From Solobacterium sp. (GTDB lineage Bacteria; Bacillota_I; Bacilli_A; Erysipelotrichales; Erysipelotrichaceae): a DNA stretch of 64,000 nucleotides. Below are positions 1 through 64,000 of the stretch, piece by piece. Location: the NCBI GenBank assembly GCA_017430925.1, contig JAFRMA010000053.1, positions 1 to 64,000 on the forward strand, read 5' to 3'. Position numbers and translations under genes: made by a program. Position 1 is the stretch's first letter. Every line of letters starts with the position of its first letter. Under the pieces are notes generated by a model. It was not told where the DNA came from. It saw nothing but the letters and a program-made list of their open reading frames with translations, and did not search any database.

Positions 1-115
1 GTATAATCAACCGAATTAATTCATTCTTTAACTGATCCTGCAGGTGTATTCAAAGCCCTGCATGCGGGTAAATCGCAAGAGTATCTTAAGTTTGCGTATA
101 CTACCAGTAGTACTA

Positions 116-140
116 GGCGGCGTTTATTCGCCGCTTTTTT
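116..140 (+). terminator. Rho-independent terminator
   Basis: A GCGGCG stem (117-122), TTTATT loop and CGCCGC stem (129-134) are followed by six T residues. It would end a plus-strand transcript entering from the left of the window. The upstream gene is not visible: all three plus frames have stops in the first 35 bases, except that frame 1 reads open from 7 to 324 without a convincing start. Confidence 0.75.
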
Positions 141-160
141 AGTTGCTATAAATTTAGTAA

Positions 161-343
161 TCATCAAAAAAAGACTTCACTGTGACAATAAACTGTCAAC
201 GCCAGGAAGCCGCTGCTTATATTCTGAACATCTCCGAATGAGTGCCTATAACAACAAACATCCAGAAGACTTAAATCAAGACCACGCTTTTTCATCAGCT
301 TTTAGTTTTTCTTATAAGCCGTAGTGAATTTCAGCTGGCACAT
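161..343 (-). pseudogene. Decayed YafQ/RelE-type toxin remnant
   Basis: Reading leftward from the ATG that overlaps the antitoxin stop (ATG at 343-341), the frame gives MCQLKFTTAYKKN, a TAA stop, KLMKKRGLDLSLLD, then a diverged stretch ending LALTVYCHSEVFF and a TGA. The opening matches the usual start of YafQ-family mRNA interferases (LKFTTAYKK, LMKKRGLDL) and the end resembles their LTL..TGSHSDLF tail. The remnant is about 60 codons against about 90 for the family, so the middle has been lost by deletion, and codon 14 is a nonsense codon. The position directly after a DinJ-type antitoxin with a TAATG overlap is the normal operon order. It cannot encode a working toxin unless the stop is read through and the deletion tolerated. 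The family call is from memory of the motifs. Confidence 0.75.
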
Positions 344-615
344 TATTCCTCAAGTGCCGCTTTCAGTTCTTCCATACTGCTTAATCTCTTGACTTCAGGA
401 TCGCGGGATATACGTCTGGCCTCAGCCATTGCGTAAAGCGCGCTCTGAGAATACTGTGGCATCTCTATCGCAAAAGGGAGGCCTCCGCGAAGGACACACT
501 GGTGAAGGAATATCTTGACTGCACCGGACATATCAAGGCCGAGCTTTGAGAATAATGCGGTTGCTTCCTTTTTTATATCTGCATCTATACGAATCTGAGT
601 TGGTACTGTGGCCAT
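343..615 (-). CDS. dinJ: RelB/DinJ family antitoxin
   Basis: This 90-residue protein starts with a ribbon-helix-helix region (TQIRIDADIKKEATALFSKL, then GLDMSGAVKIFLHQ) typical of RelB/DinJ antitoxins. These bind DNA as dimers and neutralise a YafQ/RelE-type ribosome-dependent mRNA endonuclease through the C-terminal part. The C-terminal half here is charged and helical (RISRDPEVKRLSSMEELKAALEE minus its first residues) as expected for the toxin-binding segment. The ATG follows AGAAAAGAGATA. The toxin gene normally downstream is present only as a broken remnant, so this is an orphan antitoxin. It may persist as a repressor, as protection against related toxins, or as a gene not yet lost. Confidence 0.88.
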   Translation of the reverse strand: MATVPTQIRIDADIKKEATALFSKLGLDMSGAVKIFLHQCVLRGGLPFAIEMPQYSQSALYAMAEARRISRDPEVKRLSSMEELKAALEE

Positions 616-937
616 AGAGTTATCTCTTTTCTATCTGTTTTCAAAATGTAGCTGTATTGGCTTACATCATCAACTTAATCGATTACATATATCGAAAAAG
701 AGATGATCTGATTTGGGTGAAATATTGTTATTAACACGATTTTCAATATCCAGACACACATGATCCGGATCAACTCTTCAATCTCTTCTTTGTTATCCTG
801 AACGCCGAAAAAAATCACGAGAGAATTCACCCGCAAAGTTTACCGTCTGACTTTTCCGACGATTATTCCCATGCTTTATGTCAGCCGCCCGGCATTGAAA
901 TGTCAGGATTTCTTTGTGATTTTATACGCGTTCATAA
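616..937. other. Intergenic region, no gene seen
   Basis: This AT-rich stretch lies between the divergent antitoxin gene and the first MBL operon. No reading frame here has a start, ribosome binding site and family resemblance. The part next to 616-665 must hold the antitoxin promoter. An imperfect inverted repeat around ATGTA and TACAT (about 645-667) could be the antitoxin's own operator, but the match is weak. Confidence 0.4.
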
Positions 938-967
938 TTGACAATAGTTGCATATAACAACTATAAT
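938..967 (+). promoter_or_regulatory. Sigma-A promoter with operator in the spacer
   Basis: A perfect TTGACA (938-943) and a perfect TATAAT (962-967) are separated by 18 bases. The spacer and the start of the -10 box are occupied by a perfect inverted repeat, ATAGTTG (944-950), a 7-base centre and CAACTAT (958-964). A repressor bound there would block RNA polymerase directly. It drives the operon that starts at 1018. Confidence 0.8.
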
Positions 968-1017
968 AAATTCAGAGTTTTACAACCGAAACAAAACACA
1001 AAAGGAGAGTGACAAGT

Positions 1018-2415
1018 ATGACATTATTGGTTGGTGCCGGCAAGGCAAGTCTGAATCCTACAGAGAAGATGTTACCGTTTCCCAAACCGGCGAAAAGTGA
1101 CTGGGGTATGGAACCGGTCAGCACCTCGGCAATCTACGATGATATGGACTGCCGGGCAATCGCGATAGACAACGGAAAAGACAAGATCTTGTTTGTGACC
1201 TTTGAACTGGGAGGAGTACCCCACATCGAAGACCTGAAAACAATGATTGCTGAAGAAACAGGATATCCGGAAGACAGTATATTCCTCACTGCCACACACA
1301 ATCATACCGGATACCATGATCATAATAACTTCAAGCGTTATACAGAAAACGAAGAGTATTTCACCTGGCTGGCAGAAGTGAAGCGTGTAGAAGCACAGGC
1401 TGCCCTGGATGCTGCGAAACAGGCAGTATCCTCCATGCGTCCGGCAAAATTCGGCTACGGCGAAACACAGAGTTTTGTGAATACCAACCGTGATCTGCAG
1501 ACCCTGGGAGGATACTGGGTAGAAGCCAGAAACCTTGGCGGCTACAGTGATAAGACATTAGCTCTGATCAAGTTTGTGGATGAAGAGGACCATGTGATCG
1601 CCGTACTGATGAACTACGGATGTCATGCGACCTGCTGTTACCTGATGAAGGACTTTGACGGTCTGATGAAGAGCTCCGGAAACTTCAACGGTATCGCTTC
1701 CCGTTTCGTGGAACAGCACTACGGCAACGGATGTGTCGCCATGTGGACAAGCGGAGCCGCAGGAAATGTCAATCCGTTACTGAGTCATGGCCTGCAGTAT
1801 GAATATCCGGATGGATGGACCAGCGCGGTGGATTATCCGGACGGTGTCGGCTGGATGCAGATGGAAAGTATGGGACGCACACACGGGGCAGACTGTGTGA
1901 AGGGAATTGACGCGATCACCAGATATTCCGGACGTATGCCGATCCGTTGCACAAGGAGAACCGCCATGCTACCGGGACAGAAGAAAGTCGCGGATGATAC
2001 CAACAGTTCTTCCGGAACAGCTTTCCGTATGGGAGGCAGGGGAATCAGAAACTATGATGAAGTACCTTACGGTGAGATTCCTCCGGTACCTGCCGGACAT
2101 ACCATGGCAGAAGATCCCGAGAATCCCTGTCCGCTGGATATGGAACTGATCCTGCTTGGCGATATCGCCATTGTACGTGCTAACGCAGAACTGTACGCGG
2201 AAATCGGCAGAGATATGAAAGCCGCATCACCGTTCAAGAAAACCTTCGTGATGACCCATACCGGGATCCGCGGCAGAGCAGGATATATCCTGGATAAGAC
2301 AGCCGCTGAACGCAACGAAAAAGTATTCCAGGCATTCGGGCCGACAAAACCCGGAGCCTGTGAAGAACCGATTCTTCAGACCGAAACCGAAATGTTTGAA
2401 GAAATCATGGAATAG
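1018..2415 (+). CDS. Neutral/alkaline ceramidase-like hydrolase
   Basis: The 465-residue protein resembles the N-terminal catalytic domain of the neutral/alkaline non-lysosomal ceramidase family, zinc amidases that cleave N-acyl bonds. Supporting signs are the early VGAGKASLNP strand, the THNHTG motif near residue 100 in the position of the family's THTHSGP zinc site, MNYGCHATC near residue 200, and SGAAGNVNP near 245, which resembles the conserved N-x-GD-x-SP nucleophile region but is not identical. There is no signal peptide and the length is short for a full ceramidase, so it is probably cytosolic with a different N-acyl or ester substrate. A GTG nine bases upstream is in frame, but the AGGAGAG at 1003-1009 fits the ATG at 1018. 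It heads an operon with MBL hydrolases 12 bases downstream. Confidence 0.65.
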   Translation: MTLLVGAGKASLNPTEKMLPFPKPAKSDWGMEPVSTSAIYDDMDCRAIAIDNGKDKILFVTFELGGVPHIEDLKTMIAEETGYPEDSIFLTATHNHTGYHDHNNFKRYTENEEYFTWLAEVKRVEAQAALDAAKQAVSSMRPAKFGYGETQSFVNTNRDLQTLGGYWVEARNLGGYSDKTLALIKFVDEEDHVIAVLMNYGCHATCCYLMKDFDGLMKSSGNFNGIASRFVEQHYGNGCVAMWTSGAAGNVNPLLSHGLQYEYPDGWTSAVDYPDGVGWMQMESMGRTHGADCVKGIDAITRYSGRMPIRCTRRTAMLPGQKKVADDTNSSSGTAFRMGGRGIRNYDEVPYGEIPPVPAGHTMAEDPENPCPLDMELILLGDIAIVRANAELYAEIGRDMKAASPFKKTFVMTHTGIRGRAGYILDKTAAERNEKVFQAFGPTKPGACEEPILQTETEMFEEIME

Positions 2416-2427
2416 AAGGAGAGTAAT

Positions 2428-3354
2428 ATGCCGACAAATTTATATCCTGTAGTACAGATTCGTAAGGGATTCTGGGAGATTGATGAATTTGAGATCTCCA
2501 GTTGTTTCCTGATTGAGGGATCCGAAAGAGCTCTGCTGATCGATACAGGGCAGGGAATCGGTGATCTGCGCAGCTGTGTGGAAATGCTTACAGACAAACC
2601 GGTAACGGTCGTCCTGACCCATAATCATGCGGATCATATCGGGAATGTTTACCAGTGGGATGAAGTATGGATCCATCCCAATGACAAACCCGGCCTGACC
2701 AGAAAAGACGTAGAACGCGCAAAGAACAGCGCTGCCAAGATTGCGAAACGCCAGAAAGGCTGCTTCGACGGTGTATACAAGATGTTCCGTCTGGAACCGT
2801 ATGACCTGAATGAAGTGCTTCCTTCTCCGGAGAAAGATCTCGTTATCCATGATCTTGCGGACGGAATGAAATTTGATCTCGGCGGAGGACGGATCATCAC
2901 CTGCTATGAATGTTTCGGACACACGAAGGGAGAAGTTGTCTTCCTGGATGAGAAAGAACGTATTCTGATTGCCGGAGATGCCCTGAATTACAATCTCGGT
3001 GTCAGCGCCGTCCCGGTAGAGACCACATTACGTTTCCTGAAGAGATTACAGTCCATGAGTGATAAATATGACTGTATCTACAATAACCACCACGATATGC
3101 GTCCTCTCGGCGCTCCTCTGGATGATGACTGTCTGCCTAACGCAATCGCAATCCTGGAAGATGTCATGAAGGGTATCATCATTCCCGTACAGGAACCGAA
3201 TTTCTGGGGACAGGAACTCTCTCTCTCGCAGGAAGATCTTGAGGCGAACAAGCATCCGAAGATGGGTGACGGCAGACCTTCCAACCGTACAACTCTGCGC
3301 AGAGGCAGAAACTTTGTCGGTATTGATGTAAATAACATCTTAGAGGAGAAGTAA
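2428..3354 (+). CDS. MBL-fold metallo-hydrolase, subfamily A copy 1
   Basis: This 308-residue protein is a metallo-beta-lactamase-fold hydrolase, probably binding two metal ions. The ligands are all present: HNHADH at residues 65-70, H165 in FGHTKGE, D184 in AGDALNYN and a histidine pair at 221-222. The fold family includes glyoxalase II, lactonases and phosphodiesterases, and the sequence does not settle which reaction this one performs. No signal peptide is seen. It is the first of three tandem paralogues that share the opening YPxVQxRxxxWEIDEFE-like strand and the closing RRGRNFVGID-type tail. It starts 12 bases after the ceramidase-like gene with AAGGAGAG upstream and ends 2 bases before copy 2. 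Confidence 0.85.
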   Translation: MPTNLYPVVQIRKGFWEIDEFEISSCFLIEGSERALLIDTGQGIGDLRSCVEMLTDKPVTVVLTHNHADHIGNVYQWDEVWIHPNDKPGLTRKDVERAKNSAAKIAKRQKGCFDGVYKMFRLEPYDLNEVLPSPEKDLVIHDLADGMKFDLGGGRIITCYECFGHTKGEVVFLDEKERILIAGDALNYNLGVSAVPVETTLRFLKRLQSMSDKYDCIYNNHHDMRPLGAPLDDDCLPNAIAILEDVMKGIIIPVQEPNFWGQELSLSQEDLEANKHPKMGDGRPSNRTTLRRGRNFVGIDVNNILEEK

Positions 3355-3356
3355 TC

Positions 3357-4262
3357 ATGGACGGACGTACAACCTTATACCCGATGGTTCAGTTCCGCAG
3401 GGACACCTGGGAAATCGATGAATTTGACTGCGCGAGTTGTTTCCTGCTGATTGGTTCAGAGAAGGCTTTACTGATCGATACAGGTGTTGGTCTGGGAGAC
3501 CTCCGCGGTGCTGTAGAGATGATTACAGATAAACCGGTGATCGTCGTACTGAGTCATAATCACGGGGATCATATCGGGAATGCGCATCAGTTTGAAGAAG
3601 TCTGGATCAATCCTGCGGACAAAGAAGGATTCATTCATTCCACCATGGGTGAAATGATGAAGAGGTATCCTGCACAGATGGCAGTACGCCAGAAGGGCTG
3701 CTTCGAGGGAGTATACAAGATGTTCCGCCTGTATCCGTATGACCTGAATACAGACCTGAAAATCACGACAGAAGAGAATCTGCCGGTAATCCATGACCTT
3801 ACGGACGGCATGCAGTTTGACCTGGGAGATCGTGTAGTTACCGCCTATGACTGCCCGGGACATACAGCAGGAGAGATGGTCTTCATTGATTCCAAAGAGA
3901 GAATTTGTATTGCCGGAGATGCTTTGAACTATAACCTGGGTGTCAGTTCACAGCCGCTGGAAAGAACCGTACGTTATCTGAAGAGACTGCAGGATATGTC
4001 TGATCAGTATGACGAGATTTACAATAACCACCATGACTTCCGCGCTCTGGGTGCACCCCTGGATAAGGATTGTCTTCCCAATGCGATCGCTGCCATGGAA
4101 GACGCAGTCAGCGGACATATTGTCCCTGTGACTGTCCCCAACTGGTTTGGACAGGATCTGTTGCTAAGCAGTGATGATAAAGTAGAAAATCCCATGGGCA
4201 GAACATTCATTCAGTGGGGAAGAAACTTTGTGGGTATAGACCCCGGAAATATCAAGGAATAG
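3357..4262 (+). CDS. MBL-fold metallo-hydrolase, subfamily A copy 2
   Basis: This 301-residue paralogue of the preceding gene keeps the metal-binding set: SHNHGDH for the HxHxDH motif, CPGHTAGE, AGDALNYN and NNHHDFRALGAP. It begins only two bases after the stop of copy 1, so translation is probably coupled, with AGAGGAGAAG over the end of copy 1 serving as ribosome binding site. It differs from copy 1 mainly in the segment between residues 90 and 140 and is shorter near the C-terminus. The function is hydrolytic but the substrate is unknown. Retention of every ligand argues that this is an active enzyme and not a decaying duplicate. Confidence 0.85.
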   Translation: MDGRTTLYPMVQFRRDTWEIDEFDCASCFLLIGSEKALLIDTGVGLGDLRGAVEMITDKPVIVVLSHNHGDHIGNAHQFEEVWINPADKEGFIHSTMGEMMKRYPAQMAVRQKGCFEGVYKMFRLYPYDLNTDLKITTEENLPVIHDLTDGMQFDLGDRVVTAYDCPGHTAGEMVFIDSKERICIAGDALNYNLGVSSQPLERTVRYLKRLQDMSDQYDEIYNNHHDFRALGAPLDKDCLPNAIAAMEDAVSGHIVPVTVPNWFGQDLLLSSDDKVENPMGRTFIQWGRNFVGIDPGNIKE

Positions 4263-4274
4263 AGAGGAACACAC

Positions 4275-5231
4275 ATGGCAGAATTAACAAAACTTTATCC
4301 CATGGTTCAGTTCAAGAAGGATACCTGGGAAATTGATGAATTTGACGCAGCGAGTATCTTCCTGCTGGTAGGAACAGAAAAGGCTATGGTCATTGACTGT
4401 GGTATGGGTATCGGTGACCTCAGAGGCGCAATCGAGATGATCACGGATAAACCGCTGGTTGTTGTCATCAGTCACGGGCACATTGACCACACCGCGAACG
4501 CGCGTCAGTTTGAAGAAATCTGGATCAGTCCGAAAGACGCAGATAAACCGATTCCGCAGAATATCGAGAGAAGACGCTGGGATACGATCCGTATCGCGAA
4601 TCGTCAGAAAGGCTGTTTCGAAGGCGTATACAAGATGTTCAAGTTATATCCGTATGATATAAACGTGGATATCCGTGAACCGGGACCGGATGAACCGATG
4701 CCGATCATCCATGACCTGGAAGACGGTATGCAGTTTGATCTCGGCGGCGGACGTATCGTCACAGCATATGCCTGCCCGGGTCATTCCGAAGGTGAATTCA
4801 TCTTCCTGGATGAAAAGACACGCACTTTGTTTGCCGGAGACGCGTTGAACTACAATCTCGGTGTAGGGGCTGTACCGCTGGAAACAACCCTCCGTTATAT
4901 GAAGAGAATGCAGGATCTTTCGGAAAAGTATGATGGTATTTATAACGGTCATCATGACTTCCGTGCTCTTGGGGCACCGCTGGATGATGACTGTCTGCCT
5001 ACCGTGATTGCGATGATGGAAGATGCGCTGGCAGGACATATCGTACCTTGTCAGGTACCGAGTCCCTGGGGACAAGATCTGCAGCTGACCAGTGAACCGG
5101 TAAATGTCATGGCACAGGCACCGGGAATGATGCCGGGAACGAAAGAAACACGCCCGCAGAGGGTGATGTTAAGAAGAGGACGTAATTTCCTGGGAATCAA
5201 TCCGGAGAATCTCTACGAAAAGAAAGACTGA
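4275..5231 (+). CDS. MBL-fold metallo-hydrolase, subfamily A copy 3
   Basis: This 318-residue member of the same subfamily has SHGHIDH as its HxHxDH motif, CPGHSEGE, AGDALNYN and NGHHDFRALGAP, so its metal site looks intact. It differs from copies 1 and 2 by the insertion MAQAPGMMPGTKETRPQ just before the conserved LRRGRNFLGI tail and by IDH in place of ADH/GDH in the first motif. It starts 12 bases after copy 2 with AGAGAGGAA upstream. The three genes are transcribed with the ceramidase-like hydrolase and with the oxidoreductase that follows 35 bases on. Confidence 0.85.
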   Translation: MAELTKLYPMVQFKKDTWEIDEFDAASIFLLVGTEKAMVIDCGMGIGDLRGAIEMITDKPLVVVISHGHIDHTANARQFEEIWISPKDADKPIPQNIERRRWDTIRIANRQKGCFEGVYKMFKLYPYDINVDIREPGPDEPMPIIHDLEDGMQFDLGGGRIVTAYACPGHSEGEFIFLDEKTRTLFAGDALNYNLGVGAVPLETTLRYMKRMQDLSEKYDGIYNGHHDFRALGAPLDDDCLPTVIAMMEDALAGHIVPCQVPSPWGQDLQLTSEPVNVMAQAPGMMPGTKETRPQRVMLRRGRNFLGINPENLYEKKD

Positions 5232-5266
5232 TTCTTTCCTGCATATCACGGACAAAGGAGCACACA

Positions 5267-6355
5267 ATGAAAAACACAAACAATCACAAGAAGATCCGGA
5301 TCGCGTTCTGCGGACACCGCGGACATGTCGATAAGTTCGCCCGGATGGTCAACTCGTATCCGGAGAGTGAAGCAGCCGGTTTCTGGGACGACGAACAACC
5401 GGAACAGGCAAAACAGTTCGCTGAACAATTCTCCTGCCGGTACTATGAAACATACACTGATCTGGTGCAGGATCCGGAGGTTGACGGTCTGGTGATATCC
5501 ATGACGAATAACCGGAATACGGAATTGATCCTGCAGGCAGTCCATGCGGGGAAATCCGTGTTTGTGGAGAAACCGTTGTGTATGGATCCCGAAGATGCCT
5601 ACGCGGTACGCAGGGCAGTAAAGGAGAAGAACGTCAAGTTCTTCATGACTGATCCGTTTGTAGATCCGGGAATCATGTGGGCTAAGACCATGTTATCTTC
5701 CGGAAAACTGGGAAAGCTGCTGTCTGTACGCTGCCGATTCCACAACGAGATGTACCACGGTATCGTTAAGAGTGAAGAACATATGCGGTACCTGGCAGAA
5801 ACCATGGGCGGCGGTATTATGGCAGATACCGGGAATCATCCTGTACATGCGGTCACCTATCTTCTGGGGATACCGGAGCGTGTATACGGAACAGCCGGAT
5901 ATCTGGATGAAACAGCCAGGTCTTGTGGATTTGATCAGTTTGCGACTGTCGTATACCACTATCCTGAAGATGTGACCGCGACATTGGAGATCGGATTTGT
6001 GGCTCCATCCGTTAGTAACGCGTTTGAGATCCATGGTACAGGCGGCTCAATCCTGTATCGTGGCTTCGCACATAAAGGTGACCGGGAACTGAAGTACTGC
6101 CTGGTGAAAGATGTACATGAGAATCCGGAATGGGTCACGGTTATGGAAGAAGAACTACCTCCGCAGCCGGATGATCATATCCGTTATTATGTACGTATGC
6201 TGGCAGAGGATATCCCGAACGAGCAGGTTGGTATAGATCCGGCCAGTGTACACGGAGTAAGTCTGGATACAGCGGTATCCATGGTAGAACTCTGTAAGGC
6301 ATTCTATGATTCAGCGGAATCCGGCAGTGCGGTAAGGGTACAGGATAAGATCTGA
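5267..6355 (+). CDS. Gfo/Idh/MocA family oxidoreductase
   Basis: The 362-residue protein has an N-terminal Rossmann domain (IRIAFCGHRGHVDKF, with an altered glycine pattern) and the family hallmark EKPLCMD near residue 105, whose lysine is the usual catalytic residue. An alpha/beta substrate domain follows, including GGGIMADTGNHPVHAV, where the histidine of DTGNHPVHA is in the family's usual proton-transfer region. Enzymes of this family oxidise or reduce hydroxyl groups of sugars, inositols and related compounds with NAD(P). It is the last gene of the first MBL operon, with AAAGGAG 8-9 bases upstream of the ATG. Its presence suggests the pathway includes a redox step on a hydroxylated substrate. 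The substrate is not predictable here. Confidence 0.85.
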   Translation: MKNTNNHKKIRIAFCGHRGHVDKFARMVNSYPESEAAGFWDDEQPEQAKQFAEQFSCRYYETYTDLVQDPEVDGLVISMTNNRNTELILQAVHAGKSVFVEKPLCMDPEDAYAVRRAVKEKNVKFFMTDPFVDPGIMWAKTMLSSGKLGKLLSVRCRFHNEMYHGIVKSEEHMRYLAETMGGGIMADTGNHPVHAVTYLLGIPERVYGTAGYLDETARSCGFDQFATVVYHYPEDVTATLEIGFVAPSVSNAFEIHGTGGSILYRGFAHKGDRELKYCLVKDVHENPEWVTVMEEELPPQPDDHIRYYVRMLAEDIPNEQVGIDPASVHGVSLDTAVSMVELCKAFYDSAESGSAVRVQDKI

Positions 6356-6393
6356 TACAAGTTTCTCGATATAGGAAAAAAGAATAGAGATAG

Positions 6394-6433
6394 ATAAAGT
6401 ATATCTTTGATAGATATACTTTATTTATATAAT
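6394..6433 (+). promoter_or_regulatory. Promoter overlapped by a 12-bp inverted repeat
   Basis: ATAAAGTATATC (6394-6405) and GATATACTTTAT (6413-6424) form a perfect 12-base inverted repeat around the 7-base centre TTTGATA. A TATAAT (6428-6433) follows, and the centre supplies a possible -35 TTGATA at a short 15-base spacing. This looks like a repressor site over the promoter of the four-gene MBL operon at 6473. It could also act as a weak terminator for the upstream operon, because the stem is followed by TTATTT, but the stem is very AT-rich. Confidence 0.6.
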
Positions 6434-6472
6434 GGTGGACCAGGTTTTACCAAAGAGAAAGGAAAGATAATT

Positions 6473-7507
6473 ATGGGAATCAGAGAGCCTTTAGTGCATG
6501 AAATTGCTGAAAAAGTCTGGCTGATCAATGAGTTCGGAAGCAATAACATGTACGTGATCGAAGGCACGGAAAGAGCGCTTGTCGTAGACGCAGGAACGAC
6601 ATACTGCAACTTCCGGGCAATTATCGAGTCATTGACTGACAAACCGTACGATGTGGCTGTAACACATGCGCATCCGGACCATGTCGGTATGATGCACCAG
6701 TTTGAAAAGATCTATATCCATAAGAATGAACTGGGTATAGTCAAAGATCCGGAAGAGGAAGAAGCGGATAAGATTGCCGCATCCCTGGGCAGATCCTCCG
6801 TGAAGAGCCTGCCGAAAGAAGACAGAAAGAGATGGAGTCTTCTGTTACGTGACGGTCAGATGAGTGAAATGTTCTATAACTGCACAAGTTATGATGTGGA
6901 TATGAGCGGTTTCAACATGGTGGATAAGCTTGACCCGGATGCTCCGGAAGTATGGGAATGCACAGAAGAGATGATCTGCAGAGGAGACTATGATACCGAA
7001 CTGATTTTCATTGATGAAGGGTATGAGTTCGATCTGGGAGACCGGAAGGTAATGACCATGTTCCTGCCTGGACATACAACAGGACACCTGCTGTTTATCG
7101 ATCCGAAGTCCAGAATCGCGTTTACCGGTGATTGTGTCAATATGAATAACGGTTCCAGTTTCCATGCCGCAAGTACACATATTCGTTACCTGCAGAAGTT
7201 CCTGGCTGAATACGGAAAGAGCTATGACCGGATCTTTACCGGACATACTACCTACGGCAGACGCCTGAACTTCGAAAGTGAACCTGTACAGGTTGTAGAG
7301 AATCTCGTGGAAGCGTACCGCGCATTACTGAGAGGCGAAGCAGAGATCGTTGAGCAGGCGTTCCACCTGTTCCCGGACGGACCGAAGAGAAAACTCGTGG
7401 TTTATGGTACAGACGCACCGTTCAGCCACTTATCCAAGAACCCGCGTGTAACCCCGCAGGTACCTCCGAAACTCTGGGAAGACGGAGAAGAACATATTAT
7501 TCCGTAG
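6473..7507 (+). CDS. MBL-fold metallo-hydrolase, subfamily B copy 1
   Basis: This 344-residue protein opens the second MBL array. It has HAHPDH, LPGHTTGH, FTGDCVNMNNGS and FTGHTTYG, so the dinuclear metal site of the fold is complete. Subfamily B differs from subfamily A by the HAHPDH motif, the NNGS(x)FHAASTHIRYL segment and a conserved C-terminal tail ending LWEDGEEHIIP. An ATG 66 bases upstream is in frame, but the start at 6473 is chosen because the next residues (MGIREPLVHEIA) align with the other copies and AGAAAGGAA precedes it. This copy has a long charged insert near residues 90-125 (KDPEEEEADKIAASLG) absent from copies 3 and 4. The substrate is unknown. Confidence 0.83.
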   Translation: MGIREPLVHEIAEKVWLINEFGSNNMYVIEGTERALVVDAGTTYCNFRAIIESLTDKPYDVAVTHAHPDHVGMMHQFEKIYIHKNELGIVKDPEEEEADKIAASLGRSSVKSLPKEDRKRWSLLLRDGQMSEMFYNCTSYDVDMSGFNMVDKLDPDAPEVWECTEEMICRGDYDTELIFIDEGYEFDLGDRKVMTMFLPGHTTGHLLFIDPKSRIAFTGDCVNMNNGSSFHAASTHIRYLQKFLAEYGKSYDRIFTGHTTYGRRLNFESEPVQVVENLVEAYRALLRGEAEIVEQAFHLFPDGPKRKLVVYGTDAPFSHLSKNPRVTPQVPPKLWEDGEEHIIP

Positions 7508-7516
7508 GAGGCAGAC

Positions 7517-8536
7517 ATGAGTAAATTACGTGAACCATTAGTAACAGAAATCGCCAAGGGTGTATGGCATATCAACGAACTGGGATTGAATTCCATGTAT
7601 GTTATTGAAGGTACGGAAAGATCTCTGGTTGTGGATGCGGGATCCGGATACTGTCATTTCCGGGAGATCGTGGAATCTCTGACAGATAAACCCTACGATG
7701 TCGCGATTACTCACGCACACCCGGATCATATCGGTATGTGCCGTCAGTTTGAGCGTGTGTTTGTGAACCGGAAAGAACTGGGAAGAATACGTAAAGAAGG
7801 TGAAGATGCCGGATTTGCGCCTCCTGGTATGGGCGGGCCGTTCGTGGACAGTCTCCCGACAGAACCAAGCAAGCGTCTGAGTGAACTGGAACGTGACGGT
7901 CAGATGAGCGGTATGTTCAAACGCTGCACACAGAAAGAATACGATATCAAGGACTTCTTCCTGGTCTATAACCAGCATGTAAAATATTACGATACCTGGG
8001 AGATCAGTGAAGATATGATCTGTAAAGGTGATTATGATACAGAACTGGTATTCATTGATGAAGGATATGAATTTGATCTCGGTGACAGAAAGATCAAGAC
8101 GATGTATCTTCCGGGACATTCCGCAGGACATCTGCTGTTTATTGATCCGAAATCCAGAATCGCGTTTACCGGTGACTGTGTTAATGGAAATAACGGCTCA
8201 GGCATTCATGCCGCAAGCACACATATCCGCTATATTGAGCACTTCCTGGAAGAATACGGAAAGTCCTATGACCGTATCTATAACGGTCACTGCTCCTACG
8301 GTGGTACATTCAGCTCCAGTAGTGAAGATATTCGGGTAGTACGCAATTTAGCTGACGCATACCGCGCATTGCTGAAAGGCGAAGCACAGGTCGTGGAAAT
8401 GGCTTCTCACTTATTCCCGGACGGGCCAAAGCGCAAGGTCGTCATCTATGGTGACGGCACAAAAGAGAATCCGCGTGTTACACCGGGTTGTCCGCCGAGA
8501 CTCTGGGAAGAAGGAGAAGAGCACATAATACCATAA
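7517..8536 (+). CDS. MBL-fold metallo-hydrolase, subfamily B copy 2
   Basis: This 339-residue paralogue starts 9 bases after copy 1 with TAGGAGG directly upstream. The metal ligands are present in HAHPDHIG, LPGHSAGH, FTGDCVNGNNGS and YNGHCSYGG. Its insert near residues 90-120 is glycine- and proline-rich (FAPPGMGGPFVDSLP), unlike the acidic insert of copy 1, and it has an extra segment (KDFFLVYNQHVKYYDTWE) before the second half of the fold. The last motif carries a cysteine (GHCSYGG) where the others have threonine. The C-terminal tail is shortened but keeps LWEEGEEHIIP. It is probably an active hydrolase with its own substrate range. Confidence 0.83.
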   Translation: MSKLREPLVTEIAKGVWHINELGLNSMYVIEGTERSLVVDAGSGYCHFREIVESLTDKPYDVAITHAHPDHIGMCRQFERVFVNRKELGRIRKEGEDAGFAPPGMGGPFVDSLPTEPSKRLSELERDGQMSGMFKRCTQKEYDIKDFFLVYNQHVKYYDTWEISEDMICKGDYDTELVFIDEGYEFDLGDRKIKTMYLPGHSAGHLLFIDPKSRIAFTGDCVNGNNGSGIHAASTHIRYIEHFLEEYGKSYDRIYNGHCSYGGTFSSSSEDIRVVRNLADAYRALLKGEAQVVEMASHLFPDGPKRKVVIYGDGTKENPRVTPGCPPRLWEEGEEHIIP

Positions 8537-8545
8537 GGAGGAAGT

Positions 8546-9514
8546 ATGAAGATCAGTCAACCCTTAATTCATGAGATCGCCGAACGTACATGGTTTGTGG
8601 ATGAACTAGGCACAAACGCCATGTATATTCTGGAAGGATCCGAACGCTCCCTGGTCATCGACGCAGGTACAGGCTACTGCAACTTCAAGGCAATCATTGA
8701 AAGTATTACAGACAAACCCTACGATGTGGCAATTACCCACGCACACCCTGATCATGTCGGTATGATGCATGAATTTGATCAGATCTATATCAACAGACTG
8801 GAACTGGACGGCGAAACCATTCCCACCGAAGACCGTAAGAAATACAGTGATCTTGTCAAGGATGGTCAGGTCGGTGAAATGTTTGCGCGCTGTGTCGGAC
8901 CAATTAAGGCAGAAGGCTACTTCTTCAAAATTGCCAGACAGCATGTCGGTTACTGGGATGTATGGGAACCGAAAGATGAATATATCTGCAAGGGAGATAA
9001 GGATACGGAACTGATCTTTATCGATGAAGGTTATGTCTTTGACCTGGGAGACCGTAAAGTCAGTACGGTATTCCTGCCGGGTCATACAAAGGGACATCTG
9101 ATCTTTATTGATGATATGACCAGGATCGCCTTTACCGGTGATGCGGTAAACCACAACAATGGTTCACGTTTCCATGCCGCAAGTACGCATATCCGCTATC
9201 TGCTTCATTTCCTGGAAGGCTATGGCAAGACCTATGACCGTATCTTCAACGGACATACGTCCTACGGAGGGACCTTTAGTTCTTTCAGTGAACCGATTGC
9301 GGTTGTCTATAACCTGGTAGAAGCTTACCGGGCATTACTCCGCGGAGAAGCCCACACGGAAGTCAGACCGGTTCATATCGATCCTTCCCGTACAGTAGAA
9401 CTTGTTGTCTATGGTACAGATGCGCCGAACAGCCGTTTAAGCAAGAACCCGGTCGTTACTCCGAATGTACCCCCAAGACTCTGGGAAGACGGGGAAGAAC
9501 ATATTATCCCGTAA
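8546..9514 (+). CDS. MBL-fold metallo-hydrolase, subfamily B copy 3
   Basis: At 322 residues this copy has a compact loop (LELDGETIPTEDRKKYSD) where copies 1 and 2 carry longer inserts. HAHPDHVG, LPGHTKGH, FTGDAVNHNNGS and FNGHTSYGG give the full set of metal ligands. AAGGAGG lies 5-6 bases before the ATG, and the gap to copy 2 is 9 bases. It is most like copy 4: several blocks are identical in protein, and one block (9008-9084) is almost identical in DNA. The C-terminal segment VVYGTDAPNSRLSKNP is shared with copy 1, which argues for common descent of all four and possibly exchange between them. Confidence 0.83.
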   Translation: MKISQPLIHEIAERTWFVDELGTNAMYILEGSERSLVIDAGTGYCNFKAIIESITDKPYDVAITHAHPDHVGMMHEFDQIYINRLELDGETIPTEDRKKYSDLVKDGQVGEMFARCVGPIKAEGYFFKIARQHVGYWDVWEPKDEYICKGDKDTELIFIDEGYVFDLGDRKVSTVFLPGHTKGHLIFIDDMTRIAFTGDAVNHNNGSRFHAASTHIRYLLHFLEGYGKTYDRIFNGHTSYGGTFSSFSEPIAVVYNLVEAYRALLRGEAHTEVRPVHIDPSRTVELVVYGTDAPNSRLSKNPVVTPNVPPRLWEDGEEHIIP

Positions 9515-9526
9515 GGAGGAATATCT

Positions 9527-10492
9527 GTGTATATCACCAAGCCAATTATCAACGAAATTGCGGAACGCACATGGTTCATCAACGAATTCGGACATAACGC
9601 GATCTACGTGCTGGAAGGTACGAAAAGATCTCTGGTCGTAGACTGCGGAACAGGTTTCTTTGACTTGAAAAAAGTCGTGGAATCCCTGACGGATAAACCA
9701 TACGACGTTGTTGTTACACACGCGCATCCTGATCATGTCGGGTTAATGCACCAGTTTGACCAGATCTACATCAATCGTCTGGAACTTGATGGTGAGACCA
9801 TTCCCACAGAAGACCGCAAGAAATACAGTGAACTTCTGGCAGATAACCAGGTAGGTCCGGGATTTCAGCGCTGTGTAGGACCTCTGACCGCAGATAAGTA
9901 CGCAATGATCTGGAACCAGAAGATTGGGTTCTACGATGTTTGGAAACCCCTGGAGGAAGATGTTGTCCGCGGTGATAAGGATACCGAACTGATCTTTATC
10001 GATGAAGGGTATGTCTTTGACCTGGGAGACCGTAAAGTCAGTACGGTATTCCTGCCCGGTCACTCCAAGGGAGGAATGATCTACATTGATGATCTCACCA
10101 GAATCGCGTTTACCGGTGATGCGGTGAATTTCAACAACGGCTCAAGTTTCCACGCCGCAAGTACGCATATCCGTTATCTGCAGCACTTCCTGGAAGGATA
10201 CCGCAGAACTTATGACCGGATCTATACCGGACATACGGCTTATGGGGGAAGCTTTGATGCCTATTCTGAAGATATCTCGGTTGTACGTAATCTGATTGAA
10301 GCGTACAGAGCACTGCTGAGAGGAGACGCTGTAACCGAAGAGAGAGCACGTCATACCAATCCCAATGGTCCGAAGTTTAAGATCGTGATTTACGGAAATC
10401 CTGACCGGAGCCGTCTGAACAAGAATCCTCTGGTTACCCCTCAGGTACCTCCCAGACTCTGGGAAGACGGGGAAGAGCACATCATCCCTTAA
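9527..10492 (+). CDS. MBL-fold metallo-hydrolase, subfamily B copy 4
   Basis: The last gene of the array encodes 321 residues from a GTG start with AAGGAGGA upstream. The motifs are HAHPDH at residues 65-70, LPGHSKGG, FTGDAVNFNNGS and YTGHTAYGG. LPGHSKGG has glycine where the other copies have histidine after the ligand-bearing GHS/T, but that histidine is not a metal ligand. It shares the short loop LELDGETIPTEDRKKY with copy 3. A strong terminator follows at 10503, closing the operon. Like its neighbours it has no signal peptide or membrane segment, so all seven MBL enzymes should act in the cytosol. Confidence 0.83.
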   Translation: MYITKPIINEIAERTWFINEFGHNAIYVLEGTKRSLVVDCGTGFFDLKKVVESLTDKPYDVVVTHAHPDHVGLMHQFDQIYINRLELDGETIPTEDRKKYSELLADNQVGPGFQRCVGPLTADKYAMIWNQKIGFYDVWKPLEEDVVRGDKDTELIFIDEGYVFDLGDRKVSTVFLPGHSKGGMIYIDDLTRIAFTGDAVNFNNGSSFHAASTHIRYLQHFLEGYRRTYDRIYTGHTAYGGSFDAYSEDISVVRNLIEAYRALLRGDAVTEERARHTNPNGPKFKIVIYGNPDRSRLNKNPLVTPQVPPRLWEDGEEHIIP

Positions 10493-10502
10493 GTGAAGAA
10501 AG

Positions 10503-10540
10503 ACAGGTGATACACATTTGTATCATCTGTTTTTACTTTT
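10503..10540 (+). terminator. Terminator of the second MBL operon
   Basis: ACAGGTGATAC and GTATCATCTGT pair over 11 bases with one G-U pair around ACATTT, followed by TTTTACTTTT. Confidence 0.85.
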
Positions 10541-10561
10541 GTCGATTTTATGTTGAAAAAT

Positions 10562-10603
10562 AACAGATATCTGTTCACATGGAGTGAGTTTCAATGGTAT
10601 ATT
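10562..10603 (+). promoter_or_regulatory. Promoter region with palindrome before MATE gene
   Basis: AACAGATATCTGTT (10562-10575) is a perfect 14-base palindrome. Downstream a TGGTATATT (10595-10603) looks like an extended -10 element, with a poor TTCACA 18 bases before it. The palindrome would sit over the -35 region and could bind a dimeric repressor of the exporter gene. Confidence 0.45.
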
Positions 10604-10651
10604 AATTAAACTGTTATATGATGAAACTGAAGAGAAAGGTAAGAGGTGTAT

Positions 10652-12127
10652 ATGAGTACAAAGAAAATGGTAAAAACTTACCTGGATGAAGTTCCGTGGG
10701 GGACAGAAGAATTTCTGGCAGCGGAGGAAAAGAAATCTAGAAAAGAACGGAAAAAACTGCCGGAAGGCTGTGAGAGTACAGTACTCTACAAAGATATCAT
10801 GCGTATTGCGTGGCCTTCCCTGGTTGAACAGTTACTGACAAGTCTTGTCGGTATGGCGGATATGATCATGGTTGGCTCCATGGTCAACGGTGATGACGCA
10901 ATCTCCGCCGTCAGTCTGGCGAACCAGCCGAAGTTTATCTTTATCTCCCTGATGATCGCGCTAAACGTCGGTGTTACCGCAGCGGTTGCCCGTGACCGTG
11001 GTGCCCAGCAGCACGATCAGGCGAATAAGACATTACTGCAGGGCCTGTATATGGGTATCTGGGTCTATATCTTCTCTTCCGTGATGGGATTCATCTTTGC
11101 CAGACCGCTGGTACGCTTCATGGCTACCTCGGCGCTGAGTGATGAGATCGTGGATATGGGTACAACCTATATGAAGATACAGATGCTTGGGTTTATCACC
11201 ATGGGTATTGCCGGTTCCATTACCGCGGCATTACGTGGTGTAGGTAACTCGCGTTCTCCGATGATCTACAACATTACTGCCAACCTGGTGAATATCGTTG
11301 GTAACTATCTGTTGATCAACGGTCACTTCGGCTTCCCTGCTTTAGGTGTAGCAGGTGCTTCCATAGCGACAGTGATCGGTCAGATCGTGGCGATGATCAT
11401 CGCCTTGAGAGTTGTCGGTTCCGGCAAGCATTACTTCAAGATCAGTCTTCTGGACTTCTTCCGCGGTTTCAAGGTGGATATGAACGCGATCAGCCGTATT
11501 GTCAAGGTTGGTATTCCTTCCCTGATCGAACAGGGGATCATGCGTGTTGGTATCATCCTGTTCTCCAGACAGGTCGCTTCCCTTGGTCAGCCGTACTACG
11601 CGACACACCAGATCTGCATGAACGTACAGTCTCTGTCCTTCATGTTAGGTATGGGTATTGCGGTCAGTTCTACGACCTTGGTTGGCCAGAGTCTTGGTAA
11701 GAAACGTCCGGATATGGCAGAGCACTACTCTACCAGGTGTATGCGTCTTGGTTTGGCAATGTCGGTATTGCTTGGCTTGTTCTTTGCGTTCTTCGGCAAG
11801 TATGTTGTAGGTCTCTACAGCGATACGCCGGAAGTAATTGCCGCATCTATCCCGGTCATGTGGATCGTCGGCGCCTTACAGCCTGCCCAGACTCCGCAGT
11901 TCATTCTCTCCGGTTCTCTGCGTGGTGCCGGTGCCACCAAGGCAACTGCAATTATTACGCTGGTCGGTGTATTGATCATGCGTCCGGTTGTCGGTCATAT
12001 CGCAATCAATGTGCTGAAGTGGGGTCTGCTTGGTGCCTGGACAGCGGTAGCCTTTGACCAGATCGCAAGATCTGCACTGGTTATTGCCATCTATAATAAA
12101 GGTGACTGGAAGAAGATCGTTGTTTAG
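10652..12127 (+). CDS. MATE family multidrug/metabolite exporter
   Basis: This 491-residue integral membrane protein has the twelve-helix, two-fold repeated architecture of MATE transporters, which expel cationic or other organic compounds using a sodium or proton gradient. Typical signs are IAWPSLVEQLLTSLVGMADM at the first helix, the ALRGVGNSR loop near residue 190 and its counterpart SLRGAGATK in the second half. An N-terminal tail of about 45 hydrophilic residues (KKSRKERKKLPEGCE) precedes the first helix. A GTG two codons upstream is in frame, but the ATG is better spaced from AAGAGG. It follows the MBL operons with its own promoter and terminator. A role in exporting a product or the inducing compound is an inference from position only. 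Confidence 0.9.
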   Translation: MSTKKMVKTYLDEVPWGTEEFLAAEEKKSRKERKKLPEGCESTVLYKDIMRIAWPSLVEQLLTSLVGMADMIMVGSMVNGDDAISAVSLANQPKFIFISLMIALNVGVTAAVARDRGAQQHDQANKTLLQGLYMGIWVYIFSSVMGFIFARPLVRFMATSALSDEIVDMGTTYMKIQMLGFITMGIAGSITAALRGVGNSRSPMIYNITANLVNIVGNYLLINGHFGFPALGVAGASIATVIGQIVAMIIALRVVGSGKHYFKISLLDFFRGFKVDMNAISRIVKVGIPSLIEQGIMRVGIILFSRQVASLGQPYYATHQICMNVQSLSFMLGMGIAVSSTTLVGQSLGKKRPDMAEHYSTRCMRLGLAMSVLLGLFFAFFGKYVVGLYSDTPEVIAASIPVMWIVGALQPAQTPQFILSGSLRGAGATKATAIITLVGVLIMRPVVGHIAINVLKWGLLGAWTAVAFDQIARSALVIAIYNKGDWKKIVV

Positions 12128-12134
12128 TAAAAGT

Positions 12135-12169
12135 ACCGTATTCCGCTGGTTTGGGATACGGTTTTTTTC
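12135..12169 (+). terminator. Terminator after MATE gene
   Basis: ACCGTATTCC pairs with GGGATACGGT (one G-U pair) and is followed by a run of T residues. Confidence 0.85.
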
Positions 12170-12192
12170 TTCTCCGGGGATGTATATCCGGA

Positions 12193-12222
12193 TTGACGTC
12201 CGGAAGATGAGTATGCTAAAGT
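12193..12222 (+). promoter_or_regulatory. Promoter of rpmG-secE-nusG
   Basis: TTGACG (12193-12198) is followed after 18 bases by TAAAGT (12217-12222) preceded by TGC, an extended -10 form. The first gene, rpmG, begins 27 bases downstream. Confidence 0.55.
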
Positions 12223-12248
12223 AGTAAGGCAATCAAGGAGTTTTTATT

Positions 12249-12401
12249 ATGGCGAAGGATGATAAAGTGATCCTGGCATGTACGGAGTGCCTGTCAAGAA
12301 ACTATACAACCACGCGCAGAAAAACAAGTACGAAGCGTCTTGAGTTAAATAAATACTGCCCGAAATGCGGTAAGAAGACACTTCATAAGGAAACAAAGTA
12401 G
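12249..12401 (+). CDS. rpmG: 50S ribosomal protein L33
   Basis: This 50-residue basic protein is ribosomal protein L33 of the zinc-binding type. It has two cysteine pairs, CTEC at residues 11-14 and CPKC at 37-40, around the conserved [20 protein letters not shown] region (shown in part). CAAGGAG lies 8 bases before the ATG. It is followed after 10 bases by secE, the usual order in Bacillota. Cysteine-containing L33 copies are often backed up by a zinc-independent paralogue elsewhere, which cannot be judged from this window. Confidence 0.95.
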
Positions 12402-12411
12402 GAGGACCACC

Positions 12412-12597
12412 ATGGATAAGACATTTAGCTGGAGCGGTATACAGAAGGAAGCGAAGCGTGTTCGCTGGCCAAAGTGGAAAGATATCGGAAGTAATACGGC
12501 GGAAGTAGTACTCTTCACCGGTTTCTTCGCATTATTCTTTGTGTTGTGTGATTTCCTGGTCACATATCTGCTGAAGTTCATCGGGATTGGAGTATAG
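12412..12597 (+). CDS. secE: Preprotein translocase subunit SecE
   Basis: At 61 residues this is the minimal single-helix SecE of Gram-positive bacteria. The amphipathic segment with the conserved EAKRVRWPKWKD (residues 13-24) is followed by one membrane helix from about residue 30 to 52. SecE clamps the SecY channel in the cytoplasmic membrane. TAGGAGG lies ahead of the ATG, and the gene ends three bases before nusG, consistent with a single transcript. Confidence 0.95.
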   Translation: MDKTFSWSGIQKEAKRVRWPKWKDIGSNTAEVVLFTGFFALFFVLCDFLVTYLLKFIGIGV

Positions 12598-12600
12598 GAT

Positions 12601-13164
12601 ATGACAGAAAAGAATCATAACGAAGAAGAAAGACGGTGGTATGTCGTAAATACATACTCCGGTCATGAGAACAGAGTTAAGGATAATCTGGAAAAACGTG
12701 TGGAATCCATGGGTATCCAGGATTCTCTGTTCCGTGTACTGGTAGCGGAAGAACCTGTCATTGACATCAAGAACGGCAAGCAGATCGAAACCATGAAGAA
12801 TATCTTCCCTGGGTATGTATTTGTGGAAATGCGTATGACAGATGAAGCCTGGTATGTTGTTCGTAATACTCCGGGTGTAACAGGATTTATCGGATCTTCC
12901 GGCGGCGGTGCCAAGCCGTTCCCGGTATCTCCGGATGAGATGGAATCTATTCTGAGACGTATGGGTCAGAGCGATAAGAAAGTGGTTGTGGACTTTACTG
13001 TAGGAGATACGGTGCGCATCCTTACCGGTCCGTTCAGCGGAATGGAAGGACGTGTTAACTCCATGAATGATCAGTCGCAGGTTGCCAGTGTCATGACTAT
13101 GTTGTTCGGACGTGAGACACCGACAGATATCAATTACAGTGATCTTCAGAAAGTAACAGATTAA
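12601..13164 (+). CDS. nusG: Transcription elongation/antitermination factor NusG
   Basis: The 187-residue protein has the NGN domain (RRWYVVNTYSGHENRVKDNL near residue 13, FPGYVFVEM near 65, VRNTPGVTGFIG near 84) and a C-terminal KOW domain (GDTVRILTGPFSGMEGRV near 137-154). NusG binds RNA polymerase and modulates pausing and Rho or ribosome coupling. It is the last gene of the rpmG-secE-nusG unit. The next ribosomal genes normally follow directly, but here two unrelated genes intervene. Confidence 0.96.
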   Translation: MTEKNHNEEERRWYVVNTYSGHENRVKDNLEKRVESMGIQDSLFRVLVAEEPVIDIKNGKQIETMKNIFPGYVFVEMRMTDEAWYVVRNTPGVTGFIGSSGGGAKPFPVSPDEMESILRRMGQSDKKVVVDFTVGDTVRILTGPFSGMEGRVNSMNDQSQVASVMTMLFGRETPTDINYSDLQKVTD

Positions 13165-13166
13165 TC

Positions 13167-13190
13167 AATGGCTGCCTGAGGGCAGCCATT
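13167..13190 (+). terminator. Hairpin after nusG, weak terminator
   Basis: AATGGCTGCC and GGCAGCCATT form a perfect 10-base stem around TGAG. The sequence after it (AACTTATT) is a poor T-run, so termination may be partial. The next ATG is only 8 bases beyond the stem. Confidence 0.55.
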
Positions 13191-13198
13191 AACTTATT

Positions 13199-14608
13199 AT
13201 GAGTGAAAGTACAGCATTAAGTAACATCTTACAGAAAGAACATTCAACGGTCAGTGAACGGCTGAACGTTGTTTTCCGGCTTAGTCTGCCCGGTATGCTG
13301 GCACAGGTCACAGAGATCCTGATGCAGTATATCGATGCGGCAATGGCGGGTTCTTTAGGCGCGGCAGCTTCGGCTTCCATCGGCCTTGTGGCATCCAGCA
13401 CATGGTTTATGGGGAGTTTTATCTGGTCGAGTTCTGCCGGTTTTTCCGTACAGGTTGCGCATGCGATCGGCGCAAGAAACTACACGAAAGCCAGATCTAT
13501 TTTGAGACAGGCATTGCTGATATCCTTCTGTTTTTCTCTGGGAATAGCGTTGCTTGGTGTTCTTCTCAGTATGCGTCTGCCGCAGTGGCTGGGGGCGGAA
13601 CCTTCTCTCTGGTATAACGCGAAGATGTATTTCATGATTTTCTGTATCTTCCTGCCGGTCAGAGAACTGAATTCTCTGGCACACAGTATGCTGCAATGTT
13701 CCGGGAATATGAAGACACCGAGTATTATCAGTGCCATGACTTGTTTCCTGGATGTGGTATTTAATTACTTCCTGATCTTTCCGACCAGGGATGTTACTCT
13801 GCTGGGAATGAATATTCATATGCCCGGCGCAGGTCTGGGAGTGATCGGAGCACAGTTAGGTACTTCTCTGGCCATCCTGGTGGCTTCGTTCTTCACCTTG
13901 TACCACTGTCTGGTCAAGTCGCCGGTCCTGGCGATTACGAAGGAGAAAGGCAGCTGGAAACCGCAGAAGAACGTTATGTCCGAGGCACTGCATATCGGTC
14001 TGCCGATGTTGCTGGAACAGTCAGGAACCAGTCTGGCCCAGATTGCCCAGACCAGGATCATCGCGCCGCTGGGAACGATTGCGATTGCCGCAAACTCGTT
14101 TGCCATTACCGCGGAATCCATCTGTTATATGCCGGGTTATGGTACCGGATCTGCCGCAACGACCCTGGTTGGTCAGAGTATCGGTGCTGAACGTAAGGAT
14201 CTTGCGCGTGGTTTTGCGTGGCTGACAACATTCTTCGGTATGGCGATCATGACCGTGATGGCAATCCTCATGTTCTTTGCCAGTCCTGCTGTATTCCGCT
14301 TTCTGACACCGGTGGCGGAAGTACAGAAACTGGGTGTTGACGTACTGCGGATCGAATTACTTGCGGAACCTTTATTTGGGGCTTCCATTGTGGCGACGGG
14401 TGCTCTGCGCGGTGCCGGTGATACCCTGGTTCCCGGACTGATGAGTATATTCAGTATCTGGGGTGTAAGAATCGTCATGGCTGTGATCTTGACGAAATCC
14501 ATGGGTTTGTACGGTGCCTGGATCGCCATGGCTTTACAGTTATGTGTCCTGGGGATTGTCCTGCTCATCCGTCTGAAACGGGAGAAATGGCTGAAGAATC
14601 TGGCATGA
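13199..14608 (+). CDS. MATE family efflux transporter
   Basis: This 469-residue polytopic membrane protein is a second MATE transporter, not closely similar to the one at 10652. RLSLPGMLAQVTEILMQYID marks the first helix and GALRGAGDTL the second-half counterpart loop. The start is uncertain: no ribosome binding site is visible before 13199, because the preceding 24 bases form the nusG hairpin. Low-efficiency initiation, or dependence on readthrough transcripts, is possible. The stop overlaps the next gene by four bases (ATGA), so the two are probably translated together. Its place between nusG and rplK is not the usual arrangement and points to a lineage-specific insertion. Confidence 0.88.
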   Translation: MSESTALSNILQKEHSTVSERLNVVFRLSLPGMLAQVTEILMQYIDAAMAGSLGAAASASIGLVASSTWFMGSFIWSSSAGFSVQVAHAIGARNYTKARSILRQALLISFCFSLGIALLGVLLSMRLPQWLGAEPSLWYNAKMYFMIFCIFLPVRELNSLAHSMLQCSGNMKTPSIISAMTCFLDVVFNYFLIFPTRDVTLLGMNIHMPGAGLGVIGAQLGTSLAILVASFFTLYHCLVKSPVLAITKEKGSWKPQKNVMSEALHIGLPMLLEQSGTSLAQIAQTRIIAPLGTIAIAANSFAITAESICYMPGYGTGSAATTLVGQSIGAERKDLARGFAWLTTFFGMAIMTVMAILMFFASPAVFRFLTPVAEVQKLGVDVLRIELLAEPLFGASIVATGALRGAGDTLVPGLMSIFSIWGVRIVMAVILTKSMGLYGAWIAMALQLCVLGIVLLIRLKREKWLKNLA

Positions 14609-15261
14609 AATACTACGAAGCGTATGATAAACGTTACCGGCAGGTTCATGAATACGGTGTATCCTGGTCTTCCCGTACACCTACACCAATTGTGGAAGAG
14701 ATGATCCGGAATTACGCTCCGGATGAAGAGATTCTGGATCTTGGGTGCGGAGAAGGCAGGGATATCCTGTACCTGCTTCAAGAGGGATATACATGTTACG
14801 GGGTTGACGTTTCCGCGGAAGCGATCCGTTACTGCCGTACACAGATGCCGGAGAAATCGGAGAACTTCCGTATCCTGGATATCTGCCGGGATACGATGGA
14901 TCATTCCTTCGGGTTTATCTATTCTGTCGCTGTACTGCATATGCTGATTGAGGATGCGGACAGAAGACAGTTTTACCGGTTTATTCGCAGGCATTTGAAA
15001 GAAGGCGGTTATGCGCTGATCTGTACGATGGGTGACGGAGATACCGAGTTTACCACAGATCCCGCGCAGGCATATACGGATGTTACACGTATGCACCAGG
15101 AAAGCGGGCAGGAAATGTCGGTAGCATCTACTTCCTGCAGGATGGTCAGCCGGGAAACATTCCGCAGGGAACTGGCAGAAAATAACTTCCGGATCGTTGA
15201 AGAAGGGATAACCGAGGCACTTCCGGACTTTAACCGTCTGATGTATGCGGTTGTCTTATAA
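14605..15261 (+). CDS. Class I SAM-dependent methyltransferase
   Basis: This 218-residue protein has the glycine-rich S-adenosylmethionine site ILDLGCGEGRD near residue 45, the acidic loop GVDVSAEAI and the helix-strand pattern of the class I methyltransferase fold. The start at 14605 overlaps the MATE stop as ATGA. Upstream in-frame starts would extend into the transporter gene, and the sequence from MKYYEAYDKRY looks like the natural beginning. The acceptor substrate is unknown; small-molecule methylation is more likely than RNA because no RNA-binding domain is visible. Coupling to an exporter suggests modify-and-export, which is only an inference. Confidence 0.75.
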   Translation: MKYYEAYDKRYRQVHEYGVSWSSRTPTPIVEEMIRNYAPDEEILDLGCGEGRDILYLLQEGYTCYGVDVSAEAIRYCRTQMPEKSENFRILDICRDTMDHSFGFIYSVAVLHMLIEDADRRQFYRFIRRHLKEGGYALICTMGDGDTEFTTDPAQAYTDVTRMHQESGQEMSVASTSCRMVSRETFRRELAENNFRIVEEGITEALPDFNRLMYAVVL

Positions 15262-15267
15262 TAATGA

Positions 15268-15296
15268 TTGACGTGGAATATAAAGAGTTATAAACT
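15268..15296 (+). promoter_or_regulatory. Promoter of rplK-rplA
   Basis: TTGACG (15268-15273) is followed after 17 bases by TAAACT (15291-15296). The spacing is ideal and the boxes are moderate. The transcript would begin about 25 bases before the L1-type leader structure. Confidence 0.6.
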
Positions 15297-15322
15297 AATA
15301 AAGCACATGTTTTTTGTGTGTT

Positions 15323-15365
15323 CATGCGTGGGAGAATGAGCAGCTCATTCGTTAACCACTGCATG
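15323..15365 (+). promoter_or_regulatory. L1-binding leader of the rplK-rplA mRNA
   Basis: The leader folds into a lower stem of CATGCGTGG with CCACTGCATG (one bulge), an asymmetric internal loop containing GAG opposite GTTAA, and an upper stem AATGAG/CTCATT capped by CAG. This GTGGGAG...GTTAACCAC pattern mimics the L1 site on 23S rRNA, where ribosomal protein L1 binds its own mRNA and represses translation. The structure ends about 20 bases before the rplK ribosome binding site. The call rests on pattern memory and position. Confidence 0.7.
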
Positions 15366-15397
15366 TGACTTTCTGAATGATCAAGGAGGAAAAGCAC

Positions 15398-15823
15398 ATG
15401 GCAAGAAAGAAAGTTGCAAAAATCTGCAAGCTTCAGTTTATGGCTGGGCAAGCAAAACCAGGTCCTGCACTGGCATCCGCAGGGATTAACATGCCGCAGT
15501 TCTGCACAGATTTCAACGCAAAGACAGCAGACCGCCGCGGTGACATCGTTCCTGTAATTATTACAGCGTATGAAGACAAGTCCTTTGAGTTTGTCATCAA
15601 GACAACTCCGGCAGCGTTCTTACTGAAGAAAGCTGCAGGTATCGACAAAGCATCCGGAACACCGAATTCCGTGAAGGCAGGCAAGATTACAGAAGCTCAG
15701 CTTCGTGAGATTGCGGAATACAAAATGCCGGATCTGAATGCGAATGATGTTGAAGGTGCTATGCGTATCGTTGCCGGTACTGCCCGTAACATGGGTATTA
15801 CCATTGAAGGATGGGAGGGCTAA
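15398..15823 (+). CDS. rplK: 50S ribosomal protein L11
   Basis: This 141-residue protein is L11, part of the GTPase-associated centre. It has the N-terminal [19 protein letters not shown] region with the flexible proline-rich linker and the C-terminal rRNA-binding domain ending [17 protein letters not shown]. An in-frame ATG seven codons upstream would start within the ribosome binding site AAGGAGG, so 15398 is chosen. It is followed after three bases by rplA. Expression is probably set by L1 through the leader at 15323. Confidence 0.97.
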
Positions 15824-15826
15824 TTC

Positions 15827-16504
15827 ATGGCTGGAAAGAAATACAGAGAAGCATTGGCCAAGGTTGACCGTACAACAACGATTCCCTACGCTGATGGTAT
15901 CAAGTTAGCGAAAGAAACATGCTATGCAAAGTTTGATGCGACTGTTGAGGCAAACTTCCGTCTGAATGTTGACCCTCGTCAGGCTGATCAGAATATCCGT
16001 GGTGCGATGACACTGCCGCGCGGTACTGGTAAGACAAAGAAGGTTCTTGTCATTACTCAGGGTGCGAAAGTTGATGAAGCTACGGCTGCTGGTGCAGATT
16101 TTGTCGGCGGCGCTGATAAGATTGAAGAGATCCAGAAGGGCTGGTTAGGATTTGACATCATCGTTGCTACACCGGATATGATGGGCCAGCTCGGTAAATT
16201 AGGTAGATTATTAGGCCCGAAAGGCTTAATGCCTAACCCTAAGACCGGTACAGTTACCATGGATGTAGCTCATGCGATCGAAGAAATCAAAAAAGGTCAG
16301 ATCGAATACCGTGTTGACAGAGAGGGTAACCTCAATGTTCCGATCGGTAAGTGCTCTTTCACGGATGAAGCTCTGGCAGAGAACTTCAAGGCTGTCTATG
16401 ATCAGCTGGTAAAGGTTAAACCCGCAGCTGTCAAAGGCGCATACATGAAGTCCATCACCGTATCCACTTCCATGGGTCCTGGTGTAAGAGTTTCTGTAGA
16501 CTAA
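15827..16504 (+). CDS. rplA: 50S ribosomal protein L1
   Basis: The 225-residue protein is L1 of the ribosomal stalk and the likely translational repressor of its own operon. Conserved segments are [26 protein letters not shown] and the C-terminal [18 protein letters not shown] strong terminator follows, so rplJ is not read from this transcript, unlike the common rplKAJL arrangement. Confidence 0.97.
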
Positions 16505-16527
16505 GACAATTTACAGGAAAACAGAAG

Positions 16528-16549
16528 GCGGCAGAAATGCCGCTTTTTC
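16528..16549 (+). terminator. Terminator after rplA
   Basis: GCGGCA and TGCCGC pair around a GAAA tetraloop, followed by TTTTT. Confidence 0.88.
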
Positions 16550-16668
16550 TGTGTATGCTTGTATGATTCCACAGGTACAGGTTTATCGTGTATGATAATA
16601 CTGTATAGAACCATAAGTTCCCAAAAAGATAATGCATAATTCTGTGGTACAGACCACAAGGAGGACCT

Positions 16669-17292
16669 ATGAAACGATATATTACCTGTATGATCGCCTT
16701 GACGGTATTGCTGGGAGGCTGCGGCAGTTCTTCGGCAGGTACTTTTGCGGCATCGTTAAAACCTGTACTTCCGGCAGGATCTGCTTTAAACAAACAATCA
16801 CAGACAAAGAAAGAATCAGATTTGGAAGTATCTTTCGGGCACGAACCTTGTCCGGAAGACTTTGACTTCTATGACGAGATTCAGGAAAACGGAGTCCCTG
16901 AGGATGTGAATTATCCTCCTCTGAAGTATGCGGAAGGGGAATGGAAGTATGAACTGACAATACCGTTTATTAGTGAGTATAGCTCTGTTTTTATGGAGTA
17001 TGGTTATGCGGATCTGGCATTGAACCGGGAGAAGGAGACGGTAATCATCACCTTACACCCACGGATGGCAGGAGATGAGTATGAACTGTGGGAAGAATCC
17101 GAGGAAGAAGTTGGTTATGAACCATTTGAGGGTGGAATAGACGATAACGGAGGGATTAAACTGCCCGGTAATGACGCGGTGATCTACCTGCGCTATTACT
17201 ACGCGTATGAAGGAAGAGAGTATATCCTCGGTGAGATCTGGTTATCGGAAGAAGATTCCGGTACGTTCCTGATGACCAGAGGACAGGAATAG
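16669..17292 (+). CDS. Putative lipoprotein of unknown function
   Basis: This 207-residue protein begins with a lipoprotein signal: a positive start (MKRYIT), a hydrophobic stretch and a lipobox LLGGC whose cysteine would be lipidated at residue 19. The mature part is acidic and rich in tyrosine, with long beta-strand-like runs (EWKYELTIPFISEYSSVFME, TVIITLHPRM, DAVIYLRYYYAYEGREYIL). I do not recognise the family. GGAGG precedes the ATG. It is the first of five genes that separate rplA from rplJ and is flanked by terminators on both sides, so it is monocistronic. Confidence 0.7.
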   Translation: MKRYITCMIALTVLLGGCGSSSAGTFAASLKPVLPAGSALNKQSQTKKESDLEVSFGHEPCPEDFDFYDEIQENGVPEDVNYPPLKYAEGEWKYELTIPFISEYSSVFMEYGYADLALNREKETVIITLHPRMAGDEYELWEESEEEVGYEPFEGGIDDNGGIKLPGNDAVIYLRYYYAYEGREYILGEIWLSEEDSGTFLMTRGQE

Positions 17293-17316
17293 GAGTATAC
17301 CACGGCGTACTGATAC

Positions 17317-17337
17317 AGGGGCAAATGCCCCTTTCTT
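17317..17337 (+). terminator. Terminator after lipoprotein gene
   Basis: GGGGCA and TGCCCC pair around AA and are followed by TTTCTT. A TATAAT at 17381-17386 further on probably belongs to the promoter of the next gene. Confidence 0.7.
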
Positions 17338-17412
17338 GTGCAGATCTGTTAATTTTACAGGACAAAACAAGATCCGGGGATATAATAGTATTGCTGAAAC
17401 GAGAGAATACTT

Positions 17413-18408
17413 ATGATAATCAACAAACCGGATTTAGAAAAAATCAAGAATATCGGGAATATCCAGACTCTGAAGAATATCCGCAACATACGGATCACCA
17501 ACACGAATAAAGAGTACTCCGGGATCGATACGATTCCCACCGGACACGCTTCCGAAAAGCTGACTGAGGGATGTCTGGTACTGGAGGGCGGTGCTTTCCG
17601 CGGCATGTACAGTCAGGGATTCACGGATGCGTTAATGCTTAAAGGATATAACTTCTCCTGTGTGATCGGTACGTCTGCCGGCGCTTTGTGCGGAATAAAC
17701 TACGTATCCGGGCAGATTGGGCGTGGTGCCAGGACAAACCTGAAATACCGTCATGACAGCAGATTTGTCGGAGCCAAAGCGTTCCTTCATGACCGCAGTC
17801 CTGTGGATGTCACCTTCCTGACCGAAGACCGGGGCATTTTTGAACCCTTGGATGAAGAACGGTTCTACCGTCCGGAACAGCGTTTCCTGGCGGTGGCAGC
17901 GAATTGCCTCACCGGTGAAGCGACATACTTTGAGAAGGGAAAATGCAGTAATATCCTGAAGGCCGTGCAGGCATCCGCAACCATGCCGTTTATCTCACCG
18001 ATGGTAATGATTGATGATGTCCCGTATCTTGACGGGGGAGCTTCCTGCAAGATTCCGTACCAATGGGCGATCGACCAAGGATATAAGAAGATCGTTGTGA
18101 TACGTACAAGAGATGTAACATTCCGGAAACCGGACAAACTGATATCCCAGGCTCTGACGTTCTATCGGAAATATCCGGAATTCGCGGAAAGTCTGGCACA
18201 CAGTAATTTTGCTTATAACCGTCAGTGTGATGAGATCGAGGAATTACATGCGCAGGGGAGATTGTTCCGTTTTGCGCCGACAAAACCAGTCACGGTATCC
18301 CGTGTGGAAAGTGATATGGAGAAACTGGGAGAGCTATACTGGCTGGGTTATGATGACTGCATGATCTATCTGGATGAACTGGAGGATTATTTGTCCAAAA
18401 CAGAGTGA
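17413..18408 (+). CDS. Patatin-like phospholipase family protein
   Basis: This 331-residue protein carries the patatin serine-aspartate dyad. The oxyanion-hole motif LEGGAFRGMY lies near residue 57, the nucleophile S88 in GTSAG, and D207 in YLDGGA. The enzymes are cytosolic or membrane-associated lipid acyl hydrolases, and this one is of the bacterial YjjU/RssA-like type. About 45 residues before the catalytic domain are unusually rich in asparagine and isoleucine (KNIGNIQTLKNIRNIRITN) and may be an unstructured tail or a sign that the true start is later. A TATAAT lies 27 bases before the ATG. The substrate lipid is unknown. Confidence 0.85.
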   Translation: MIINKPDLEKIKNIGNIQTLKNIRNIRITNTNKEYSGIDTIPTGHASEKLTEGCLVLEGGAFRGMYSQGFTDALMLKGYNFSCVIGTSAGALCGINYVSGQIGRGARTNLKYRHDSRFVGAKAFLHDRSPVDVTFLTEDRGIFEPLDEERFYRPEQRFLAVAANCLTGEATYFEKGKCSNILKAVQASATMPFISPMVMIDDVPYLDGGASCKIPYQWAIDQGYKKIVVIRTRDVTFRKPDKLISQALTFYRKYPEFAESLAHSNFAYNRQCDEIEELHAQGRLFRFAPTKPVTVSRVESDMEKLGELYWLGYDDCMIYLDELEDYLSKTE

Positions 18409-18475
18409 TAGTGAATTTCTTAGTATGATTCTGTATTTCATGTATAATGGAAGATAAGTTTGTGAGGGAAAAAAT

Positions 18476-18928
18476 ATGCGTCTGTTAAGCAAGATCTTAT
18501 TCTGTTTTAGTTTGCTGTTTGTATTAACCGGCTGTGATACATTGGCAGGAGGCAGTTCGGAACAAACCTTTACGGTCAGTACCGGAGACCTTGTCCGTGT
18601 AAAAATGGAAAGAAAGAGCGGATATCTTATCTTTCAGAAGGATAACGGGTTTACCATAGGCAAGGGTAATGATGTAGTAGTGTATGGTTCGTTCCTTACC
18701 GAAGATATGTATCAGGGATTATGGGCTGCCGGTCATGAGAAGAATGTCCGGATCATTGATGAAGGAGATAACTACTGCAAGTTTGAACTGAAGACAAACA
18801 GTGAAACAGGATACTATTATCTGCAGTGGCTGGACAGCGGTAACGGTACAGGAGTATTCCTGAATACCACGCGTTCAGAAGAAGAATTTGAAGATATCAT
18901 GTCAAAAATCACGATTGAGAGGAAGTAA
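18476..18928 (+). CDS. Small putative lipoprotein
   Basis: This 150-residue protein has a clear lipoprotein signal with lipobox VLTGC, the cysteine falling near residue 20. The mature part of about 130 residues is a predicted beta-rich domain (DLVRVKMERKSGYLIF, KFELKTNSETGYYYLQW), and I do not recognise it. A TGTATAAT element (-10) at 18441-18448 and a ribosome binding site GAGGG precede the ATG. It ends two bases before the next gene, so they are co-transcribed. Confidence 0.65.
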   Translation: MRLLSKILFCFSLLFVLTGCDTLAGGSSEQTFTVSTGDLVRVKMERKSGYLIFQKDNGFTIGKGNDVVVYGSFLTEDMYQGLWAAGHEKNVRIIDEGDNYCKFELKTNSETGYYYLQWLDSGNGTGVFLNTTRSEEEFEDIMSKITIERK

Positions 18929-18930
18929 AG

Positions 18931-19302
18931 ATGAAAAAGATTGCGGTAACTTATGAGAACGGAGAAATTTTCCAGCACTTCGGAAGAACACCACAGTTTC
19001 TGGTGTATGAGTTTTATGACGATGGCTATAAGTCATCGGTTGTGGACACCAACGGAACCGGACACGGCGCACTGGCAGGATTCCTGAAGGATCTGGATGT
19101 GGATACGGTGATCTGCGGAGGTGTCGGCCAGGGTATGTTGCAGAATCTGCAGAGTATGGGTATTTCCTGCTACGGCGGTGTACAGGGATCTGCGGAAGAA
19201 GCAGTACAGAAGTTCATCCGCGGAGAACTGGAATACGATCCGGATGTACACTGCGACTGTGATCATGACCACGATCACGAGGAACATCACCATTGTCATT
19301 AA
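18931..19302 (+). CDS. NifB/NifX-type cofactor-binding protein
   Basis: This 123-residue protein belongs to the dinitrogenase iron-molybdenum cofactor family. IAVTYENGEIFQHFG opens the ribonuclease H-like fold and VDTVICGGVGQGMLQNLQ is the conserved glycine-rich centre. Such small members in non-nitrogen-fixers bind metal or iron-sulfur cofactors, but most have no tested role. The C-terminus is a metal-chelating tail of histidines, aspartates and cysteines (HCDCDHDHDHEEHHHCH), which favours metal binding. It follows the lipoprotein gene after two bases and ends at a terminator. Confidence 0.82.
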   Translation: MKKIAVTYENGEIFQHFGRTPQFLVYEFYDDGYKSSVVDTNGTGHGALAGFLKDLDVDTVICGGVGQGMLQNLQSMGISCYGGVQGSAEEAVQKFIRGELEYDPDVHCDCDHDHDHEEHHHCH

Positions 19303-19309
19303 CAAACAG

Positions 19310-19333
19310 GCAGACAAATATGTCTGCTTTTTT
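19310..19333 (+). terminator. Terminator after NifX-like gene
   Basis: GCAGACA and TGTCTGC pair around AATA, followed by TTTTTT. Confidence 0.87.
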
Positions 19334-19380
19334 GCGACATTTCTTCCTTTGCCGGTGTTTCTATTACGGAGGAAAGAAAG

Positions 19381-20706
19381 ATGAAGAACGTACAGAAATG
19401 GATACGTGCACTGTTGATATCCTCTCTGGCATTGACCGGATGCGTACGGGAAGAGATAAATACAGCACTGGAAGAGGAAGAACCGGAAGTGACCCTTCCT
19501 TCAGAAGATATAGAAAGACAGCAGGAATATGTAACTATGGATAACACAGTATCCTTGTCATGGGAAGAACTGTGGGATTATGTACAACTCTCCCGGGATA
19601 TGCAGGAACCGATGTATGCCTGGTACAGGAATTTATTCCCGCAGATCCTGAAAGAAGAGAATACGATCGTTTCCCCGCTGAACATCTGGCTTGCGGTATC
19701 CCTGCTGGCAGAGGTGACAGACGGAGAGACCAGGGCACAGGTGTTACAGGCTCTGGAATGTGAGAATATGGAGGCTCTGCGGAAGAGATATACTGCTCTT
19801 TGGAATGCGAATTCCCGCCGATATGAAGGGTCGCAGTGCCTGCTGGCAAATTCTCTCTGGGCAAGAGAGGAAGGAAACTACAACCCCAATGTCCTGAATC
19901 TTCTGGAAGAACAATACCGTTCCGCGTTATATATCGGAGTCATGGGTTCTCCGGAACTGGATAAGAAACTGCAGGAGTGGACAGATGAACACACCGGAGG
20001 CCTGCTCCGTGACTATACCCGGGAAATGAAAACCGATCCGGAAACATTCCTCGAGATCGTCTCTGCCTTGTACTACAAATCCATGTGGAATACACCATTC
20101 TCCAAAGAAAGAGAGACAGAAGAAGTATTCCATGGTAAGACAAAAGAAAAGACATGTACAATGATGCACAGGTCATCTTCCAACACGTATTATTACGCAG
20201 ATCATTTCTCTGCTGTTTCGGAAGGACTCGGAGATCATTCTGCCATGTATTTCTTCCTGCCGGATGAAGGCAGTACGTTGCAGGATATCCTGGAAGCTGA
20301 AGAATTCTATGAATTGCTGAATCACCCGGATACGTACGAAAAACAGAAGTATCTGATCGTAAATGAATCGATTCCGAAGTATACGATCAAGAATAAAGTA
20401 AATCTGCGGGAGATCCTCACTGACCTGGGTATCACCGATATCTGGGATAAGGAGAAGGCAGACTTTACTTCTCTGACGGATCAGAAAGACATCTGGCTGG
20501 ATAAGGCAGATCACGCGGCATACCTCCGTGTAGAAGAAGAGGGAGTCACCGGCGCGGCATATACCGAACTGGGAATGGTCGGTGCAGGCATGCCCCCGAC
20601 AGAAGAAGTAAACTTCGTGCTGGATCGTCCGTTCTTGTTTATTCTGCAGGCCTGGGACGGTTCTATATTGTTTGCCGGAACCATTACCGATATCCCGGAA
20701 GATTAA
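19381..20706 (+). CDS. Lipid-anchored serpin protease inhibitor
   Basis: This 441-residue protein is a serpin behind a lipoprotein signal (lipobox ALTGC, near residue 20), so it should sit on the outer face of the membrane. Serpin signatures include NTIVSPLNIWLAVSLLAE near residue 98, the helix-rich core, and the C-terminal VNFVLDRPFLFIL. Counting from the hinge glycine at P15 (in EEEGVTGAAYT) and aligning the PP pair gives a reactive loop whose P4-P1 residues are M-V-G-A and P1' is glycine, with P1 at A402. A small P1 residue points to elastase-like serine proteases. The hinge keeps the glycine and small residues of inhibitory serpins, though P14 is valine instead of threonine. It is transcribed alone just before rplJ. 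Confidence 0.92.
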   Translation: MKNVQKWIRALLISSLALTGCVREEINTALEEEEPEVTLPSEDIERQQEYVTMDNTVSLSWEELWDYVQLSRDMQEPMYAWYRNLFPQILKEENTIVSPLNIWLAVSLLAEVTDGETRAQVLQALECENMEALRKRYTALWNANSRRYEGSQCLLANSLWAREEGNYNPNVLNLLEEQYRSALYIGVMGSPELDKKLQEWTDEHTGGLLRDYTREMKTDPETFLEIVSALYYKSMWNTPFSKERETEEVFHGKTKEKTCTMMHRSSSNTYYYADHFSAVSEGLGDHSAMYFFLPDEGSTLQDILEAEEFYELLNHPDTYEKQKYLIVNESIPKYTIKNKVNLREILTDLGITDIWDKEKADFTSLTDQKDIWLDKADHAAYLRVEEEGVTGAAYTELGMVGAGMPPTEEVNFVLDRPFLFILQAWDGSILFAGTITDIPED

Positions 20707-20708
20707 AC

Positions 20709-20737
20709 TTGACAACAAATCTGCCTCACGTTAATAT
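20709..20737 (+). promoter_or_regulatory. Promoter of rplJ-rplL
   Basis: A perfect TTGACA (20709-20714) and TAATAT (20732-20737) are separated by 17 bases. The start site would fall just before the L10 leader. Confidence 0.8.
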
Positions 20738-20748
20738 TATTACCGTTA

Positions 20749-20855
20749 TCAATTACCAGAGACAGTAACGGCGAAGGCTTAATGATGTTACCGAGGTAGA
20801 AAGTTCAGTTACAGACTTTTTATGCCCTTGCTGTCTTGCAAGGGCGTTTTATATA
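20749..20855 (+). ncRNA. L10 leader RNA with terminator stem
   Basis: The untranslated leader contains the L10-leader pattern (ACCAGAGACAGTAACGG, then AAGGCTTAATGATG, then CCGAGGTAGAAA) seen before rplJ in many Bacillota, where the L10(L7/L12)4 complex binds and represses the mRNA. It is followed by a GCCCTTGC/GCAAGGGC hairpin and GTTTTAT (20824-20850), which looks like an attenuator stem. About 35 bases then lead to the rplJ ribosome binding site. Confidence 0.85.
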
Positions 20856-20888
20856 GGTAGGCGATAACTATGAAAGGAAGGAAGAACA

Positions 20889-21434
20889 ATGAATCAGGCG
20901 GTATTGGAAAACAAGAAGAATGTTGTTCTGGAGATCCAGAATAAACTGAGTCAATCAGGTTCAAGTGTTGTCGCTGAGTACCGTGGGCTGAGTGTCGCTG
21001 AAGTTACCGAACTTCGCCGTCTCTTGCGTGCTGAAGGTGTAGATATGAAAGTCTACAAGAATACTTTGGCTGCCAGAGCTGCAGAAGCTGCAGGTTTAGG
21101 TGAACTTCATGACATCCTCACAGGTCCTAATGCACTCGTATTCGGACCGGATGAAACCGCTGCGAGCCGTGTTCTGTCACAGTTCGCAAAGAAACACAAA
21201 GCATTGATTCTCAAAGGCGGTGTCGTTGAAGGCAAAGTCGTCGGTCCGGAAACGATCGGTGAACTCGCATCTCTGCCGAACAGAGAAGGAATGCTGTCCA
21301 TGCTGTTGTCTGTATTCCAGGCACCGGTATCATCATTCGCTCGTGCCGTACAGGCTGTAGCAGATGCACGCTCAGGAGGAGCTGCATCAGAAGCACCAAA
21401 AGAAGAAGCTGCCGCAGAAGCAGCTGCCGCATAA
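20889..21434 (+). CDS. rplJ: 50S ribosomal protein L10
   Basis: This 181-residue protein is L10, the base of the ribosomal stalk. VVAEYRGLSVAEVTELRRLL near residue 27 is the conserved rRNA-binding part, and the C-terminal helix that docks L7/L12 dimers is near residues 140-165. The last residues are an alanine/glutamate-rich tail (EAPKEEAAAEAAAA). AAGGAAGGAAG precedes the ATG. L10 with L7/L12 is the likely regulator acting on the leader upstream. Confidence 0.97.
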   Translation: MNQAVLENKKNVVLEIQNKLSQSGSSVVAEYRGLSVAEVTELRRLLRAEGVDMKVYKNTLAARAAEAAGLGELHDILTGPNALVFGPDETAASRVLSQFAKKHKALILKGGVVEGKVVGPETIGELASLPNREGMLSMLLSVFQAPVSSFARAVQAVADARSGGAASEAPKEEAAAEAAAA

Positions 21435-21449
21435 GGGAGGAAAAAGAAA

Positions 21450-21824
21450 ATGGCAAAATTAACTAAAGAAGAGATTCTTGCTTTCCTCGATGAAGCAACG
21501 ATCCTTGAACTGAATGAACTCGTTAAAGCAATTGAAGAAAAATATGGCGTATCCGCTGCTGCACCGGTAGCTGTTGCTGCAGGTCCTGCTGCTGCTGAAG
21601 AACCGGCTGCACCGTCCACAGTGACTGTTGTTGTTACAAGCCATGGTGATTCCAAAGTCGCAGTTATCAAAGTCGTCCGTGAAATCACAGGTCTCGGTCT
21701 GGTTGATGCGAAGAAACTTGTTGACGCATTACCTGCAGAGATCAAGAAAGATGTATCTGCTGAAGAGGGTGAAGAACTCAAGAAGAAACTCACAGATGCA
21801 GGAGCAACTGTTGAACTCAAATAA
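21450..21824 (+). CDS. rplL: 50S ribosomal protein L7/L12
   Basis: The 124-residue protein has the N-terminal dimerisation helices ([20 protein letters not shown]), an alanine-rich hinge near residues 35-55, and the C-terminal factor-binding domain ([20 protein letters not shown]). It recruits translation GTPases to the ribosome. AAGGGAGG lies before the ATG, 15 bases after rplJ. A terminator follows. Confidence 0.97.
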
Positions 21825-21848
21825 GCTTATCTACAATGTATAATCAAG

Positions 21849-21870
21849 AGCCGAATGTACTTCGGCTTTT
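21849..21870 (+). terminator. Terminator after rplL
   Basis: AGCCGAA and TTCGGCT pair around TGTAC, followed by TTTT (partly within the stem end). It is of moderate strength, and some readthrough to the methyltransferase and rpoBC is expected. Confidence 0.7.
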
Positions 21871-21894
21871 CGACCCTGTGAAAGGATACGGATT

Positions 21895-22506
21895 ATGACA
21901 CATTATTTTACCGATAACCGTGATCTGCCTTCCAGAGAGAAGGAACTCCGTATTTCTTTCCTGGGTAAGGAATATACGTTTGTTACCGACATCGGAGTAT
22001 TCAGTAAGAATGAACTGGATGAAGGGTCGGCAGTACTTCTGGAGGCTGTCCGGTCATTAGACATCTCCGGAAATGTGCTGGATCTGGGGTGCGGGTATGG
22101 TCCTATCGGAATCATTACAGCATCCACGGCACCGCAATGTCAGGTGACGATGAGCGATGTAAATCCCCGGGCTGTTGAGTTAGCCGTAAAGAACTGTATT
22201 CTCAATGGTGTACAGGCACAGTGCCTGGTCTCGGATGGTTTTGAGAAGATAGACAACTCATTTGATGTCATTCTCACCAATCCCCCGATCCGGGCAGGGA
22301 AACGGGTGATTTACCGGTTGTTTGAGGATGCCTGCGCACATCTGAATCAAGAAGGTGTGCTGCTGGCTGTGATCAGACGTAAGCAGGGTGCGGAAAGCGC
22401 TCTGGCAAAACTTCAGGAGATCTTCGGCAACGGAGAGACCATCCTTCGCAAACGGGGGTATTGGATCCTGAAGGCAGTCCGTACAGATACGGACATAGAT
22501 AAATGA
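21895..22506 (+). CDS. ybxB: RsmC-type rRNA methyltransferase homologue
   Basis: This 203-residue protein is a class I methyltransferase of the RsmC/MTS domain type. VLDLGCGYGPIGI is the cofactor site near residue 61, SDVNPRAVELA the acidic loop, and TNPPIRAGK near 123 the N-P-P-x motif of enzymes that methylate exocyclic amino groups of bases. It corresponds in position (between rplL and rpoB) and size to B. subtilis YbxB. A guanine-N2 methylation of 16S rRNA is the expected activity by analogy with RsmC, without direct proof here. GAAAGGA lies ahead of the ATG. Confidence 0.85.
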   Translation: MTHYFTDNRDLPSREKELRISFLGKEYTFVTDIGVFSKNELDEGSAVLLEAVRSLDISGNVLDLGCGYGPIGIITASTAPQCQVTMSDVNPRAVELAVKNCILNGVQAQCLVSDGFEKIDNSFDVILTNPPIRAGKRVIYRLFEDACAHLNQEGVLLAVIRRKQGAESALAKLQEIFGNGETILRKRGYWILKAVRTDTDIDK

Positions 22507-22520
22507 TAAATTGCAGAAAA

Positions 22521-22560
22521 GTCGAAATTTAGTTAAGGGTTTTGATGCCCTTTTCGACGT
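22521..22560 (+). promoter_or_regulatory. Hairpin in the rpoB leader
   Basis: GTCGAA (22521-22526) pairs with TTCGAC (22553-22558), and inside it AAGGG (22535-22539) pairs with CCCTT (22548-22552), leaving an 8-base bulge on the 5' side. It lies 30 bases before rpoB. It may be an RNase III processing site or a regulatory stem; there is no following T-run, so it is not a simple terminator. Confidence 0.45.
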
Positions 22561-22590
22561 TTCACCGATGCAGACGAAAGGATGGCGAAT

Positions 22591-25500
22591 ATGGAAAATA
22601 AAGAGACATACCACGTTGTGCATTATGGCAACAAGGCTACGCGCCGTGATTATTCCAAAGTCAGTGCGGGTCTGGATCTGCCGGATCTGGTAGAAATACA
22701 GACAGCGTCTTTCGAATGGTTTGTATCACAGGGAATACGCGAGGTCTTTGAGGACATATACCCGATTTACAACTATGCCGGGAATATCCGCTTGAAATTC
22801 CTGGACTATGAATTCGGGGAGCCTAAGTATAACATCAGCGAGTGCAAGTACAGAGAAGTAAACTACAGTGCTCCGCTGAAAGCAAAAATGGAACTGGAAA
22901 TGATGGATACCGATACCGGTGAAGTGATGACCAAGTGGGAAGAAGTCTTCCTCGGTGATTTCCCGCTGATGACACCTACCGGCACATTCATCATCAATGG
23001 TGCAGAACGTGTTATCGTTTCTCAGATCGTACGTTCGCCTGGCGCGTATTTTGATGTTGTTTCAGAAGACCGCACAGGCCGTGATACTTATACCTGTGAG
23101 CTGATTCCGAGCCGGGGAACCTGGCTGGAATTCATGTCCGATGATAAGAAAGCAGCACTTGGACGTATTATGAACGTGTCTATCGATCGCCGCAGAAAAG
23201 TACTGAGTACAATTCTGTTTAAGGCAATCGGTATGTCATTGAACAACAAGAACGGTGAAGATGGATATGATACTGCAGGCATGCAGAAATTCCTGAAAGC
23301 ACTGCGTTTCGAACTGTATCCGGATGTCATTGTCCCGGAAGAACAGAGAGAGTATCTAAATGAATACATGCTTCTTTATACAAGCGTTTTCGGCAACTAT
23401 GAAGAAGTAAGAAATACCCTGGCCGCAGATAAGACCAAGACAACCAACGAAGCACTGTTAAGTGTTTATGAGAACCAGCGTGCGGATGAAATCGCTACGA
23501 TCGAAGGTTCCATGAACCTGATGGATGCGAAGTTCTTTGATTACCGCCGGTATGATCTGACTAAGTCAGGACGTTATAAAGTATTGAAGAAACTGAATAT
23601 CCTGGATCGTATGGAAGGACATGAACTTGTGTCCAACCTGAATGGTGTGGATGGTAAGGTCATCTTCAAGAAGAATCAGCTGATCGGAAAGAACGAACGT
23701 AACGCGCTGCGTCCAGAGATCAATAAAGGTCTTAACTGCCGTGCATTACCGTTTACACACCGTTTCTCTCATCCGGTTGTTGCTGAGATGGATTCTTCCT
23801 GGACGGAAGCCCTGGTTGGCAGAATCGTTGCGGAAGATATCGAAACGAAGAAAGTATCCCTGTCTCTCGGCACCGTAATAACAGCAGAAGATGCTAAGGC
23901 GCTTCTGTCGGCGGATGTCAAGATCAAGGTATTTGCCGGTGTGATTGCGACCGAAGCGAAGGTCAATAACGATAACGTAAGTGCGGTATTGAACTACGGT
24001 TCACGTCTGTTTACGATCGGCAGAGTTACTTCCAACGGAGAAGATCTGCGTGATGAAGACGGAAGTCTCTTGATCGGCAGATATATTCCGGATGCGGAAG
24101 AAAATATGCTTGGGGCAGCACAGTGTGATGAGATCATCGCCCGTGCCACAAAGCAGGAAGAGATCTCTGTATGGCTGGTTGGTGCCTGTGTACAGGAGAT
24201 CGAAGTAAAAGCGGATGACGGTCATCCGGTGAAGCTGATCGGCGGAGATCCGCTGGAAGACAAGCATACGATCACCATGTCGGATATGTATGCGTTATAT
24301 AACTATGAATTGACAATGCTGGATGGTATCGGAACAGCAGACGATATCGATATGCTCGGTAACCGTCGCATCCGTACTGTCGGTGAACTGATTCAGAACC
24401 AGTTCCGTATCGGTCTTTCCCGTATGGAAAGAGTTGTCAAGGAACGTATGTCCATCGCAGATGCGACAAACCTGACACCGAAGCAGTTAACCAATATCCG
24501 TCCGCTGACGGCAGCGATCAAGGAGTTCTTCTCCAGTTCCCAGTTATCCCAGTTCATGGATCAGCAGAATCCCCTGGCAGAATTATCCAACAAGCGTCGT
24601 ATCTCGGCACTTGGTCCGGGTGGTCTGACCAGAGAAAGAGCCGGCTTCGAAGTCCGTGATATTCATAACAGTCACTATGGACGTATCTGTCCGATTGAAA
24701 CACCGGAAGGTCCGAACATCGGTCTGATCAGTTATCTGACTTCTTACGCAAAGGTTAATGAGTATGGCTTTATTCAGACACCGTACCGTAAGGTAGTCAA
24801 CGGACTGATCACAGACGATATCGTCTATATGAGTGCGGATGAAGAGAATGACCATGTCATTGCGCAGGTCAATGAAATCGATAACGGAAGACTTGTCGGT
24901 GACCGTGTCGTTGCCCGTATCGGCGGTGAAACGGTTATGGCAGACATTGATACCGTAGACTATGCGGACGTATCTCCTCGTCAGATCGTATCGGTTGCGA
25001 CAGCGTGTGTTCCTTTCTTGGAAAACGATGACTGTACACGTGCTCTGATGGGTGCGAACATGCAGAGACAGGCAGTTCCTCTGCTGAACCCGCACAGCCC
25101 GTTTGTCGGTACCGGTATGGAACATCGTATTGCCCGTGACTCCGGCGCCGCATGTGTTGCGACTGCTCCGGGTACGGTAACGTACGTTGATGCGGATAAG
25201 GTGATCGTAACGGAAGAAGACGGACATGAACATGTCTATGAACTGACCAAGTTCCGTCGTTCCAACGCGTCTACTTGTCTGAATCAGAAACCGATCGTCA
25301 AGGATGGTGAGCGTGTAGAACGTGGTGATATTCTTGCGGATGGTCCGGCGATGCAGAATGGTGAACTGGCTCTTGGCCAGAACGTTCTGATCGGCTTCAT
25401 GACCTGGCACGGATATAACTATGAAGACGCGATCATCATGAGTGAACGTATGGTTTATGACGATGTCTATACTTCTATCCATATCGAAGAGTATGACATT

Positions 25501-26745
25501 GAATGCCGTGAAACCAAACTTGGTCCGGAAGAAATTACCAGAGATATCCCGAATGTCTCCGAAGCTGCCTGCCGTAATCTGGATGCCCGCGGTATCGTTA
25601 TGGTTGGTGCGGAAGTCAAGGAAGGCGATATTCTCGTCGGTAAGGTAACGCCAAAGGGACAGAGTGAAGTTACACCGGAAGAAAAACTGTTACTTGCGAT
25701 CTTTGGTGAAAAGAGCCGCGAAGTTCGTGACAATTCACTGAAGGTACCTCACGGTGGTGCAGGTATCGTACATTCCGTACGTGTATTCAAGAGAAAAGAC
25801 AATCATGAGCTTCCTCCGGGAGTAAATGAAGTTGTTAAGGTCTATGTCGTTCAGAAACGTAAGATTTCTGAAGGTGACAAGATGGCCGGCCGTCATGGGA
25901 ATAAGGGTGTTATCTCCAAGATCATGCCGGTAGAAGATATGCCTTACATGCAGGATGGAACACCTCTGGATATCATGCTGAATCCGTTCGGTGTACCTTC
26001 ACGTATGAATATCGGACAGGTTCTTGAGGTTCATCTGGGTATGGCCGCAAGAAGTCTGGGCGTGAAGTTCGCGACACCGGTATTCGATGGTGTATCCAAT
26101 GAAGATCTGCAGAATATCATGCAGGAAGCGAATACTTCCATGGATGGTAAATATCTGCTTACTGACGGTATGACCGGTGAAGTTTATGATGAACGTATCG
26201 CGGTCGGCGTCATGTACATGATCAAACTGGCGCACATGGTTGACGATAAGTTACATGCGCGTGCTACAGGTCCGTATTCACTGGTTACCCAGCAGCCTCT
26301 GGGCGGTAAAGCGCAGAACGGCGGCCAGAGATTCGGTGAAATGGAAGTCTGGGCTCTGGAAGCTTATGGCGCGGCGAATACTCTGCAGGAGATCCTGACC
26401 GTGAAGTCTGATGATATCATGGGCCGTACAAAGACTTATGAAGCCATCGTCAAGGGTAAGGAAATTCCGGAACCGGGTATTCCTGAATCCTTCCGCGTTC
26501 TTGTCCATGAGTTACAGTCTCTGGCAGTAGATGTACGTATGCTGGATGATGAAGGCAACGAAGTTGATCTGCAGAAACTGGAACAGGATGAGATCCGTGA
26601 AGAATCCGCAGTGGATATGAGTGGTCAGAATATCGTCAATGATATCGAAGACCATGACGCATTCTTAGTCACTGATGAAAATGGTGAAGAAGATGTGCCG
26701 GAAGCTGCCGAAATCGGTTTCTATGATGAAAGTTTTGATGAATAA
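22591..26745 (+). CDS. rpoB: RNA polymerase beta subunit
   Basis: The protein of 1384 residues is the beta subunit, with the rifampicin-pocket region ([20 protein letters not shown], followed by [16 protein letters not shown]), the [10 protein letters not shown] motif, and the catalytic-core segments [12 protein letters not shown] and the C-terminal [20 protein letters not shown] (shown in part). The start at 22591 is preferred to the in-frame ATG three codons earlier, because GAAAGG ends just one base before that codon but sits about 10 bases from 22591. The acidic C-terminal extension ([19 protein letters not shown]) is typical of Bacillota. rpoC follows after 13 bases. Confidence 0.98.
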
Positions 26746-26758
26746 GGGGGTGCGATAG

Positions 26759-29700
26759 ATGAATATTAACAACTTCAGTGCCATTAAAGTTGGCCTGGCA
26801 TCACCTGAAAGAATAAAAGAGTGGTCACACGGTGAAGTAAAGAAACCTGAGACGATCAACTACCGTTCACAGAAACCGGAACGTGACGGATTATTCTGCG
26901 AGCGTATTTTCGGCCCGACAAAGGAATGGGAATGTGCCTGCGGTAAGTATAAGAAGATCCGTTACCAGGGTGTGATCTGTGACCGCTGCGGTGTCGAAAT
27001 CACCAAGTCCAGTGTACGCCGTGAACGTATGGGACATATCGAACTGGCTGCTCCGGTTGCGCATATCTGGTATCTGCGCGGAACTCCTTCCCGCATGAGT
27101 TTATTACTGAATGTGCCTCCGAAACAGCTGGAAGAGGTTGTCTACTTCGTTTCCTGGATCGTTATTGATCCGGGTGACAATACCGGTCTGACCTACAAAC
27201 AGATCCTTTCCGAGCGTGAACTTCGTCAGTATAACGACAACAATGTACCAGGCAGTTTCGTTGCCATGAGCGGTGCCGAAGCAATCCGTACATTGCTGGA
27301 ACAGGTAGATATTGAGAAAGAACATGCGGAGATCACCAAGGAACTGGAAAAGGCATCCGGTGACAAGCGTAAGAAACTGATCAAGCGTCTGGAAACTGTA
27401 GAAGCATTCCGTGACAGTGACAACCGTCCGGAATGGATGGTTCTTACCGTACTGCCGGTAATTCCGCCGGATCTGCGTCCGATGCTTCAGCTGGACGGAG
27501 GACGTTTCGCAACAAGTGACCTGAACGATCTCTATCGTCGTGTCATTACCCGTAACAATCGTCTGAAGAAACTGCTTGAGCTTGGTACTCCGGCTATCAT
27601 CGTTCAGAATGAAAAACGTATGCTTCAGGAAGCGGTAGACGCGCTGATCGACAACGGACGTCGTTCTAAACCGATTACCGGTGCCGGCGGACGTGCGCTG
27701 AAATCCCTGTCTCATTCCCTGAAAGGTAAACAGGGTCGTTTCCGTCAGAATCTGTTAGGTAAGCGTGTTGACTTCTCCGGCCGTTCCGGTATCGCTATCG
27801 GACCGGATCTGAAGATGTGGCAGTGCGGTTTACCTAAGGAGATGGCAATCCAGCTGTATAAGCCGTTTGTGATCAGCGAACTGGTAAACCAGCAGATTGC
27901 TTCCAATCCGAAGACAGCAGAAAAGCTGATCGAGCGTGAAGATGCCCGTGTATGGGATGTTGTTGAGGAAGTGATTGCCGGTCATCCGGTATTCCTGAAC
28001 CGTGCCCCGACACTGCATAGATTAGGTATTCAGTCCTTCTTCCCGAAACTGGTGGATGGTCATGCGATCCGTGTACATCCGCTGGTATGTCCTGCATTCA
28101 ACGCGGACTTTGACGGTGACCAGATGGCGGTCCATTTACCTCTGTCTGAGATGGCCAGAGCGGAAACAGAAGTACTGATGCTTGGCGCAAACAACATCCT
28201 TGGTCCTAAGGATGGTAAACCGATCGTTACTCCTGGTCAGGACCTTGTCTTAGGTAACTTCTACCTGAACATGGAAGAGACTGCCGAAGAATTCTACCGT
28301 AAAGCAGATATGCTGGAAAAACTTGGTCTGCCGAATGAAGCAGAGAAGTGGAGAAGATTCGGTGATAACGAAGGTCATGTCTTCAAGGATGTCAATGAAG
28401 TACTGATGGCTTACCAGATGCAGACAGTACATCTGCATACCAGAATTGCCCTGCCTGCGAAGTCTCTGCATAAAGACGGCTTTACAGAGGAACAGAACAA
28501 CAGTTATCTGTTAACTTCTGTTGGTAAGATCATCTTCAACAACGTATTCCCTTCCGATTTCCCTTATCTGAATGAAGTAAACGAGAAGACCCTGAAAGCT
28601 ACACCGGATCGTGATTTCGTACCGATGGGTACAGATATCCGTAAGGTGATGCAGGAACGTCCGACAGCTTCTGAATTCAAGAAGGGTAATCTGGGTGACC
28701 TGATCGCGGCAGTATTTGACAAGTATAAGACAGATGGTACCAGTGATATTCTGGATGCCCTGAAGGATATGGGTTACCTGTATTCCACACTTGCCGGTAT
28801 GACTGTTGCGCTGAGTGATATCAGCGTTGCGCCGCATAAGGAAGAAATCGTTGATCAGGGTAAGTTAAAGGCAGACCAGCTGAATGCTTTGCGTGATCGT
28901 GGTCTGTTAACTCCGCAGGAATGGGAACGTGCGTTCTCTGATCTGTGGGATAAGGTAAAGAACAACGTTGGTGATACACTGATGACTTCTCTGCCGAGAA
29001 TGAACCCGATCAACATGATGGCTGTATCCGGTGCCCGTGGTAACAAGAACCACTTTACACAGTTAGCCGGTATGCGTGGTCTGATGGCAAGACCGACACA
29101 GTCCAAGTCCAGAAAAGAATATCAGCCTTCCATCATCGAAGTACCGATCTACTCCTGCTTCCGTGAAGGAATGAGCGTATCTGAGTTCTTTATCTCGACT
29201 CATGGTGTACGTAAAGGTCTGACCGATACCGCGCTGAAGACAGCAGAATCCGGATATCTGACAAGACGTCTGGTTGATGTTGCCCAGGAAGTCATCATTA
29301 CCGAAGAAGACTGCGGAACAAGTATGGGATACATGGTTGAACAGATCGTGGATCCGAAGAACAATTCCGTAATCGAGTCCTTCTATGACCGTATTGTCGG
29401 ACGGTATACTCAGCACGAGATCGTTGACCCGAATACCGGTGAGATCATTGTGGATGAGGATACCTACATTACCGACGCACTGGCTAAGAAGGCAGTAGAT
29501 GCCGGAGTGACCAAGGCATATATCCGTAACGTATTTACATGTAAGTGCGAAGAGGGTATCTGCTGCAAGTGCTACGGCCGCAACATGGCTACAGGCAATC
29601 CGGTGGAAACCGGTGAAGCGATCGGTGTCATGGCTGCGCAGGCAATCGGTGAACCCGGTACACAGCTGACCATGCGTAACTTCCATACCGGAGGTGTCGC

Positions 29701-30613
29701 TAACCAGAGTGGTGATATTACCCAGGGTCTTCCGCGTGTTGAAGAGTTATTCGAAGCACGTACACCGAAGCGTGTGGCAGTCATTGCCAAGATTGCCGGT
29801 GAAATCACGGATATCCGTGAACAGGATAACCATCAGGGTATGATCGTTACCGTAACCAACGATAACGATGTGATCGAACATAAGTGTGACCTTACACAGA
29901 CTGTCCGTTCAGATCTGAAAGTCGGTTCCAAGGTATATGTGGGTGAACCTCTTACCGAAGGTACGATCGCACCGAAAGAACTGCTGGAAGTCACAAAAGA
30001 TGTACATCCTGTAGAAGAATATATCCTCAAGGAAGTTAAGAAAGTATACTCTTCACAGTCCATCGATATTTCCGATAAGCATCTGGAAGTCATGATCAAG
30101 CAGATGTTGAGAAAAGTCATTGTTTCTGACGGTGGTGATACAGGTTTGAGTGTCGGACAGACACTGAGTATCAGCCGGATGAACGAGATCAACAACGAGA
30201 TCCTGAACGATGATGAACATCCGGACAGAGTACCGGCAAGATTTGAACCGATCCTGCTTGGTATCTCCAAGTCGGCAGTAGAAACTGATTCCTTCTTATC
30301 CGCAGCTTCCTTCCAGGAAACAACACGTGTCCTGACTGAAGCAGCCGTGAAGGGTAAGGTAGATACACTGACCGGTCTGAAAGAGAATGTCATTATCGGT
30401 AAGCTGATTCCTGCAGGTACAGGACGTCCCGGCTATGACCGTGAAACAACACGGAAGATCATCAGCCGTGCGGAACAGCTGAAAGCCGTACGCCGCGAAA
30501 AAGCAGCTGCACTGGCAGAAGCGACAGCCGTAAAGACATCCGCAGAGAACGCAAGAGATGATAACTCCGGAGAAGATATTCTTCCTCCGGCAGACACAAC
30601 CTTTGCGGACTAA
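26759..30613 (+). CDS. rpoC: RNA polymerase beta' subunit
   Basis: The 1284-residue protein is the beta' subunit. It has the N-terminal zinc-binding [20 protein letters not shown], the active-site [12 protein letters not shown] that holds the catalytic magnesium, the trigger-loop and bridge-helix region ([20 protein letters not shown]) and the second zinc site [20 protein letters not shown] precedes the ATG. Two hairpins follow the stop codon, the second a strong terminator. Confidence 0.98.
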
Positions 30614-30626
30614 TCCGAAGTAATGA

Positions 30627-30648
30627 ATACCGGGTTCTGGAAACAGAA
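30627..30648 (+). repeat. 22-bp direct repeat, left copy
   Basis: These 22 bases (starting ATACCGGGTTCTGG) recur exactly at 32095-32116. They form most of a hairpin with a GAAA loop. This copy is not followed by T residues, whereas the right copy is. The two copies flank the AT-rich cassette of two genes. Confidence 0.9.
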
Positions 30649-30661
30649 TCCGGCAAAAGAA

Positions 30662-30697
30662 ACATAGAAGACCTCCAAAGTCTTCTATGTTTTTTAT
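30662..30697 (+). terminator. Terminator after rpoC
   Basis: ACATAGAAGAC and GTCTTCTATGT form a perfect 11-base stem around CTCCAAA, followed by TTTTT. Confidence 0.92.
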
Positions 30698-30714
30698 TAT
30701 AGCTTGGTTGTAAA

Positions 30715-30744
30715 TTGACAAAACCAAATCGGGGGGGGTAACAT
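30715..30744 (+). promoter_or_regulatory. Promoter with G8 tract in the spacer
   Basis: A perfect TTGACA (30715-30720) and TAACAT (30739-30744) are separated by 18 bases that end in eight consecutive G residues (30731-30738). Loss or gain of one G would change the spacing to 17 or 19 and thus promoter strength, which is a known design of phase-variable promoters. No other G tract of this length was noticed in the window. Confidence 0.6.
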
Positions 30745-30774
30745 TTTATTAAAGAAATTCAATGTGGAGGTTAT

Positions 30775-31410
30775 ATGAAAAGTTTAAGTGATATTGGCAG
30801 AGAATTAGGCCTGCCATACAATATGATTCAGGAATTCATTAAATGTGTAGAAAATGAAACAGATATAAAAGTCAAAAATTCTTTTATGGATGGGAAACAG
30901 ATAGATGATAATGATGTTGCAAAGGCAATAGAGGCTTACGAACCTAGACTTCAAAAATTCAGACAAGAACAAGCAGAAAAGGAGAAGATACAAGCGGAAA
31001 TAGAAAATAAAACTGCGCAAAAGCAAGCTGAAAAAGCACAAATGATAGCAGAAAAAAACAAAGCATTATCAGAAATGCTTGTCTCATCCGGTTTCAATTT
31101 TGATGGATATAAAATAGTAAAGTATTCAGGATATATTTCTGGAGATGATACGGTTCAAATTAACAGAAAAGATATAACTGGTAATTATAATCCCCAAAAC
31201 GTATGTGATGCTCTTGTGAAAATACGCATACAAGCACTAAAAGAGTTGAAGGAAGCAGCTTATGAATTAGGCTGTAATGCTGTTATCGGTGTCGATTTTG
31301 ACTATATGACATTTGATCCTACAACAGTATCTGCAGGAACCACATATTATTATCCATATGTCATTTGTGTCACTGCAAACGGTAATGCTGTTGTGATTGA
31401 AAAAGAATAA
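30775..31410 (+). CDS. YbjQ-like domain protein with coiled coil
   Basis: This 211-residue protein has three parts: an N-terminal segment resembling a small helical DNA- or protein-binding unit (LSDIGRELGLPYNMIQEFIK), a charged coiled coil of about residues 60-105 (EKEKIQAEIENKTAQKQAEK), and a C-terminal domain of the YbjQ/UPF0145 type (YKIVKYSGYISGDD, then ALKELKEAAYELGCNAVIG). YbjQ proteins form pentameric rings and were once proposed to bind heavy metals, but their function is unsettled. GGAGG lies before the ATG. Base composition is clearly more AT-rich than in the flanking rpoC and acetyltransferase genes, suggesting acquisition. It is paired with the zinc-ribbon gene 15 bases downstream. 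Confidence 0.72.
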   Translation: MKSLSDIGRELGLPYNMIQEFIKCVENETDIKVKNSFMDGKQIDDNDVAKAIEAYEPRLQKFRQEQAEKEKIQAEIENKTAQKQAEKAQMIAEKNKALSEMLVSSGFNFDGYKIVKYSGYISGDDTVQINRKDITGNYNPQNVCDALVKIRIQALKELKEAAYELGCNAVIGVDFDYMTFDPTTVSAGTTYYYPYVICVTANGNAVVIEKE

Positions 31411-31425
31411 TAGGAGCAGTTTATA

Positions 31426-31971
31426 ATGAAAGAATTAAAATGTACAGCCTGTGGAGCTAATGATTTTCGCGAAGAGAATGGAGTGTATATCTGCAACTTT
31501 TGCGGTACTAAATTTCTCTTAACAAAAGATGATCAATTAAAGGTCAACTCTTCGATTGCATTAAATGAGGATGTTGTACGATTGCTGCATAAATGGAACA
31601 ATGATCCTGAAAACGGAAAGAAATATGCCCAACTAATCCTGCAGATAGATGCATCTAATGAAAAGGCAAGGCAGGAATTGCAGAAATACAATAAAACACA
31701 ACAAAATGGGTGCTATATTGCAACTTCAGTTTATGGCTCCTATGACTGTCCTCAAGTTTGGGTGCTAAGACGATTCCGTGATAATGTTCTTGCTGAAACG
31801 TGGTATGGTCGTTTGTTTATCCGCTTATACTATGCAACAAGTCCAACACTCGTAAAGCATTATGGAAAGAAAAAGTGGTTTTCAAACTTCTGGAAATCCA
31901 GACTTGATCAAATGGTCAATCGTCTGGAAAGCAAAGGATATGAATCCACTCGGTATATAGATCGTTACTAA
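31426..31971 (+). CDS. Zinc-ribbon protein with CFI-box-like C-terminal domain
   Basis: This 181-residue protein starts with a zinc ribbon (CTACGANDF... and CNFCGTKF; cysteines at residues 6, 9, 25 and 28), has a helical middle, and ends in a CFI-box-CTERM-like domain with CYIATSVYGSYDCPQVWVLR (residues about 96-115) and LFIRLYYATSPTLVKHYG. Proteins with this domain are widespread in bacteria and have no established biochemical role. AGGAG precedes the ATG. It shares the AT-rich composition of its partner gene and probably one transcript with it. Together they look like a small mobile or recently acquired two-gene module. Confidence 0.72.
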   Translation: MKELKCTACGANDFREENGVYICNFCGTKFLLTKDDQLKVNSSIALNEDVVRLLHKWNNDPENGKKYAQLILQIDASNEKARQELQKYNKTQQNGCYIATSVYGSYDCPQVWVLRRFRDNVLAETWYGRLFIRLYYATSPTLVKHYGKKKWFSNFWKSRLDQMVNRLESKGYESTRYIDRY

Positions 31972-32094
31972 TACAGGTGATTATCTATTTTCTAAATGCA
32001 GTATATTTGGGTCTCAGCTAATTGTTTACGATATATTAACTTATCAACCGTTTTATGTTGAGTCATCAATAGATCTATAAAACATATAATTTAG

Positions 32095-32127
32095 ATACCG
32101 GGTTCTGGAAACAGAACCTGGTATTTT
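32095..32127 (+). terminator. Right copy of 22-bp repeat forming a terminator
   Basis: ACCGGGTTCTG and CAGAACCTGGT pair around GAAA and are followed by ATTTTTTT, a strong terminator. The first 22 bases equal 30627-30648. It may be the original rpoC terminator, later separated from rpoC by insertion of the cassette. Confidence 0.88.
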
Positions 32128-32209
32128 TTTGTTCTCCGGATGATCCTGCCGGGCACATGGACCGAATTCTGATATAAAATCTAAGTGTAAGAACAGGAAG
32201 GAAGCGCGT

Positions 32210-32767
32210 ATGGAGAAAACGATCATCCGGGATGCTGTTACAGAAGATATCGAACAGCTGATCAATATTTATGCTTACTATGTCAGAAATACAGCCGTTA
32301 CCTTTGATTATGAGATTCCTTCTTTTGAAGCATTCGAAGAACATATGATGAAGATCACGGAGAAGTATCCATGGCTTGTGCTGGAGAAAGAAGGGAAGAT
32401 CCTAGGGTATGCGTATGCGGGGCCGTTTGTCGGCAGAGGAGCGTATCAGTGGTCTGCGGAAGTATCAATTTACCTGGCACCTGATTATCTTCATCAGGGA
32501 CTGGGAAGACAGTTGTATCTGGCCCTGGAAGATGCCTTGAAAGAGATGGGTGTATTAAACTTGTATGCCTGCATCGGTTATCCGGAAGAAGAGGATATCT
32601 ACCTGACAAAAAATAGTGCTGAATTTCATCAGCACCTTGGGTTTCGCAGAGTAGGGGAATTCTACCGCTGCGGATATAAGTTCAAGAAGTGGTACAACAT
32701 GATCTGGATGGAGAAGATCATTGGTCCTCATGATGATCATCCCATACCGGTGATCAGTCACCGTTAG
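32210..32767 (+). CDS. GNAT family N-acetyltransferase, Pat-like
   Basis: The 185-residue protein resembles phosphinothricin acetyltransferase-type GNAT enzymes, which acetylate small amines or amino-acid analogues with acetyl-CoA. The order IRDAVTEDIEQLINIYAYYV, FEEHMMKI, GRGAYQWSAEVSIYLAPDY (shown in part), then the acetyl-CoA-binding QGLGRQLYLALE is characteristic, and GFRRVGEFYRCGYKFKKWY is typical of the C-terminal part. GGAAGGAAG precedes the ATG. The stop codon overlaps the end of the convergent alr gene by four bases. Confidence 0.88.
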   Translation: MEKTIIRDAVTEDIEQLINIYAYYVRNTAVTFDYEIPSFEAFEEHMMKITEKYPWLVLEKEGKILGYAYAGPFVGRGAYQWSAEVSIYLAPDYLHQGLGRQLYLALEDALKEMGVLNLYACIGYPEEEDIYLTKNSAEFHQHLGFRRVGEFYRCGYKFKKWYNMIWMEKIIGPHDDHPIPVISHR

Positions 32768-33852
32768 TGATCGAAGCGGGAGTTTACTTCCGCTTTTATT
32801 GTGTTGTTCAGGGTATATATCCGGGTTACCCTGTCAGAGATACCGCACAGGATCTCATAGGGAATCGTTCCCAGGTCATCTGCCATAGTCTCAATGGAGA
32901 TATGCGGACCGAAGAATTCCACCACGGTACCCTCCGGCACATACTTCGGGAAACGTACCATACACTGATCCATACACACACGGCCGACAATCTCGCCGTA
33001 GACGCCTCCGGCATAGACCAGACGTCCCTGGTTCTTACGGATCAGGCCATCAGCGTATCCGATGGGCAGGGTCGCAATCCATTCGTCGTAGGAAGATGTA
33101 TATGTAGCGCCGTAGCTGATCGATTCACCTGCCTCGATATGCTTGATCATGGCAACAGTTGAATACAGACGTACAGCGGGATACAGTACTTTGGAAGATG
33201 CCGGTATGCCGTACATGGAGATACCAAGACGGCAGGCATTACTGACAGGAGCCTGGAAGGTCAGGGAAGCCGCGGAATTATCACAGTGTATGTATTTGAA
33301 CGGGTAGCGCAGAGCACGTACGGCATCCTCAAACTTGTAGTACTGTTTATAAGTGAGTTCGATATCCTCTTCCGCGTTGACGAAATGGGTAAAGATACCT
33401 TCTACAGTACAATGCTTATTGTTCAGTACATCCAGCGCGTTTTGTAATTCCTCGATGGTCTTGAAACCGATCCTGTTCATACCTGTATCGTATTTCAGGT
33501 GTACCACAAGACCTGTACAATCCTCCGGGAGTTTCTCCAGCCAGGCATTGGAATATGCGTTGATCGTGATCCGGTGCCCGATACACAGGGGAATATGTTC
33601 CGGTTCTGTGGGTCCCAGGACAAGGATACTGCCCGGGAAATATCTGCGCAGGTGTATACCCTCCTCAATACTGGAAACCGCAATCATGGATATGCCCTGT
33701 TCAGTCAGTGCCTGAACGACCTGTACATCACCGCATCCATAAGCATCTGCCTTGATTACAGGGATCACTTCTTTTCCGGAAATCTTCTTTACTGTCTGAT
33801 AATTTGTGATGATCGCTCCGAGATCAACTTCCAGCCAAGTCTTTCTTAACAT
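32764..33852 (-). CDS. alr: Alanine racemase
   Basis: This 362-residue enzyme interconverts L- and D-alanine for peptidoglycan. The pyridoxal phosphate lysine is K34 in PVIKADAYGCG, and the second catalytic residue is the tyrosine in SISYGATYTSSYDEW. LPIGYADGL and VCMDQCMV are also conserved. The start is placed at 33852 (MLRKTWLEVDLG), the usual N-terminus; a GTG eight codons upstream is in frame. The ribosome binding site is weak (AAAGAGAAAA). It runs opposite to the acetyltransferase on one side and diverges from the protease gene on the other, and a hairpin AAGCGG/CCGCTT inside its 3' end may serve both convergent transcripts. Confidence 0.95.
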   Translation of the reverse strand: MLRKTWLEVDLGAIITNYQTVKKISGKEVIPVIKADAYGCGDVQVVQALTEQGISMIAVSSIEEGIHLRRYFPGSILVLGPTEPEHIPLCIGHRITINAYSNAWLEKLPEDCTGLVVHLKYDTGMNRIGFKTIEELQNALDVLNNKHCTVEGIFTHFVNAEEDIELTYKQYYKFEDAVRALRYPFKYIHCDNSAASLTFQAPVSNACRLGISMYGIPASSKVLYPAVRLYSTVAMIKHIEAGESISYGATYTSSYDEWIATLPIGYADGLIRKNQGRLVYAGGVYGEIVGRVCMDQCMVRFPKYVPEGTVVEFFGPHISIETMADDLGTIPYEILCGISDRVTRIYTLNNTIKAEVNSRFDH

Positions 33853-33907
33853 ACATTTTCTCTTTTCTACAAACACAATAATAACACATATAACGGGACA
33901 TAATCTT

Positions 33908-33916
33908 TGGTATAAT
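33908..33916 (+). promoter_or_regulatory. Extended -10 promoter of the S41 protease gene
   Basis: TTGGTATAAT contains a perfect TATAAT (33911-33916) with TGG in front, the extended -10 form, 24 bases ahead of the ATG. No good -35 box is seen, which an extended -10 can tolerate. Confidence 0.6.
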
Positions 33917-33939
33917 AGTAGCGTTTACAGAGGTTGATA

Positions 33940-35445
33940 ATGAGTGAAGAAAAGAACAGGAAAGAAGATGAGGTCATCCGCGTACAGCTGGAAAGACACC
34001 AGTGGCCGGATGAAATCGATCTGAAAACAATGAAAAAAGAAAACCGCAGACTGATGCGGATCATCTATATATTAGCTATACTATGCGGATTACTTATAGG
34101 TCTAGCCTGGAGTATGCGCGGACGCAGACCCGTAACCAATACCGCGGACACAAAATTAAGTGAAATCCTGCGGATCATGTCCAAAGAGTGGTACTTCGCG
34201 AAAGATATAGAGGATCCGGAAGGAAGGCTGATGGATCAGGCCTTGATTGGTATGACCACCAATGCGGAAGACCCGCATACGGTCTATATGACCGAAGAAG
34301 AGACCACCAGTTTTACACAGTCCATTAACCGTAATTTTGTCGGTATCGGTGTACAGTATTTCTCCACCGGTGATGGTATTCACATGGTAGAAAGAGTATT
34401 CAAGGGCTCTCCGGCTGAGAAAGCAGGGGTACAGCCCGGGGATATGATCCATATCGTGGATGGAACCGTAGTTGATGATCTGACTTCTGACGATATTACA
34501 AGTATGGTCCGCGGTGAACCGGACACGTCCGTGGAAATCGTGTTTATCCGCGGTGATGAACTGGTTACGCTTGTGATTCCCCGGCAGGCAATCAATGTGA
34601 CGGTATTCGGGGAGATGCTTGACAATTCTGTCGGATATATTGAGATCATGCAGTTTGGAGAAACGACTGCGGCAGAGATGAAGACTTATATGCAGGATCT
34701 GCTGGATCAGGGTGCCAAGTCACTGATCATTGATCTGCGTGGTAACGGGGGCGGATATCTGGATTCACTGCAGGACGTCGCAAGCTTATTCATACCGAAG
34801 GGGAATATCCTGATGAAACAGGTCTATCCCAATGATTCGGAAGAAGTATTATTGGCGAAGAGCGGTCAGATCTGGAATGACGGGGATATTGTGCTTCTGG
34901 TGGATGAGAATACTGCCAGTGCCTCCGAAGTATTTACTCTGGCAATGAAGGAAAACAGAGATGACGTGACGGTGATCGGCAGTAAGACTTATGGGAAAGG
35001 CACCGTACAGATCACTTATACATTCAGTGATCGTTCAGCTTTGAAATATACGACCAGCAAGTGGGTTTCCCCTAACGGAATCTGGGTAAATAATCAGGGA
35101 ATTGAACCGGATATCCCGGTAGAACTTCATCCTGCTTTGACCACGATATTCATCGATATGGATGAACAGACTGTCTTGTCGTATGACTCTGTATCGGAGT
35201 ATAACCGGATCGCGCAGCTGGCACTGGACTTCCTCGGATATTCTGCCGGCAGACAAGATGGATATTTCTCCAAAGGAATGGAAGATGCGATACGTAAGTT
35301 CCAGAATGACCGTGGTCTTACCGTAAACGGCACATTGGATAAAGATACATATAACAGTCTTCTCTCTGCAGTAATCTATACCTGGAATACAGATCACGGA
35401 TATGACGCGCCCTTGGTAAAGGCAAAGGAAATCCTGCATGACTGA
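33940..35445 (+). CDS. ctpA: S41 family C-terminal processing protease with PDZ domain
   Basis: The protein of 501 residues has a short cytosolic start, one membrane helix ([18 protein letters not shown], about residues 41-58), a PDZ domain ([20 protein letters not shown] and [15 protein letters not shown]), the S41 protease core, and a peptidoglycan-binding domain at the end ([20 protein letters not shown], then [14 protein letters not shown]). The catalytic pair is S327 in TASASEVF and K353 in TYGKGTVQ. It should be anchored in the membrane and cleave proteins outside it, guided by the cell wall. The ATG at 33940 suits AGAGG better than the in-frame TTG two codons upstream. The coding end overlaps uvrB by eight bases. 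Confidence 0.93.
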
Positions 35446-37414
35446 TAAGTTTGAATTGGTTTCTCCGTTTAAGCCTACAGGAGATCAGCCGCAGGCAATT
35501 GAAAAGCTTGTGGAAGGTATTCTGGCAGGAAAGAAGGAGCAGGTTCTGGAAGGTGCTACAGGTACCGGAAAGACTTTTACTATGGCGAATATCATCGAAA
35601 GAGTGAACCGGCCGACATTGATCTTCTCTCACAACAAGACGCTGGCAGGTCAGTTATACTCAGAGTTCAAGGAATTATTCCCGCATAACCGTGTGGAATA
35701 TTTCGTATCTAATTTTGATTACTATCAGCCGGAAGCGTACATGCCGAAGAATGATATGTATATTGAGAAGACAGCCGCAATTAACGAAGAGCTGGATATG
35801 TTCAGGGAATCCGCGATCAACTCGATTTCCGAGCACAGAGATACGATCATCGTGGCGTCTGTTGCCTGTATCTATGCCGCAAGTGATCCGGAACAATACA
35901 AGGACATGTTCTTTACCATCAGAGTCGGTGAGACGGTAGACAGGAATGTACTGATCCGTAAGTTTATCGATCGTCAGTATACCCGCAATGATATGGATCA
36001 GAAGCGCGGTACATTGCGTGTGCGCGGAGATGTGATCGAAGTGACTCCTGCCTATACCGATCAGTTTAATATCCGTATCGAACTGTTCGGGGATGAGATC
36101 GACAGAATCACCGAAGTAGACCCGCTTACCGGGCATACGATCCAGGCTTACCAGTTCTACAATATCTTTCCGGCAACCGGATATGCGCGCAGTCATGAGA
36201 CGATGATGAAAGCCTGTGACGCAATTGAAGAAGAACTGGAAGAACGTCTCAAGTACTTTGAAAAAGAGGGTAAACTGCTGGAGAAAGAGCGTCTCGAACA
36301 ACGTACTCGTTTTGACATTGAATCACTGAGAGAAAACGGATACTGCGCAGGTATTGAGAATTATTCCATGCATATCGACGGCAGAAAGCCCGGAGAAAGA
36401 CCGTTTAATCTCTTTGATTATTTCCCCAAGGATTATCTGTTGTTTGTGGATGAATCCCATGTGTCGATACCACAGATCCGCGGTATGTACAACGGTGACC
36501 ATCAGCGTAAGGTGACTCTGGTAGACTATGGCTTTCGTCTGCCCAGCGCCATCGACAACAGACCAATGAAGTTTGATGAGTTTGAAAGCCTGGTCAATCA
36601 GGTAATCTACTGCAGCGCTACACCCGGGGATTATGAACTGATGAAGGTGCACAACCAGGTGGTGGAACAGGTAATCCGTCCTACCGGTCTGGTTGATCCG
36701 AAGATCACCGTTAAACCTACACACGGGCAGATTGATGATATCTGCGAGGCAATCGATGCCAGAATTGCGCAGAATGAACGTGTATTGATCACAACACTTA
36801 CTGTACGTATGGCTGAAGACCTGACCGAATACCTGAAAGTACGTAACTACAAGGTAAGTTACCTGCACCATGAAACCAAGACACTGGAACGATCGGAAAT
36901 CATCCGGAATCTGCGCCTTGGAAAAGTAGATATCATTGTCGGTATCAACTTGTTAAGAGAAGGTCTGGACATCCCGGAAGTATCACTGATCTGTATACTG
37001 GATGCGGATAAGGAAGGCTTCCTCCGCAGCAGCCGGTCGCTGATCCAGACAATTGGACGTTGTGCGAGAAATGTGCACGGAGAAGTGTATATGTACGCGG
37101 ATACGATTACAGACTCCATGCGTACGGCTATTGATGAAACCAATCGCAGACGCAGTATACAGGAAGCGTATAACGCGGAACACGGCATTGTCCCGCATAC
37201 CGTAGTCAAACCTGTGGAAGAAGCAATCCATGGCATAGAGACCAAGGAAATGACGGCTAAGTACATGAGCCGTAAGAACAAGATGAGCCGTAAGGAAAAG
37301 GAAAAGATGATCATGCAGCTGGAGAAGGAGATGAAAGAAGCCGCAAGACTTCTGGACTTCGAAAGAGCAGCAGAACTGAGAGATATTGTCTTTGAACTGA
37401 AGGCTGAGGATTAA
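35438..37414 (+). CDS. uvrB: Excinuclease ABC subunit B
   Basis: The 658-residue protein is UvrB, the helicase-like damage-verifying subunit of nucleotide excision repair. It has Walker [10 protein letters not shown] near residue 39, the beta-hairpin region [20 protein letters not shown], helicase motifs ([38 protein letters not shown]) and the C-terminal UVR domain ([18 protein letters not shown]) that contacts UvrC. uvrA does not follow in this window. The start lies inside the end of the protease gene. A terminator follows. Confidence 0.97.
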
Positions 37415-37422
37415 AAGAACAT

Positions 37423-37446
37423 ACCGGAGATATCCTCCGGTTTTCT
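37423..37446 (+). terminator. Terminator after uvrB
   Basis: ACCGGA and TCCGGT pair around GATATCC, followed by TTTTC. Confidence 0.8.
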
Positions 37447-37499
37447 TATGGAAGAGAGGCGGGCAGATGCTACAATACTCAATAGAGGCAGGAATTCCC

Positions 37500-38306
37500 A
37501 TGAAAAGTATCACGAAAATCCTGAAAGGAACACTGGCTGTAATTCTTCTGATCTGCGTGACCTCATGCGGAAAGAATCAGGCAAAAATCAATTTTGAAGA
37601 AGCTGTCACTTCACTGGAGGCGAAGAACCAGGAACTGGATTCTGCTGTTACTGATTTGAAGATACTCCTGGAGTCTGAAGATAAACTTTTGGATATGGCA
37701 TTGCCGGAACAATCTGCAGCGTTGATCAAGAATGCTGATGCGGTAAAGGTACTCCCGCCGGAGATGGGAAAGGGAGACGAAGTAATTGCCGGGCAAGTTT
37801 CCGAATTAAACGCTGTGGATTACAGCACGGTGATTACAGAACTGAAGGAAATGGCAGAAAACATGCAAACCAGTATACAACAGCGGAAACTGGTAACAAA
37901 TCCTCCTGAGGAACAAGTGATGTACAGGATCCTGACAATAGAGAATATTACGGCAGCGGAAGCAGTCACGGAGGGGAGCGATCCCAACGGAATGCTGAAT
38001 AAACCGGGAGGATATACTTCCGCGATATTCTTTGAGTGTGATCTGGTTCCTGCGACCACACAGTTCAAGGGTACTTCCGCACTGGAAAAAGGCACACCCG
38101 GAGGAGGCTGCCTTGAAGTATATGCGTCTCCGGAAGACGCGGAAAGCAGAAACGCATATCTATCCACGTTTGACGGAAGGATCTTCGCGGCGGGTAAACA
38201 TGCAGTCATCGGAACAGTTGTGATCCGGGTATCCGGTGAGATGAAAGAACAGGATCAGGAGCTCATGATCCAAAGACTGATTGAAGCGTTAACCGCACCG
38301 GAATAA
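37500..38306 (+). CDS. Putative lipoprotein of unknown function
   Basis: The 268-residue protein has a lipoprotein signal ending VTSC (cysteine near residue 21). The next 110 residues are helical and coiled-coil-like (NFEEAVTSLEAKNQELDSAV). A compact domain follows with GYTSAIFFECDLVP, KGTPGGGCLEVYASPEDAES (shown in part) and AAGKHAVIGTVVIRVS, which resembles a domain repeated in uncharacterised Bacillota lipoproteins. The start at 37500 is chosen because AGGAATT lies near and the signal peptide begins there; an in-frame ATG 11 codons upstream would spoil the signal. I do not know its function. Confidence 0.68.
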   Translation: MKSITKILKGTLAVILLICVTSCGKNQAKINFEEAVTSLEAKNQELDSAVTDLKILLESEDKLLDMALPEQSAALIKNADAVKVLPPEMGKGDEVIAGQVSELNAVDYSTVITELKEMAENMQTSIQQRKLVTNPPEEQVMYRILTIENITAAEAVTEGSDPNGMLNKPGGYTSAIFFECDLVPATTQFKGTSALEKGTPGGGCLEVYASPEDAESRNAYLSTFDGRIFAAGKHAVIGTVVIRVSGEMKEQDQELMIQRLIEALTAPE

Positions 38307-38309
38307 GAA

Positions 38310-38341
38310 AAGAGGAAATCTTCATGATTTCCTCTTGTTTT
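38310..38341 (+). terminator. Terminator after lipoprotein gene
   Basis: AAGAGGAAATC and GATTTCCTCTT form an 11-base stem around TTCAT, then GTTTT. With few T residues it may also act on the minus-strand gene ending at 38384. Confidence 0.78.
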
Positions 38342-38383
38342 ATGTTATCGGATTTTCTCTGCTGCTGAATATTTCTTAAGAGA

Positions 38384-39352
38384 TCATTCTACGTAGTAAT
38401 TCAGGTCAAATTTCTTAATGTCAGTCACAGTACTGTTTTCATCAAGATCCTCATACCACTCTATGATGTAAAGCTCAGGTGTATCATCCACACCGAAAGC
38501 TCTTCCTCTGACAAGAGCGATGTAGTTAGTACCATTTACGATTTGCTTTGCAATCAGCTGGATCGGATTGTATCCGACACCGACCAGATCAGCCGTTGCT
38601 TTGTCAAAACTTGCCTGTGCTTCAGCAGAACCCAGTGTTCCGGGTCTTCCGCTGTCTTTTACCTGCCAGCCGCCAAGGATCTCATCATCTGTGTCCTGAC
38701 GTGTCTTTATGTCACCGAGCTCGATATCGGCAATCGATGTCAGTTCAACATTCCCATTAAGATCCTCATAGACCTTTATGATGCAGAAATTGCTTACAGG
38801 TTCAGCAGTGACGGTTGTGCCGCGTGCCAAATAGGCATAGTTGGTTCCGCTGACCAGCTGTGTTGCCAGAACGCAGACCGGTTCATATTCTTCACCAAGT
38901 ACAGTTTCCATTGCCTTTTCAAAGTTTTGTCTTTCATTTTCGGCAAGATCTTCTCTGGCGACTTCAGCGATCTCCCAGCCGCCAACGATCGGATTACTCT
39001 CATTTGGAATATAGGTGATATCACAGACATCTCCTTCATTCAAGACTGTCTTTGAAATCACATCATCCAGCAGTTCACCGTTCAGCAATACTTCCCAATA
39101 ACCGAACTCACCGTTCTCTTTACCGTTGATGGAAACGATATATCCCTCATTATCCACTTCATAAGTGAATTCCTCGCCCTCGCTGAAAGCATCAAACAGG
39201 TCTTTAATCGTAGACTTCTCCTTCATTTCTGCCCTCATGCCGCTTTCCTTGCCGTCACCCTCGTTGAGGTTGATCGAAGCTGTGATCATTTTCTGACAGC
39301 CCGTAATCGTAAGGGCAACGAGCAGCGATAATAATATCCGTATATTTTTCAT
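38384..39352 (-). CDS. Lipoprotein with DUF4430-like and two cystatin-like domains
   Basis: This 322-residue protein has a lipobox ITGC (C19), a DUF4430-like domain about residues 40-115 (STIKDLFDAFSEGEE, GYWEVLLNGELL), then two repeats of about 90 residues. Each repeat starts with a GG pair (VGGWEIAE at 123, LGGWQVKD at 226), has a long helix, and carries QxVxG-TNY: QLVSGTNY at 165-172 and QIVNGTNY at 270-277. The combination of an N-terminal glycine and QxVxGTNY is the papain-inhibiting signature of cystatins. If functional, the protein would display two cysteine-protease inhibitor domains on the cell surface. No cysteine protease gene lies nearby, so an external target is more likely. AT-rich flanks suggest it could have been acquired. 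Confidence 0.7.
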   Translation of the reverse strand: MKNIRILLSLLVALTITGCQKMITASINLNEGDGKESGMRAEMKEKSTIKDLFDAFSEGEEFTYEVDNEGYIVSINGKENGEFGYWEVLLNGELLDDVISKTVLNEGDVCDITYIPNESNPIVGGWEIAEVAREDLAENERQNFEKAMETVLGEEYEPVCVLATQLVSGTNYAYLARGTTVTAEPVSNFCIIKVYEDLNGNVELTSIADIELGDIKTRQDTDDEILGGWQVKDSGRPGTLGSAEAQASFDKATADLVGVGYNPIQLIAKQIVNGTNYIALVRGRAFGVDDTPELYIIEWYEDLDENSTVTDIKKFDLNYYVE

Positions 39353-39388
39353 TTCAAATCCCTCCTACAATAATAGTTTAATGCAATG

Positions 39389-39416
39389 TTGGTATTGTTG
39401 GTATATTTGTTATAAT
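39389..39416 (+). promoter_or_regulatory. Promoter of the CDP-alcohol transferase gene
   Basis: TTGGTA (39389-39394) and a perfect TATAAT (39411-39416) are 16 bases apart. The region also holds the divergent start of the cystatin-like gene. Confidence 0.55.
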
Positions 39417-39477
39417 GAGTCAGAAAAACAAAAGTTGCACAACAGACATTTTCTGTTTAAAAACGAGGAAATTATCA

Positions 39478-39969
39478 ATGGCAAATATCATAACCTGCAT
39501 CAGAATAGTGCTCAGCATTGCTTTATTGCTCTGCCCGGCGTTGTCTCTGGTGTTCTATATGCTGTATATAGCTGCCGGATTCTCAGATATGATCGATGGT
39601 GCTGTAGCAAGGAAAACAGGCACAATCAGTGAACTGGGTGCAAAACTGGATACAAGCGCAGATATAGTATTCACGGTGGTCTGCCTGATAAAACTGCTTC
39701 CTGTATTGGATGTTCCGGCTTGGCTTTACACATGGATTTCAGTTATAGCGATAATAAAACTACTCAATATTGCCATAGGATACATCAAACAAAAAAAGTT
39801 TGTGACTGTGCATTCTGTAATGAATAGGGTTACCGGATTTTTACTGTTTATTTTCCCGCTGACACTGGCATTTATTGATTTGAAATATAGTACAGCAGGT
39901 GTTTGTACAATTGCAACAACAGCGGCTGTTTATGAAGGATATCTAATTCAAACGGGAAGAATAACTTAG
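39478..39969 (+). CDS. CDP-alcohol phosphatidyltransferase family protein
   Basis: This 163-residue integral membrane protein has the family signature D-x2-DG-x2-AR-x8-G-x3-D-x3-D, seen as DMIDGAVARKTGTISELG followed by KLDTSAD (near residues 38-63). These enzymes transfer a phosphoalcohol from CDP-alcohol and make phospholipid head groups. Several membrane helices surround the motif. The start at 39478 (MANIITCIRI) fits GAGGAA nine bases upstream; an in-frame ATG 21 codons earlier is less likely. It is shorter than PgsA and PssA of Bacillota, so the exact alcohol is uncertain. Confidence 0.82.
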   Translation: MANIITCIRIVLSIALLLCPALSLVFYMLYIAAGFSDMIDGAVARKTGTISELGAKLDTSADIVFTVVCLIKLLPVLDVPAWLYTWISVIAIIKLLNIAIGYIKQKKFVTVHSVMNRVTGFLLFIFPLTLAFIDLKYSTAGVCTIATTAAVYEGYLIQTGRIT

Positions 39970-40114
39970 CGACAGATTTAGGTTTACAGGGATAGTTTAT
40001 TTAAGTCAAGGTTGACGAACACAATTTAAAGAATGAGGACCCCGGAAACATTTATAAATCTGAAGTCTTAAAGAATGGATTATGTTTGCAGTCTGATAAA
40101 ACTATCAACTAATG

Positions 40115-40144
40115 AAAAACGCTGTCTTTAAAACAGCGTTTTTA
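40115..40144. terminator. Bidirectional terminator
   Basis: AAAAACGCTGT and ACAGCGTTTTT pair around CTTTAAA, so both strands have a U-run. It ends the plus-strand transferase gene and the minus-strand nucleoside hydrolase gene. The 145 bases between 39970 and 40114 show no gene. Confidence 0.88.
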
Positions 40145-40161
40145 ACCTGGATGCTTATCAA

Positions 40162-41091
40162 CTAAATGTGTTTTCTTAAAGTGTCTTCCACCAGATCCCA
40201 GAACCGATCCAGATCGATGCTCAGCCCGATCGTAGCGTTCGGTTTCTTGTGATATCTGTCGTTGGCATCGCAGACCGTTCTGCCGTAGCAAGGCCCATAA
40301 CGGTTCGTGTCGATCTCTACGAACATGTTCTGCGTCTTGTAAAACTCAGGTGCTACCAGATATGTTACGGCCGTAACATCGTGAACAGGACCGGCATCAA
40401 GACCGTTAACTGCCTGTGAACTGAAAGTAAAACGCATGATATCGCCGAACAGCTTTCCGGCTTTGTTTCCGATGCCTTCCATTCTTTCAATGATCTGCAT
40501 GTTTGCCAGGGCGGTATTTGTCAGATCCAGCGGCATCATCGTAATCTTTACGCCGGATGTAAAAACGATGTGGGCGGCTTCCGGATCGGCATAGATATTG
40601 AATTCTCCGGCAGGAGAAGCATTTCCCAGACCTACCGCACCACCCATCAGGACGATTTCTTTGATCTTAGGAATGATCCTTGGTTCCATTCTTATTGCCG
40701 TTGCGATATTGGTAAGAGGTCCTACCGGAACCAGAGTGATGTCGCTGTCACTGGCCATCAGTGTATCGATCAGATACAGTACGGCATGTTTCTCTTCTGC
40801 TTTCTTATACAGCTGCCCGAAGACCGGTCCATCCAGTCCCGTTTCGCCATGCACGTCATCCGCAACATACTGTTCTCTCACCAGGGGCAGGCTCATCCCG
40901 CCGTAAACGGGTACATCCAGCTTCAGATGATCGCAGACATTCAAGGTATTTCTCAATGTTTTGGGCAAAGTCTGATTCCCTGCAACGACCGTCACGCCCA
41001 GCAGTTCGATGTCGGGATGCTTCGAAGCGACCATCAACGCAATCGCATCATCATGCCCAGTATCACAGTCAAGTATCATTTTTCTCTTCAT
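40162..41091 (-). CDS. Inosine-uridine nucleoside hydrolase
   Basis: The 309-residue protein is a nucleoside hydrolase of the RihA/RihB type, cleaving ribonucleosides to base and ribose with a calcium ion. The metal-binding N-terminus [13 protein letters not shown] (residues 7-19) is diagnostic, with [19 protein letters not shown] and [13 protein letters not shown] further on. The gene is divergent from a Crp-like regulator of the YeiL type, the same pairing as rihB-yeiL in Escherichia coli, which supports pyrimidine or mixed nucleoside salvage under nitrogen or carbon limitation. Substrate preference cannot be read from the sequence. Confidence 0.93.
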
Positions 41092-41139
41092 GGTCTATTC
41101 CTCTTTTCGCACTTATCATAGTATGATTAAAATAAGAAA

Positions 41140-41159
41140 AATAGGAGATATCTCCTATT
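41140..41159 (+). promoter_or_regulatory. 20-bp perfect palindrome, regulator operator
   Basis: AATAGGAGATATCTCCTATT is a perfect palindrome between the divergent genes, 9 bases before the assigned start of the regulator. A second small palindrome, ATCATAGTATGAT, lies at 41115-41127. Either could bind the YeiL-type dimer. The left half contains AGGAGA, so binding of RNA or protein there might also affect translation. Confidence 0.55.
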
Positions 41160-41167
41160 CTGATAAA

Positions 41168-41839
41168 ATGGAAAAGATCTGCGACAAAGAAAAAATGTAT
41201 GAATATCTGAATGACAGAAGCTACAGGAACTGGTTTCCCGCTCTTTCAGATGATCATGTCTATCTGATCAAGACAAAACCCTTGGAAAAGCTCATCGGTC
41301 AGGGAGATGAAGCAGACACCTTGTACTATCTGGTCAAAGGAAGATGCAGAGTCAGCAGCACGGATCAAGAAGGAAAGACTTTCATTCTGAATATCATCAA
41401 TGCGCCGAATCTGGTTGGGGAAATTGAACTGATCACAGAAGATGTTTCCTTTTCCATAGAGACGATCGACAGCTGCATCCTGATTGCCTTGCCTTATGCA
41501 TTCTACCGGAATCTGCTTTTGAATGACAACACTTTTCTGTTGAGATTGTGCGAGCTTCTGACGGAAAAAGAAAGGGAACATGCACTGAAGCTGGCTCAGG
41601 TCAGTTCTTTCCCCTTGGAAAACAGACTTGCGGCATTTATTCTTGAAAATTCCTTTAATGACAGGCTCTCATTAAAAAAGACGATCATCGCCCAAAGTCT
41701 TGGTGTTTCTTACAGGCATCTTGAGAAAGTCATGAAGGATTTCGTTGAAGAAGGAATACTGAAGAAAGACCGGTTTGTCTATACGATTACCAATAAAATC
41801 GCTCTGATTGATAAAGCTTCAGTACTTGATCTGTTTTGA
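41168..41839 (+). CDS. yeiL: Crp/Fnr family regulator, YeiL-like
   Basis: The 223-residue protein has an N-terminal cyclic-nucleotide-binding-like domain (GDEADTLYYLVKGRCRV, NLVGEIELI) and a C-terminal winged helix (IIAQSLGVSYRHLEKVMKDF). GEIELI, ALPYAFYRNLLLNDNTFLLR, SFPLENRLAAFIL and LGVSYRHL match the order seen in E. coli YeiL, a Crp-family activator next to a nucleoside hydrolase gene. The start is uncertain: in-frame ATGs at 41123 and 41168 both lack a good ribosome binding site, and 41168 is chosen because it precedes the conserved domain without extending into the operator. It is divergent from the nucleoside hydrolase gene, its likely target. Confidence 0.82.
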   Translation: MEKICDKEKMYEYLNDRSYRNWFPALSDDHVYLIKTKPLEKLIGQGDEADTLYYLVKGRCRVSSTDQEGKTFILNIINAPNLVGEIELITEDVSFSIETIDSCILIALPYAFYRNLLLNDNTFLLRLCELLTEKEREHALKLAQVSSFPLENRLAAFILENSFNDRLSLKKTIIAQSLGVSYRHLEKVMKDFVEEGILKKDRFVYTITNKIALIDKASVLDLF

Positions 41840-41930
41840 CATTTTTAATGATATATTTACCAACAATTAAACAATATTGCAGCGCATAAGCGCACATCGT
41901 ACAGTATACGAACAGATGAGGAATGAAAGA

Positions 41931-42392
41931 ATGAAAATCCTATTTATATGCTGGGGGAATATCTGCCGGAGCCCCATGGCAGAATACATCATGAAGAAAC
42001 TGGTCAGGGATGCCGGACTGGAATCCCGATTTGAGATCACTTCCGCAGGTGTCAGTCAGGAAGAACTCGGCAATCCGGTCTATCCTCCCGCCAGAAGAAA
42101 GCTTGCGGAACACGGAATCTCCTGCCAGGGGCATCATGCCCACCAGATCACGGAAAGAGAGTACCGTGACGCGGATATGATCATCATCATGGACCGCTTG
42201 AATTACCGCAGAATGAAAGAGATCACACATGGTGATCCCGAACATAAAATACACTATCTCATGGATTATACCGATACTCCCGGGGATATCGACGATCCCT
42301 GGTATACCGGTGATTTTGATCAGGCTTGGGAGGATATCCACGCCGGATGTACAGGATTGCTGAAGTACCTGGTCAACTCTCCTGTACAGTAG
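41931..42392 (+). CDS. Low-molecular-weight protein-tyrosine phosphatase
   Basis: This 153-residue protein has the phosphate-binding loop CWGNICRSP at residues 7-15, the C-x5-R-S signature of low-molecular-weight tyrosine phosphatases, and the general-acid aspartate in DDPWYTGDF near residue 120. These enzymes dephosphorylate tyrosine or arginine residues of proteins. GAGGAA lies ahead of the ATG. The stop overlaps the convergent LysR gene by 20 bases. There is no tyrosine kinase nearby, so the substrate is unknown. Confidence 0.92.
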   Translation: MKILFICWGNICRSPMAEYIMKKLVRDAGLESRFEITSAGVSQEELGNPVYPPARRKLAEHGISCQGHHAHQITEREYRDADMIIIMDRLNYRRMKEITHGDPEHKIHYLMDYTDTPGDIDDPWYTGDFDQAWEDIHAGCTGLLKYLVNSPVQ

Positions 42393-43257
42393 TTAACAGA
42401 TCCAGGAAGGCTTTCATCTCATTGGTAACCCACTTATCCCGGTGATAGACGACCTGACGGTAAACATAGACATTACATTCCGGTACCAGGATCTCACAGA
42501 GGTCCGCTCCGCTTTCTTCCTTCAGAAAGAATTCAGGCAAAAAGGTGATTCCCATATTATTACGTGTAAGCTTCAGGAGAATATCCGTATTATCAGATTC
42601 AATTACAGGGATGATCTCTCTGTTTTTTTCATATAATTGTTCTTCCAGTACTTTCCGGTAACTTGCGTCTTTTTCTGTAAGGATGATCGGCTGCCGGAAT
42701 AGTTCGTCCAGTGTATGCGGACGATGGTCTGCCAGGGGATTATTATTTGACGCAAGGAAGATGATACGTTCTTTCTCTTCCATGTATTTGATCAGACTGG
42801 GCTCATGGAGCTTGCGGTCCATCAGGTAAAGGATATCGATCTCATTGTTGTAGAGAAGTTCCATGAGATTGGCGGGAGAATCTGTCTGGATATTCAGGGA
42901 GACATAGGGATGAACGGTATGAAAGCGCATGATCAGTGACGGAAACAGAGATTCACATAAAGAGGTGATCGTACCGATCGTCAGAGAACCGCGCAGTTCG
43001 CTGCTTGTCTTCAGATCCGCCTTTGATACAGCGACTTCATTCAGTATTTTCAGCGCATGATCATAGAAGATCTTTCCGGCATGAGTAAGCCGTATACGTT
43101 TTCCCAGACGGTCAAACAGGTGTACACCAAGCTCAGACTCAAGTTTTTTGATGTGTATGGTTACAGCAGCTTGAGAATAGCCCAATGATTTGGCACCTTT
43201 GGAAAAACTCTCATGCTGCACAACAGAGACAAAAGTAATGATTTCCTGTAATTCCAT
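42373..43257 (-). CDS. LysR family transcriptional regulator
   Basis: The 294-residue protein has the N-terminal LysR winged helix (FVSVVQHESFSKGAKSLGYS and IKKLESELGVHLFDRLGKR) and a C-terminal two-lobe effector domain. It is divergent from the amidohydrolase/ATC-hydrolase/desulfidase operon, with an inverted repeat between them, the standard layout for a LysR regulator controlling its neighbour in response to a pathway intermediate. It probably represses itself and activates the operon. The ligand is not known. Confidence 0.92.
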   Translation of the reverse strand: MELQEIITFVSVVQHESFSKGAKSLGYSQAAVTIHIKKLESELGVHLFDRLGKRIRLTHAGKIFYDHALKILNEVAVSKADLKTSSELRGSLTIGTITSLCESLFPSLIMRFHTVHPYVSLNIQTDSPANLMELLYNNEIDILYLMDRKLHEPSLIKYMEEKERIIFLASNNNPLADHRPHTLDELFRQPIILTEKDASYRKVLEEQLYEKNREIIPVIESDNTDILLKLTRNNMGITFLPEFFLKEESGADLCEILVPECNVYVYRQVVYHRDKWVTNEMKAFLDLLTTVQES

Positions 43258-43297
43258 AAGTATTCATCAGCTCCTCTGTGATATTATAGATACTAAA

Positions 43298-43330
43298 CAT
43301 AATGTTTAAATATGTTTATTTAACATTATG
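43298..43330 (+). promoter_or_regulatory. Inverted repeat, candidate LysR operator
   Basis: CATAATGTT (43298-43306) and AACATTATG (43322-43330) form a perfect 9-base inverted repeat with a 15-base centre, and the arms continue imperfectly inward. It lies 41 bases from the LysR start and about 120 bases before the divergent operon, as expected for a LysR recognition site. The AT-rich DNA downstream (43331-43440) must hold the operon promoter. Confidence 0.65.
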
Positions 43331-43451
43331 ATATCAAAGGTTTAGAATAAAGTTATCAATTTGAAACAAAATAATTCAATAAAATAAAAAACTACAGATA
43401 TACTACGATCATAAACAACAGTTTATTCTTTATTCATAGAGAGGAGAGATT

Positions 43452-44798
43452 ATGGATCTGTTGGAAAAGAAGATGCTCGGGATCATTGATGAGCATCGGG
43501 AAGAGATCATTGAATTTGGACGTGATATCTGGAAACACGCGGAGTTGGGATACAAGGAATTCCGTACGGCAGGTAAGTTCAAGGAAGCCATGGCATCCAA
43601 TGCGGAGACCGTGGAAGGACTTGCGATCACCGGTGTGAAATCCTATCTGAAACCCCGTAAAGAAGGCGATATCAATGTCTGTCTGATGGGCGAACTGGAT
43701 GCCTTGCCGATCACCAATCACAGAGATACGAATCCGGAGACCGGGGCTGCGCATTGCTGCGGACATAATTCACAGATTACCGGACTGGTAGGGGCGAAAT
43801 TTGCTCTGGAAGATCCGGAAGTACAGGAAGCCCTGGGAGGCAATGTTGTCTTCTTTGCCGTTCCTGCCGAAGAGTATGTAGAAATCGAGTTTAAGAACAA
43901 ACTGATCGAAGAAGGAAAGATCAGTTACGGCGGCGGTAAATGTGAACTGATCAAGATCGGTGCCCTGGATGATATTGATGTTACGGTAGGTCATCATACC
44001 GATCCGGCCTGTGACGCGAGAATCAGTAACAGTGTAACCAACGGCTTTGTGAATAAGACAGTATTATTCAAGGGTAAGGCTTCCCATGCGGCAGGTGCTC
44101 CGGAAAACGGTGTGGATGCGCTGGCAGCCAGAGATGTGGCAGTTATGGCACTGAATGCGCAGAGAGAAACATTCCGTGACAAAGATGCGGTAAGAGTCCA
44201 TGGCTTTGTGTCCCGCGGCGGTGAAGCGATGAATGTCATTGCGGATACCGTAACGATGGAATATTCCGTGCGTGCGAATAATGTTCCGGCATACCAGAAT
44301 GCCAGTGAAAAGTTTGACCGTTCCATGAGAGCCGGTGCGGTAGCTCTGGGTACCGGGTGTGAAATCGTTACCCTGCCTGGTTATCTGCCGACAATCCCGC
44401 TGGAAAACGTAGATGTCATGGCTGAAGCGATCCAGGATGTCATGTCCTGTTATGACTACAAGAATGTGGATCTTGAACGGCATACACCGGCAACGACAGG
44501 TTCCACCGATTACGGTGATCTGTCATCCCTGATCCCGTTATTCCAGTTTAAGACCGGTGGTTATGTGGGAGAACTGCACAACGTGAATATGGATCCGGTG
44601 GATGAAGAACTGGCATATGTTGTTACAGCGAAGATCTTTGCGCTGATGGCTTACAAACTGCTGAAAAACAACGCGGAAGAAGCCAGAAAGACCAAAGCTT
44701 CATTTACACCTTTGTATACCAAGGAATCCTATTGTGAGCTTATGGATTCTCTGAGTAAGAAGGAAGTTATTGAACCTAATCCGGTAAAACCATTGTAA
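43452..44798 (+). CDS. M20 family amidohydrolase
   Basis: This 448-residue protein is a metal-dependent amidohydrolase of the M20 type. Likely metal-site regions are MGELDALP near residue 79, CCGHNSQ near 100, PAEEYVE near 140 and GHHTD near 180, followed by the inserted dimerisation domain (KGKASHAAGAPENGVDA). M20 members include N-carbamoyl and N-acyl amino-acid hydrolases. In this operon an N-carbamoyl-L-cysteine or N-acyl-cysteine substrate would make sense, but this is inference from the neighbours. GGAGAG precedes the ATG. The next gene is about 100 bases downstream. Confidence 0.88.
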   Translation: MDLLEKKMLGIIDEHREEIIEFGRDIWKHAELGYKEFRTAGKFKEAMASNAETVEGLAITGVKSYLKPRKEGDINVCLMGELDALPITNHRDTNPETGAAHCCGHNSQITGLVGAKFALEDPEVQEALGGNVVFFAVPAEEYVEIEFKNKLIEEGKISYGGGKCELIKIGALDDIDVTVGHHTDPACDARISNSVTNGFVNKTVLFKGKASHAAGAPENGVDALAARDVAVMALNAQRETFRDKDAVRVHGFVSRGGEAMNVIADTVTMEYSVRANNVPAYQNASEKFDRSMRAGAVALGTGCEIVTLPGYLPTIPLENVDVMAEAIQDVMSCYDYKNVDLERHTPATTGSTDYGDLSSLIPLFQFKTGGYVGELHNVNMDPVDEELAYVVTAKIFALMAYKLLKNNAEEARKTKASFTPLYTKESYCELMDSLSKKEVIEPNPVKPL

Positions 44799-44897
44799 CG
44801 ATCTTCAGAGGGGAGAAAGGAGGATAAAAAAAGAACACTGAAGAAAGAACAATGCAATAAATCATAGTCTAAGTGAAAGGAGACAATTAATAATCAT

Positions 44898-45620
44898 ATG
44901 ACTGCTGAATATAAGGCGTTGTCAAACAGCATGATAATGTGGATCGCATGTCTTCCTGGTGTAGCGATCGTTATTTATCAGGCGTATCTGATTTTCAAGA
45001 AATCAAAAGACGACGCGGTAAGAATCGGTTTGAGCAAGAATCAGGTTAGTGCTTCGATTCGTTCCGCGGCAATTACTTCCATTGGACCGTGTCTGGTGAT
45101 GATCACCGCTATGTTAGCGCTGATGATGTACGATGGTGCACCATTTGCCTGGCTGCGTACAAACTTCATCGGTTCAATCACCTATGAATTACAGGGTGCT
45201 CAGTTTGCGGCTGACGGTATCGGTATTGAACTGGGAAGCGCGCAGATGGACGCCAACTTCCTGGCTACCGCATGTATCGTAGAAGCCGGAGGCTGTGTGG
45301 GTTGGGTTATCTTCTCGGCACTGTTCTCTGACCGTATGGAAGTCGTACAGGAAAAGCTGGCCGGCGGAAATATGAACGCAGTTCCGATTATCGGTACAGG
45401 CGCGCTGATCGGCGTGTACTGCTCCCTGACTGTTGACCGTCTGATCCCGTTCAAGACACAGGCGTTTGGTGTATTTGCCGGTGCTATTGCGATTACCTTA
45501 CTGACACTGTGGGACAGAAAGAATCCGAAACAGTGGGTTAAGGAATGGGGTCTTACCATCTGCATGATTATCGGTATGTTTGTATGTACAGTCATCGATA
45601 TCATGAATGGAGTTATTTAA
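44898..45620 (+). CDS. DUF5058 family membrane protein
   Basis: The 240-residue protein has about six membrane helices and resembles the DUF5058 family, uncharacterised proteins often found with amino-acid hydrolase genes. NSMIMWIACLPGVAIVIYQA is the first helix and GIELGSAQMDANFLATACIV a polar loop typical of the group. With the following membrane protein it probably forms a two-part importer. The start codon is doubtful: AAAGGAG is 17 bases from the ATG, longer than usual, and an ATT at 44886 would be better spaced. Just before it, 44799-44897 contains a second GGAGG followed by the three-codon frame ATG CAA TAA, without an obvious role. Confidence 0.72.
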   Translation: MTAEYKALSNSMIMWIACLPGVAIVIYQAYLIFKKSKDDAVRIGLSKNQVSASIRSAAITSIGPCLVMITAMLALMMYDGAPFAWLRTNFIGSITYELQGAQFAADGIGIELGSAQMDANFLATACIVEAGGCVGWVIFSALFSDRMEVVQEKLAGGNMNAVPIIGTGALIGVYCSLTVDRLIPFKTQAFGVFAGAIAITLLTLWDRKNPKQWVKEWGLTICMIIGMFVCTVIDIMNGVI

Positions 45621-45632
45621 GGAGGATATGAC

Positions 45633-46331
45633 ATGAATAACGAACAACAGAATATTTATAAGAATGAGTATCTTCCCTATATCGTACGTGTAGGTAAAAT
45701 TACCAGCTGGCTGTCTCTGCCGCTGATCTTTATCCCTGCGCTTGTCGTAGTCATCTTCTTCGGCGCAAGACCGGATGCCGGTGGTGTTATTACAGGTCTG
45801 GTCGGACTGTGTTCCGCGATGTTAGCCTGGTATATCGTTGACCCGGTTACCTTATATCCGATCCTGCATATTCCAGGCATGTATATGACATACCTCTGCG
45901 GAAACTCGAAAGAAATCCGTGCTCCTGCCGCTACTGCAGCATTATCTGCCGCAGGTGTTGAAGCAGGTACAGAACATGGTACGATCGTTGCCGGTATCAG
46001 TATCGCGATTTCCATCTTTATTTCTGTAGGTACAATGACACTCGTTGCCATCCTCGGTAATGCGATCCTGGCAGTTCTGCCGCAGACAGTACTCCATGCG
46101 CTGAACTACCTGTTACCTTCCCTGTTCGGTACGATGTGTATGCAGAGAATTCTTCTTGACCCGAAGTCTTCCCTGATCATTCTGCCGATTTCCATCGCGT
46201 TAAAGTTCTTATCAATGAATGGATTCTTCAAGTTCCTGCCGTTTGGCGGTGGTTATGCACAGATCCTGCTTTGCGTTATTGCCGGAGTTATCGTGGCGAG
46301 AATCGTACATAAGGATAAACTGAAAGCGTAA
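45633..46331 (+). CDS. Membrane protein, partner of DUF5058 protein
   Basis: This 232-residue protein is almost entirely hydrophobic, with six or seven helices and the segment LCGNSKEIRAPAATAALSAA in a loop. I do not recognise a named family, but it begins 12 bases after the DUF5058 gene with AAGGAGG and ends just before the hydrolase gene, so the two membrane proteins likely work together as a transporter for the operon's substrate. Neither has an ATPase or binding protein nearby, so transport would be secondary. Confidence 0.65.
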   Translation: MNNEQQNIYKNEYLPYIVRVGKITSWLSLPLIFIPALVVVIFFGARPDAGGVITGLVGLCSAMLAWYIVDPVTLYPILHIPGMYMTYLCGNSKEIRAPAATAALSAAGVEAGTEHGTIVAGISIAISIFISVGTMTLVAILGNAILAVLPQTVLHALNYLLPSLFGTMCMQRILLDPKSSLIILPISIALKFLSMNGFFKFLPFGGGYAQILLCVIAGVIVARIVHKDKLKA

Positions 46332-46356
46332 ATACATACAGATAAGGAGAATAAAC

Positions 46357-47052
46357 ATGGTTAATTTCAACGAGAAAGTACATGCCTATATCGCCGCGAA
46401 GTATTATGTCTATCTGACAGAAAGATTCGGTGACAGAGGTAAGAGAGCATTTATTCACGGTACACAGTATTACGCAGAACAGAGAGGCCGCAGAATGGCT
46501 CAGAGAGCGATTCGTGACGGCAGAGAACTGGATTTCGGTACTTATCAGGAATATGGTGAATGGGTAAATACTCCGTATACCATTGAGAACGGATGGTCCA
46601 ACCAGTCTACAGTACAGAGCTGGTCACCGGATCTTGAACTGAAGATCACAAGATGCCCGTGGCATACACAGTTCAAGGAAATGGGTCTGGTTGAAGCAGG
46701 TCATACATACTGCGCTCACCTGGATAACTCGATCTGCCGCGGATTCAATCCGTATATTACCTATGATGTATTACAGACACTGCATAAGTCAGATTTCTGC
46801 ACACATATCATCCGTAATGTAAACTTCGCAGAAGGCGAGAAACATCCGAAGAAGACAGAATACCTGAAAGACTGGGATTATCATTGCGCTCATTCCTTCT
46901 ATGCGTACGGAGAAGTCACAAAGGCGATCTTCCAGGCTGAAGGTGAAGATGTAGTTAATCAGGTTTTGAAAGATTTTGCGGAAGACTATGGTCAGGAGAT
47001 GGCTGATATCCTGGTGAAGTTCAGGGAGACAAACTTCAACGTTTGTGATTAG
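46357..47052 (+). CDS. L-2-amino-thiazoline-4-carboxylate hydrolase family protein
   Basis: The 231-residue protein belongs to the ATC hydrolase family. Typical signs are AKYYVYLTERFGDRGKRAFI, EITRCPWH-like LELKITRCPWHTQF, and YCAHLDNSICRGFNP with conserved cysteines. In Pseudomonas this enzyme opens the ring of 2-amino-thiazoline-4-carboxylate to carbamoyl-cysteine; in Bacillota the family is broad and most members are untested. AAGGAG lies before the ATG. It is followed after three bases by the cysteine desulfidase gene, which gives good support for cysteine as the product. Confidence 0.78.
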   Translation: MVNFNEKVHAYIAAKYYVYLTERFGDRGKRAFIHGTQYYAEQRGRRMAQRAIRDGRELDFGTYQEYGEWVNTPYTIENGWSNQSTVQSWSPDLELKITRCPWHTQFKEMGLVEAGHTYCAHLDNSICRGFNPYITYDVLQTLHKSDFCTHIIRNVNFAEGEKHPKKTEYLKDWDYHCAHSFYAYGEVTKAIFQAEGEDVVNQVLKDFAEDYGQEMADILVKFRETNFNVCD

Positions 47053-47055
47053 CTG

Positions 47056-48324
47056 ATGGGCTGTCATTACAAAGTCTACGTTGACATACTTAAAGAAGAA
47101 CTGATCCCTGCTATGGGATGTACAGAACCAATCTCGCTGGCATACGGCGGTGCCCTGGCAAAGGATTTCCTGGGTGGTGAAACACCGGTGAAGGTGACTG
47201 CCCGCTGTTCACGCAATTTGTTGAAGAACGCAATGTGTGTGAAAGTGCCCAATACAGGAGGAATGATCGGTGTCAAGGCGGCGGTGGTAGCCGGCCTGGT
47301 CGGCGGTGAATCGGCGAGTAAGATGGAAGTTATCTCCCATCTTACGGATGGTGACCGTGAAAAAGTACGTCAATTACTAAATCAGGATATATGTACAGTA
47401 GAAATGCTGGAATCTCCGATACCTCTGCATTACATTCTTGAAGTGCAATCGGAATCTCATGATGTAATCGTAGAGATCAGTCACAAACATACGCATATTG
47501 CGCGTTTATCCGTGGATGGAAATGATCTGGACCTGGAAAGCGGCCAGCTTGTGCAGACAGTACCGGCAGACCGCAGTGTTCTTACTGTTGAAGGAATTCT
47601 GGAGTTTGCGGAAACCGTTGATCTTGAGGATATCCGTGAGGTAATCGGAAGACAGATTCAAGACAATTACACGATTGCGGAAGAAGGGCTGACCGGAAAA
47701 TACGGCGTTGATATCGGGAATCTGATTCTATCGAAGGAAGAAGATACTGTTGAGACAAAGATGAAGGCTTATACAGCGGCTGCATCGGAATGCCGCATGG
47801 AGGGCTGCCCTCTGTCCGTAGTAATCAATTCCGGAAGCGGAAACCAGGGAATTACTTCCTCGGTGCCTGTCGTCGTTTACTGCCGGGAGAATCATCTTCC
47901 GGAAGAAAAGATATACAGAGCCCTAGTATTGTCCAACTTACTGACAATTCACCAGAAAACCGGAATCGGGACGTTGTCCGCGTTCTGCGGTGCAGTATGC
48001 GCATCCATCTCTTCAGCTGCCGCAATAACTTATCTGAAAGGCGGCGGACTGGAGGAGATCTCCGCAACCCTGTCCAACAGTTACGGTGGTATTGCCGGTA
48101 CGATTTGTGACGGCGCAAAAGCCACTTGCGGATTCAAGATCTACAGCGCGTTATCTTCTGCTTTCCTGGCAGGAGAGATGGCACTGCGGACGAAACGGTA
48201 TCCTGGAAATACAGGCATTATCCGTAATACTGTGGAAGATTCTGTCCAGGCAATCGGTAAGCTTGCCCGGGAAGGAATGGTCGATACAGACAAAAAGATC
48301 CTGCAGATCATGCTGGAGGACTAG
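47056..48324 (+). CDS. cyuA: L-cysteine desulfidase, CyuA family
   Basis: This 422-residue protein is of the UPF0597/CyuA type, iron-sulfur enzymes that cleave L-cysteine to pyruvate, ammonia and sulfide. PAMGCTEPISLAYG near residue 18 holds the first cluster cysteine, VKVPNTGGMIGVKAA is conserved, and the C-terminal CGAVCAS and GTICDGAKATCGFK supply the rest. The ATG at 47056 has no ribosome binding site of its own, so it is probably translated by ribosomes finishing the hydrolase gene. It would be the last step of the operon. A strong terminator follows. Confidence 0.88.
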   Translation: MGCHYKVYVDILKEELIPAMGCTEPISLAYGGALAKDFLGGETPVKVTARCSRNLLKNAMCVKVPNTGGMIGVKAAVVAGLVGGESASKMEVISHLTDGDREKVRQLLNQDICTVEMLESPIPLHYILEVQSESHDVIVEISHKHTHIARLSVDGNDLDLESGQLVQTVPADRSVLTVEGILEFAETVDLEDIREVIGRQIQDNYTIAEEGLTGKYGVDIGNLILSKEEDTVETKMKAYTAAASECRMEGCPLSVVINSGSGNQGITSSVPVVVYCRENHLPEEKIYRALVLSNLLTIHQKTGIGTLSAFCGAVCASISSAAAITYLKGGGLEEISATLSNSYGGIAGTICDGAKATCGFKIYSALSSAFLAGEMALRTKRYPGNTGIIRNTVEDSVQAIGKLAREGMVDTDKKILQIMLED

Positions 48325-48329
48325 GTGAA

Positions 48330-48371
48330 TAAAACAGGAAGTTTCTTAACTTAAGATACTTCCTGTTTTAC
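48330..48371 (+). terminator. Terminator after cyuA
   Basis: AAAACAGGAAGT and ACTTCCTGTTTT pair over 12 bases, with TCTTA/TAAGA pairing inside the loop. The T-run follows within and after the stem. Confidence 0.85.
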
Positions 48372-48376
48372 AATAA

Positions 48377-48393
48377 TTCCTATACTATAGGAA
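48377..48393 (+). promoter_or_regulatory. 17-bp palindrome over a -10 element
   Basis: TTCCTATA, C, TATAGGAA is a perfect palindrome with 8-base arms. It contains TATACT, a plausible -10 box, 25 bases before the ATG at 48411. It may be a repressor operator for the operon of the DUF3592-like protein, dehydrogenase and LarA homologue. Confidence 0.5.
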
Positions 48394-48410
48394 CGTAAGG
48401 AGTCATAATC

Positions 48411-48857
48411 ATGAAATTTTATACACCGGATCATCTGACACGTTTCCTGATCTTTGCGGCAGGCTGTTTTTTTATCGTAGATCTGCTGGCATACGCAGTA
48501 AAGGAATGGAGGCGGATCAGTCATCTGAACCGCACCGGTACGGAAGTGAAGGCTGTGTTTACAAATATCAAGTCAGAGATTATCAAACGGAAGATGAAAA
48601 GTACCGCTGACCTGGCTTATACCACACAGAACGGGGAAACGATCAGGTACCTGTGGGAAAAGGGATTCTTTGACGAAGAAGTACTGTTGTTCCGGAATAC
48701 CGATAAGAAGAAACTGGATGTAACGGTGAAATATGATCCCGAGAATCCGAAGGATATGTATGTGGTGGATTGTTACAACCAGAAGAAACATATTCTGGTG
48801 ATGGGGCTGTGTGTGCTTTCGGCAGTTACGCTTGGATATTGCCTGTTGATTGCATAG
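48411..48857 (+). CDS. DUF3592-like membrane protein
   Basis: This 148-residue protein has a helix near residues 10-28, an extracellular or cytosolic beta domain with KLDVTVKYDPENPKDMYVVD (shown in part), and a second helix near the C-terminus (HILVMGLCVLSAVTLGYCLL). The VKYDPENP motif is characteristic of DUF3592-type proteins, small two-helix proteins without known function. AAGGAG precedes the ATG. It sits directly ahead of the dehydrogenase gene, 11 bases apart, so co-transcription is likely. Confidence 0.65.
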   Translation: MKFYTPDHLTRFLIFAAGCFFIVDLLAYAVKEWRRISHLNRTGTEVKAVFTNIKSEIIKRKMKSTADLAYTTQNGETIRYLWEKGFFDEEVLLFRNTDKKKLDVTVKYDPENPKDMYVVDCYNQKKHILVMGLCVLSAVTLGYCLLIA

Positions 48858-48868
48858 AGGTGTACAGG

Positions 48869-49849
48869 ATGAAGTTATACGTATATGCGATGGAACCGGA
48901 TGAGATACCGTATTTTGACGCGTTTTCAGCGAAATACGGCATTGAATATGGCTATACGGAAGAGTATCCGTCACCGGAGAATTTATCCTGGTGTACAGGA
49001 TATGACGCGATTTCGATCATCACCAATCCCATGGGTAAGGGTGAACTGGATCGTCTGTACAGTTACGGGATAAAATACCTGATCACCAGAAGTATCGGAT
49101 ATGAACATATCAATGTACGATATGCGCACCAGCTCGGAATGAGAACAGCGCACGTGACGTATTCTCCCAACGCGGTCGCCAATTACACGATCATGATGAT
49201 GTTGATCGCGTGCAGGAGACTGCCGTTTATCATGATGAAGAATGCCAGACAGGATTTCTCCCTGCCGGGAAATCTGGGAAAAGAATTGTCGAACTCCACA
49301 GTAGGTATTGTCGGAACCGGGAATATCGGTTCTGCGGTAGTCCGGCATCTATCCGGATTCGGCTGTAAGATTCTGATGAGTGATCCTTATCCGAAAGAAG
49401 AACTGAAATGTTACGGAGAATACGTGGATACAGAGGATCTTTACCGTAATGCGGATATTATCACTCTGCATGTGCCGGCATCCGCGGATACTCTTCACAT
49501 GATCAGTGATGAGGAACTGTCAAAGATGAAAGACGGAGTGATCCTGGTGAACGCGGCCAGGGGTTCTCTGATCGATACGGAAGCGATGATCCGCGGGCTG
49601 GAGAGCGGTAAGATCGGGTTTGCGGCACTGGATACTATTGAGAACGAAGAAGGATTATACTACCTGGATCATTCCGGAGATATTCTGAAGAATCATGATC
49701 GTTCAATCCTGATGGCTTTCCCGAACGTGTTCTTATCACCGCACATGGCTTATTACACAGAAGAAACTGTTTCTGACAGAGTGTATCATGTCTTTCAATT
49801 GCTGAAGGACTTTGCGGAAGGAAAAGAGAATCCGCTGGAAGTAAAGTGA
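48869..49849 (+). CDS. D-2-hydroxyacid dehydrogenase
   Basis: The 326-residue protein is an NAD-dependent D-2-hydroxyacid dehydrogenase, of the D-lactate dehydrogenase type. It has RSIGYEHIN near residue 77, the nucleotide-binding VGIVGTGNIGSAVVRHL near 149, VNAARGSLID near 231 with the catalytic arginine, the glutamate in the ENEEGLYYLDH region and the histidine in LSPHMAYYTEE. It would interconvert 2-oxoacids and D-2-hydroxyacids. The start at 48869 follows AGAGG. The adjacent LarA-family racemase suggests joint handling of L- and D-hydroxyacids. Confidence 0.92.
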   Translation: MKLYVYAMEPDEIPYFDAFSAKYGIEYGYTEEYPSPENLSWCTGYDAISIITNPMGKGELDRLYSYGIKYLITRSIGYEHINVRYAHQLGMRTAHVTYSPNAVANYTIMMMLIACRRLPFIMMKNARQDFSLPGNLGKELSNSTVGIVGTGNIGSAVVRHLSGFGCKILMSDPYPKEELKCYGEYVDTEDLYRNADIITLHVPASADTLHMISDEELSKMKDGVILVNAARGSLIDTEAMIRGLESGKIGFAALDTIENEEGLYYLDHSGDILKNHDRSILMAFPNVFLSPHMAYYTEETVSDRVYHVFQLLKDFAEGKENPLEVK

Positions 49850-49859
49850 GGGGATCCGT

Positions 49860-51137
49860 ATGATTGTATATCTGCCCTATGGTGACCGCAGACTGGCACT
49901 GAATCTTCCTGACAACCAGCCCTGTACAATACTGCAGGGGAAGCTGGAATCCTATGTGCCGGAACAAGGGGAAGAGGATCTGGTTCAAAATGCCATGAAT
50001 CATCCCATCGGAAGTCAGAAATTATCAGAACTGGCAAAGGGAAAGAAGAAGGTTGTATTGATCTGCAGTGATCATACACGTCCGGTGCCAAGTAAGCTGA
50101 TCGTGCCGAGAATGCTGGAAGAGATACGCAAAGGCAATCCGGATGCGGAGATCACTCTGTTGATTGCGACGGGATGTCACCGTTCCACCAGCAGGGAAGA
50201 GCTGCGCGCGAAGTTCGGGGATGAAATCTTTGAACAAGAGAAGATCATCATCCATGACTGTGAGAAGGAAGAAGATCTGGTATATATCGGGACGCTTCCT
50301 TCAGGCGGGGATCTCGTGATAAACAAGCTGGTATATGAGGCAGATCTGGTCTGTTCCGAAGGATTTATTGAACCGCATTTCTTCGCGGGATTCTCCGGAG
50401 GACGGAAGAGTATCCTTCCGGGTGTTGCGTCCAGAGTATGCGTACATTACAACCATAACTCCGGGTTCATGGATGATCCGCATTCCCGTATGGGAGTATT
50501 GGATAGTAATCCGATCCACCGGGATATGATCTGGGCTGCCCGCAAAGCCGGTCTGGCATATATCGTAAATGTTGTACTGAACGCGAAGAAGGAAGTCATC
50601 GCCGCATTTGCCGGAGATGTGGATGAAGCACACCGCGCAGGGGCAGAGTTTGTGCTGGAACAGATGGGATGCCAGGCTGTGCCGGGAGATATCGTCGTGA
50701 CAACCAATAATGGATATCCCATGGATCAGAATGTCTACCAGATGGTCAAGGGAATGTGCACCGCGGAAGCCACATGTGCGGAAAACGGTGTAATCATCGC
50801 TGCCGGAGAATGCCGTGACGGACTGGGCGGAGATAGTTTTTACCGGACGTTTAAAGAGTGCCGGGATGTTTCGGAATTGCTGGCCAGGTTCCGGGCAACA
50901 CCTCCGCAAGAGACAATTACCGATCAGTGGCAGTCGCATATCTTCGCCAGAATCCTTGAGAAACATACCGTGATCTTCGTCAGTGAGATGGAAGATTCCG
51001 TTGTAAGGGACATGCATATGATTCCTGCGCATGATCTGGAAGAAGCGATGATGATCGCAAGACAGTTGGTCCGCAAAGAAAACTGCAGTATTACAGTGAT
51101 TCCCGAGGGTATCTCCGTGATCCCTGTATCGGAGTAA
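49860..51137 (+). CDS. larA: LarA family nickel-pincer racemase homologue
   Basis: This 425-residue protein is a lactate racemase-type enzyme. It contains CSDHTRPVPS near residue 71, ATGCHRSTS near 107, and EPHFFAGFSGGRKSILPG near 178, whose lysine holds the nickel-pincer nucleotide. The LarA family includes racemases and epimerases for lactate, malate and other 2-hydroxyacids, so lactate is not certain. The cofactor genes larB, larC and larE are not in this window, so it depends on genes elsewhere. GAGGGGATC lies before the ATG, 10 bases after the dehydrogenase. Confidence 0.85.
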   Translation: MIVYLPYGDRRLALNLPDNQPCTILQGKLESYVPEQGEEDLVQNAMNHPIGSQKLSELAKGKKKVVLICSDHTRPVPSKLIVPRMLEEIRKGNPDAEITLLIATGCHRSTSREELRAKFGDEIFEQEKIIIHDCEKEEDLVYIGTLPSGGDLVINKLVYEADLVCSEGFIEPHFFAGFSGGRKSILPGVASRVCVHYNHNSGFMDDPHSRMGVLDSNPIHRDMIWAARKAGLAYIVNVVLNAKKEVIAAFAGDVDEAHRAGAEFVLEQMGCQAVPGDIVVTTNNGYPMDQNVYQMVKGMCTAEATCAENGVIIAAGECRDGLGGDSFYRTFKECRDVSELLARFRATPPQETITDQWQSHIFARILEKHTVIFVSEMEDSVVRDMHMIPAHDLEEAMMIARQLVRKENCSITVIPEGISVIPVSE

Positions 51138-51146
51138 ATGTAAACC

Positions 51147-51854
51147 ATGAATACATTCAAAGATTTATACATAGAAACAAAACAGGATGTGATCGATGCG
51201 GTGGAAACGTATGGTTTTCTGCCGTTTTTCGCGAATGAAATTCCGGGTTTTTCCATTGAGGAACACATCGCCAGAAAAGCGTACTTCTCCGATGAACCGG
51301 GAATCTGGGAGTGGAAAGGCGCGATCATCCAGGAGTCCCGGTGTGCCTACGGTAAATTCTTCCGGAACAAGGCGGCGTTTATCTCCCGTAAATGGTTTTA
51401 TGACTTTGCGAATTACCGCCGGGATGGCTATGACTACGAAGCACGGTGTGAGGACGGACTGGCCACATATCCTGAACAATATCTGTATGAGCTGATTTCC
51501 TCTCACAGATCCATGTTGTCTAAGGATGCCAAGGCAGTCGGCGGATATGTCAAACCCAGAACTGCCGGACCGGATCAGTGGGAACCCCGGAAAGGCTTTG
51601 ACACAACGATCACAAAACTGCAGATGCAGACGTATATCATCACCAGTGATTTTGAGTATGAACTGGATAAGAAGGGGAATTTCTACGGCTGGGGTATTGC
51701 CAGATATACTACTCCTGAGGTATTCTTCGGCAAGTCTTTCGCTTCGCATGTCTATAAAAGAACCCCGGAAGAATCACAGAAGCGGGTACTCAGGCAATTA
51801 AAAAAGATCCTGCCGGATGCGGATCCGGAGGACCTCAGAAGATTTCTTGGTTAG
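51147..51854 (+). CDS. AlkZ-related protein of unknown function
   Basis: This 235-residue protein resembles an uncharacterised family that databases call AlkZ-related. Landmarks are FKDLYIETKQDVIDAVETYG, FISRKWFYDFANYRRDGYDY and YELISSHRSMLSKDAKAVGG (residues about 115-135). True AlkZ/YcaQ glycosylases are longer with a catalytic QxQ motif that I do not see, so DNA repair is not assured. It begins 9 bases after larA and ends overlapping the minus-strand lipoprotein gene by four bases. It could be the third gene of the hydroxyacid operon, but no functional link is evident. Confidence 0.6.
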   Translation: MNTFKDLYIETKQDVIDAVETYGFLPFFANEIPGFSIEEHIARKAYFSDEPGIWEWKGAIIQESRCAYGKFFRNKAAFISRKWFYDFANYRRDGYDYEARCEDGLATYPEQYLYELISSHRSMLSKDAKAVGGYVKPRTAGPDQWEPRKGFDTTITKLQMQTYIITSDFEYELDKKGNFYGWGIARYTTPEVFFGKSFASHVYKRTPEESQKRVLRQLKKILPDADPEDLRRFLG

Positions 51855-52459
51855 TCTGAATTGAGCGAATAATTTGTTACTTCGTAAGTACCGTCACTGT
51901 TTCCGGTAACTGTAATCGTTCCGGATACGGTGATGGTTTTCTTTTCCTCTGATGCTTTACCGATCAGTGCGCTGCCGTAATCCAGAGCACTTTTCATCAG
52001 GAATAACTGATACTCTTCTTCCGGAAGTTTCTCTGCGTCATGGAATTCATCCTTGTGATCATCGGCATAGTCATCCAGGGTATAACTTGTGTCCATACCA
52101 TCAAGATCCAGCTGTATTACTTCAATCTGGAAGACGGTCTGATTGGTATCCTTGTCTTTTTCCTTGCTTTTGATTGTGTAACTCTGGCACTGGGAGAAGA
52201 TTGCCTTGGTGCGGTATTCCTCAAATGCCTGGCGTAATTCTTCATCGGGATAGTTTTCCAGAAGCGTATCCGTGCTGTAGGTATTCTCCAGAAGCAGGGA
52301 GATCTCTGCGTCTGCTTCGCTGACCATTCCCTCATAGTTGCCCTCATGCATGGCATCAAGAAAAGCTTTCACTGCCGTTTCGGCAGGATCTTCTTTCTTA
52401 CATCCGTATAGTCCGATACAAGTGATGACCAATAGTATCTGTATAAGTTTCCTGACCAT
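51851..52459 (-). CDS. Putative lipoprotein, DUF5105-like
   Basis: This 202-residue protein has a lipoprotein signal (KLIQILLVITCIGLYGC, lipobox LYGC) and a mature part with helical TAVKAFLDAMHEGNYEGM followed by a beta-rich half (QTVFQIEVIQLDLDG). The order resembles DUF5105-type surface lipoproteins of Bacillota with a cystatin/NTF2-like fold, but this is only a general likeness. The start at 52459 is chosen because GGGAG lies eight bases upstream. Its own promoter must lie in 52460-52657 opposite the PASTA gene. Confidence 0.6.
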   Translation of the reverse strand: MVRKLIQILLVITCIGLYGCKKEDPAETAVKAFLDAMHEGNYEGMVSEADAEISLLLENTYSTDTLLENYPDEELRQAFEEYRTKAIFSQCQSYTIKSKEKDKDTNQTVFQIEVIQLDLDGMDTSYTLDDYADDHKDEFHDAEKLPEEEYQLFLMKSALDYGSALIGKASEEKKTITVSGTITVTGNSDGTYEVTNYSLNSD

Positions 52460-52657
52460 GAAATCTCCCAAAGATTAAGATTGATTTAAGTTTTCCGGCT
52501 GTTCTCTCCTGAAGTAATTTGGACAAACCGCAGAACCAAGCCTTTTTCGCTATGTTTAAAGTTTAACACAGGATAATTCCGCAGGAAAGTGTATCCTCAG
52601 CTCCGTTGTAATTCAACAGATAAATGATAAAATACTAATTAAATGTGAGGTTGTTTC

Positions 52658-54739
52658 GTGGCAGGTAAGAAAGATTTTATGACTGCTTTGGCCGAACAGG
52701 TTGAAGCGCAGAAAAGAGGGGAAAAAAAGCAGCTGGACGGGATCGACAGCTTTGTGCCCGCAAAGAAAAAAGAACCCGTACAGTCTTTTCAGGAACCGGT
52801 AAAAGAGAAAGAACCGGAAGTTGTTCAAGTACCTGAGGAACCGGTGATGTCTTCTGCCGAGAAGGAAGAATTCGTCAACAGTTATAATGAAGAACCAGAA
52901 GATGATCGCCCCGCAAGTTTCCGTGAAGAAGAGTTAAAACCCATTGTTACCCCGAAGCATTCCATGTCTCCGGTTGGTATCGGATTGATTGCGTTGGCTG
53001 CTCTGGCTTTGGCATTTGGAATCTGGTGGTTCAAGTTTGCGGCACATATCGTGCTTCCGAACTTTGTCGGCCGGAGTATTAACGAAGTATCTTCCTGGGC
53101 AAGACAGAACAAGATGGAAACGACGGCAATTGCCATGTCCGACTCTGTTTTCAGTATGGAATATGACAAGGATATCGTTGTGTCCCAAAGTGTTCCTGCA
53201 GGAAAGAAAGTACGTCCGAATACTCCGATCACCATTACCGTATCCAAAGGTCCGGATCCCAGTGAAGAGATTGCTTTCCCGGATATCCGGAATATGACCC
53301 AGGGTGAACTGAATGACTGGATCAAGGAAAATAAACTGTCGAAGACCAAGCTGACCACGCAGTACAGTACCACGGTGGAAGCCGGGAATGTCATATCTTA
53401 TGAGTTAAAGAATGTGGATGAGGGTGATTTTACCCGTGGATCTACACTGAATATTGTTTGTTCGAAAGGACCTGCGCCGGCAGGACAGGCTACCGTAGAA
53501 GACTTTAAGGGTAAATCTGTCGCCGAGGTAGAGAACTGGGCGAAACAGAAGAAGATCCGTCTTGTACAGACCGAAGCGTTTAGTGATACCGTACAGACCG
53601 GGATGATCATCTCACAGAGTGTGGCTTCCGGACAGGCACTGAAAGAAGGAGAAACCCTCTCCGTAGTTGTATCCAAGGGTAAGGGCGTGCGTATCCCGAA
53701 TATGGTGGGATATTCCGCGGAACAGCTGGATGCCTGGAGAGCGGGTAAGAATAACAATGTCACTGTCGTTACGAAGTCAATCTATCATGATGAACTTGAA
53801 GGAACGGTCATCAGTCAGTCTCTGGTACCCGGATCTGTTGTGGAAGCGGGAGATGTACTGGAGCTGACCATCTCCAAATATCTGCCGATTCTGGAGAAGC
53901 ACTCTCGTGAATGGCTCGGTAAGGATTACCTTCAGTTAGTCTATTGGGTAGATGAAGTGAATGCGCAGGGCGGCAGTCTGATGGCCGGCGAGTATGGCGC
54001 GTTTGCGGAGAGACAATGCAGCGATGAATATCCGATTCCGGGTCAGATCATTAACTATGCCTGTGAATACGGCACAAAGAACTCTGACGGGGAATTCTGG
54101 ACCTCATCCGGATGTGAACGTCCTTTAAACCTGTACAGCCGTATCGGTTATCAGGTATCCACAGGCGCATGTTCCGTACAGAAGATCTTGTTAAACGCTT
54201 CGGATATGCGTGACCTGAATACGATCCAGAACTTCTGTTCCGGACATTATCTCCAGTTCAGTACAGATTCCTGGGATTCCGGGACATTCTCCGGTTCGCA
54301 TTGGGACTGGACAGTTCAGATACAGTTATCTGATGGCTCTGTATATACAAACTCTGAAGATGACATCAATTCCAAATATCCGATCATGATCGATCCGAAA
54401 GATGTCATTGCCATTCACTGGAAGAAGTTTGAACAGGGAGATCCGCAGCCTACGCCTACACCGACACCGGAACCTACACCTGTACCTACGGTCGTTCTGA
54501 CAAACGCGGAACTGACAGATCTGCAGACGCTGATCTCTTTCTGTGACAGTAATGATATCGAGTATACACTGAATGGTATATCCACAAGTGAAGCAGAATG
54601 GTACGGTACGGAAGCCGGCAAGCATGACAGTAAAATAGAAATGGAATTTGAAGGGAATAAATACTATTCCGACCAGGGTTTTACACTTGTCCTTAAAGAT
54701 AACAAGTCTGTAACGATCAACTATCTTACAGATCAATAA
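52658..54739 (+). CDS. PASTA repeat membrane protein without kinase domain
   Basis: This 693-residue protein has an acidic, proline- and glutamate-rich cytosolic region of about 105 residues, one membrane helix (VGIGLIALAALALAFGIWWF, near 106-125), then four PASTA repeats of about 70 residues each (LPNFVGRSINEVSSWARQNK, FPDIRNMTQGELNDWIKENK, VEDFKGKSVAEVENWAKQKK, IPNMVGYSAEQLDAWR). PASTA domains bind peptidoglycan fragments and are normally attached to a serine/threonine kinase or penicillin-binding protein, neither of which is present. A cysteine-rich domain (GKDYLQLVYWVDEVN to about 610) and a TPTPTPEPTPVPT linker precede the C-terminal domain. It starts with GTG and is followed by an ABC transporter, with which it may act. 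Confidence 0.88.
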   Translation: MAGKKDFMTALAEQVEAQKRGEKKQLDGIDSFVPAKKKEPVQSFQEPVKEKEPEVVQVPEEPVMSSAEKEEFVNSYNEEPEDDRPASFREEELKPIVTPKHSMSPVGIGLIALAALALAFGIWWFKFAAHIVLPNFVGRSINEVSSWARQNKMETTAIAMSDSVFSMEYDKDIVVSQSVPAGKKVRPNTPITITVSKGPDPSEEIAFPDIRNMTQGELNDWIKENKLSKTKLTTQYSTTVEAGNVISYELKNVDEGDFTRGSTLNIVCSKGPAPAGQATVEDFKGKSVAEVENWAKQKKIRLVQTEAFSDTVQTGMIISQSVASGQALKEGETLSVVVSKGKGVRIPNMVGYSAEQLDAWRAGKNNNVTVVTKSIYHDELEGTVISQSLVPGSVVEAGDVLELTISKYLPILEKHSREWLGKDYLQLVYWVDEVNAQGGSLMAGEYGAFAERQCSDEYPIPGQIINYACEYGTKNSDGEFWTSSGCERPLNLYSRIGYQVSTGACSVQKILLNASDMRDLNTIQNFCSGHYLQFSTDSWDSGTFSGSHWDWTVQIQLSDGSVYTNSEDDINSKYPIMIDPKDVIAIHWKKFEQGDPQPTPTPTPEPTPVPTVVLTNAELTDLQTLISFCDSNDIEYTLNGISTSEAEWYGTEAGKHDSKIEMEFEGNKYYSDQGFTLVLKDNKSVTINYLTDQ

Positions 54740-54755
54740 TACAGGAGGCTAACCA

Positions 54756-56330
54756 ATGAACGCATTGAACAGAGCCTGGAAATATATCACAAGAAGACCT
54801 ACAAAATCCGTCTTACTGATGATTACATTCTTTCTTATTGGTAATCTGGTAATTCTGGGGCTTGGTATTTCACAGGCTGCGGAGAACGCAAAGGTTTTGA
54901 CCCGCAAACAGATGCGGGCGGCTGTCAGTTATGAAGTTGATTATGAAAAGTTCTGGGACTATATCAATACACTGACCGATGAAGATGAGATCAATAACGC
55001 ATACAACAACTATCCCAGGATCAATAAGGAAACCGCGGAAGCCCTGACCCAGGACTCCCGTGTCAAAGCTTTTAACTTTACACAGACTGCGATTGGATAC
55101 TCCCTTGGGTTTGATCATGTGCCGGTAGGCAATGAAGATACCAAGAATACAGATTACGGTTCCTACATCGATGAAAACGGAGTCGCGCATGAATACCGTG
55201 AACCGGACATCATGATCTACGGAACACAGTATCCGAATATGATCGAGATTGCGGATGAGACATACACGATTACTTCCGGCAGATTTATCAACCAGGACGA
55301 CATCGATTCCGCGTCACCTCACGTATGCATCACGGAAGAAATGGCAGACGTGAATAACCTGCGTGTGGGAGATACGATCGCATTCTCATACAATGATCTG
55401 AATTATATTGACAGTCTGGTTCAGGAGTCCGGCGGAGAAGTATCCGCGGATGATTTCCGTGAAGAGTATGAGATCGTCGGTATCTTTAACAACAAGAACC
55501 AGGTAGATCCCAACAGTGAGAACTTCCGCTGGATGAGTCCCTATGAATCTCCGCAGAATATCCTGGTCGTTCCGATGAGCGCCTATGTTGAGTCCATGTT
55601 GAAGATGACGACTACGGAACAGAAACTTCATCCGGAATACTATACAGACTTTGACGAAGAGGAATACCGCAGGAGTATGACGGAACCTTCAAGAATCATC
55701 TATTTACTGAATGATCCTCTGGAAGTAGAAGACTTTGTCCGTGATCATCAGGCAGACCTTGGAGAATACCTGAAACTGAACGCAAATAACGAAACATTCA
55801 AGAAACTTGCCAGACCTCTGGATACCCTGAGTTTCTTCTCCAACGTCATTGTCTGGATCGTGATCATCAACGCTGTAGTCATTATTTCACTGGTCACAGC
55901 GCTGACCCTGAAAACCAGAGAGTATGAGATCGGTGTTATGTTGTCCCTGGGTGTATCCAAGGTGAAGATCGTCCTGCAGTTATTCGCGGAGTTATTCCTG
56001 ATCGCTCTGTTGTCTTTTACTCTGGCATCTGCCAGCGGATCCATGCTGGCGGGAAGAGTCGGAGACATGGTACTGGATTATCAGACTGCCAGTGAAGCGG
56101 AATACTCCGATCTGAATAATGAGGGCAACTATTACTGGTACGGGGATAACAATTACTTTACCAATGTAACTCAGGAAGATCTGCTGTCCCAGTATGAAGT
56201 GAAAGTATCGCCGGTATTGATTGCGGAGATCTATGTAATCGGTACACTGGTCGTCATGATTTCCATTATTATTCCTTCCTTTATGATCATGAGGCTGAAT
56301 CCCAAGCAGATTCTGCTGGAACAGAATTAG
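54756..56330 (+). CDS. FtsX-like ABC transporter permease
   Basis: The 524-residue protein has one N-terminal helix (SVLLMITFFLIGNLVILGLG), a large extracellular domain from about residue 45 to 355, and three C-terminal helices (VIVWIVIINAVVIISLVTAL, FLIALLSFTLASASG, LVVMISIIIPSFM), the MacB/FtsX layout. KTREYEIGVMLSLGVSK is the conserved cytosolic motif. Such permeases are mechanotransmitters that signal or act on the envelope. It follows the PASTA gene by 16 bases (AGGAGGC) and the ATPase follows by 8. Confidence 0.9.
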   Translation: MNALNRAWKYITRRPTKSVLLMITFFLIGNLVILGLGISQAAENAKVLTRKQMRAAVSYEVDYEKFWDYINTLTDEDEINNAYNNYPRINKETAEALTQDSRVKAFNFTQTAIGYSLGFDHVPVGNEDTKNTDYGSYIDENGVAHEYREPDIMIYGTQYPNMIEIADETYTITSGRFINQDDIDSASPHVCITEEMADVNNLRVGDTIAFSYNDLNYIDSLVQESGGEVSADDFREEYEIVGIFNNKNQVDPNSENFRWMSPYESPQNILVVPMSAYVESMLKMTTTEQKLHPEYYTDFDEEEYRRSMTEPSRIIYLLNDPLEVEDFVRDHQADLGEYLKLNANNETFKKLARPLDTLSFFSNVIVWIVIINAVVIISLVTALTLKTREYEIGVMLSLGVSKVKIVLQLFAELFLIALLSFTLASASGSMLAGRVGDMVLDYQTASEAEYSDLNNEGNYYWYGDNNYFTNVTQEDLLSQYEVKVSPVLIAEIYVIGTLVVMISIIIPSFMIMRLNPKQILLEQN

Positions 56331-56338
56331 GAGGCTTT

Positions 56339-57013
56339 ATGAGTACAATACTGAAACTGGAAAATATCTGTTACGGGTATATTGACGGAGGCTTCAAACG
56401 TGAGATTCTGAAGAACCTGAGTTATGAATTTGAGGAAGGAACCTTCTATACGATCCTGGGACCTTCAGGTTCAGGTAAGACTACCTTGTTAAGTATCATG
56501 GCAGGTCTGGATAAACAGGAATCCGGGAAGGTATACTTTGACGGAGAAGATGTCGATAAGATCGGCTTATACAAGTATCGCCGGAATAAAGTCGGAGTTG
56601 TCTTCCAATCCTATAACCTGATCAATTACCTGACCGGGCTGGAGAATATCTTACTGGCGATGACAGAAACCGACAACAAGCTTCCCGGCAATAAATCGGA
56701 ACTGGCGTATGCGTTGCTGGAAATGGTTGGTATAACCAAAACCAAGGCAGATCGTATGATCAATAAACTGTCCGGTGGTGAACAGCAGCGTGTGGCAATT
56801 GCCCGGGCAATCGCATCCAACGTTGATTTGATCTTCGCGGATGAGCCTACGGGAAACCTGGATACGGAAACAGAGAAAGAGATCATCAAGTTATTCCAGA
56901 TGCTTGCCCAGCAGTACGGCAAGACGATCATTGCGGTAACACACTCCAACGAAGTATCCAATCTCAGTGATCATCGTGTATTCCTGAATCAGGGGAAACT
57001 TACAGATCTTTAA
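56339..57013 (+). CDS. ABC transporter ATP-binding protein, MacB/LolD type
   Basis: The 224-residue ATPase has Walker A GPSGSGKTT near residue 41, Q-loop FQSYNLINYLTG, signature LSGGEQQRVAIARA, Walker B LIFADEPTGNLD and the H-loop histidine in AVTHSNE. The LolD/MacB-like sequence matches the permease that precedes it. It hydrolyses ATP on the cytosolic side to drive movement of the periplasm-facing domain. It is the last gene of the PASTA operon. Confidence 0.94.
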   Translation: MSTILKLENICYGYIDGGFKREILKNLSYEFEEGTFYTILGPSGSGKTTLLSIMAGLDKQESGKVYFDGEDVDKIGLYKYRRNKVGVVFQSYNLINYLTGLENILLAMTETDNKLPGNKSELAYALLEMVGITKTKADRMINKLSGGEQQRVAIARAIASNVDLIFADEPTGNLDTETEKEIIKLFQMLAQQYGKTIIAVTHSNEVSNLSDHRVFLNQGKLTDL

Positions 57014-57108
57014 TCAGTTGTGATAATCGGAACTGTCCGTATGAATTTGTTTTGTGTAATTGACAGAATTGTGTGATGATATAGGAAAGTATCTGGAGGA
57101 TAAATCAT

Positions 57109-57945
57109 ATGAAATGTTTCAAATGTGGTGCGGAAAACGATAATGATGCGTTGTTCTGTTCTAACTGCGGGACAAAACTTGTGACTGGTGAAGAAGTTGC
57201 GCAGGCAGCGGAGGAAGCTGTGGAAGAAACTGTGGAAGAAGTGAAGGAAACTGTCACAGAAGCAGCGGAAACCGTCAAGAATGTAAGTCTTGAACTGGAA
57301 GAATCGATTGACGCGCATATGGCCAAGATGGAGGCAGAACTGGAAGAAGAACCGGATCTTTCTGCAATCCTGACACAGCAGCCGGGTGTACAGACAGCAG
57401 GCAATGCCCAGGCGCAGATCAGTATTACACCAACCGTCAATCTGGATATGCCGGAGAATCATCTGAATGAGAAACCGGAACCTAAACTGGAGATGCGTAC
57501 TTCCAAGACAGAAGAATTAATTGCGCTGAAAGAAAAAGAACGTGAAGAACGTCGTGCCCGTGTTGAACAGTACGAAAGAGAAAGAGCCCGTGAACAGGCG
57601 AAGAAAGCAGAACAGAAGGAAACGGTAAGACCGGCTCAGCAGGCAGCCGCAAAGCCTAAGACTGCAGGCTCCAACCAGAAACTGCTGGCCATTATCAGTT
57701 ATATTACCTGGATCGGCTGGGCGATCGGCTTCTTCAGTACCAGCAGTGAACGTTCAGAATATATGAAGACTGTACTGAATCGTGCCCTGATCCTGAACCT
57801 GTTATCTCTGTTGAGATATCTGCCGATCATCGGCAGACCAATCTACTGGGTCACCGGTATACTGTGGCTTGTGGCTGTGGTATATACAGCTCTGGATAAG
57901 ACCGATAAGTTACCGGTTCTGGATGATTTCAAGGTTATCCCGTAA
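57109..57945 (+). CDS. Zinc-ribbon membrane-associated protein
   Basis: This 278-residue protein starts with a zinc ribbon (CFKCGAENDND and FCSNCGTKL; cysteines near residues 3, 6, 18 and 21). A long, charged and helical central region follows (about residues 30-180, rich in glutamate and alanine and probably coiled coil), and two or three C-terminal hydrophobic segments lie around KLLAIISYITWIGWAIGFFS and RALILNLLSLLRYLPIIG. Such zinc-ribbon/membrane proteins are common in Bacillota and of unknown role. GGAGG precedes the ATG, and a terminator follows the stop. Confidence 0.72.
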   Translation: MKCFKCGAENDNDALFCSNCGTKLVTGEEVAQAAEEAVEETVEEVKETVTEAAETVKNVSLELEESIDAHMAKMEAELEEEPDLSAILTQQPGVQTAGNAQAQISITPTVNLDMPENHLNEKPEPKLEMRTSKTEELIALKEKEREERRARVEQYERERAREQAKKAEQKETVRPAQQAAAKPKTAGSNQKLLAIISYITWIGWAIGFFSTSSERSEYMKTVLNRALILNLLSLLRYLPIIGRPIYWVTGILWLVAVVYTALDKTDKLPVLDDFKVIP

Positions 57946-57951
57946 AACCAT

Positions 57952-57983
57952 AAACCTGTGCTGAAAAACGCACAGGTTTTCTT
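57952..57983 (+). terminator. Terminator after zinc-ribbon gene
   Basis: AAACCTGTGC and GCACAGGTTT form a perfect 10-base stem around TGAAAAAC, then TTCTT. It lies only 14 bases before the polymerase start. Confidence 0.87.
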
Positions 57984-57996
57984 ATACAATAATACT

Positions 57997-59514
57997 GTGG
58001 AAGAAAACAGAGTCTATGTATGTATCGATCTGAAGTCTTTCTATGCCAGTGTGGAATGCGTAGAAAGAGGATTGGATCCCCTGACCACAAACCTGGTTGT
58101 GGCAGATTTAAGCCGGACGGTAAAGACCATCTGTCTGGCTGTTTCACCGTCCATGAAAGCCTACGGGATCTCCGGCAGAGCCAGATTATTTGAAGTCGTG
58201 CAGAAGGTGAAAGAGATCAACCGTGAACGCAGTAAGAAGATCTCTTACCGGGCATTCCGGGGGAAATCTTATCATGATCCGGAGGTCAGGGCAGATGAGG
58301 AACTGGAACTGGATTATATTACGGCTGTACCCAGAATGGCTTTTTACATGGAGTATAGTACGATCATCTATGATATCTACCTGAAGTACATTGCGCCGGA
58401 AGATATCCATGTATACTCTGTGGATGAAGTATTCATGGATGTGACAGATTACCTGAAGATCTACAAGATGACTGCGCATGAGCTGACTATTCACATCATC
58501 CGGGATGTCCTGAGAACTACGGGAATCACAGCTACAGCAGGAATCGGCACAAACATGTACCTGGCAAAGGTGGCGATGGATATCGTGGCCAAGCGCATGC
58601 CGGCAGACAGTGACGGAGTGAGAATTGCCGAACTGGATGAAATCTCTTACCGGAAAGTTCTCTGGGACCACCGTCCCCTGGATGATTTCTGGAGAGTAGG
58701 AAGAGGCTATATGCGGCGTCTGGAAGAAATCGGTCTGAATACCATGGGAGATATTGCGAGATGTTCCCTGGGTAAATTTGAAGACCGGTATAACGAAGAC
58801 CTGTTATACAAGATGTTCGGAATCAACGCGGAATTACTGATAGATCATGCCTGGGGCTATGAACCATGTACGATGCAGGATATCAAGAATTACCGGCCAT
58901 CCTCCAACAGCGTCGGTATCGGGCAGGTACTATCTGAGCCATATACATATGAGAAAGCCATGATCATCGTACGGGAGATGCTGGATACGCTGACCCTGGA
59001 TCTGGTGGCGAAAGGACTGGTCACCAGTCAGGCCGTACTATCTATCGGCTATGATACTGCCAGCCTGGACAATCCCAATGCCAAAAGCCAGTATCAGGGA
59101 GAAATTGCGAAAGACTACTACGGACGACCGACGCCCAAACATGCGCATGGTACGGCGAATATGCGCTTTGCGAGTGCTTCGTCGAAGTATATTACGGACG
59201 CTGTGCTGAAATTATACCGGGAGATCGTCGACCCGGCATTGCTGGTGCGCAGAATATCTGTAACAGCCATCAACGTGAAGAAACAAGCTGATCTGCCGGA
59301 AGTACAACATGAACAGCTGGATCTCTTCGCAGAGCCGGGAGACACTACGGCAGAGAAAGAAAAAGAAGAACTGCAGAAAGAAAAAAGAGTACAGGAAGCG
59401 ATACTCACCATCAAGAAGAAATACGGGAAAAACGCGGTACTCAAGGGAACCGATTTTGAAGAAGGAGCCACCCAGAGAGACCGGAACAAACAGATCGGAG
59501 GACATCGTTCATGA
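57997..59514 (+). CDS. Y-family DNA polymerase, UvrX-like
   Basis: This 505-residue protein is a translesion polymerase of the DinB/UmuC family. It has the first catalytic aspartate in CIDLKSFYASVEC (residues 9-21) and the second set in SVDEVFMDV near 140. The C-terminus bears QLDLF at residues 440-444, a textbook beta-clamp binding motif. Large Bacillota members with a YolD partner are called UvrX. A GTG at 57958 is in frame but lies within the terminator, so the GTG at 57997 is used. No ribosome binding site precedes it; a TACAAT (57985-57990) close by suggests a leaderless transcript. No consensus SOS box was seen. Its end overlaps the next gene by four bases. Confidence 0.88.
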   Translation: MEENRVYVCIDLKSFYASVECVERGLDPLTTNLVVADLSRTVKTICLAVSPSMKAYGISGRARLFEVVQKVKEINRERSKKISYRAFRGKSYHDPEVRADEELELDYITAVPRMAFYMEYSTIIYDIYLKYIAPEDIHVYSVDEVFMDVTDYLKIYKMTAHELTIHIIRDVLRTTGITATAGIGTNMYLAKVAMDIVAKRMPADSDGVRIAELDEISYRKVLWDHRPLDDFWRVGRGYMRRLEEIGLNTMGDIARCSLGKFEDRYNEDLLYKMFGINAELLIDHAWGYEPCTMQDIKNYRPSSNSVGIGQVLSEPYTYEKAMIIVREMLDTLTLDLVAKGLVTSQAVLSIGYDTASLDNPNAKSQYQGEIAKDYYGRPTPKHAHGTANMRFASASSKYITDAVLKLYREIVDPALLVRRISVTAINVKKQADLPEVQHEQLDLFAEPGDTTAEKEKEELQKEKRVQEAILTIKKKYGKNAVLKGTDFEEGATQRDRNKQIGGHRS

Positions 59515-59924
59515 GCAGTAAATATGAAGATATCCTGTATCTGCCCCACCATGTGTCCAAGGTACATCCGCAGATGTCCAGAGCTGACAGAGCAGCCCAG
59601 TTTGCGCCGTTTGCGGCACTGACCGGGTATGATTCCATGGTGAAGGAAACCGCCAGGTTAACCGATAAGAAGATTGAACAAGATGAAAATGAACGGGAAA
59701 ATCTGGACCGAATCCTGCAGTACCTGAAAACCAGGATCGAAGAACAGCTGAAGATCATCGTAACCTACTTTGAACCAGATGAGTATAAACAAGGCGGGAG
59801 ATATGTGACCAGAACGATCTTACTCAAGGCCGTTGATGAGATCACACATACGCTGGTCAGCACAGACAGGCAGTATATCCCGGCAGAAGATATTCTGGAT
59901 ATCCAGATGGAGGAAGAAGAATGA
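59511..59924 (+). CDS. YolD-like family protein
   Basis: The 137-residue protein matches the YolD-like family, whose genes often follow UvrX/ImuB-type polymerases. MSRADRAAQFAPFAALTGYD (residues 22-41) is the characteristic motif, followed by a helical, charged region and YIPAEDILDI. It starts within the polymerase stop (ATGA), so the two are translated together and are likely to act in one mutasome-like complex. Its own molecular role is not established. The stop again overlaps the next small gene. Confidence 0.87.
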   Translation: MSSKYEDILYLPHHVSKVHPQMSRADRAAQFAPFAALTGYDSMVKETARLTDKKIEQDENERENLDRILQYLKTRIEEQLKIIVTYFEPDEYKQGGRYVTRTILLKAVDEITHTLVSTDRQYIPAEDILDIQMEEEE

Positions 59925-60067
59925 AAAGAAGATTTGGATTAGGATTAAGTTTAAGTGTACTGATTTCCGCATCACTATGTGTAGTTGCGGCAATCCTGGA
60001 CAACCTTGTCACAAAAGAAGAAAAACCAAAAGAAGAGAAAAAAAAGGATCATCCTGATCAGGAATGA
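59921..60067 (+). CDS. 48-residue membrane protein
   Basis: This short gene encodes 48 residues: a positive start (MKRRFG), one hydrophobic segment (LGLSLSVLISASLCVVAAIL, residues 7-26) and a charged lysine/glutamate tail (KEEKPKEEKKKDHPDQ). It starts at an ATGA that overlaps the YolD stop, with GGAGGAAGAAG ahead, so initiation is well supported by coupling. Its end overlaps the minus-strand gene by 10 bases. It could be a small regulator or anchor for the polymerase pair. It is below the usual size limit of automatic annotation. Confidence 0.6.
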   Translation: MKRRFGLGLSLSVLISASLCVVAAILDNLVTKEEKPKEEKKKDHPDQE

Positions 60068-60070
60068 TCC
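60038..60070 (-). terminator. Terminator of the minus-strand operon
   Basis: GGATCAT (60046-60052) and ATGATCC (60064-60070) flank the palindrome CCTGATCAGG with one extra A. On the minus strand it is followed by eight U residues (60045-60038). It lies across the ends of the two convergent genes. Confidence 0.75.
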
Positions 60071-60837
60071 TCCTCTGAAAGCCATAGTTCCAGACTTAAC
60101 GCAAAGTCTTCCGTTTCATCGTATTTCGGTTCGATGGAGATCACCGGCTGATCCAGCAAATCGGAAGGAATATCCCGATAGGAGAGAAGATCCTCATAGA
60201 GTATTCTTTTCCTGAGGTCTGTGACAGGCTTTTCGAAACAACATATCTTCAGATTTGTATTCTCCGGTATCAGATACAAGATATTCCGTAAGTGAGTCCT
60301 GACAGGAGTAATCTTCTCCTCAGGACTTTTTCTTTTCAAAAATGCCTTTAACGTTTCCGCAGGTTCGATCATCATGGAGGTCATGCCTATGCTTAAGGCA
60401 TGGCCAAGGCTATCCATGGTACGGCAGAGATCTTCGTTGTAGTGACGTTCCCTGCCCATCTTTGCCAGATTCAGGATTGTTTGGCCTGCTTCACTGAATA
60501 AGATATCGTGATTCAGATATAACTGGTAGATATCCAGGCATCCCTGCGCAAAACCATTCTCTGATTCATCGATATGTAAACGGGTATCCGGTTTCTGTAT
60601 GCGGATGTAATGGTCTTCCCAACTTTTTAAAGCAGCCAGAAGACGTGAATCCGAGTAATGATTCGTCCACTCATCCAGACCACGGATGATCTCTTCAGCC
60701 GCATCTTTGATCTTCGGATCCCGGATCTCTTCAAACAAGGATAATGCCGCATAGTACAGAGATAGTGATTCATAGCTTTCCAGGGCCTTCTCACCATTCC
60801 TGTAGATCTGTACGAATAATTCCTGATCTTGTGTCAT
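60058..60837 (-). CDS. Helical protein of unknown function
   Basis: This 259-residue protein appears all alpha-helical with TPR-like spacing in places (SYESLSLYYAALSLFEEI and GCLDIYQLYLNHDILFSE), but I recognise no family. No signal peptide or membrane helix is present. The C-terminal third (LRNILYLIPENTNLKICCFE) is more mixed. It lies 9 bases after the DUF4139 gene in one operon and may assist it. Its 3' end overlaps the small membrane gene on the other strand. Confidence 0.65.
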   Translation of the reverse strand: MTQDQELFVQIYRNGEKALESYESLSLYYAALSLFEEIRDPKIKDAAEEIIRGLDEWTNHYSDSRLLAALKSWEDHYIRIQKPDTRLHIDESENGFAQGCLDIYQLYLNHDILFSEAGQTILNLAKMGRERHYNEDLCRTMDSLGHALSIGMTSMMIEPAETLKAFLKRKSPEEKITPVRTHLRNILYLIPENTNLKICCFEKPVTDLRKRILYEDLLSYRDIPSDLLDQPVISIEPKYDETEDFALSLELWLSEEDHS

Positions 60838-60846
60838 AGGAACCGG

Positions 60847-62424
60847 TTATTCCACTCTGGTGCCGCATTCCGGACAGAATGTGCCGTATACTTTAGAACC
60901 GCAAACCGGGCAGAAACGATTACTGTTTTTTGTCTCAAAGATCGTTTTATCTTTCGGCCAGCTGACTTTATACGCATTGACCAGAGTCCTGGACTGACCT
61001 GCCGGTACGGTAATATTCCAGGTCAGGATACCGCGGTCATCCGCACTTGCATGATCATTGTTTATGACTTCGGTCACAATACTCTTATCCTGGGATACCG
61101 GCATCTGATCGTATACTGTTATCTTGACTTCCTGATCTTTGTTGTTTATGACAGACAGTTCATACGTATATTCTGTTGTCTTCTGGTTTTTAAGCAGTGC
61201 TTCGGTTGTCTTTTTCTTTTTCTCGGTACGGCTGACATGGATGGCTTCTTCCTTGCCTAAGGAGATGGAGAGGGTATCCTTATCACGGTCAGACTTGATG
61301 GATGTAGAACCTACATAAGTATCATCAAGATAGATGGAAGTTTTTCCGCTGACCATTGCCGGAAGATCCGCACTTTTGAAATCGGCGGTAAGGAACGCCC
61401 GGGGATTCAGTTTCGGGAAAGCTGTGATCCGGTACTCACAGGGGATCTCGTACTTCTGCAGGTCTGCCATGGTGCCTTCGGTATCGGCAGGGATGTCCTT
61501 TGTGCCTGGAAGTACATACTCTGTCATTGTCTCGGAAGTGTTGATCTCCGCTTCCGGCATCTCCATCATATCCAGTTCGGCAGTTTCTTCTACGGCAGTA
61601 TCTTCCATAGCCATCATCGGCATGGCTGCCTTGGCCATATTCCTGCCTCCGGCCATTGCGGAAGAGAGCGTTCTCCGCTTTGGCTCAGGACGGGAGAAAC
61701 TCAGATATACGGGATCCAGTACAGGTAAGTCACTCTGTACGGAAGGGTTGCCGGTAAACAGGGATACCTTGATATCCTTCCAGTCTTCCGCGGTATTCTG
61801 GAAGATCCGCGCGCGTACTTTCAGGGTCATCGGGTCTTTCGCGTTTGTATGAAGCTCATAGACCGGCATCCAGGATGCGGCGTTGTCATGGTAGGTCAGT
61901 TCAAAAGGATATGTACCGGCTTTCTCAGAAATAATCTCAGCGCAGAGAACCGGCTGCTGTTCCTTACGGAGAACTTCATTCAGTCGTTTCTCCAGACGTT
62001 TGAGTTCTTTCTTTTCCAGGATGATCTTTTTCTGAAGCATGGAAATCTGCCCGGGGAGAGAAGTGATGTATTTCTGGATCTCCTGGATATTCTGTTCACT
62101 GCGTCCGGAAAAATTGCCGTTTTCTTTCCAGAGATTGATCTGTAACTCACAGAGTTCAATATTCTGTTTCCGTTCATTGATTTCTTCACGAATCTGATCA
62201 CTTTCGGTTTCTTCATCATCATCCTGGTAGAAGAAGCGGATATCTGTCAGCTGGATCCCGGCCGGGAAATAGAGTCTGGCACTGTCAAAATCGGACTGTG
62301 TACTTAATCCACAGATGTGTAAGGTGTTCTGTCCTTCCTGAAGGTCAGCTTTACCATTCCGGGTGATTTCCGCACCCTGACGGTAGATCTGTACCTGTCT
62401 GATATCTGTCTGAATCATTGTCAT
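60847..62424 (-). CDS. DUF4139 (MuiA-like) protein with C-terminal zinc ribbon
   Basis: The 525-residue protein has an N-terminal DUF4140-like beta domain (VQIYRQGAEITRNGKADLQE), a coiled coil about residues 75-165 (INERKQNIELCELQINLW to LEKRLNEVLRKEQQ), and a DUF4139 beta domain (YHDNAASWMPVYELHT, LKVRARIFQNTAEDW), the arrangement of mucoidy-inhibitor MuiA-like proteins. Unlike most of these it ends in a zinc ribbon, CPVCGSKVYGTFCPECG. A linker rich in methionine and alanine near residues 270-300 (MAGGRNMAKAAMPMM) separates parts of the beta domain. The function is unknown. GGAGGT precedes the start. Confidence 0.82.
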   Translation of the reverse strand: MTMIQTDIRQVQIYRQGAEITRNGKADLQEGQNTLHICGLSTQSDFDSARLYFPAGIQLTDIRFFYQDDDEETESDQIREEINERKQNIELCELQINLWKENGNFSGRSEQNIQEIQKYITSLPGQISMLQKKIILEKKELKRLEKRLNEVLRKEQQPVLCAEIISEKAGTYPFELTYHDNAASWMPVYELHTNAKDPMTLKVRARIFQNTAEDWKDIKVSLFTGNPSVQSDLPVLDPVYLSFSRPEPKRRTLSSAMAGGRNMAKAAMPMMAMEDTAVEETAELDMMEMPEAEINTSETMTEYVLPGTKDIPADTEGTMADLQKYEIPCEYRITAFPKLNPRAFLTADFKSADLPAMVSGKTSIYLDDTYVGSTSIKSDRDKDTLSISLGKEEAIHVSRTEKKKKTTEALLKNQKTTEYTYELSVINNKDQEVKITVYDQMPVSQDKSIVTEVINNDHASADDRGILTWNITVPAGQSRTLVNAYKVSWPKDKTIFETKNSNRFCPVCGSKVYGTFCPECGTRVE

Positions 62425-62527
62425 GTTCGGGTACCTCCGTTAATACTATTGTAGCAGAACGGTATACACAAAAACCCCGGAAACAGAGATATAATAAATT
62501 AAGAATAATTATCAGGAGAACATGATC

Positions 62528-63280
62528 ATGGAAGAATTCTATATTGTTGAGGATGGTCTGCGGCTTCATGCGAAACTCGAGAAACCGGAGGGAAAGAATC
62601 ACTGTCCTTTAATGATTCTGGTTCACGGCTTAACCGGGAATATGGAAGAGAGACATATCCTGGGAATCAAGGATGCGGTATTATCTGCGGGGATTGCGGT
62701 CCTCCGGGTAGAGATGTACGGACACGGACAGAGTGACGGGAACTTCTACGATCATACGATCTTGAAGTGGCTCACGAACGCGATGACCGTAACAGACTAT
62801 GTACAGACCCTGGACTTTGTGACAGATGTATACCTGTGCGGACATTCCCAGGGAGGATTACTGACCCTGATTGCTTCAGGTGTACGTCCGGATGCGTACA
62901 AGGCAGCGATCCTGTTGTCTCCGGGAATCAATATCGTGGATATCGGCAAACGCGGGTGGGACGGAGGTTTCCTGTTTTACCCGGAAAGACCAACTGATGA
63001 CCTGGTGTTCAAGGGACTCCGGATCGGCGGAAATTATGTCCGTGCCGCGCGCCTGATCAACGTCAATGAACTGGCGGAACATTACCATAGACCGGTATTG
63101 ATCGTTCACGGAGATCAGGATATCACCGTACCGTTGGCGTATTCTGTGGATATTGCGGAAAAGTACGCCGATAGTAAGTTGGTCATCATTCCTGGAGATA
63201 CGCACTGTTATGACAATCATCTGGACCAGGTAGAAAAAACCGTAAAAGAATTCCTGTTATCTTTACCGCAGGAATTGTGA
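62528..63280 (+). CDS. Alpha/beta hydrolase (esterase-like)
   Basis: The 250-residue protein has the alpha/beta hydrolase fold: HGLTGNMEER after the third strand (oxyanion region), the nucleophile elbow GHSQGG near residue 101, the acid D in VHGDQDITVP near 197 and the catalytic histidine in PGDTHCYDNH near 227. It resembles feruloyl/cinnamoyl esterase-type and EstD-like enzymes. An in-frame ATG two codons upstream is too close to AGGAG, so 62528 is chosen. It is cytosolic with a probable short-chain ester or hydroxycinnamate ester substrate, unproven. Confidence 0.87.
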   Translation: MEEFYIVEDGLRLHAKLEKPEGKNHCPLMILVHGLTGNMEERHILGIKDAVLSAGIAVLRVEMYGHGQSDGNFYDHTILKWLTNAMTVTDYVQTLDFVTDVYLCGHSQGGLLTLIASGVRPDAYKAAILLSPGINIVDIGKRGWDGGFLFYPERPTDDLVFKGLRIGGNYVRAARLINVNELAEHYHRPVLIVHGDQDITVPLAYSVDIAEKYADSKLVIIPGDTHCYDNHLDQVEKTVKEFLLSLPQEL

Positions 63281-63342
63281 AACAAGTCAGATTTACAGTA
63301 TAATGACTAAAGTAACGTGTATCAAACAATAAGGGGATAACT

Positions 63343-64000
63343 ATGTTTAAGAATTTAACGAAAACAGAACGTGCCTGGGTCCTTTACGATGTAGGAAACA
63401 GTGCTTTTACCATGTTAGCCTGTTCCCTGATCCCGATCTGGTTTAAACAACTGGCGATCGGTGACGCTCCGGGACAAATCTCTTCCGACAACGCGACGGC
63501 GTATTATTCACTATCTATTGCGATTGTTACAGTAATAGTAGCGATCCTCGGCCCGATCTGCGGAGCTCTGGCAGATCATAAGGGAAGAAAGAAGATCTTC
63601 TTTACCACGGCAGTAGCACTTGGTGTCGTTGGCTGTATCCTGAACGGTTTTGCGACCGGATGGATGTCTTTCCTGGTAATTTATGTACTGGCCAAGATCT
63701 TCTATTCCGCGTCATTGACCTTCTACGATTCCATGTTAAACGATGTTACGACCGAAGAAAGAATGGACCAGGTATCTTCCTACGGCTATGCCTGGGGTTA
63801 TATCGGATCCTGTATACCGTTTACTCTGGCTTTGATCGCGTATATCCTCAGCGGCGGTCTGAGTGAGAATCTGATGTGGTTCTCTCCGTCTGTAGGTAAG
63901 ATCATCGGCTTTACGATTACAGCTGTATGGTGGTTTATCGTTACCGTACCTCTGATCAAGAATTATAAACAGATCAACTATGTAGAGAATACCAAGGGAT
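63343..64000 (+). CDS. MFS transporter, UMF1-like (partial)
   Basis: The window ends inside this gene, leaving 219 codons. It begins MFKNLTKTERAWVLYDVGNS, a start typical of UMF1/Atg22-like transporters of the major facilitator superfamily. Several membrane helices and the loop ADHKGRKKIF near residue 80, the MFS motif A, are visible. AAGGGG precedes the ATG and a TATAAT lies about 40 bases upstream. The substrate is unknown; members are often exporters of unclear specificity. Confidence 0.85.
   Translation, partial: MFKNLTKTERAWVLYDVGNSAFTMLACSLIPIWFKQLAIGDAPGQISSDNATAYYSLSIAIVTVIVAILGPICGALADHKGRKKIFFTTAVALGVVGCILNGFATGWMSFLVIYVLAKIFYSASLTFYDSMLNDVTTEERMDQVSSYGYAWGYIGSCIPFTLALIAYILSGGLSENLMWFSPSVGKIIGFTITAVWWFIVTVPLIKNYKQINYVENTKG

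Follow-up and report, generated by a model that had tools for sequence, protein, structure and literature searches.

A tandem array of seven metallo-β-lactamase-fold hydrolases with a short ceramidase-like gene in Solobacterium: a possible catabolic operon for conjugates

What is the role of seven metallo-β-lactamase (MBL)-fold enzymes encoded almost back to back in a gut Solobacterium species? The question arose from a sequence-only reading of the window, a stretch of 64,000 nucleotides (contig JAFRMA010000053.1, positions 1 to 64,000), which described three subfamily A and four subfamily B genes in two operons, each protein with its metal ligands intact. The gene array itself was borne out: the seven open reading frames are intact and lie head to tail on the plus strand from 2428 to 10492, all match PF00753 (Lactamase_B, E 1e-11 to 3e-19), and the proteins are 57-65% identical within A, 58-70% within B, and ~30% between A and B. 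The whole genome (2.70 Mb) holds 39 PF00753 matches, so that 8 kb would be expected to contain ~0.12 and chance clustering of seven is excluded. His65, His67, Asp69, His70, His165, Asp184, and His221 (A1 numbering) are invariant in seven of seven, and each protein has the complete dinuclear ligand set (HxHxDH, His, Asp, His) along with the PF00753 domain and the αβ/βα fold by which the MBL superfamily is recognized.

The MBL genes had been taken as the whole system, and a co-directional gene for a ceramidase-like protein, 12 bp upstream of A1, had been missed. The unit begins with this gene and comprises nine co-directional genes, with a Gfo/Idh/MocA oxidoreductase gene (below every NCBIfam equivalog cut-off) between the A and B blocks (Table 1). 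The ceramidase-like gene starts at GTG 1009 or at ATG 1018, the latter having the better-spaced ribosome site. For B1, the ATG at 6473, with AAAGGAAAG upstream, is a more likely start than TTG 6407. No transporter gene was found inside the window operon.

Table 1. Features of the nine-gene unit and its flanks; dN/dS is between this genome and the sister species.
Position	Strand	Feature	Length (aa)	dN/dS	Remarks
938..967	+	σ70 promoter TTGACA-N18-TATAAT			12/12; inverted repeat AGTTG-N7-CAACT (946-962) between hexamers, putative repressor operator
1018..2415	+	Short neutral-ceramidase-like (PF04734) putative zinc hydrolase	465-468		approximate start
2428..3354	+	MBL-fold hydrolase A1	308	0.070	
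3357..4262	+	MBL-fold hydrolase A2	301	0.049	
4275..5231	+	MBL-fold hydrolase A3	318	0.000 and 0.039	two pieces
5267..6355	+	Gfo/Idh/MocA family NAD(P) oxidoreductase	362		PF01408, PF22725
6391..6430	+	17-bp perfect hairpin, gap before B1			candidate attenuator, operator, or RNA-stability element
6473..7507	+	MBL-fold hydrolase B1	344	0.018	ATG start
7517..8536	+	MBL-fold hydrolase B2	339	0.046	
8546..9514	+	MBL-fold hydrolase B3	322	0.013	MBL fold; AlphaFold pLDDT 88.6
9527..10492	+	MBL-fold hydrolase B4	321	0.030	GTG start
10499..10534	+	Terminator-like hairpin closing the unit			near-identical in sister species
10646..12127	+	MATE-family exporter			promoter-like site at 10574; neighbor, system membership uncertain

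The division into two operons is less certain than the array, because the unit has one strong promoter, one terminator, and a conserved hairpin before B1. This hairpin lies in a gap of 117 bp, its stem is identical in the sister species, and its loop has diverged. A single transcription unit with an internal control point would fit the sequence as well as two operons. The promoter and its inverted repeat are conserved in the sister species, and the same repeat precedes the B5 gene (contig C12), there also in the sister species.

The ceramidase-like protein was recognized by its family profile (PF04734, 32.8 bits with a threshold of 32.1) and its predicted fold. The model superimposes on the catalytic domain of Pseudomonas aeruginosa neutral ceramidase (PaCD, 2zws) with Z 28.1 over 380 residues, and across 2zws and the human enzyme (4wgk) the matches cover 380-396 residues at Z 27-28. 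By profile, His97, His206, Glu394, and Tyr426 align with the PaCD zinc ligands His97, His204, Glu411, and Tyr448. Three of these positions (His97, His206, Tyr426) are kept in 23 of 23 relatives and Glu394 in 20, with Asp in the other 3. The protein differs from neutral ceramidases in its low identity (15-16%), its length (~465 versus ~650 residues), the absence of the C-terminal domain (its end aligns with PaCD residue 488 of 646) and of an evident secretion signal, the many paralogues per genome, and the MBL partner genes. The genome carries about 11 such genes, 9 of them in MBL clusters. We use the term ceramidase-like only, as the assignment comes from sequence and model.

The dN/dS ratios, computed gene by gene between this genome and the sister species, were 0.013-0.070 per MBL gene, with A3 (compared in two pieces) at 0.000 and 0.039, and the paralogues are near or beyond synonymous saturation among themselves. 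The copies are therefore old and each is constrained. Genome G162 contains distinct orthologues of A1, A2, and A3, and G200 has one for B1 and one for B2 with their order kept. These comparisons indicate that the duplications are old and common to other species and that the array is under selection rather than decaying, in agreement with the earlier proposal. Accumulation of tandem duplicates with little functional difference would account for the tandem layout, for an A-type copy in G162 that retains two of the seven ligand residues, for the deletion of the array in G148, and for one ceramidase-like gene on contig C112 that is broken in this genome. Such neutral expansion is highly improbable, however, and for the window array it is already contradicted by the selection test, in that every copy is constrained, synonymous sites between copies are saturated, and orthologues are kept across species. 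Ligand conservation is complete in the window but has further exceptions in the lineage: in one paralogue on C112 the second His is replaced by Asp (HxDxDH) in all three species that carry it, and a triplet on C33 has Asn in place of the last His. The sequence-only reading had also named homologues scattered in other genomes as evidence that would count against it. Array order is conserved in sister species G167, over two contigs (L075 and L074/L001), but in genomes other than G167 the array is incomplete, dispersed (G162), or lost by deletion (G148), and such scatter was thus found in part.

Of 273 genomes in the bacterial family, only five contain strong relatives of the MBL proteins, and all five belong to one genus; among the 70 genomes of that genus, the same five contain the strong ceramidase-like relatives. 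The ceramidase-like family is co-expanded and parallels the MBL lineage from one genome to the next. Because the five are probably closely related, their sharing of both families does not amount to five independent events. Viral contigs yielded only weak fragments (28-34%) for MBL-B and no match for the ceramidase-like protein, and plasmids gave distant relatives only (<30% identity); a mobile or viral origin was rejected on these grounds.

A second array, with six MBL and five to six ceramidase-like genes, is present elsewhere in this genome (C112) and in two sister genomes (C48 in G167, C5 in G148), with its order conserved across the three species. It resembles the window array in having the same two enzyme families in tandem and differs from it in its MBL clade, its start after GalK and GalM, its number of ceramidase-like genes, its HxDxDH paralogue, and its upstream cre sites. 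No consensus cre site, the mark of a CcpA-controlled catabolic operon, was found before the window operon. In each of the three species the sister array has consensus sites 41-113 bp upstream, and such sites also precede a ROK-ceramidase operon in G148; elsewhere in 1.17 Mb of loci there is just one more distinct cre site. Among neighborhoods considered post hoc, three of the four ROK kinase genes in the genome adjoin or lie close to a ceramidase-like or MBL gene (two in apparent operons), GH1 adjoins MBL singletons, an FGGY kinase occurs together with esterases on C33, and Dpp importer genes lie beside B5. Distant plasmid relatives of PF04734 stand beside carboxylesterases, glycosidases, a β-glucoside PTS, and Gfo/Idh/MocA genes. 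GalK/GalM and the FGGY sugar kinase near the sister genes would also fit glycolipid breakdown; the ceramidase-like enzyme would then remove the acyl group from ceramides or glycosylceramides, leaving the released sphingoid or N-acyl lipids to the MBL enzymes. Clear homology, the fold match, and the retained ligand positions favor such lipid turnover, but we regard it as quite unlikely given the missing C-terminal domain, the lack of an evident secretion signal, and the location of distant relatives in clusters for glycosides and aromatics rather than sphingolipids.

The MBL proteins share with known MBL metallo-hydrolases (PF00753; GloB, LACTB2, ST1585, TTHA1429, PqsE) the fold, the HxHxDH motif, the further His, the bridging Asp, and the last His, and the model aligns with members of this superfamily at Z 17-19. 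They differ in their tandem arrangement, a family-specific insertion, and a conserved C-terminal tail in B, and no curated equivalog fits. Glyoxalase II (GloB, TIGR03413) scored 46 bits against a cut-off of 200.8 and the SoxH-related equivalogs fell far under theirs. In fold searches the top hits are divided among PqsE, chlorothalonil dehalogenase, LACTB2, and β-lactamases, with no distinct closest family by which a substrate could be named; the chemistry is not predictable from the MBL fold alone. Lactonases or PqsE-like thioesterases acting on diffusible signals would be in keeping with the PqsE entries that head the Foldseek list, but many other MBL families score equally well, a signal synthase or receptor is absent nearby, and seven paralogues with a ceramidase-like enzyme and an oxidoreductase are excessive for one signal. 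We consider a signaling or signal-quenching role very unlikely. Inactivation of lactone- or amide-containing plant toxins or antibiotics, with export of the remainder by the MATE pump, is an unlikely alternative; it is suggested by the MBL fold, by the MATE gene 153 bp 3′ of the array and a second one beside an MBL singleton on C86, and by the inverted repeat within the promoter, which suggests ligand-responsive repression. Against it, class B β-lactamase models all scored far too low (at most 35.9 bits, with a cut-off of 100 for the core model), the MBL N-termini show no evident export signal, and the sister array has cre sites and GalK/GalM. The MATE gene, moreover, lies behind the terminator with its own promoter-like site and still adjoins nusG in G148, from which the array is deleted.

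Our preferred reading, to which we assign a probability of roughly 0.4, is a cytosolic catabolic hydrolase operon for imported sugar- or acyl-conjugates with several MBL specificities. The ceramidase-like enzyme and the seven dinuclear-metal MBL hydrolases, with zinc as the presumed metal, would cleave N-acyl, ester, lactone, or thioester linkages in a set of related conjugates of this kind, most likely plant-derived, and the Gfo/Idh/MocA enzyme would oxidize or reduce a released sugar-like product. Among B1-B4, identity is 40% in the presumed substrate-facing insertion (residues 90-165) versus 63-75% elsewhere; because this insertion differs among the paralogues, the individual enzymes probably act on different compounds of a single family, with catalytic chemistry common to all. 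Expression would be controlled at the one strong promoter by a putative repressor bound to the inverted repeat. In favor of this reading are the conserved ligands and the constraint on each copy, the coupling of the two families, the cre sites before the sister array, the sugar-related neighborhoods, and the divergence of the insertion; the absence of a cre site and a transporter gene from the window operon, the probable kinship of the five genomes, and the spread of the structural matches count against it.

We found no published cluster of this arrangement in the literature searched, as the sequence-only reading had supposed; both superfamilies are already known, and their combination in arrays is undescribed within that literature. 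We tentatively suggest that the short ceramidase-like family and this MBL lineage may form a new two-enzyme catabolic module of one gut Erysipelotrichaceae clade, whose arrays would handle related conjugates by chemistry new to both families. The presence of more than 20 hydrolase genes from these two families in a genome of 2.7 Mb points to a substantial metabolic capacity of this bacterium from a herbivore gut, and the array tested here is strongly constrained and, among the genomes searched, restricted to one clade. Its paralogues provide a natural series on which the substrate specificity of MBL-fold enzymes could be mapped, and the coupled gene offers a lead on the real role of short PF04734 proteins, which are usually named ceramidases.

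All seven metallo-beta-lactamase-fold (MBL) proteins, three of subfamily A and four of subfamily B, matched PF00753 well above the cut-off, and the claim of the sequence-only reading that each has a complete ligand set was borne out, with every ligand position kept in seven of seven. The window opens contig C72 of a 2.70-Mb draft genome that has 39 PF00753 matches, for a chance expectation of 0.12 per 8 kb. Intergenic gaps within the array are 2-35 bp, except for 117 bp before B1. On the basis of the ∼30% identity between A and B, two subfamilies were each duplicated in place, rather than forming one series. The closest record, judged by MBL-B3 (99% identity), is a 'Solobacterium' MAG from sheep duodenum, and the nearest named records are 'Solobacterium' MAGs.

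Features of the window and of related loci
Feature	Position	Strand	Remark
RelB-type antitoxin gene	343-615	-	contig start; no toxin gene in view
Promoter TTGACA-N18-TATAAT	938-967		perfect; before ceramidase-like gene
Ceramidase-like gene	1018-2415	+	PF04734
MBL A1, A2, A3	2428-5231	+	
Gfo/Idh/MocA oxidoreductase	5267-6355	+	
MBL B1-B4	6473-10492	+	
MATE, nusG, second MATE, ribosomal protein genes		+	after B4
Amidohydrolase/peptidase, two membrane proteins (one DUF5058), ATC-hydrolase-like, SDH_alpha (cysteine desulfidase-like)	43452-48324		
D-2-hydroxyacid dehydrogenase adjoining LarA lactate racemase	48770-51137		
Split ceramidase-like gene	L033:9657-11008		C112, window's genome
Three tandem ∼375-aa genes	L038:2735-6134		C110, window's genome
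Paralogue lacking HxHxDH	L033:11138-12103; L086:12924-13811; L083:11673-12626		second array, three species
A-type MBL paralogue, RHARHSS	L079:7078-8025		G162
Tandem triplet of distant MBL-fold genes	L036:6250-9361		C33, window's genome

The ceramidase-like protein matched the neutral ceramidase 2zws by profile (E 1.3e-13), and its structure model (mean pLDDT 78.7) matched neutral ceramidase with Z 28.1 over 380 residues, the next unrelated match scoring 4.3. His97, His206, and Tyr426 are invariant among 23 relatives, and Glu394 is kept in 20 of them and replaced by Asp in the other 3. The window's genome has ∼11 such genes, 9 of which sit in clusters with MBL genes of the same lineage, on C112, C72, C12, and C110. 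One ceramidase-like gene of C112 is split by a frameshift, and of the four that the sister species (G167) and the relative G148 have at this position one is missing here; the relatives have intact copies. The ∼375-aa genes of C110 are 3' of one MBL and one ceramidase-like gene; a Pfam scan of one of the three proteins matched no family, and two homologues stand beside the same MBL/ceramidase-like genes in G148 (L081). Elsewhere in the window, the amidohydrolase-to-SDH_alpha cluster looks like one for thiazoline or cysteine catabolism.

In comparison with the sister species, A1, A2, and B1-B4 have dN/dS values of 0.013-0.070, the two A3 pieces have values of 0.000 and 0.039, and the ceramidase-like gene has a value of 0.027. 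Among paralogues, synonymous distances ran from 1.5 to saturation. Each array member paired with its own G167 orthologue in a maximum-likelihood tree except A3, whose G167 counterpart, cut by a contig end, was omitted and which paired instead with a gene of the relative G162. The tree also placed separate orthologues of A1, A2, and A3 in G162 and of B1 and B2 in a further relative, G200. Gene order in G167 is that of the array, spread over contigs C88 and C9 (L075, L074); A1-A2 adjoin at a contig end in G162, with A3 elsewhere, and a ceramidase-like gene is upstream of B1-B2 in G200. Between unchanged flanks, with the oxidoreductase at one end and MATE-nusG at the other, G148 retains only a 5' portion of the outer ceramidase-like gene and a 3' portion of one B gene, a state that reads as a deletion.

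A seven-protein MBL profile (E 1e-40) matched 5 of the 273 genomes of the family, in 1 of 60 genera, and the B profile at 1e-25 matched the window's genome alone in a 392-genome phylum sample. Strong matches to the ceramidase-like profile (E < 1e-100) came from these five genomes and no others; elsewhere in the family the profile reached 1e-56 in one genome and only 1e-15 to 1e-26 in nine more. By rpoB, G167, G200, and G162 are nearest, the G148 comparison resting on a fragment only. The five carriers are probably one clade, so the MBL/ceramidase-like coupling would not represent five independent events.

Altered metal sites occur outside the array. One second-array paralogue lacks HxHxDH in all three species (HADFDH in the window's genome; second His to Asp in the G167 alignment), which from its sequence is a conserved altered site. 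The G162 A-type paralogue, near Dpp transporter genes, keeps two of seven ligand residues and is probably no longer a metallo-hydrolase. In the C33 triplet the last ligand His is Asn; it adjoins two alpha/beta-hydrolase genes (Abhydrolase_10), esterases, and an FGGY sugar kinase.

An AGTTG-N7-CAACT inverted repeat lies between the promoter hexamers, and repeat and promoter are both kept in the sister species. In 1.17 Mb of extracted, redundant loci, the repeat was found only there and before MBL-B5 (on C12 and on C88 of the sister species); both units may accordingly be under a common regulator. The stem of a 17-bp hairpin before B1 is identical in the sister species, with a changed loop, and the terminator 3' of B4 is conserved. 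No cre site was found before the window operon; the consensus motif TGWAANCGNTNWCA was matched upstream of the C112-type array (three species) and of the G148 ROK-ceramidase operon, and the loci as a whole contain a single further distinct site, close to a LysR gene on C9.

Galactokinase and aldose epimerase genes precede the C112-type array, three of the genome's four ROK kinases adjoin or are near MBL/ceramidase-like genes, two genomes have GH1 genes next to MBL singletons or close by, and SBP_bac_5 genes flank another singleton. Distant plasmid PF04734 relatives (Caulobacter, Agrobacterium, Alteromonas, Pantoea, Klebsiella, and Enterococcus) mostly adjoin carboxylesterases or prolyl-oligopeptidase-type hydrolases, several also with glycosidases, a sugar transporter, a beta-glucoside PTS, or Gfo/Idh/MocA. 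These neighborhoods, gathered post hoc, are consistent with catabolism of sugar or acyl conjugates. B1-B4 identity is 40% in the insertion (residues 91-165; 20 of 75 columns gapped) versus 63-75% elsewhere, the pattern that copies alike in chemistry but different in substrate would show. We conclude that the operon is real, under selection, and restricted to one clade, and that it combines two known zinc-hydrolase superfamilies; the literature searched contained neither this combination nor its expansion. In the proposed mechanism, the MBL and ceramidase-like enzymes would use metal-activated water to open imported conjugates, and the Gfo/Idh/MocA oxidoreductase would act on a released sugar-like product.
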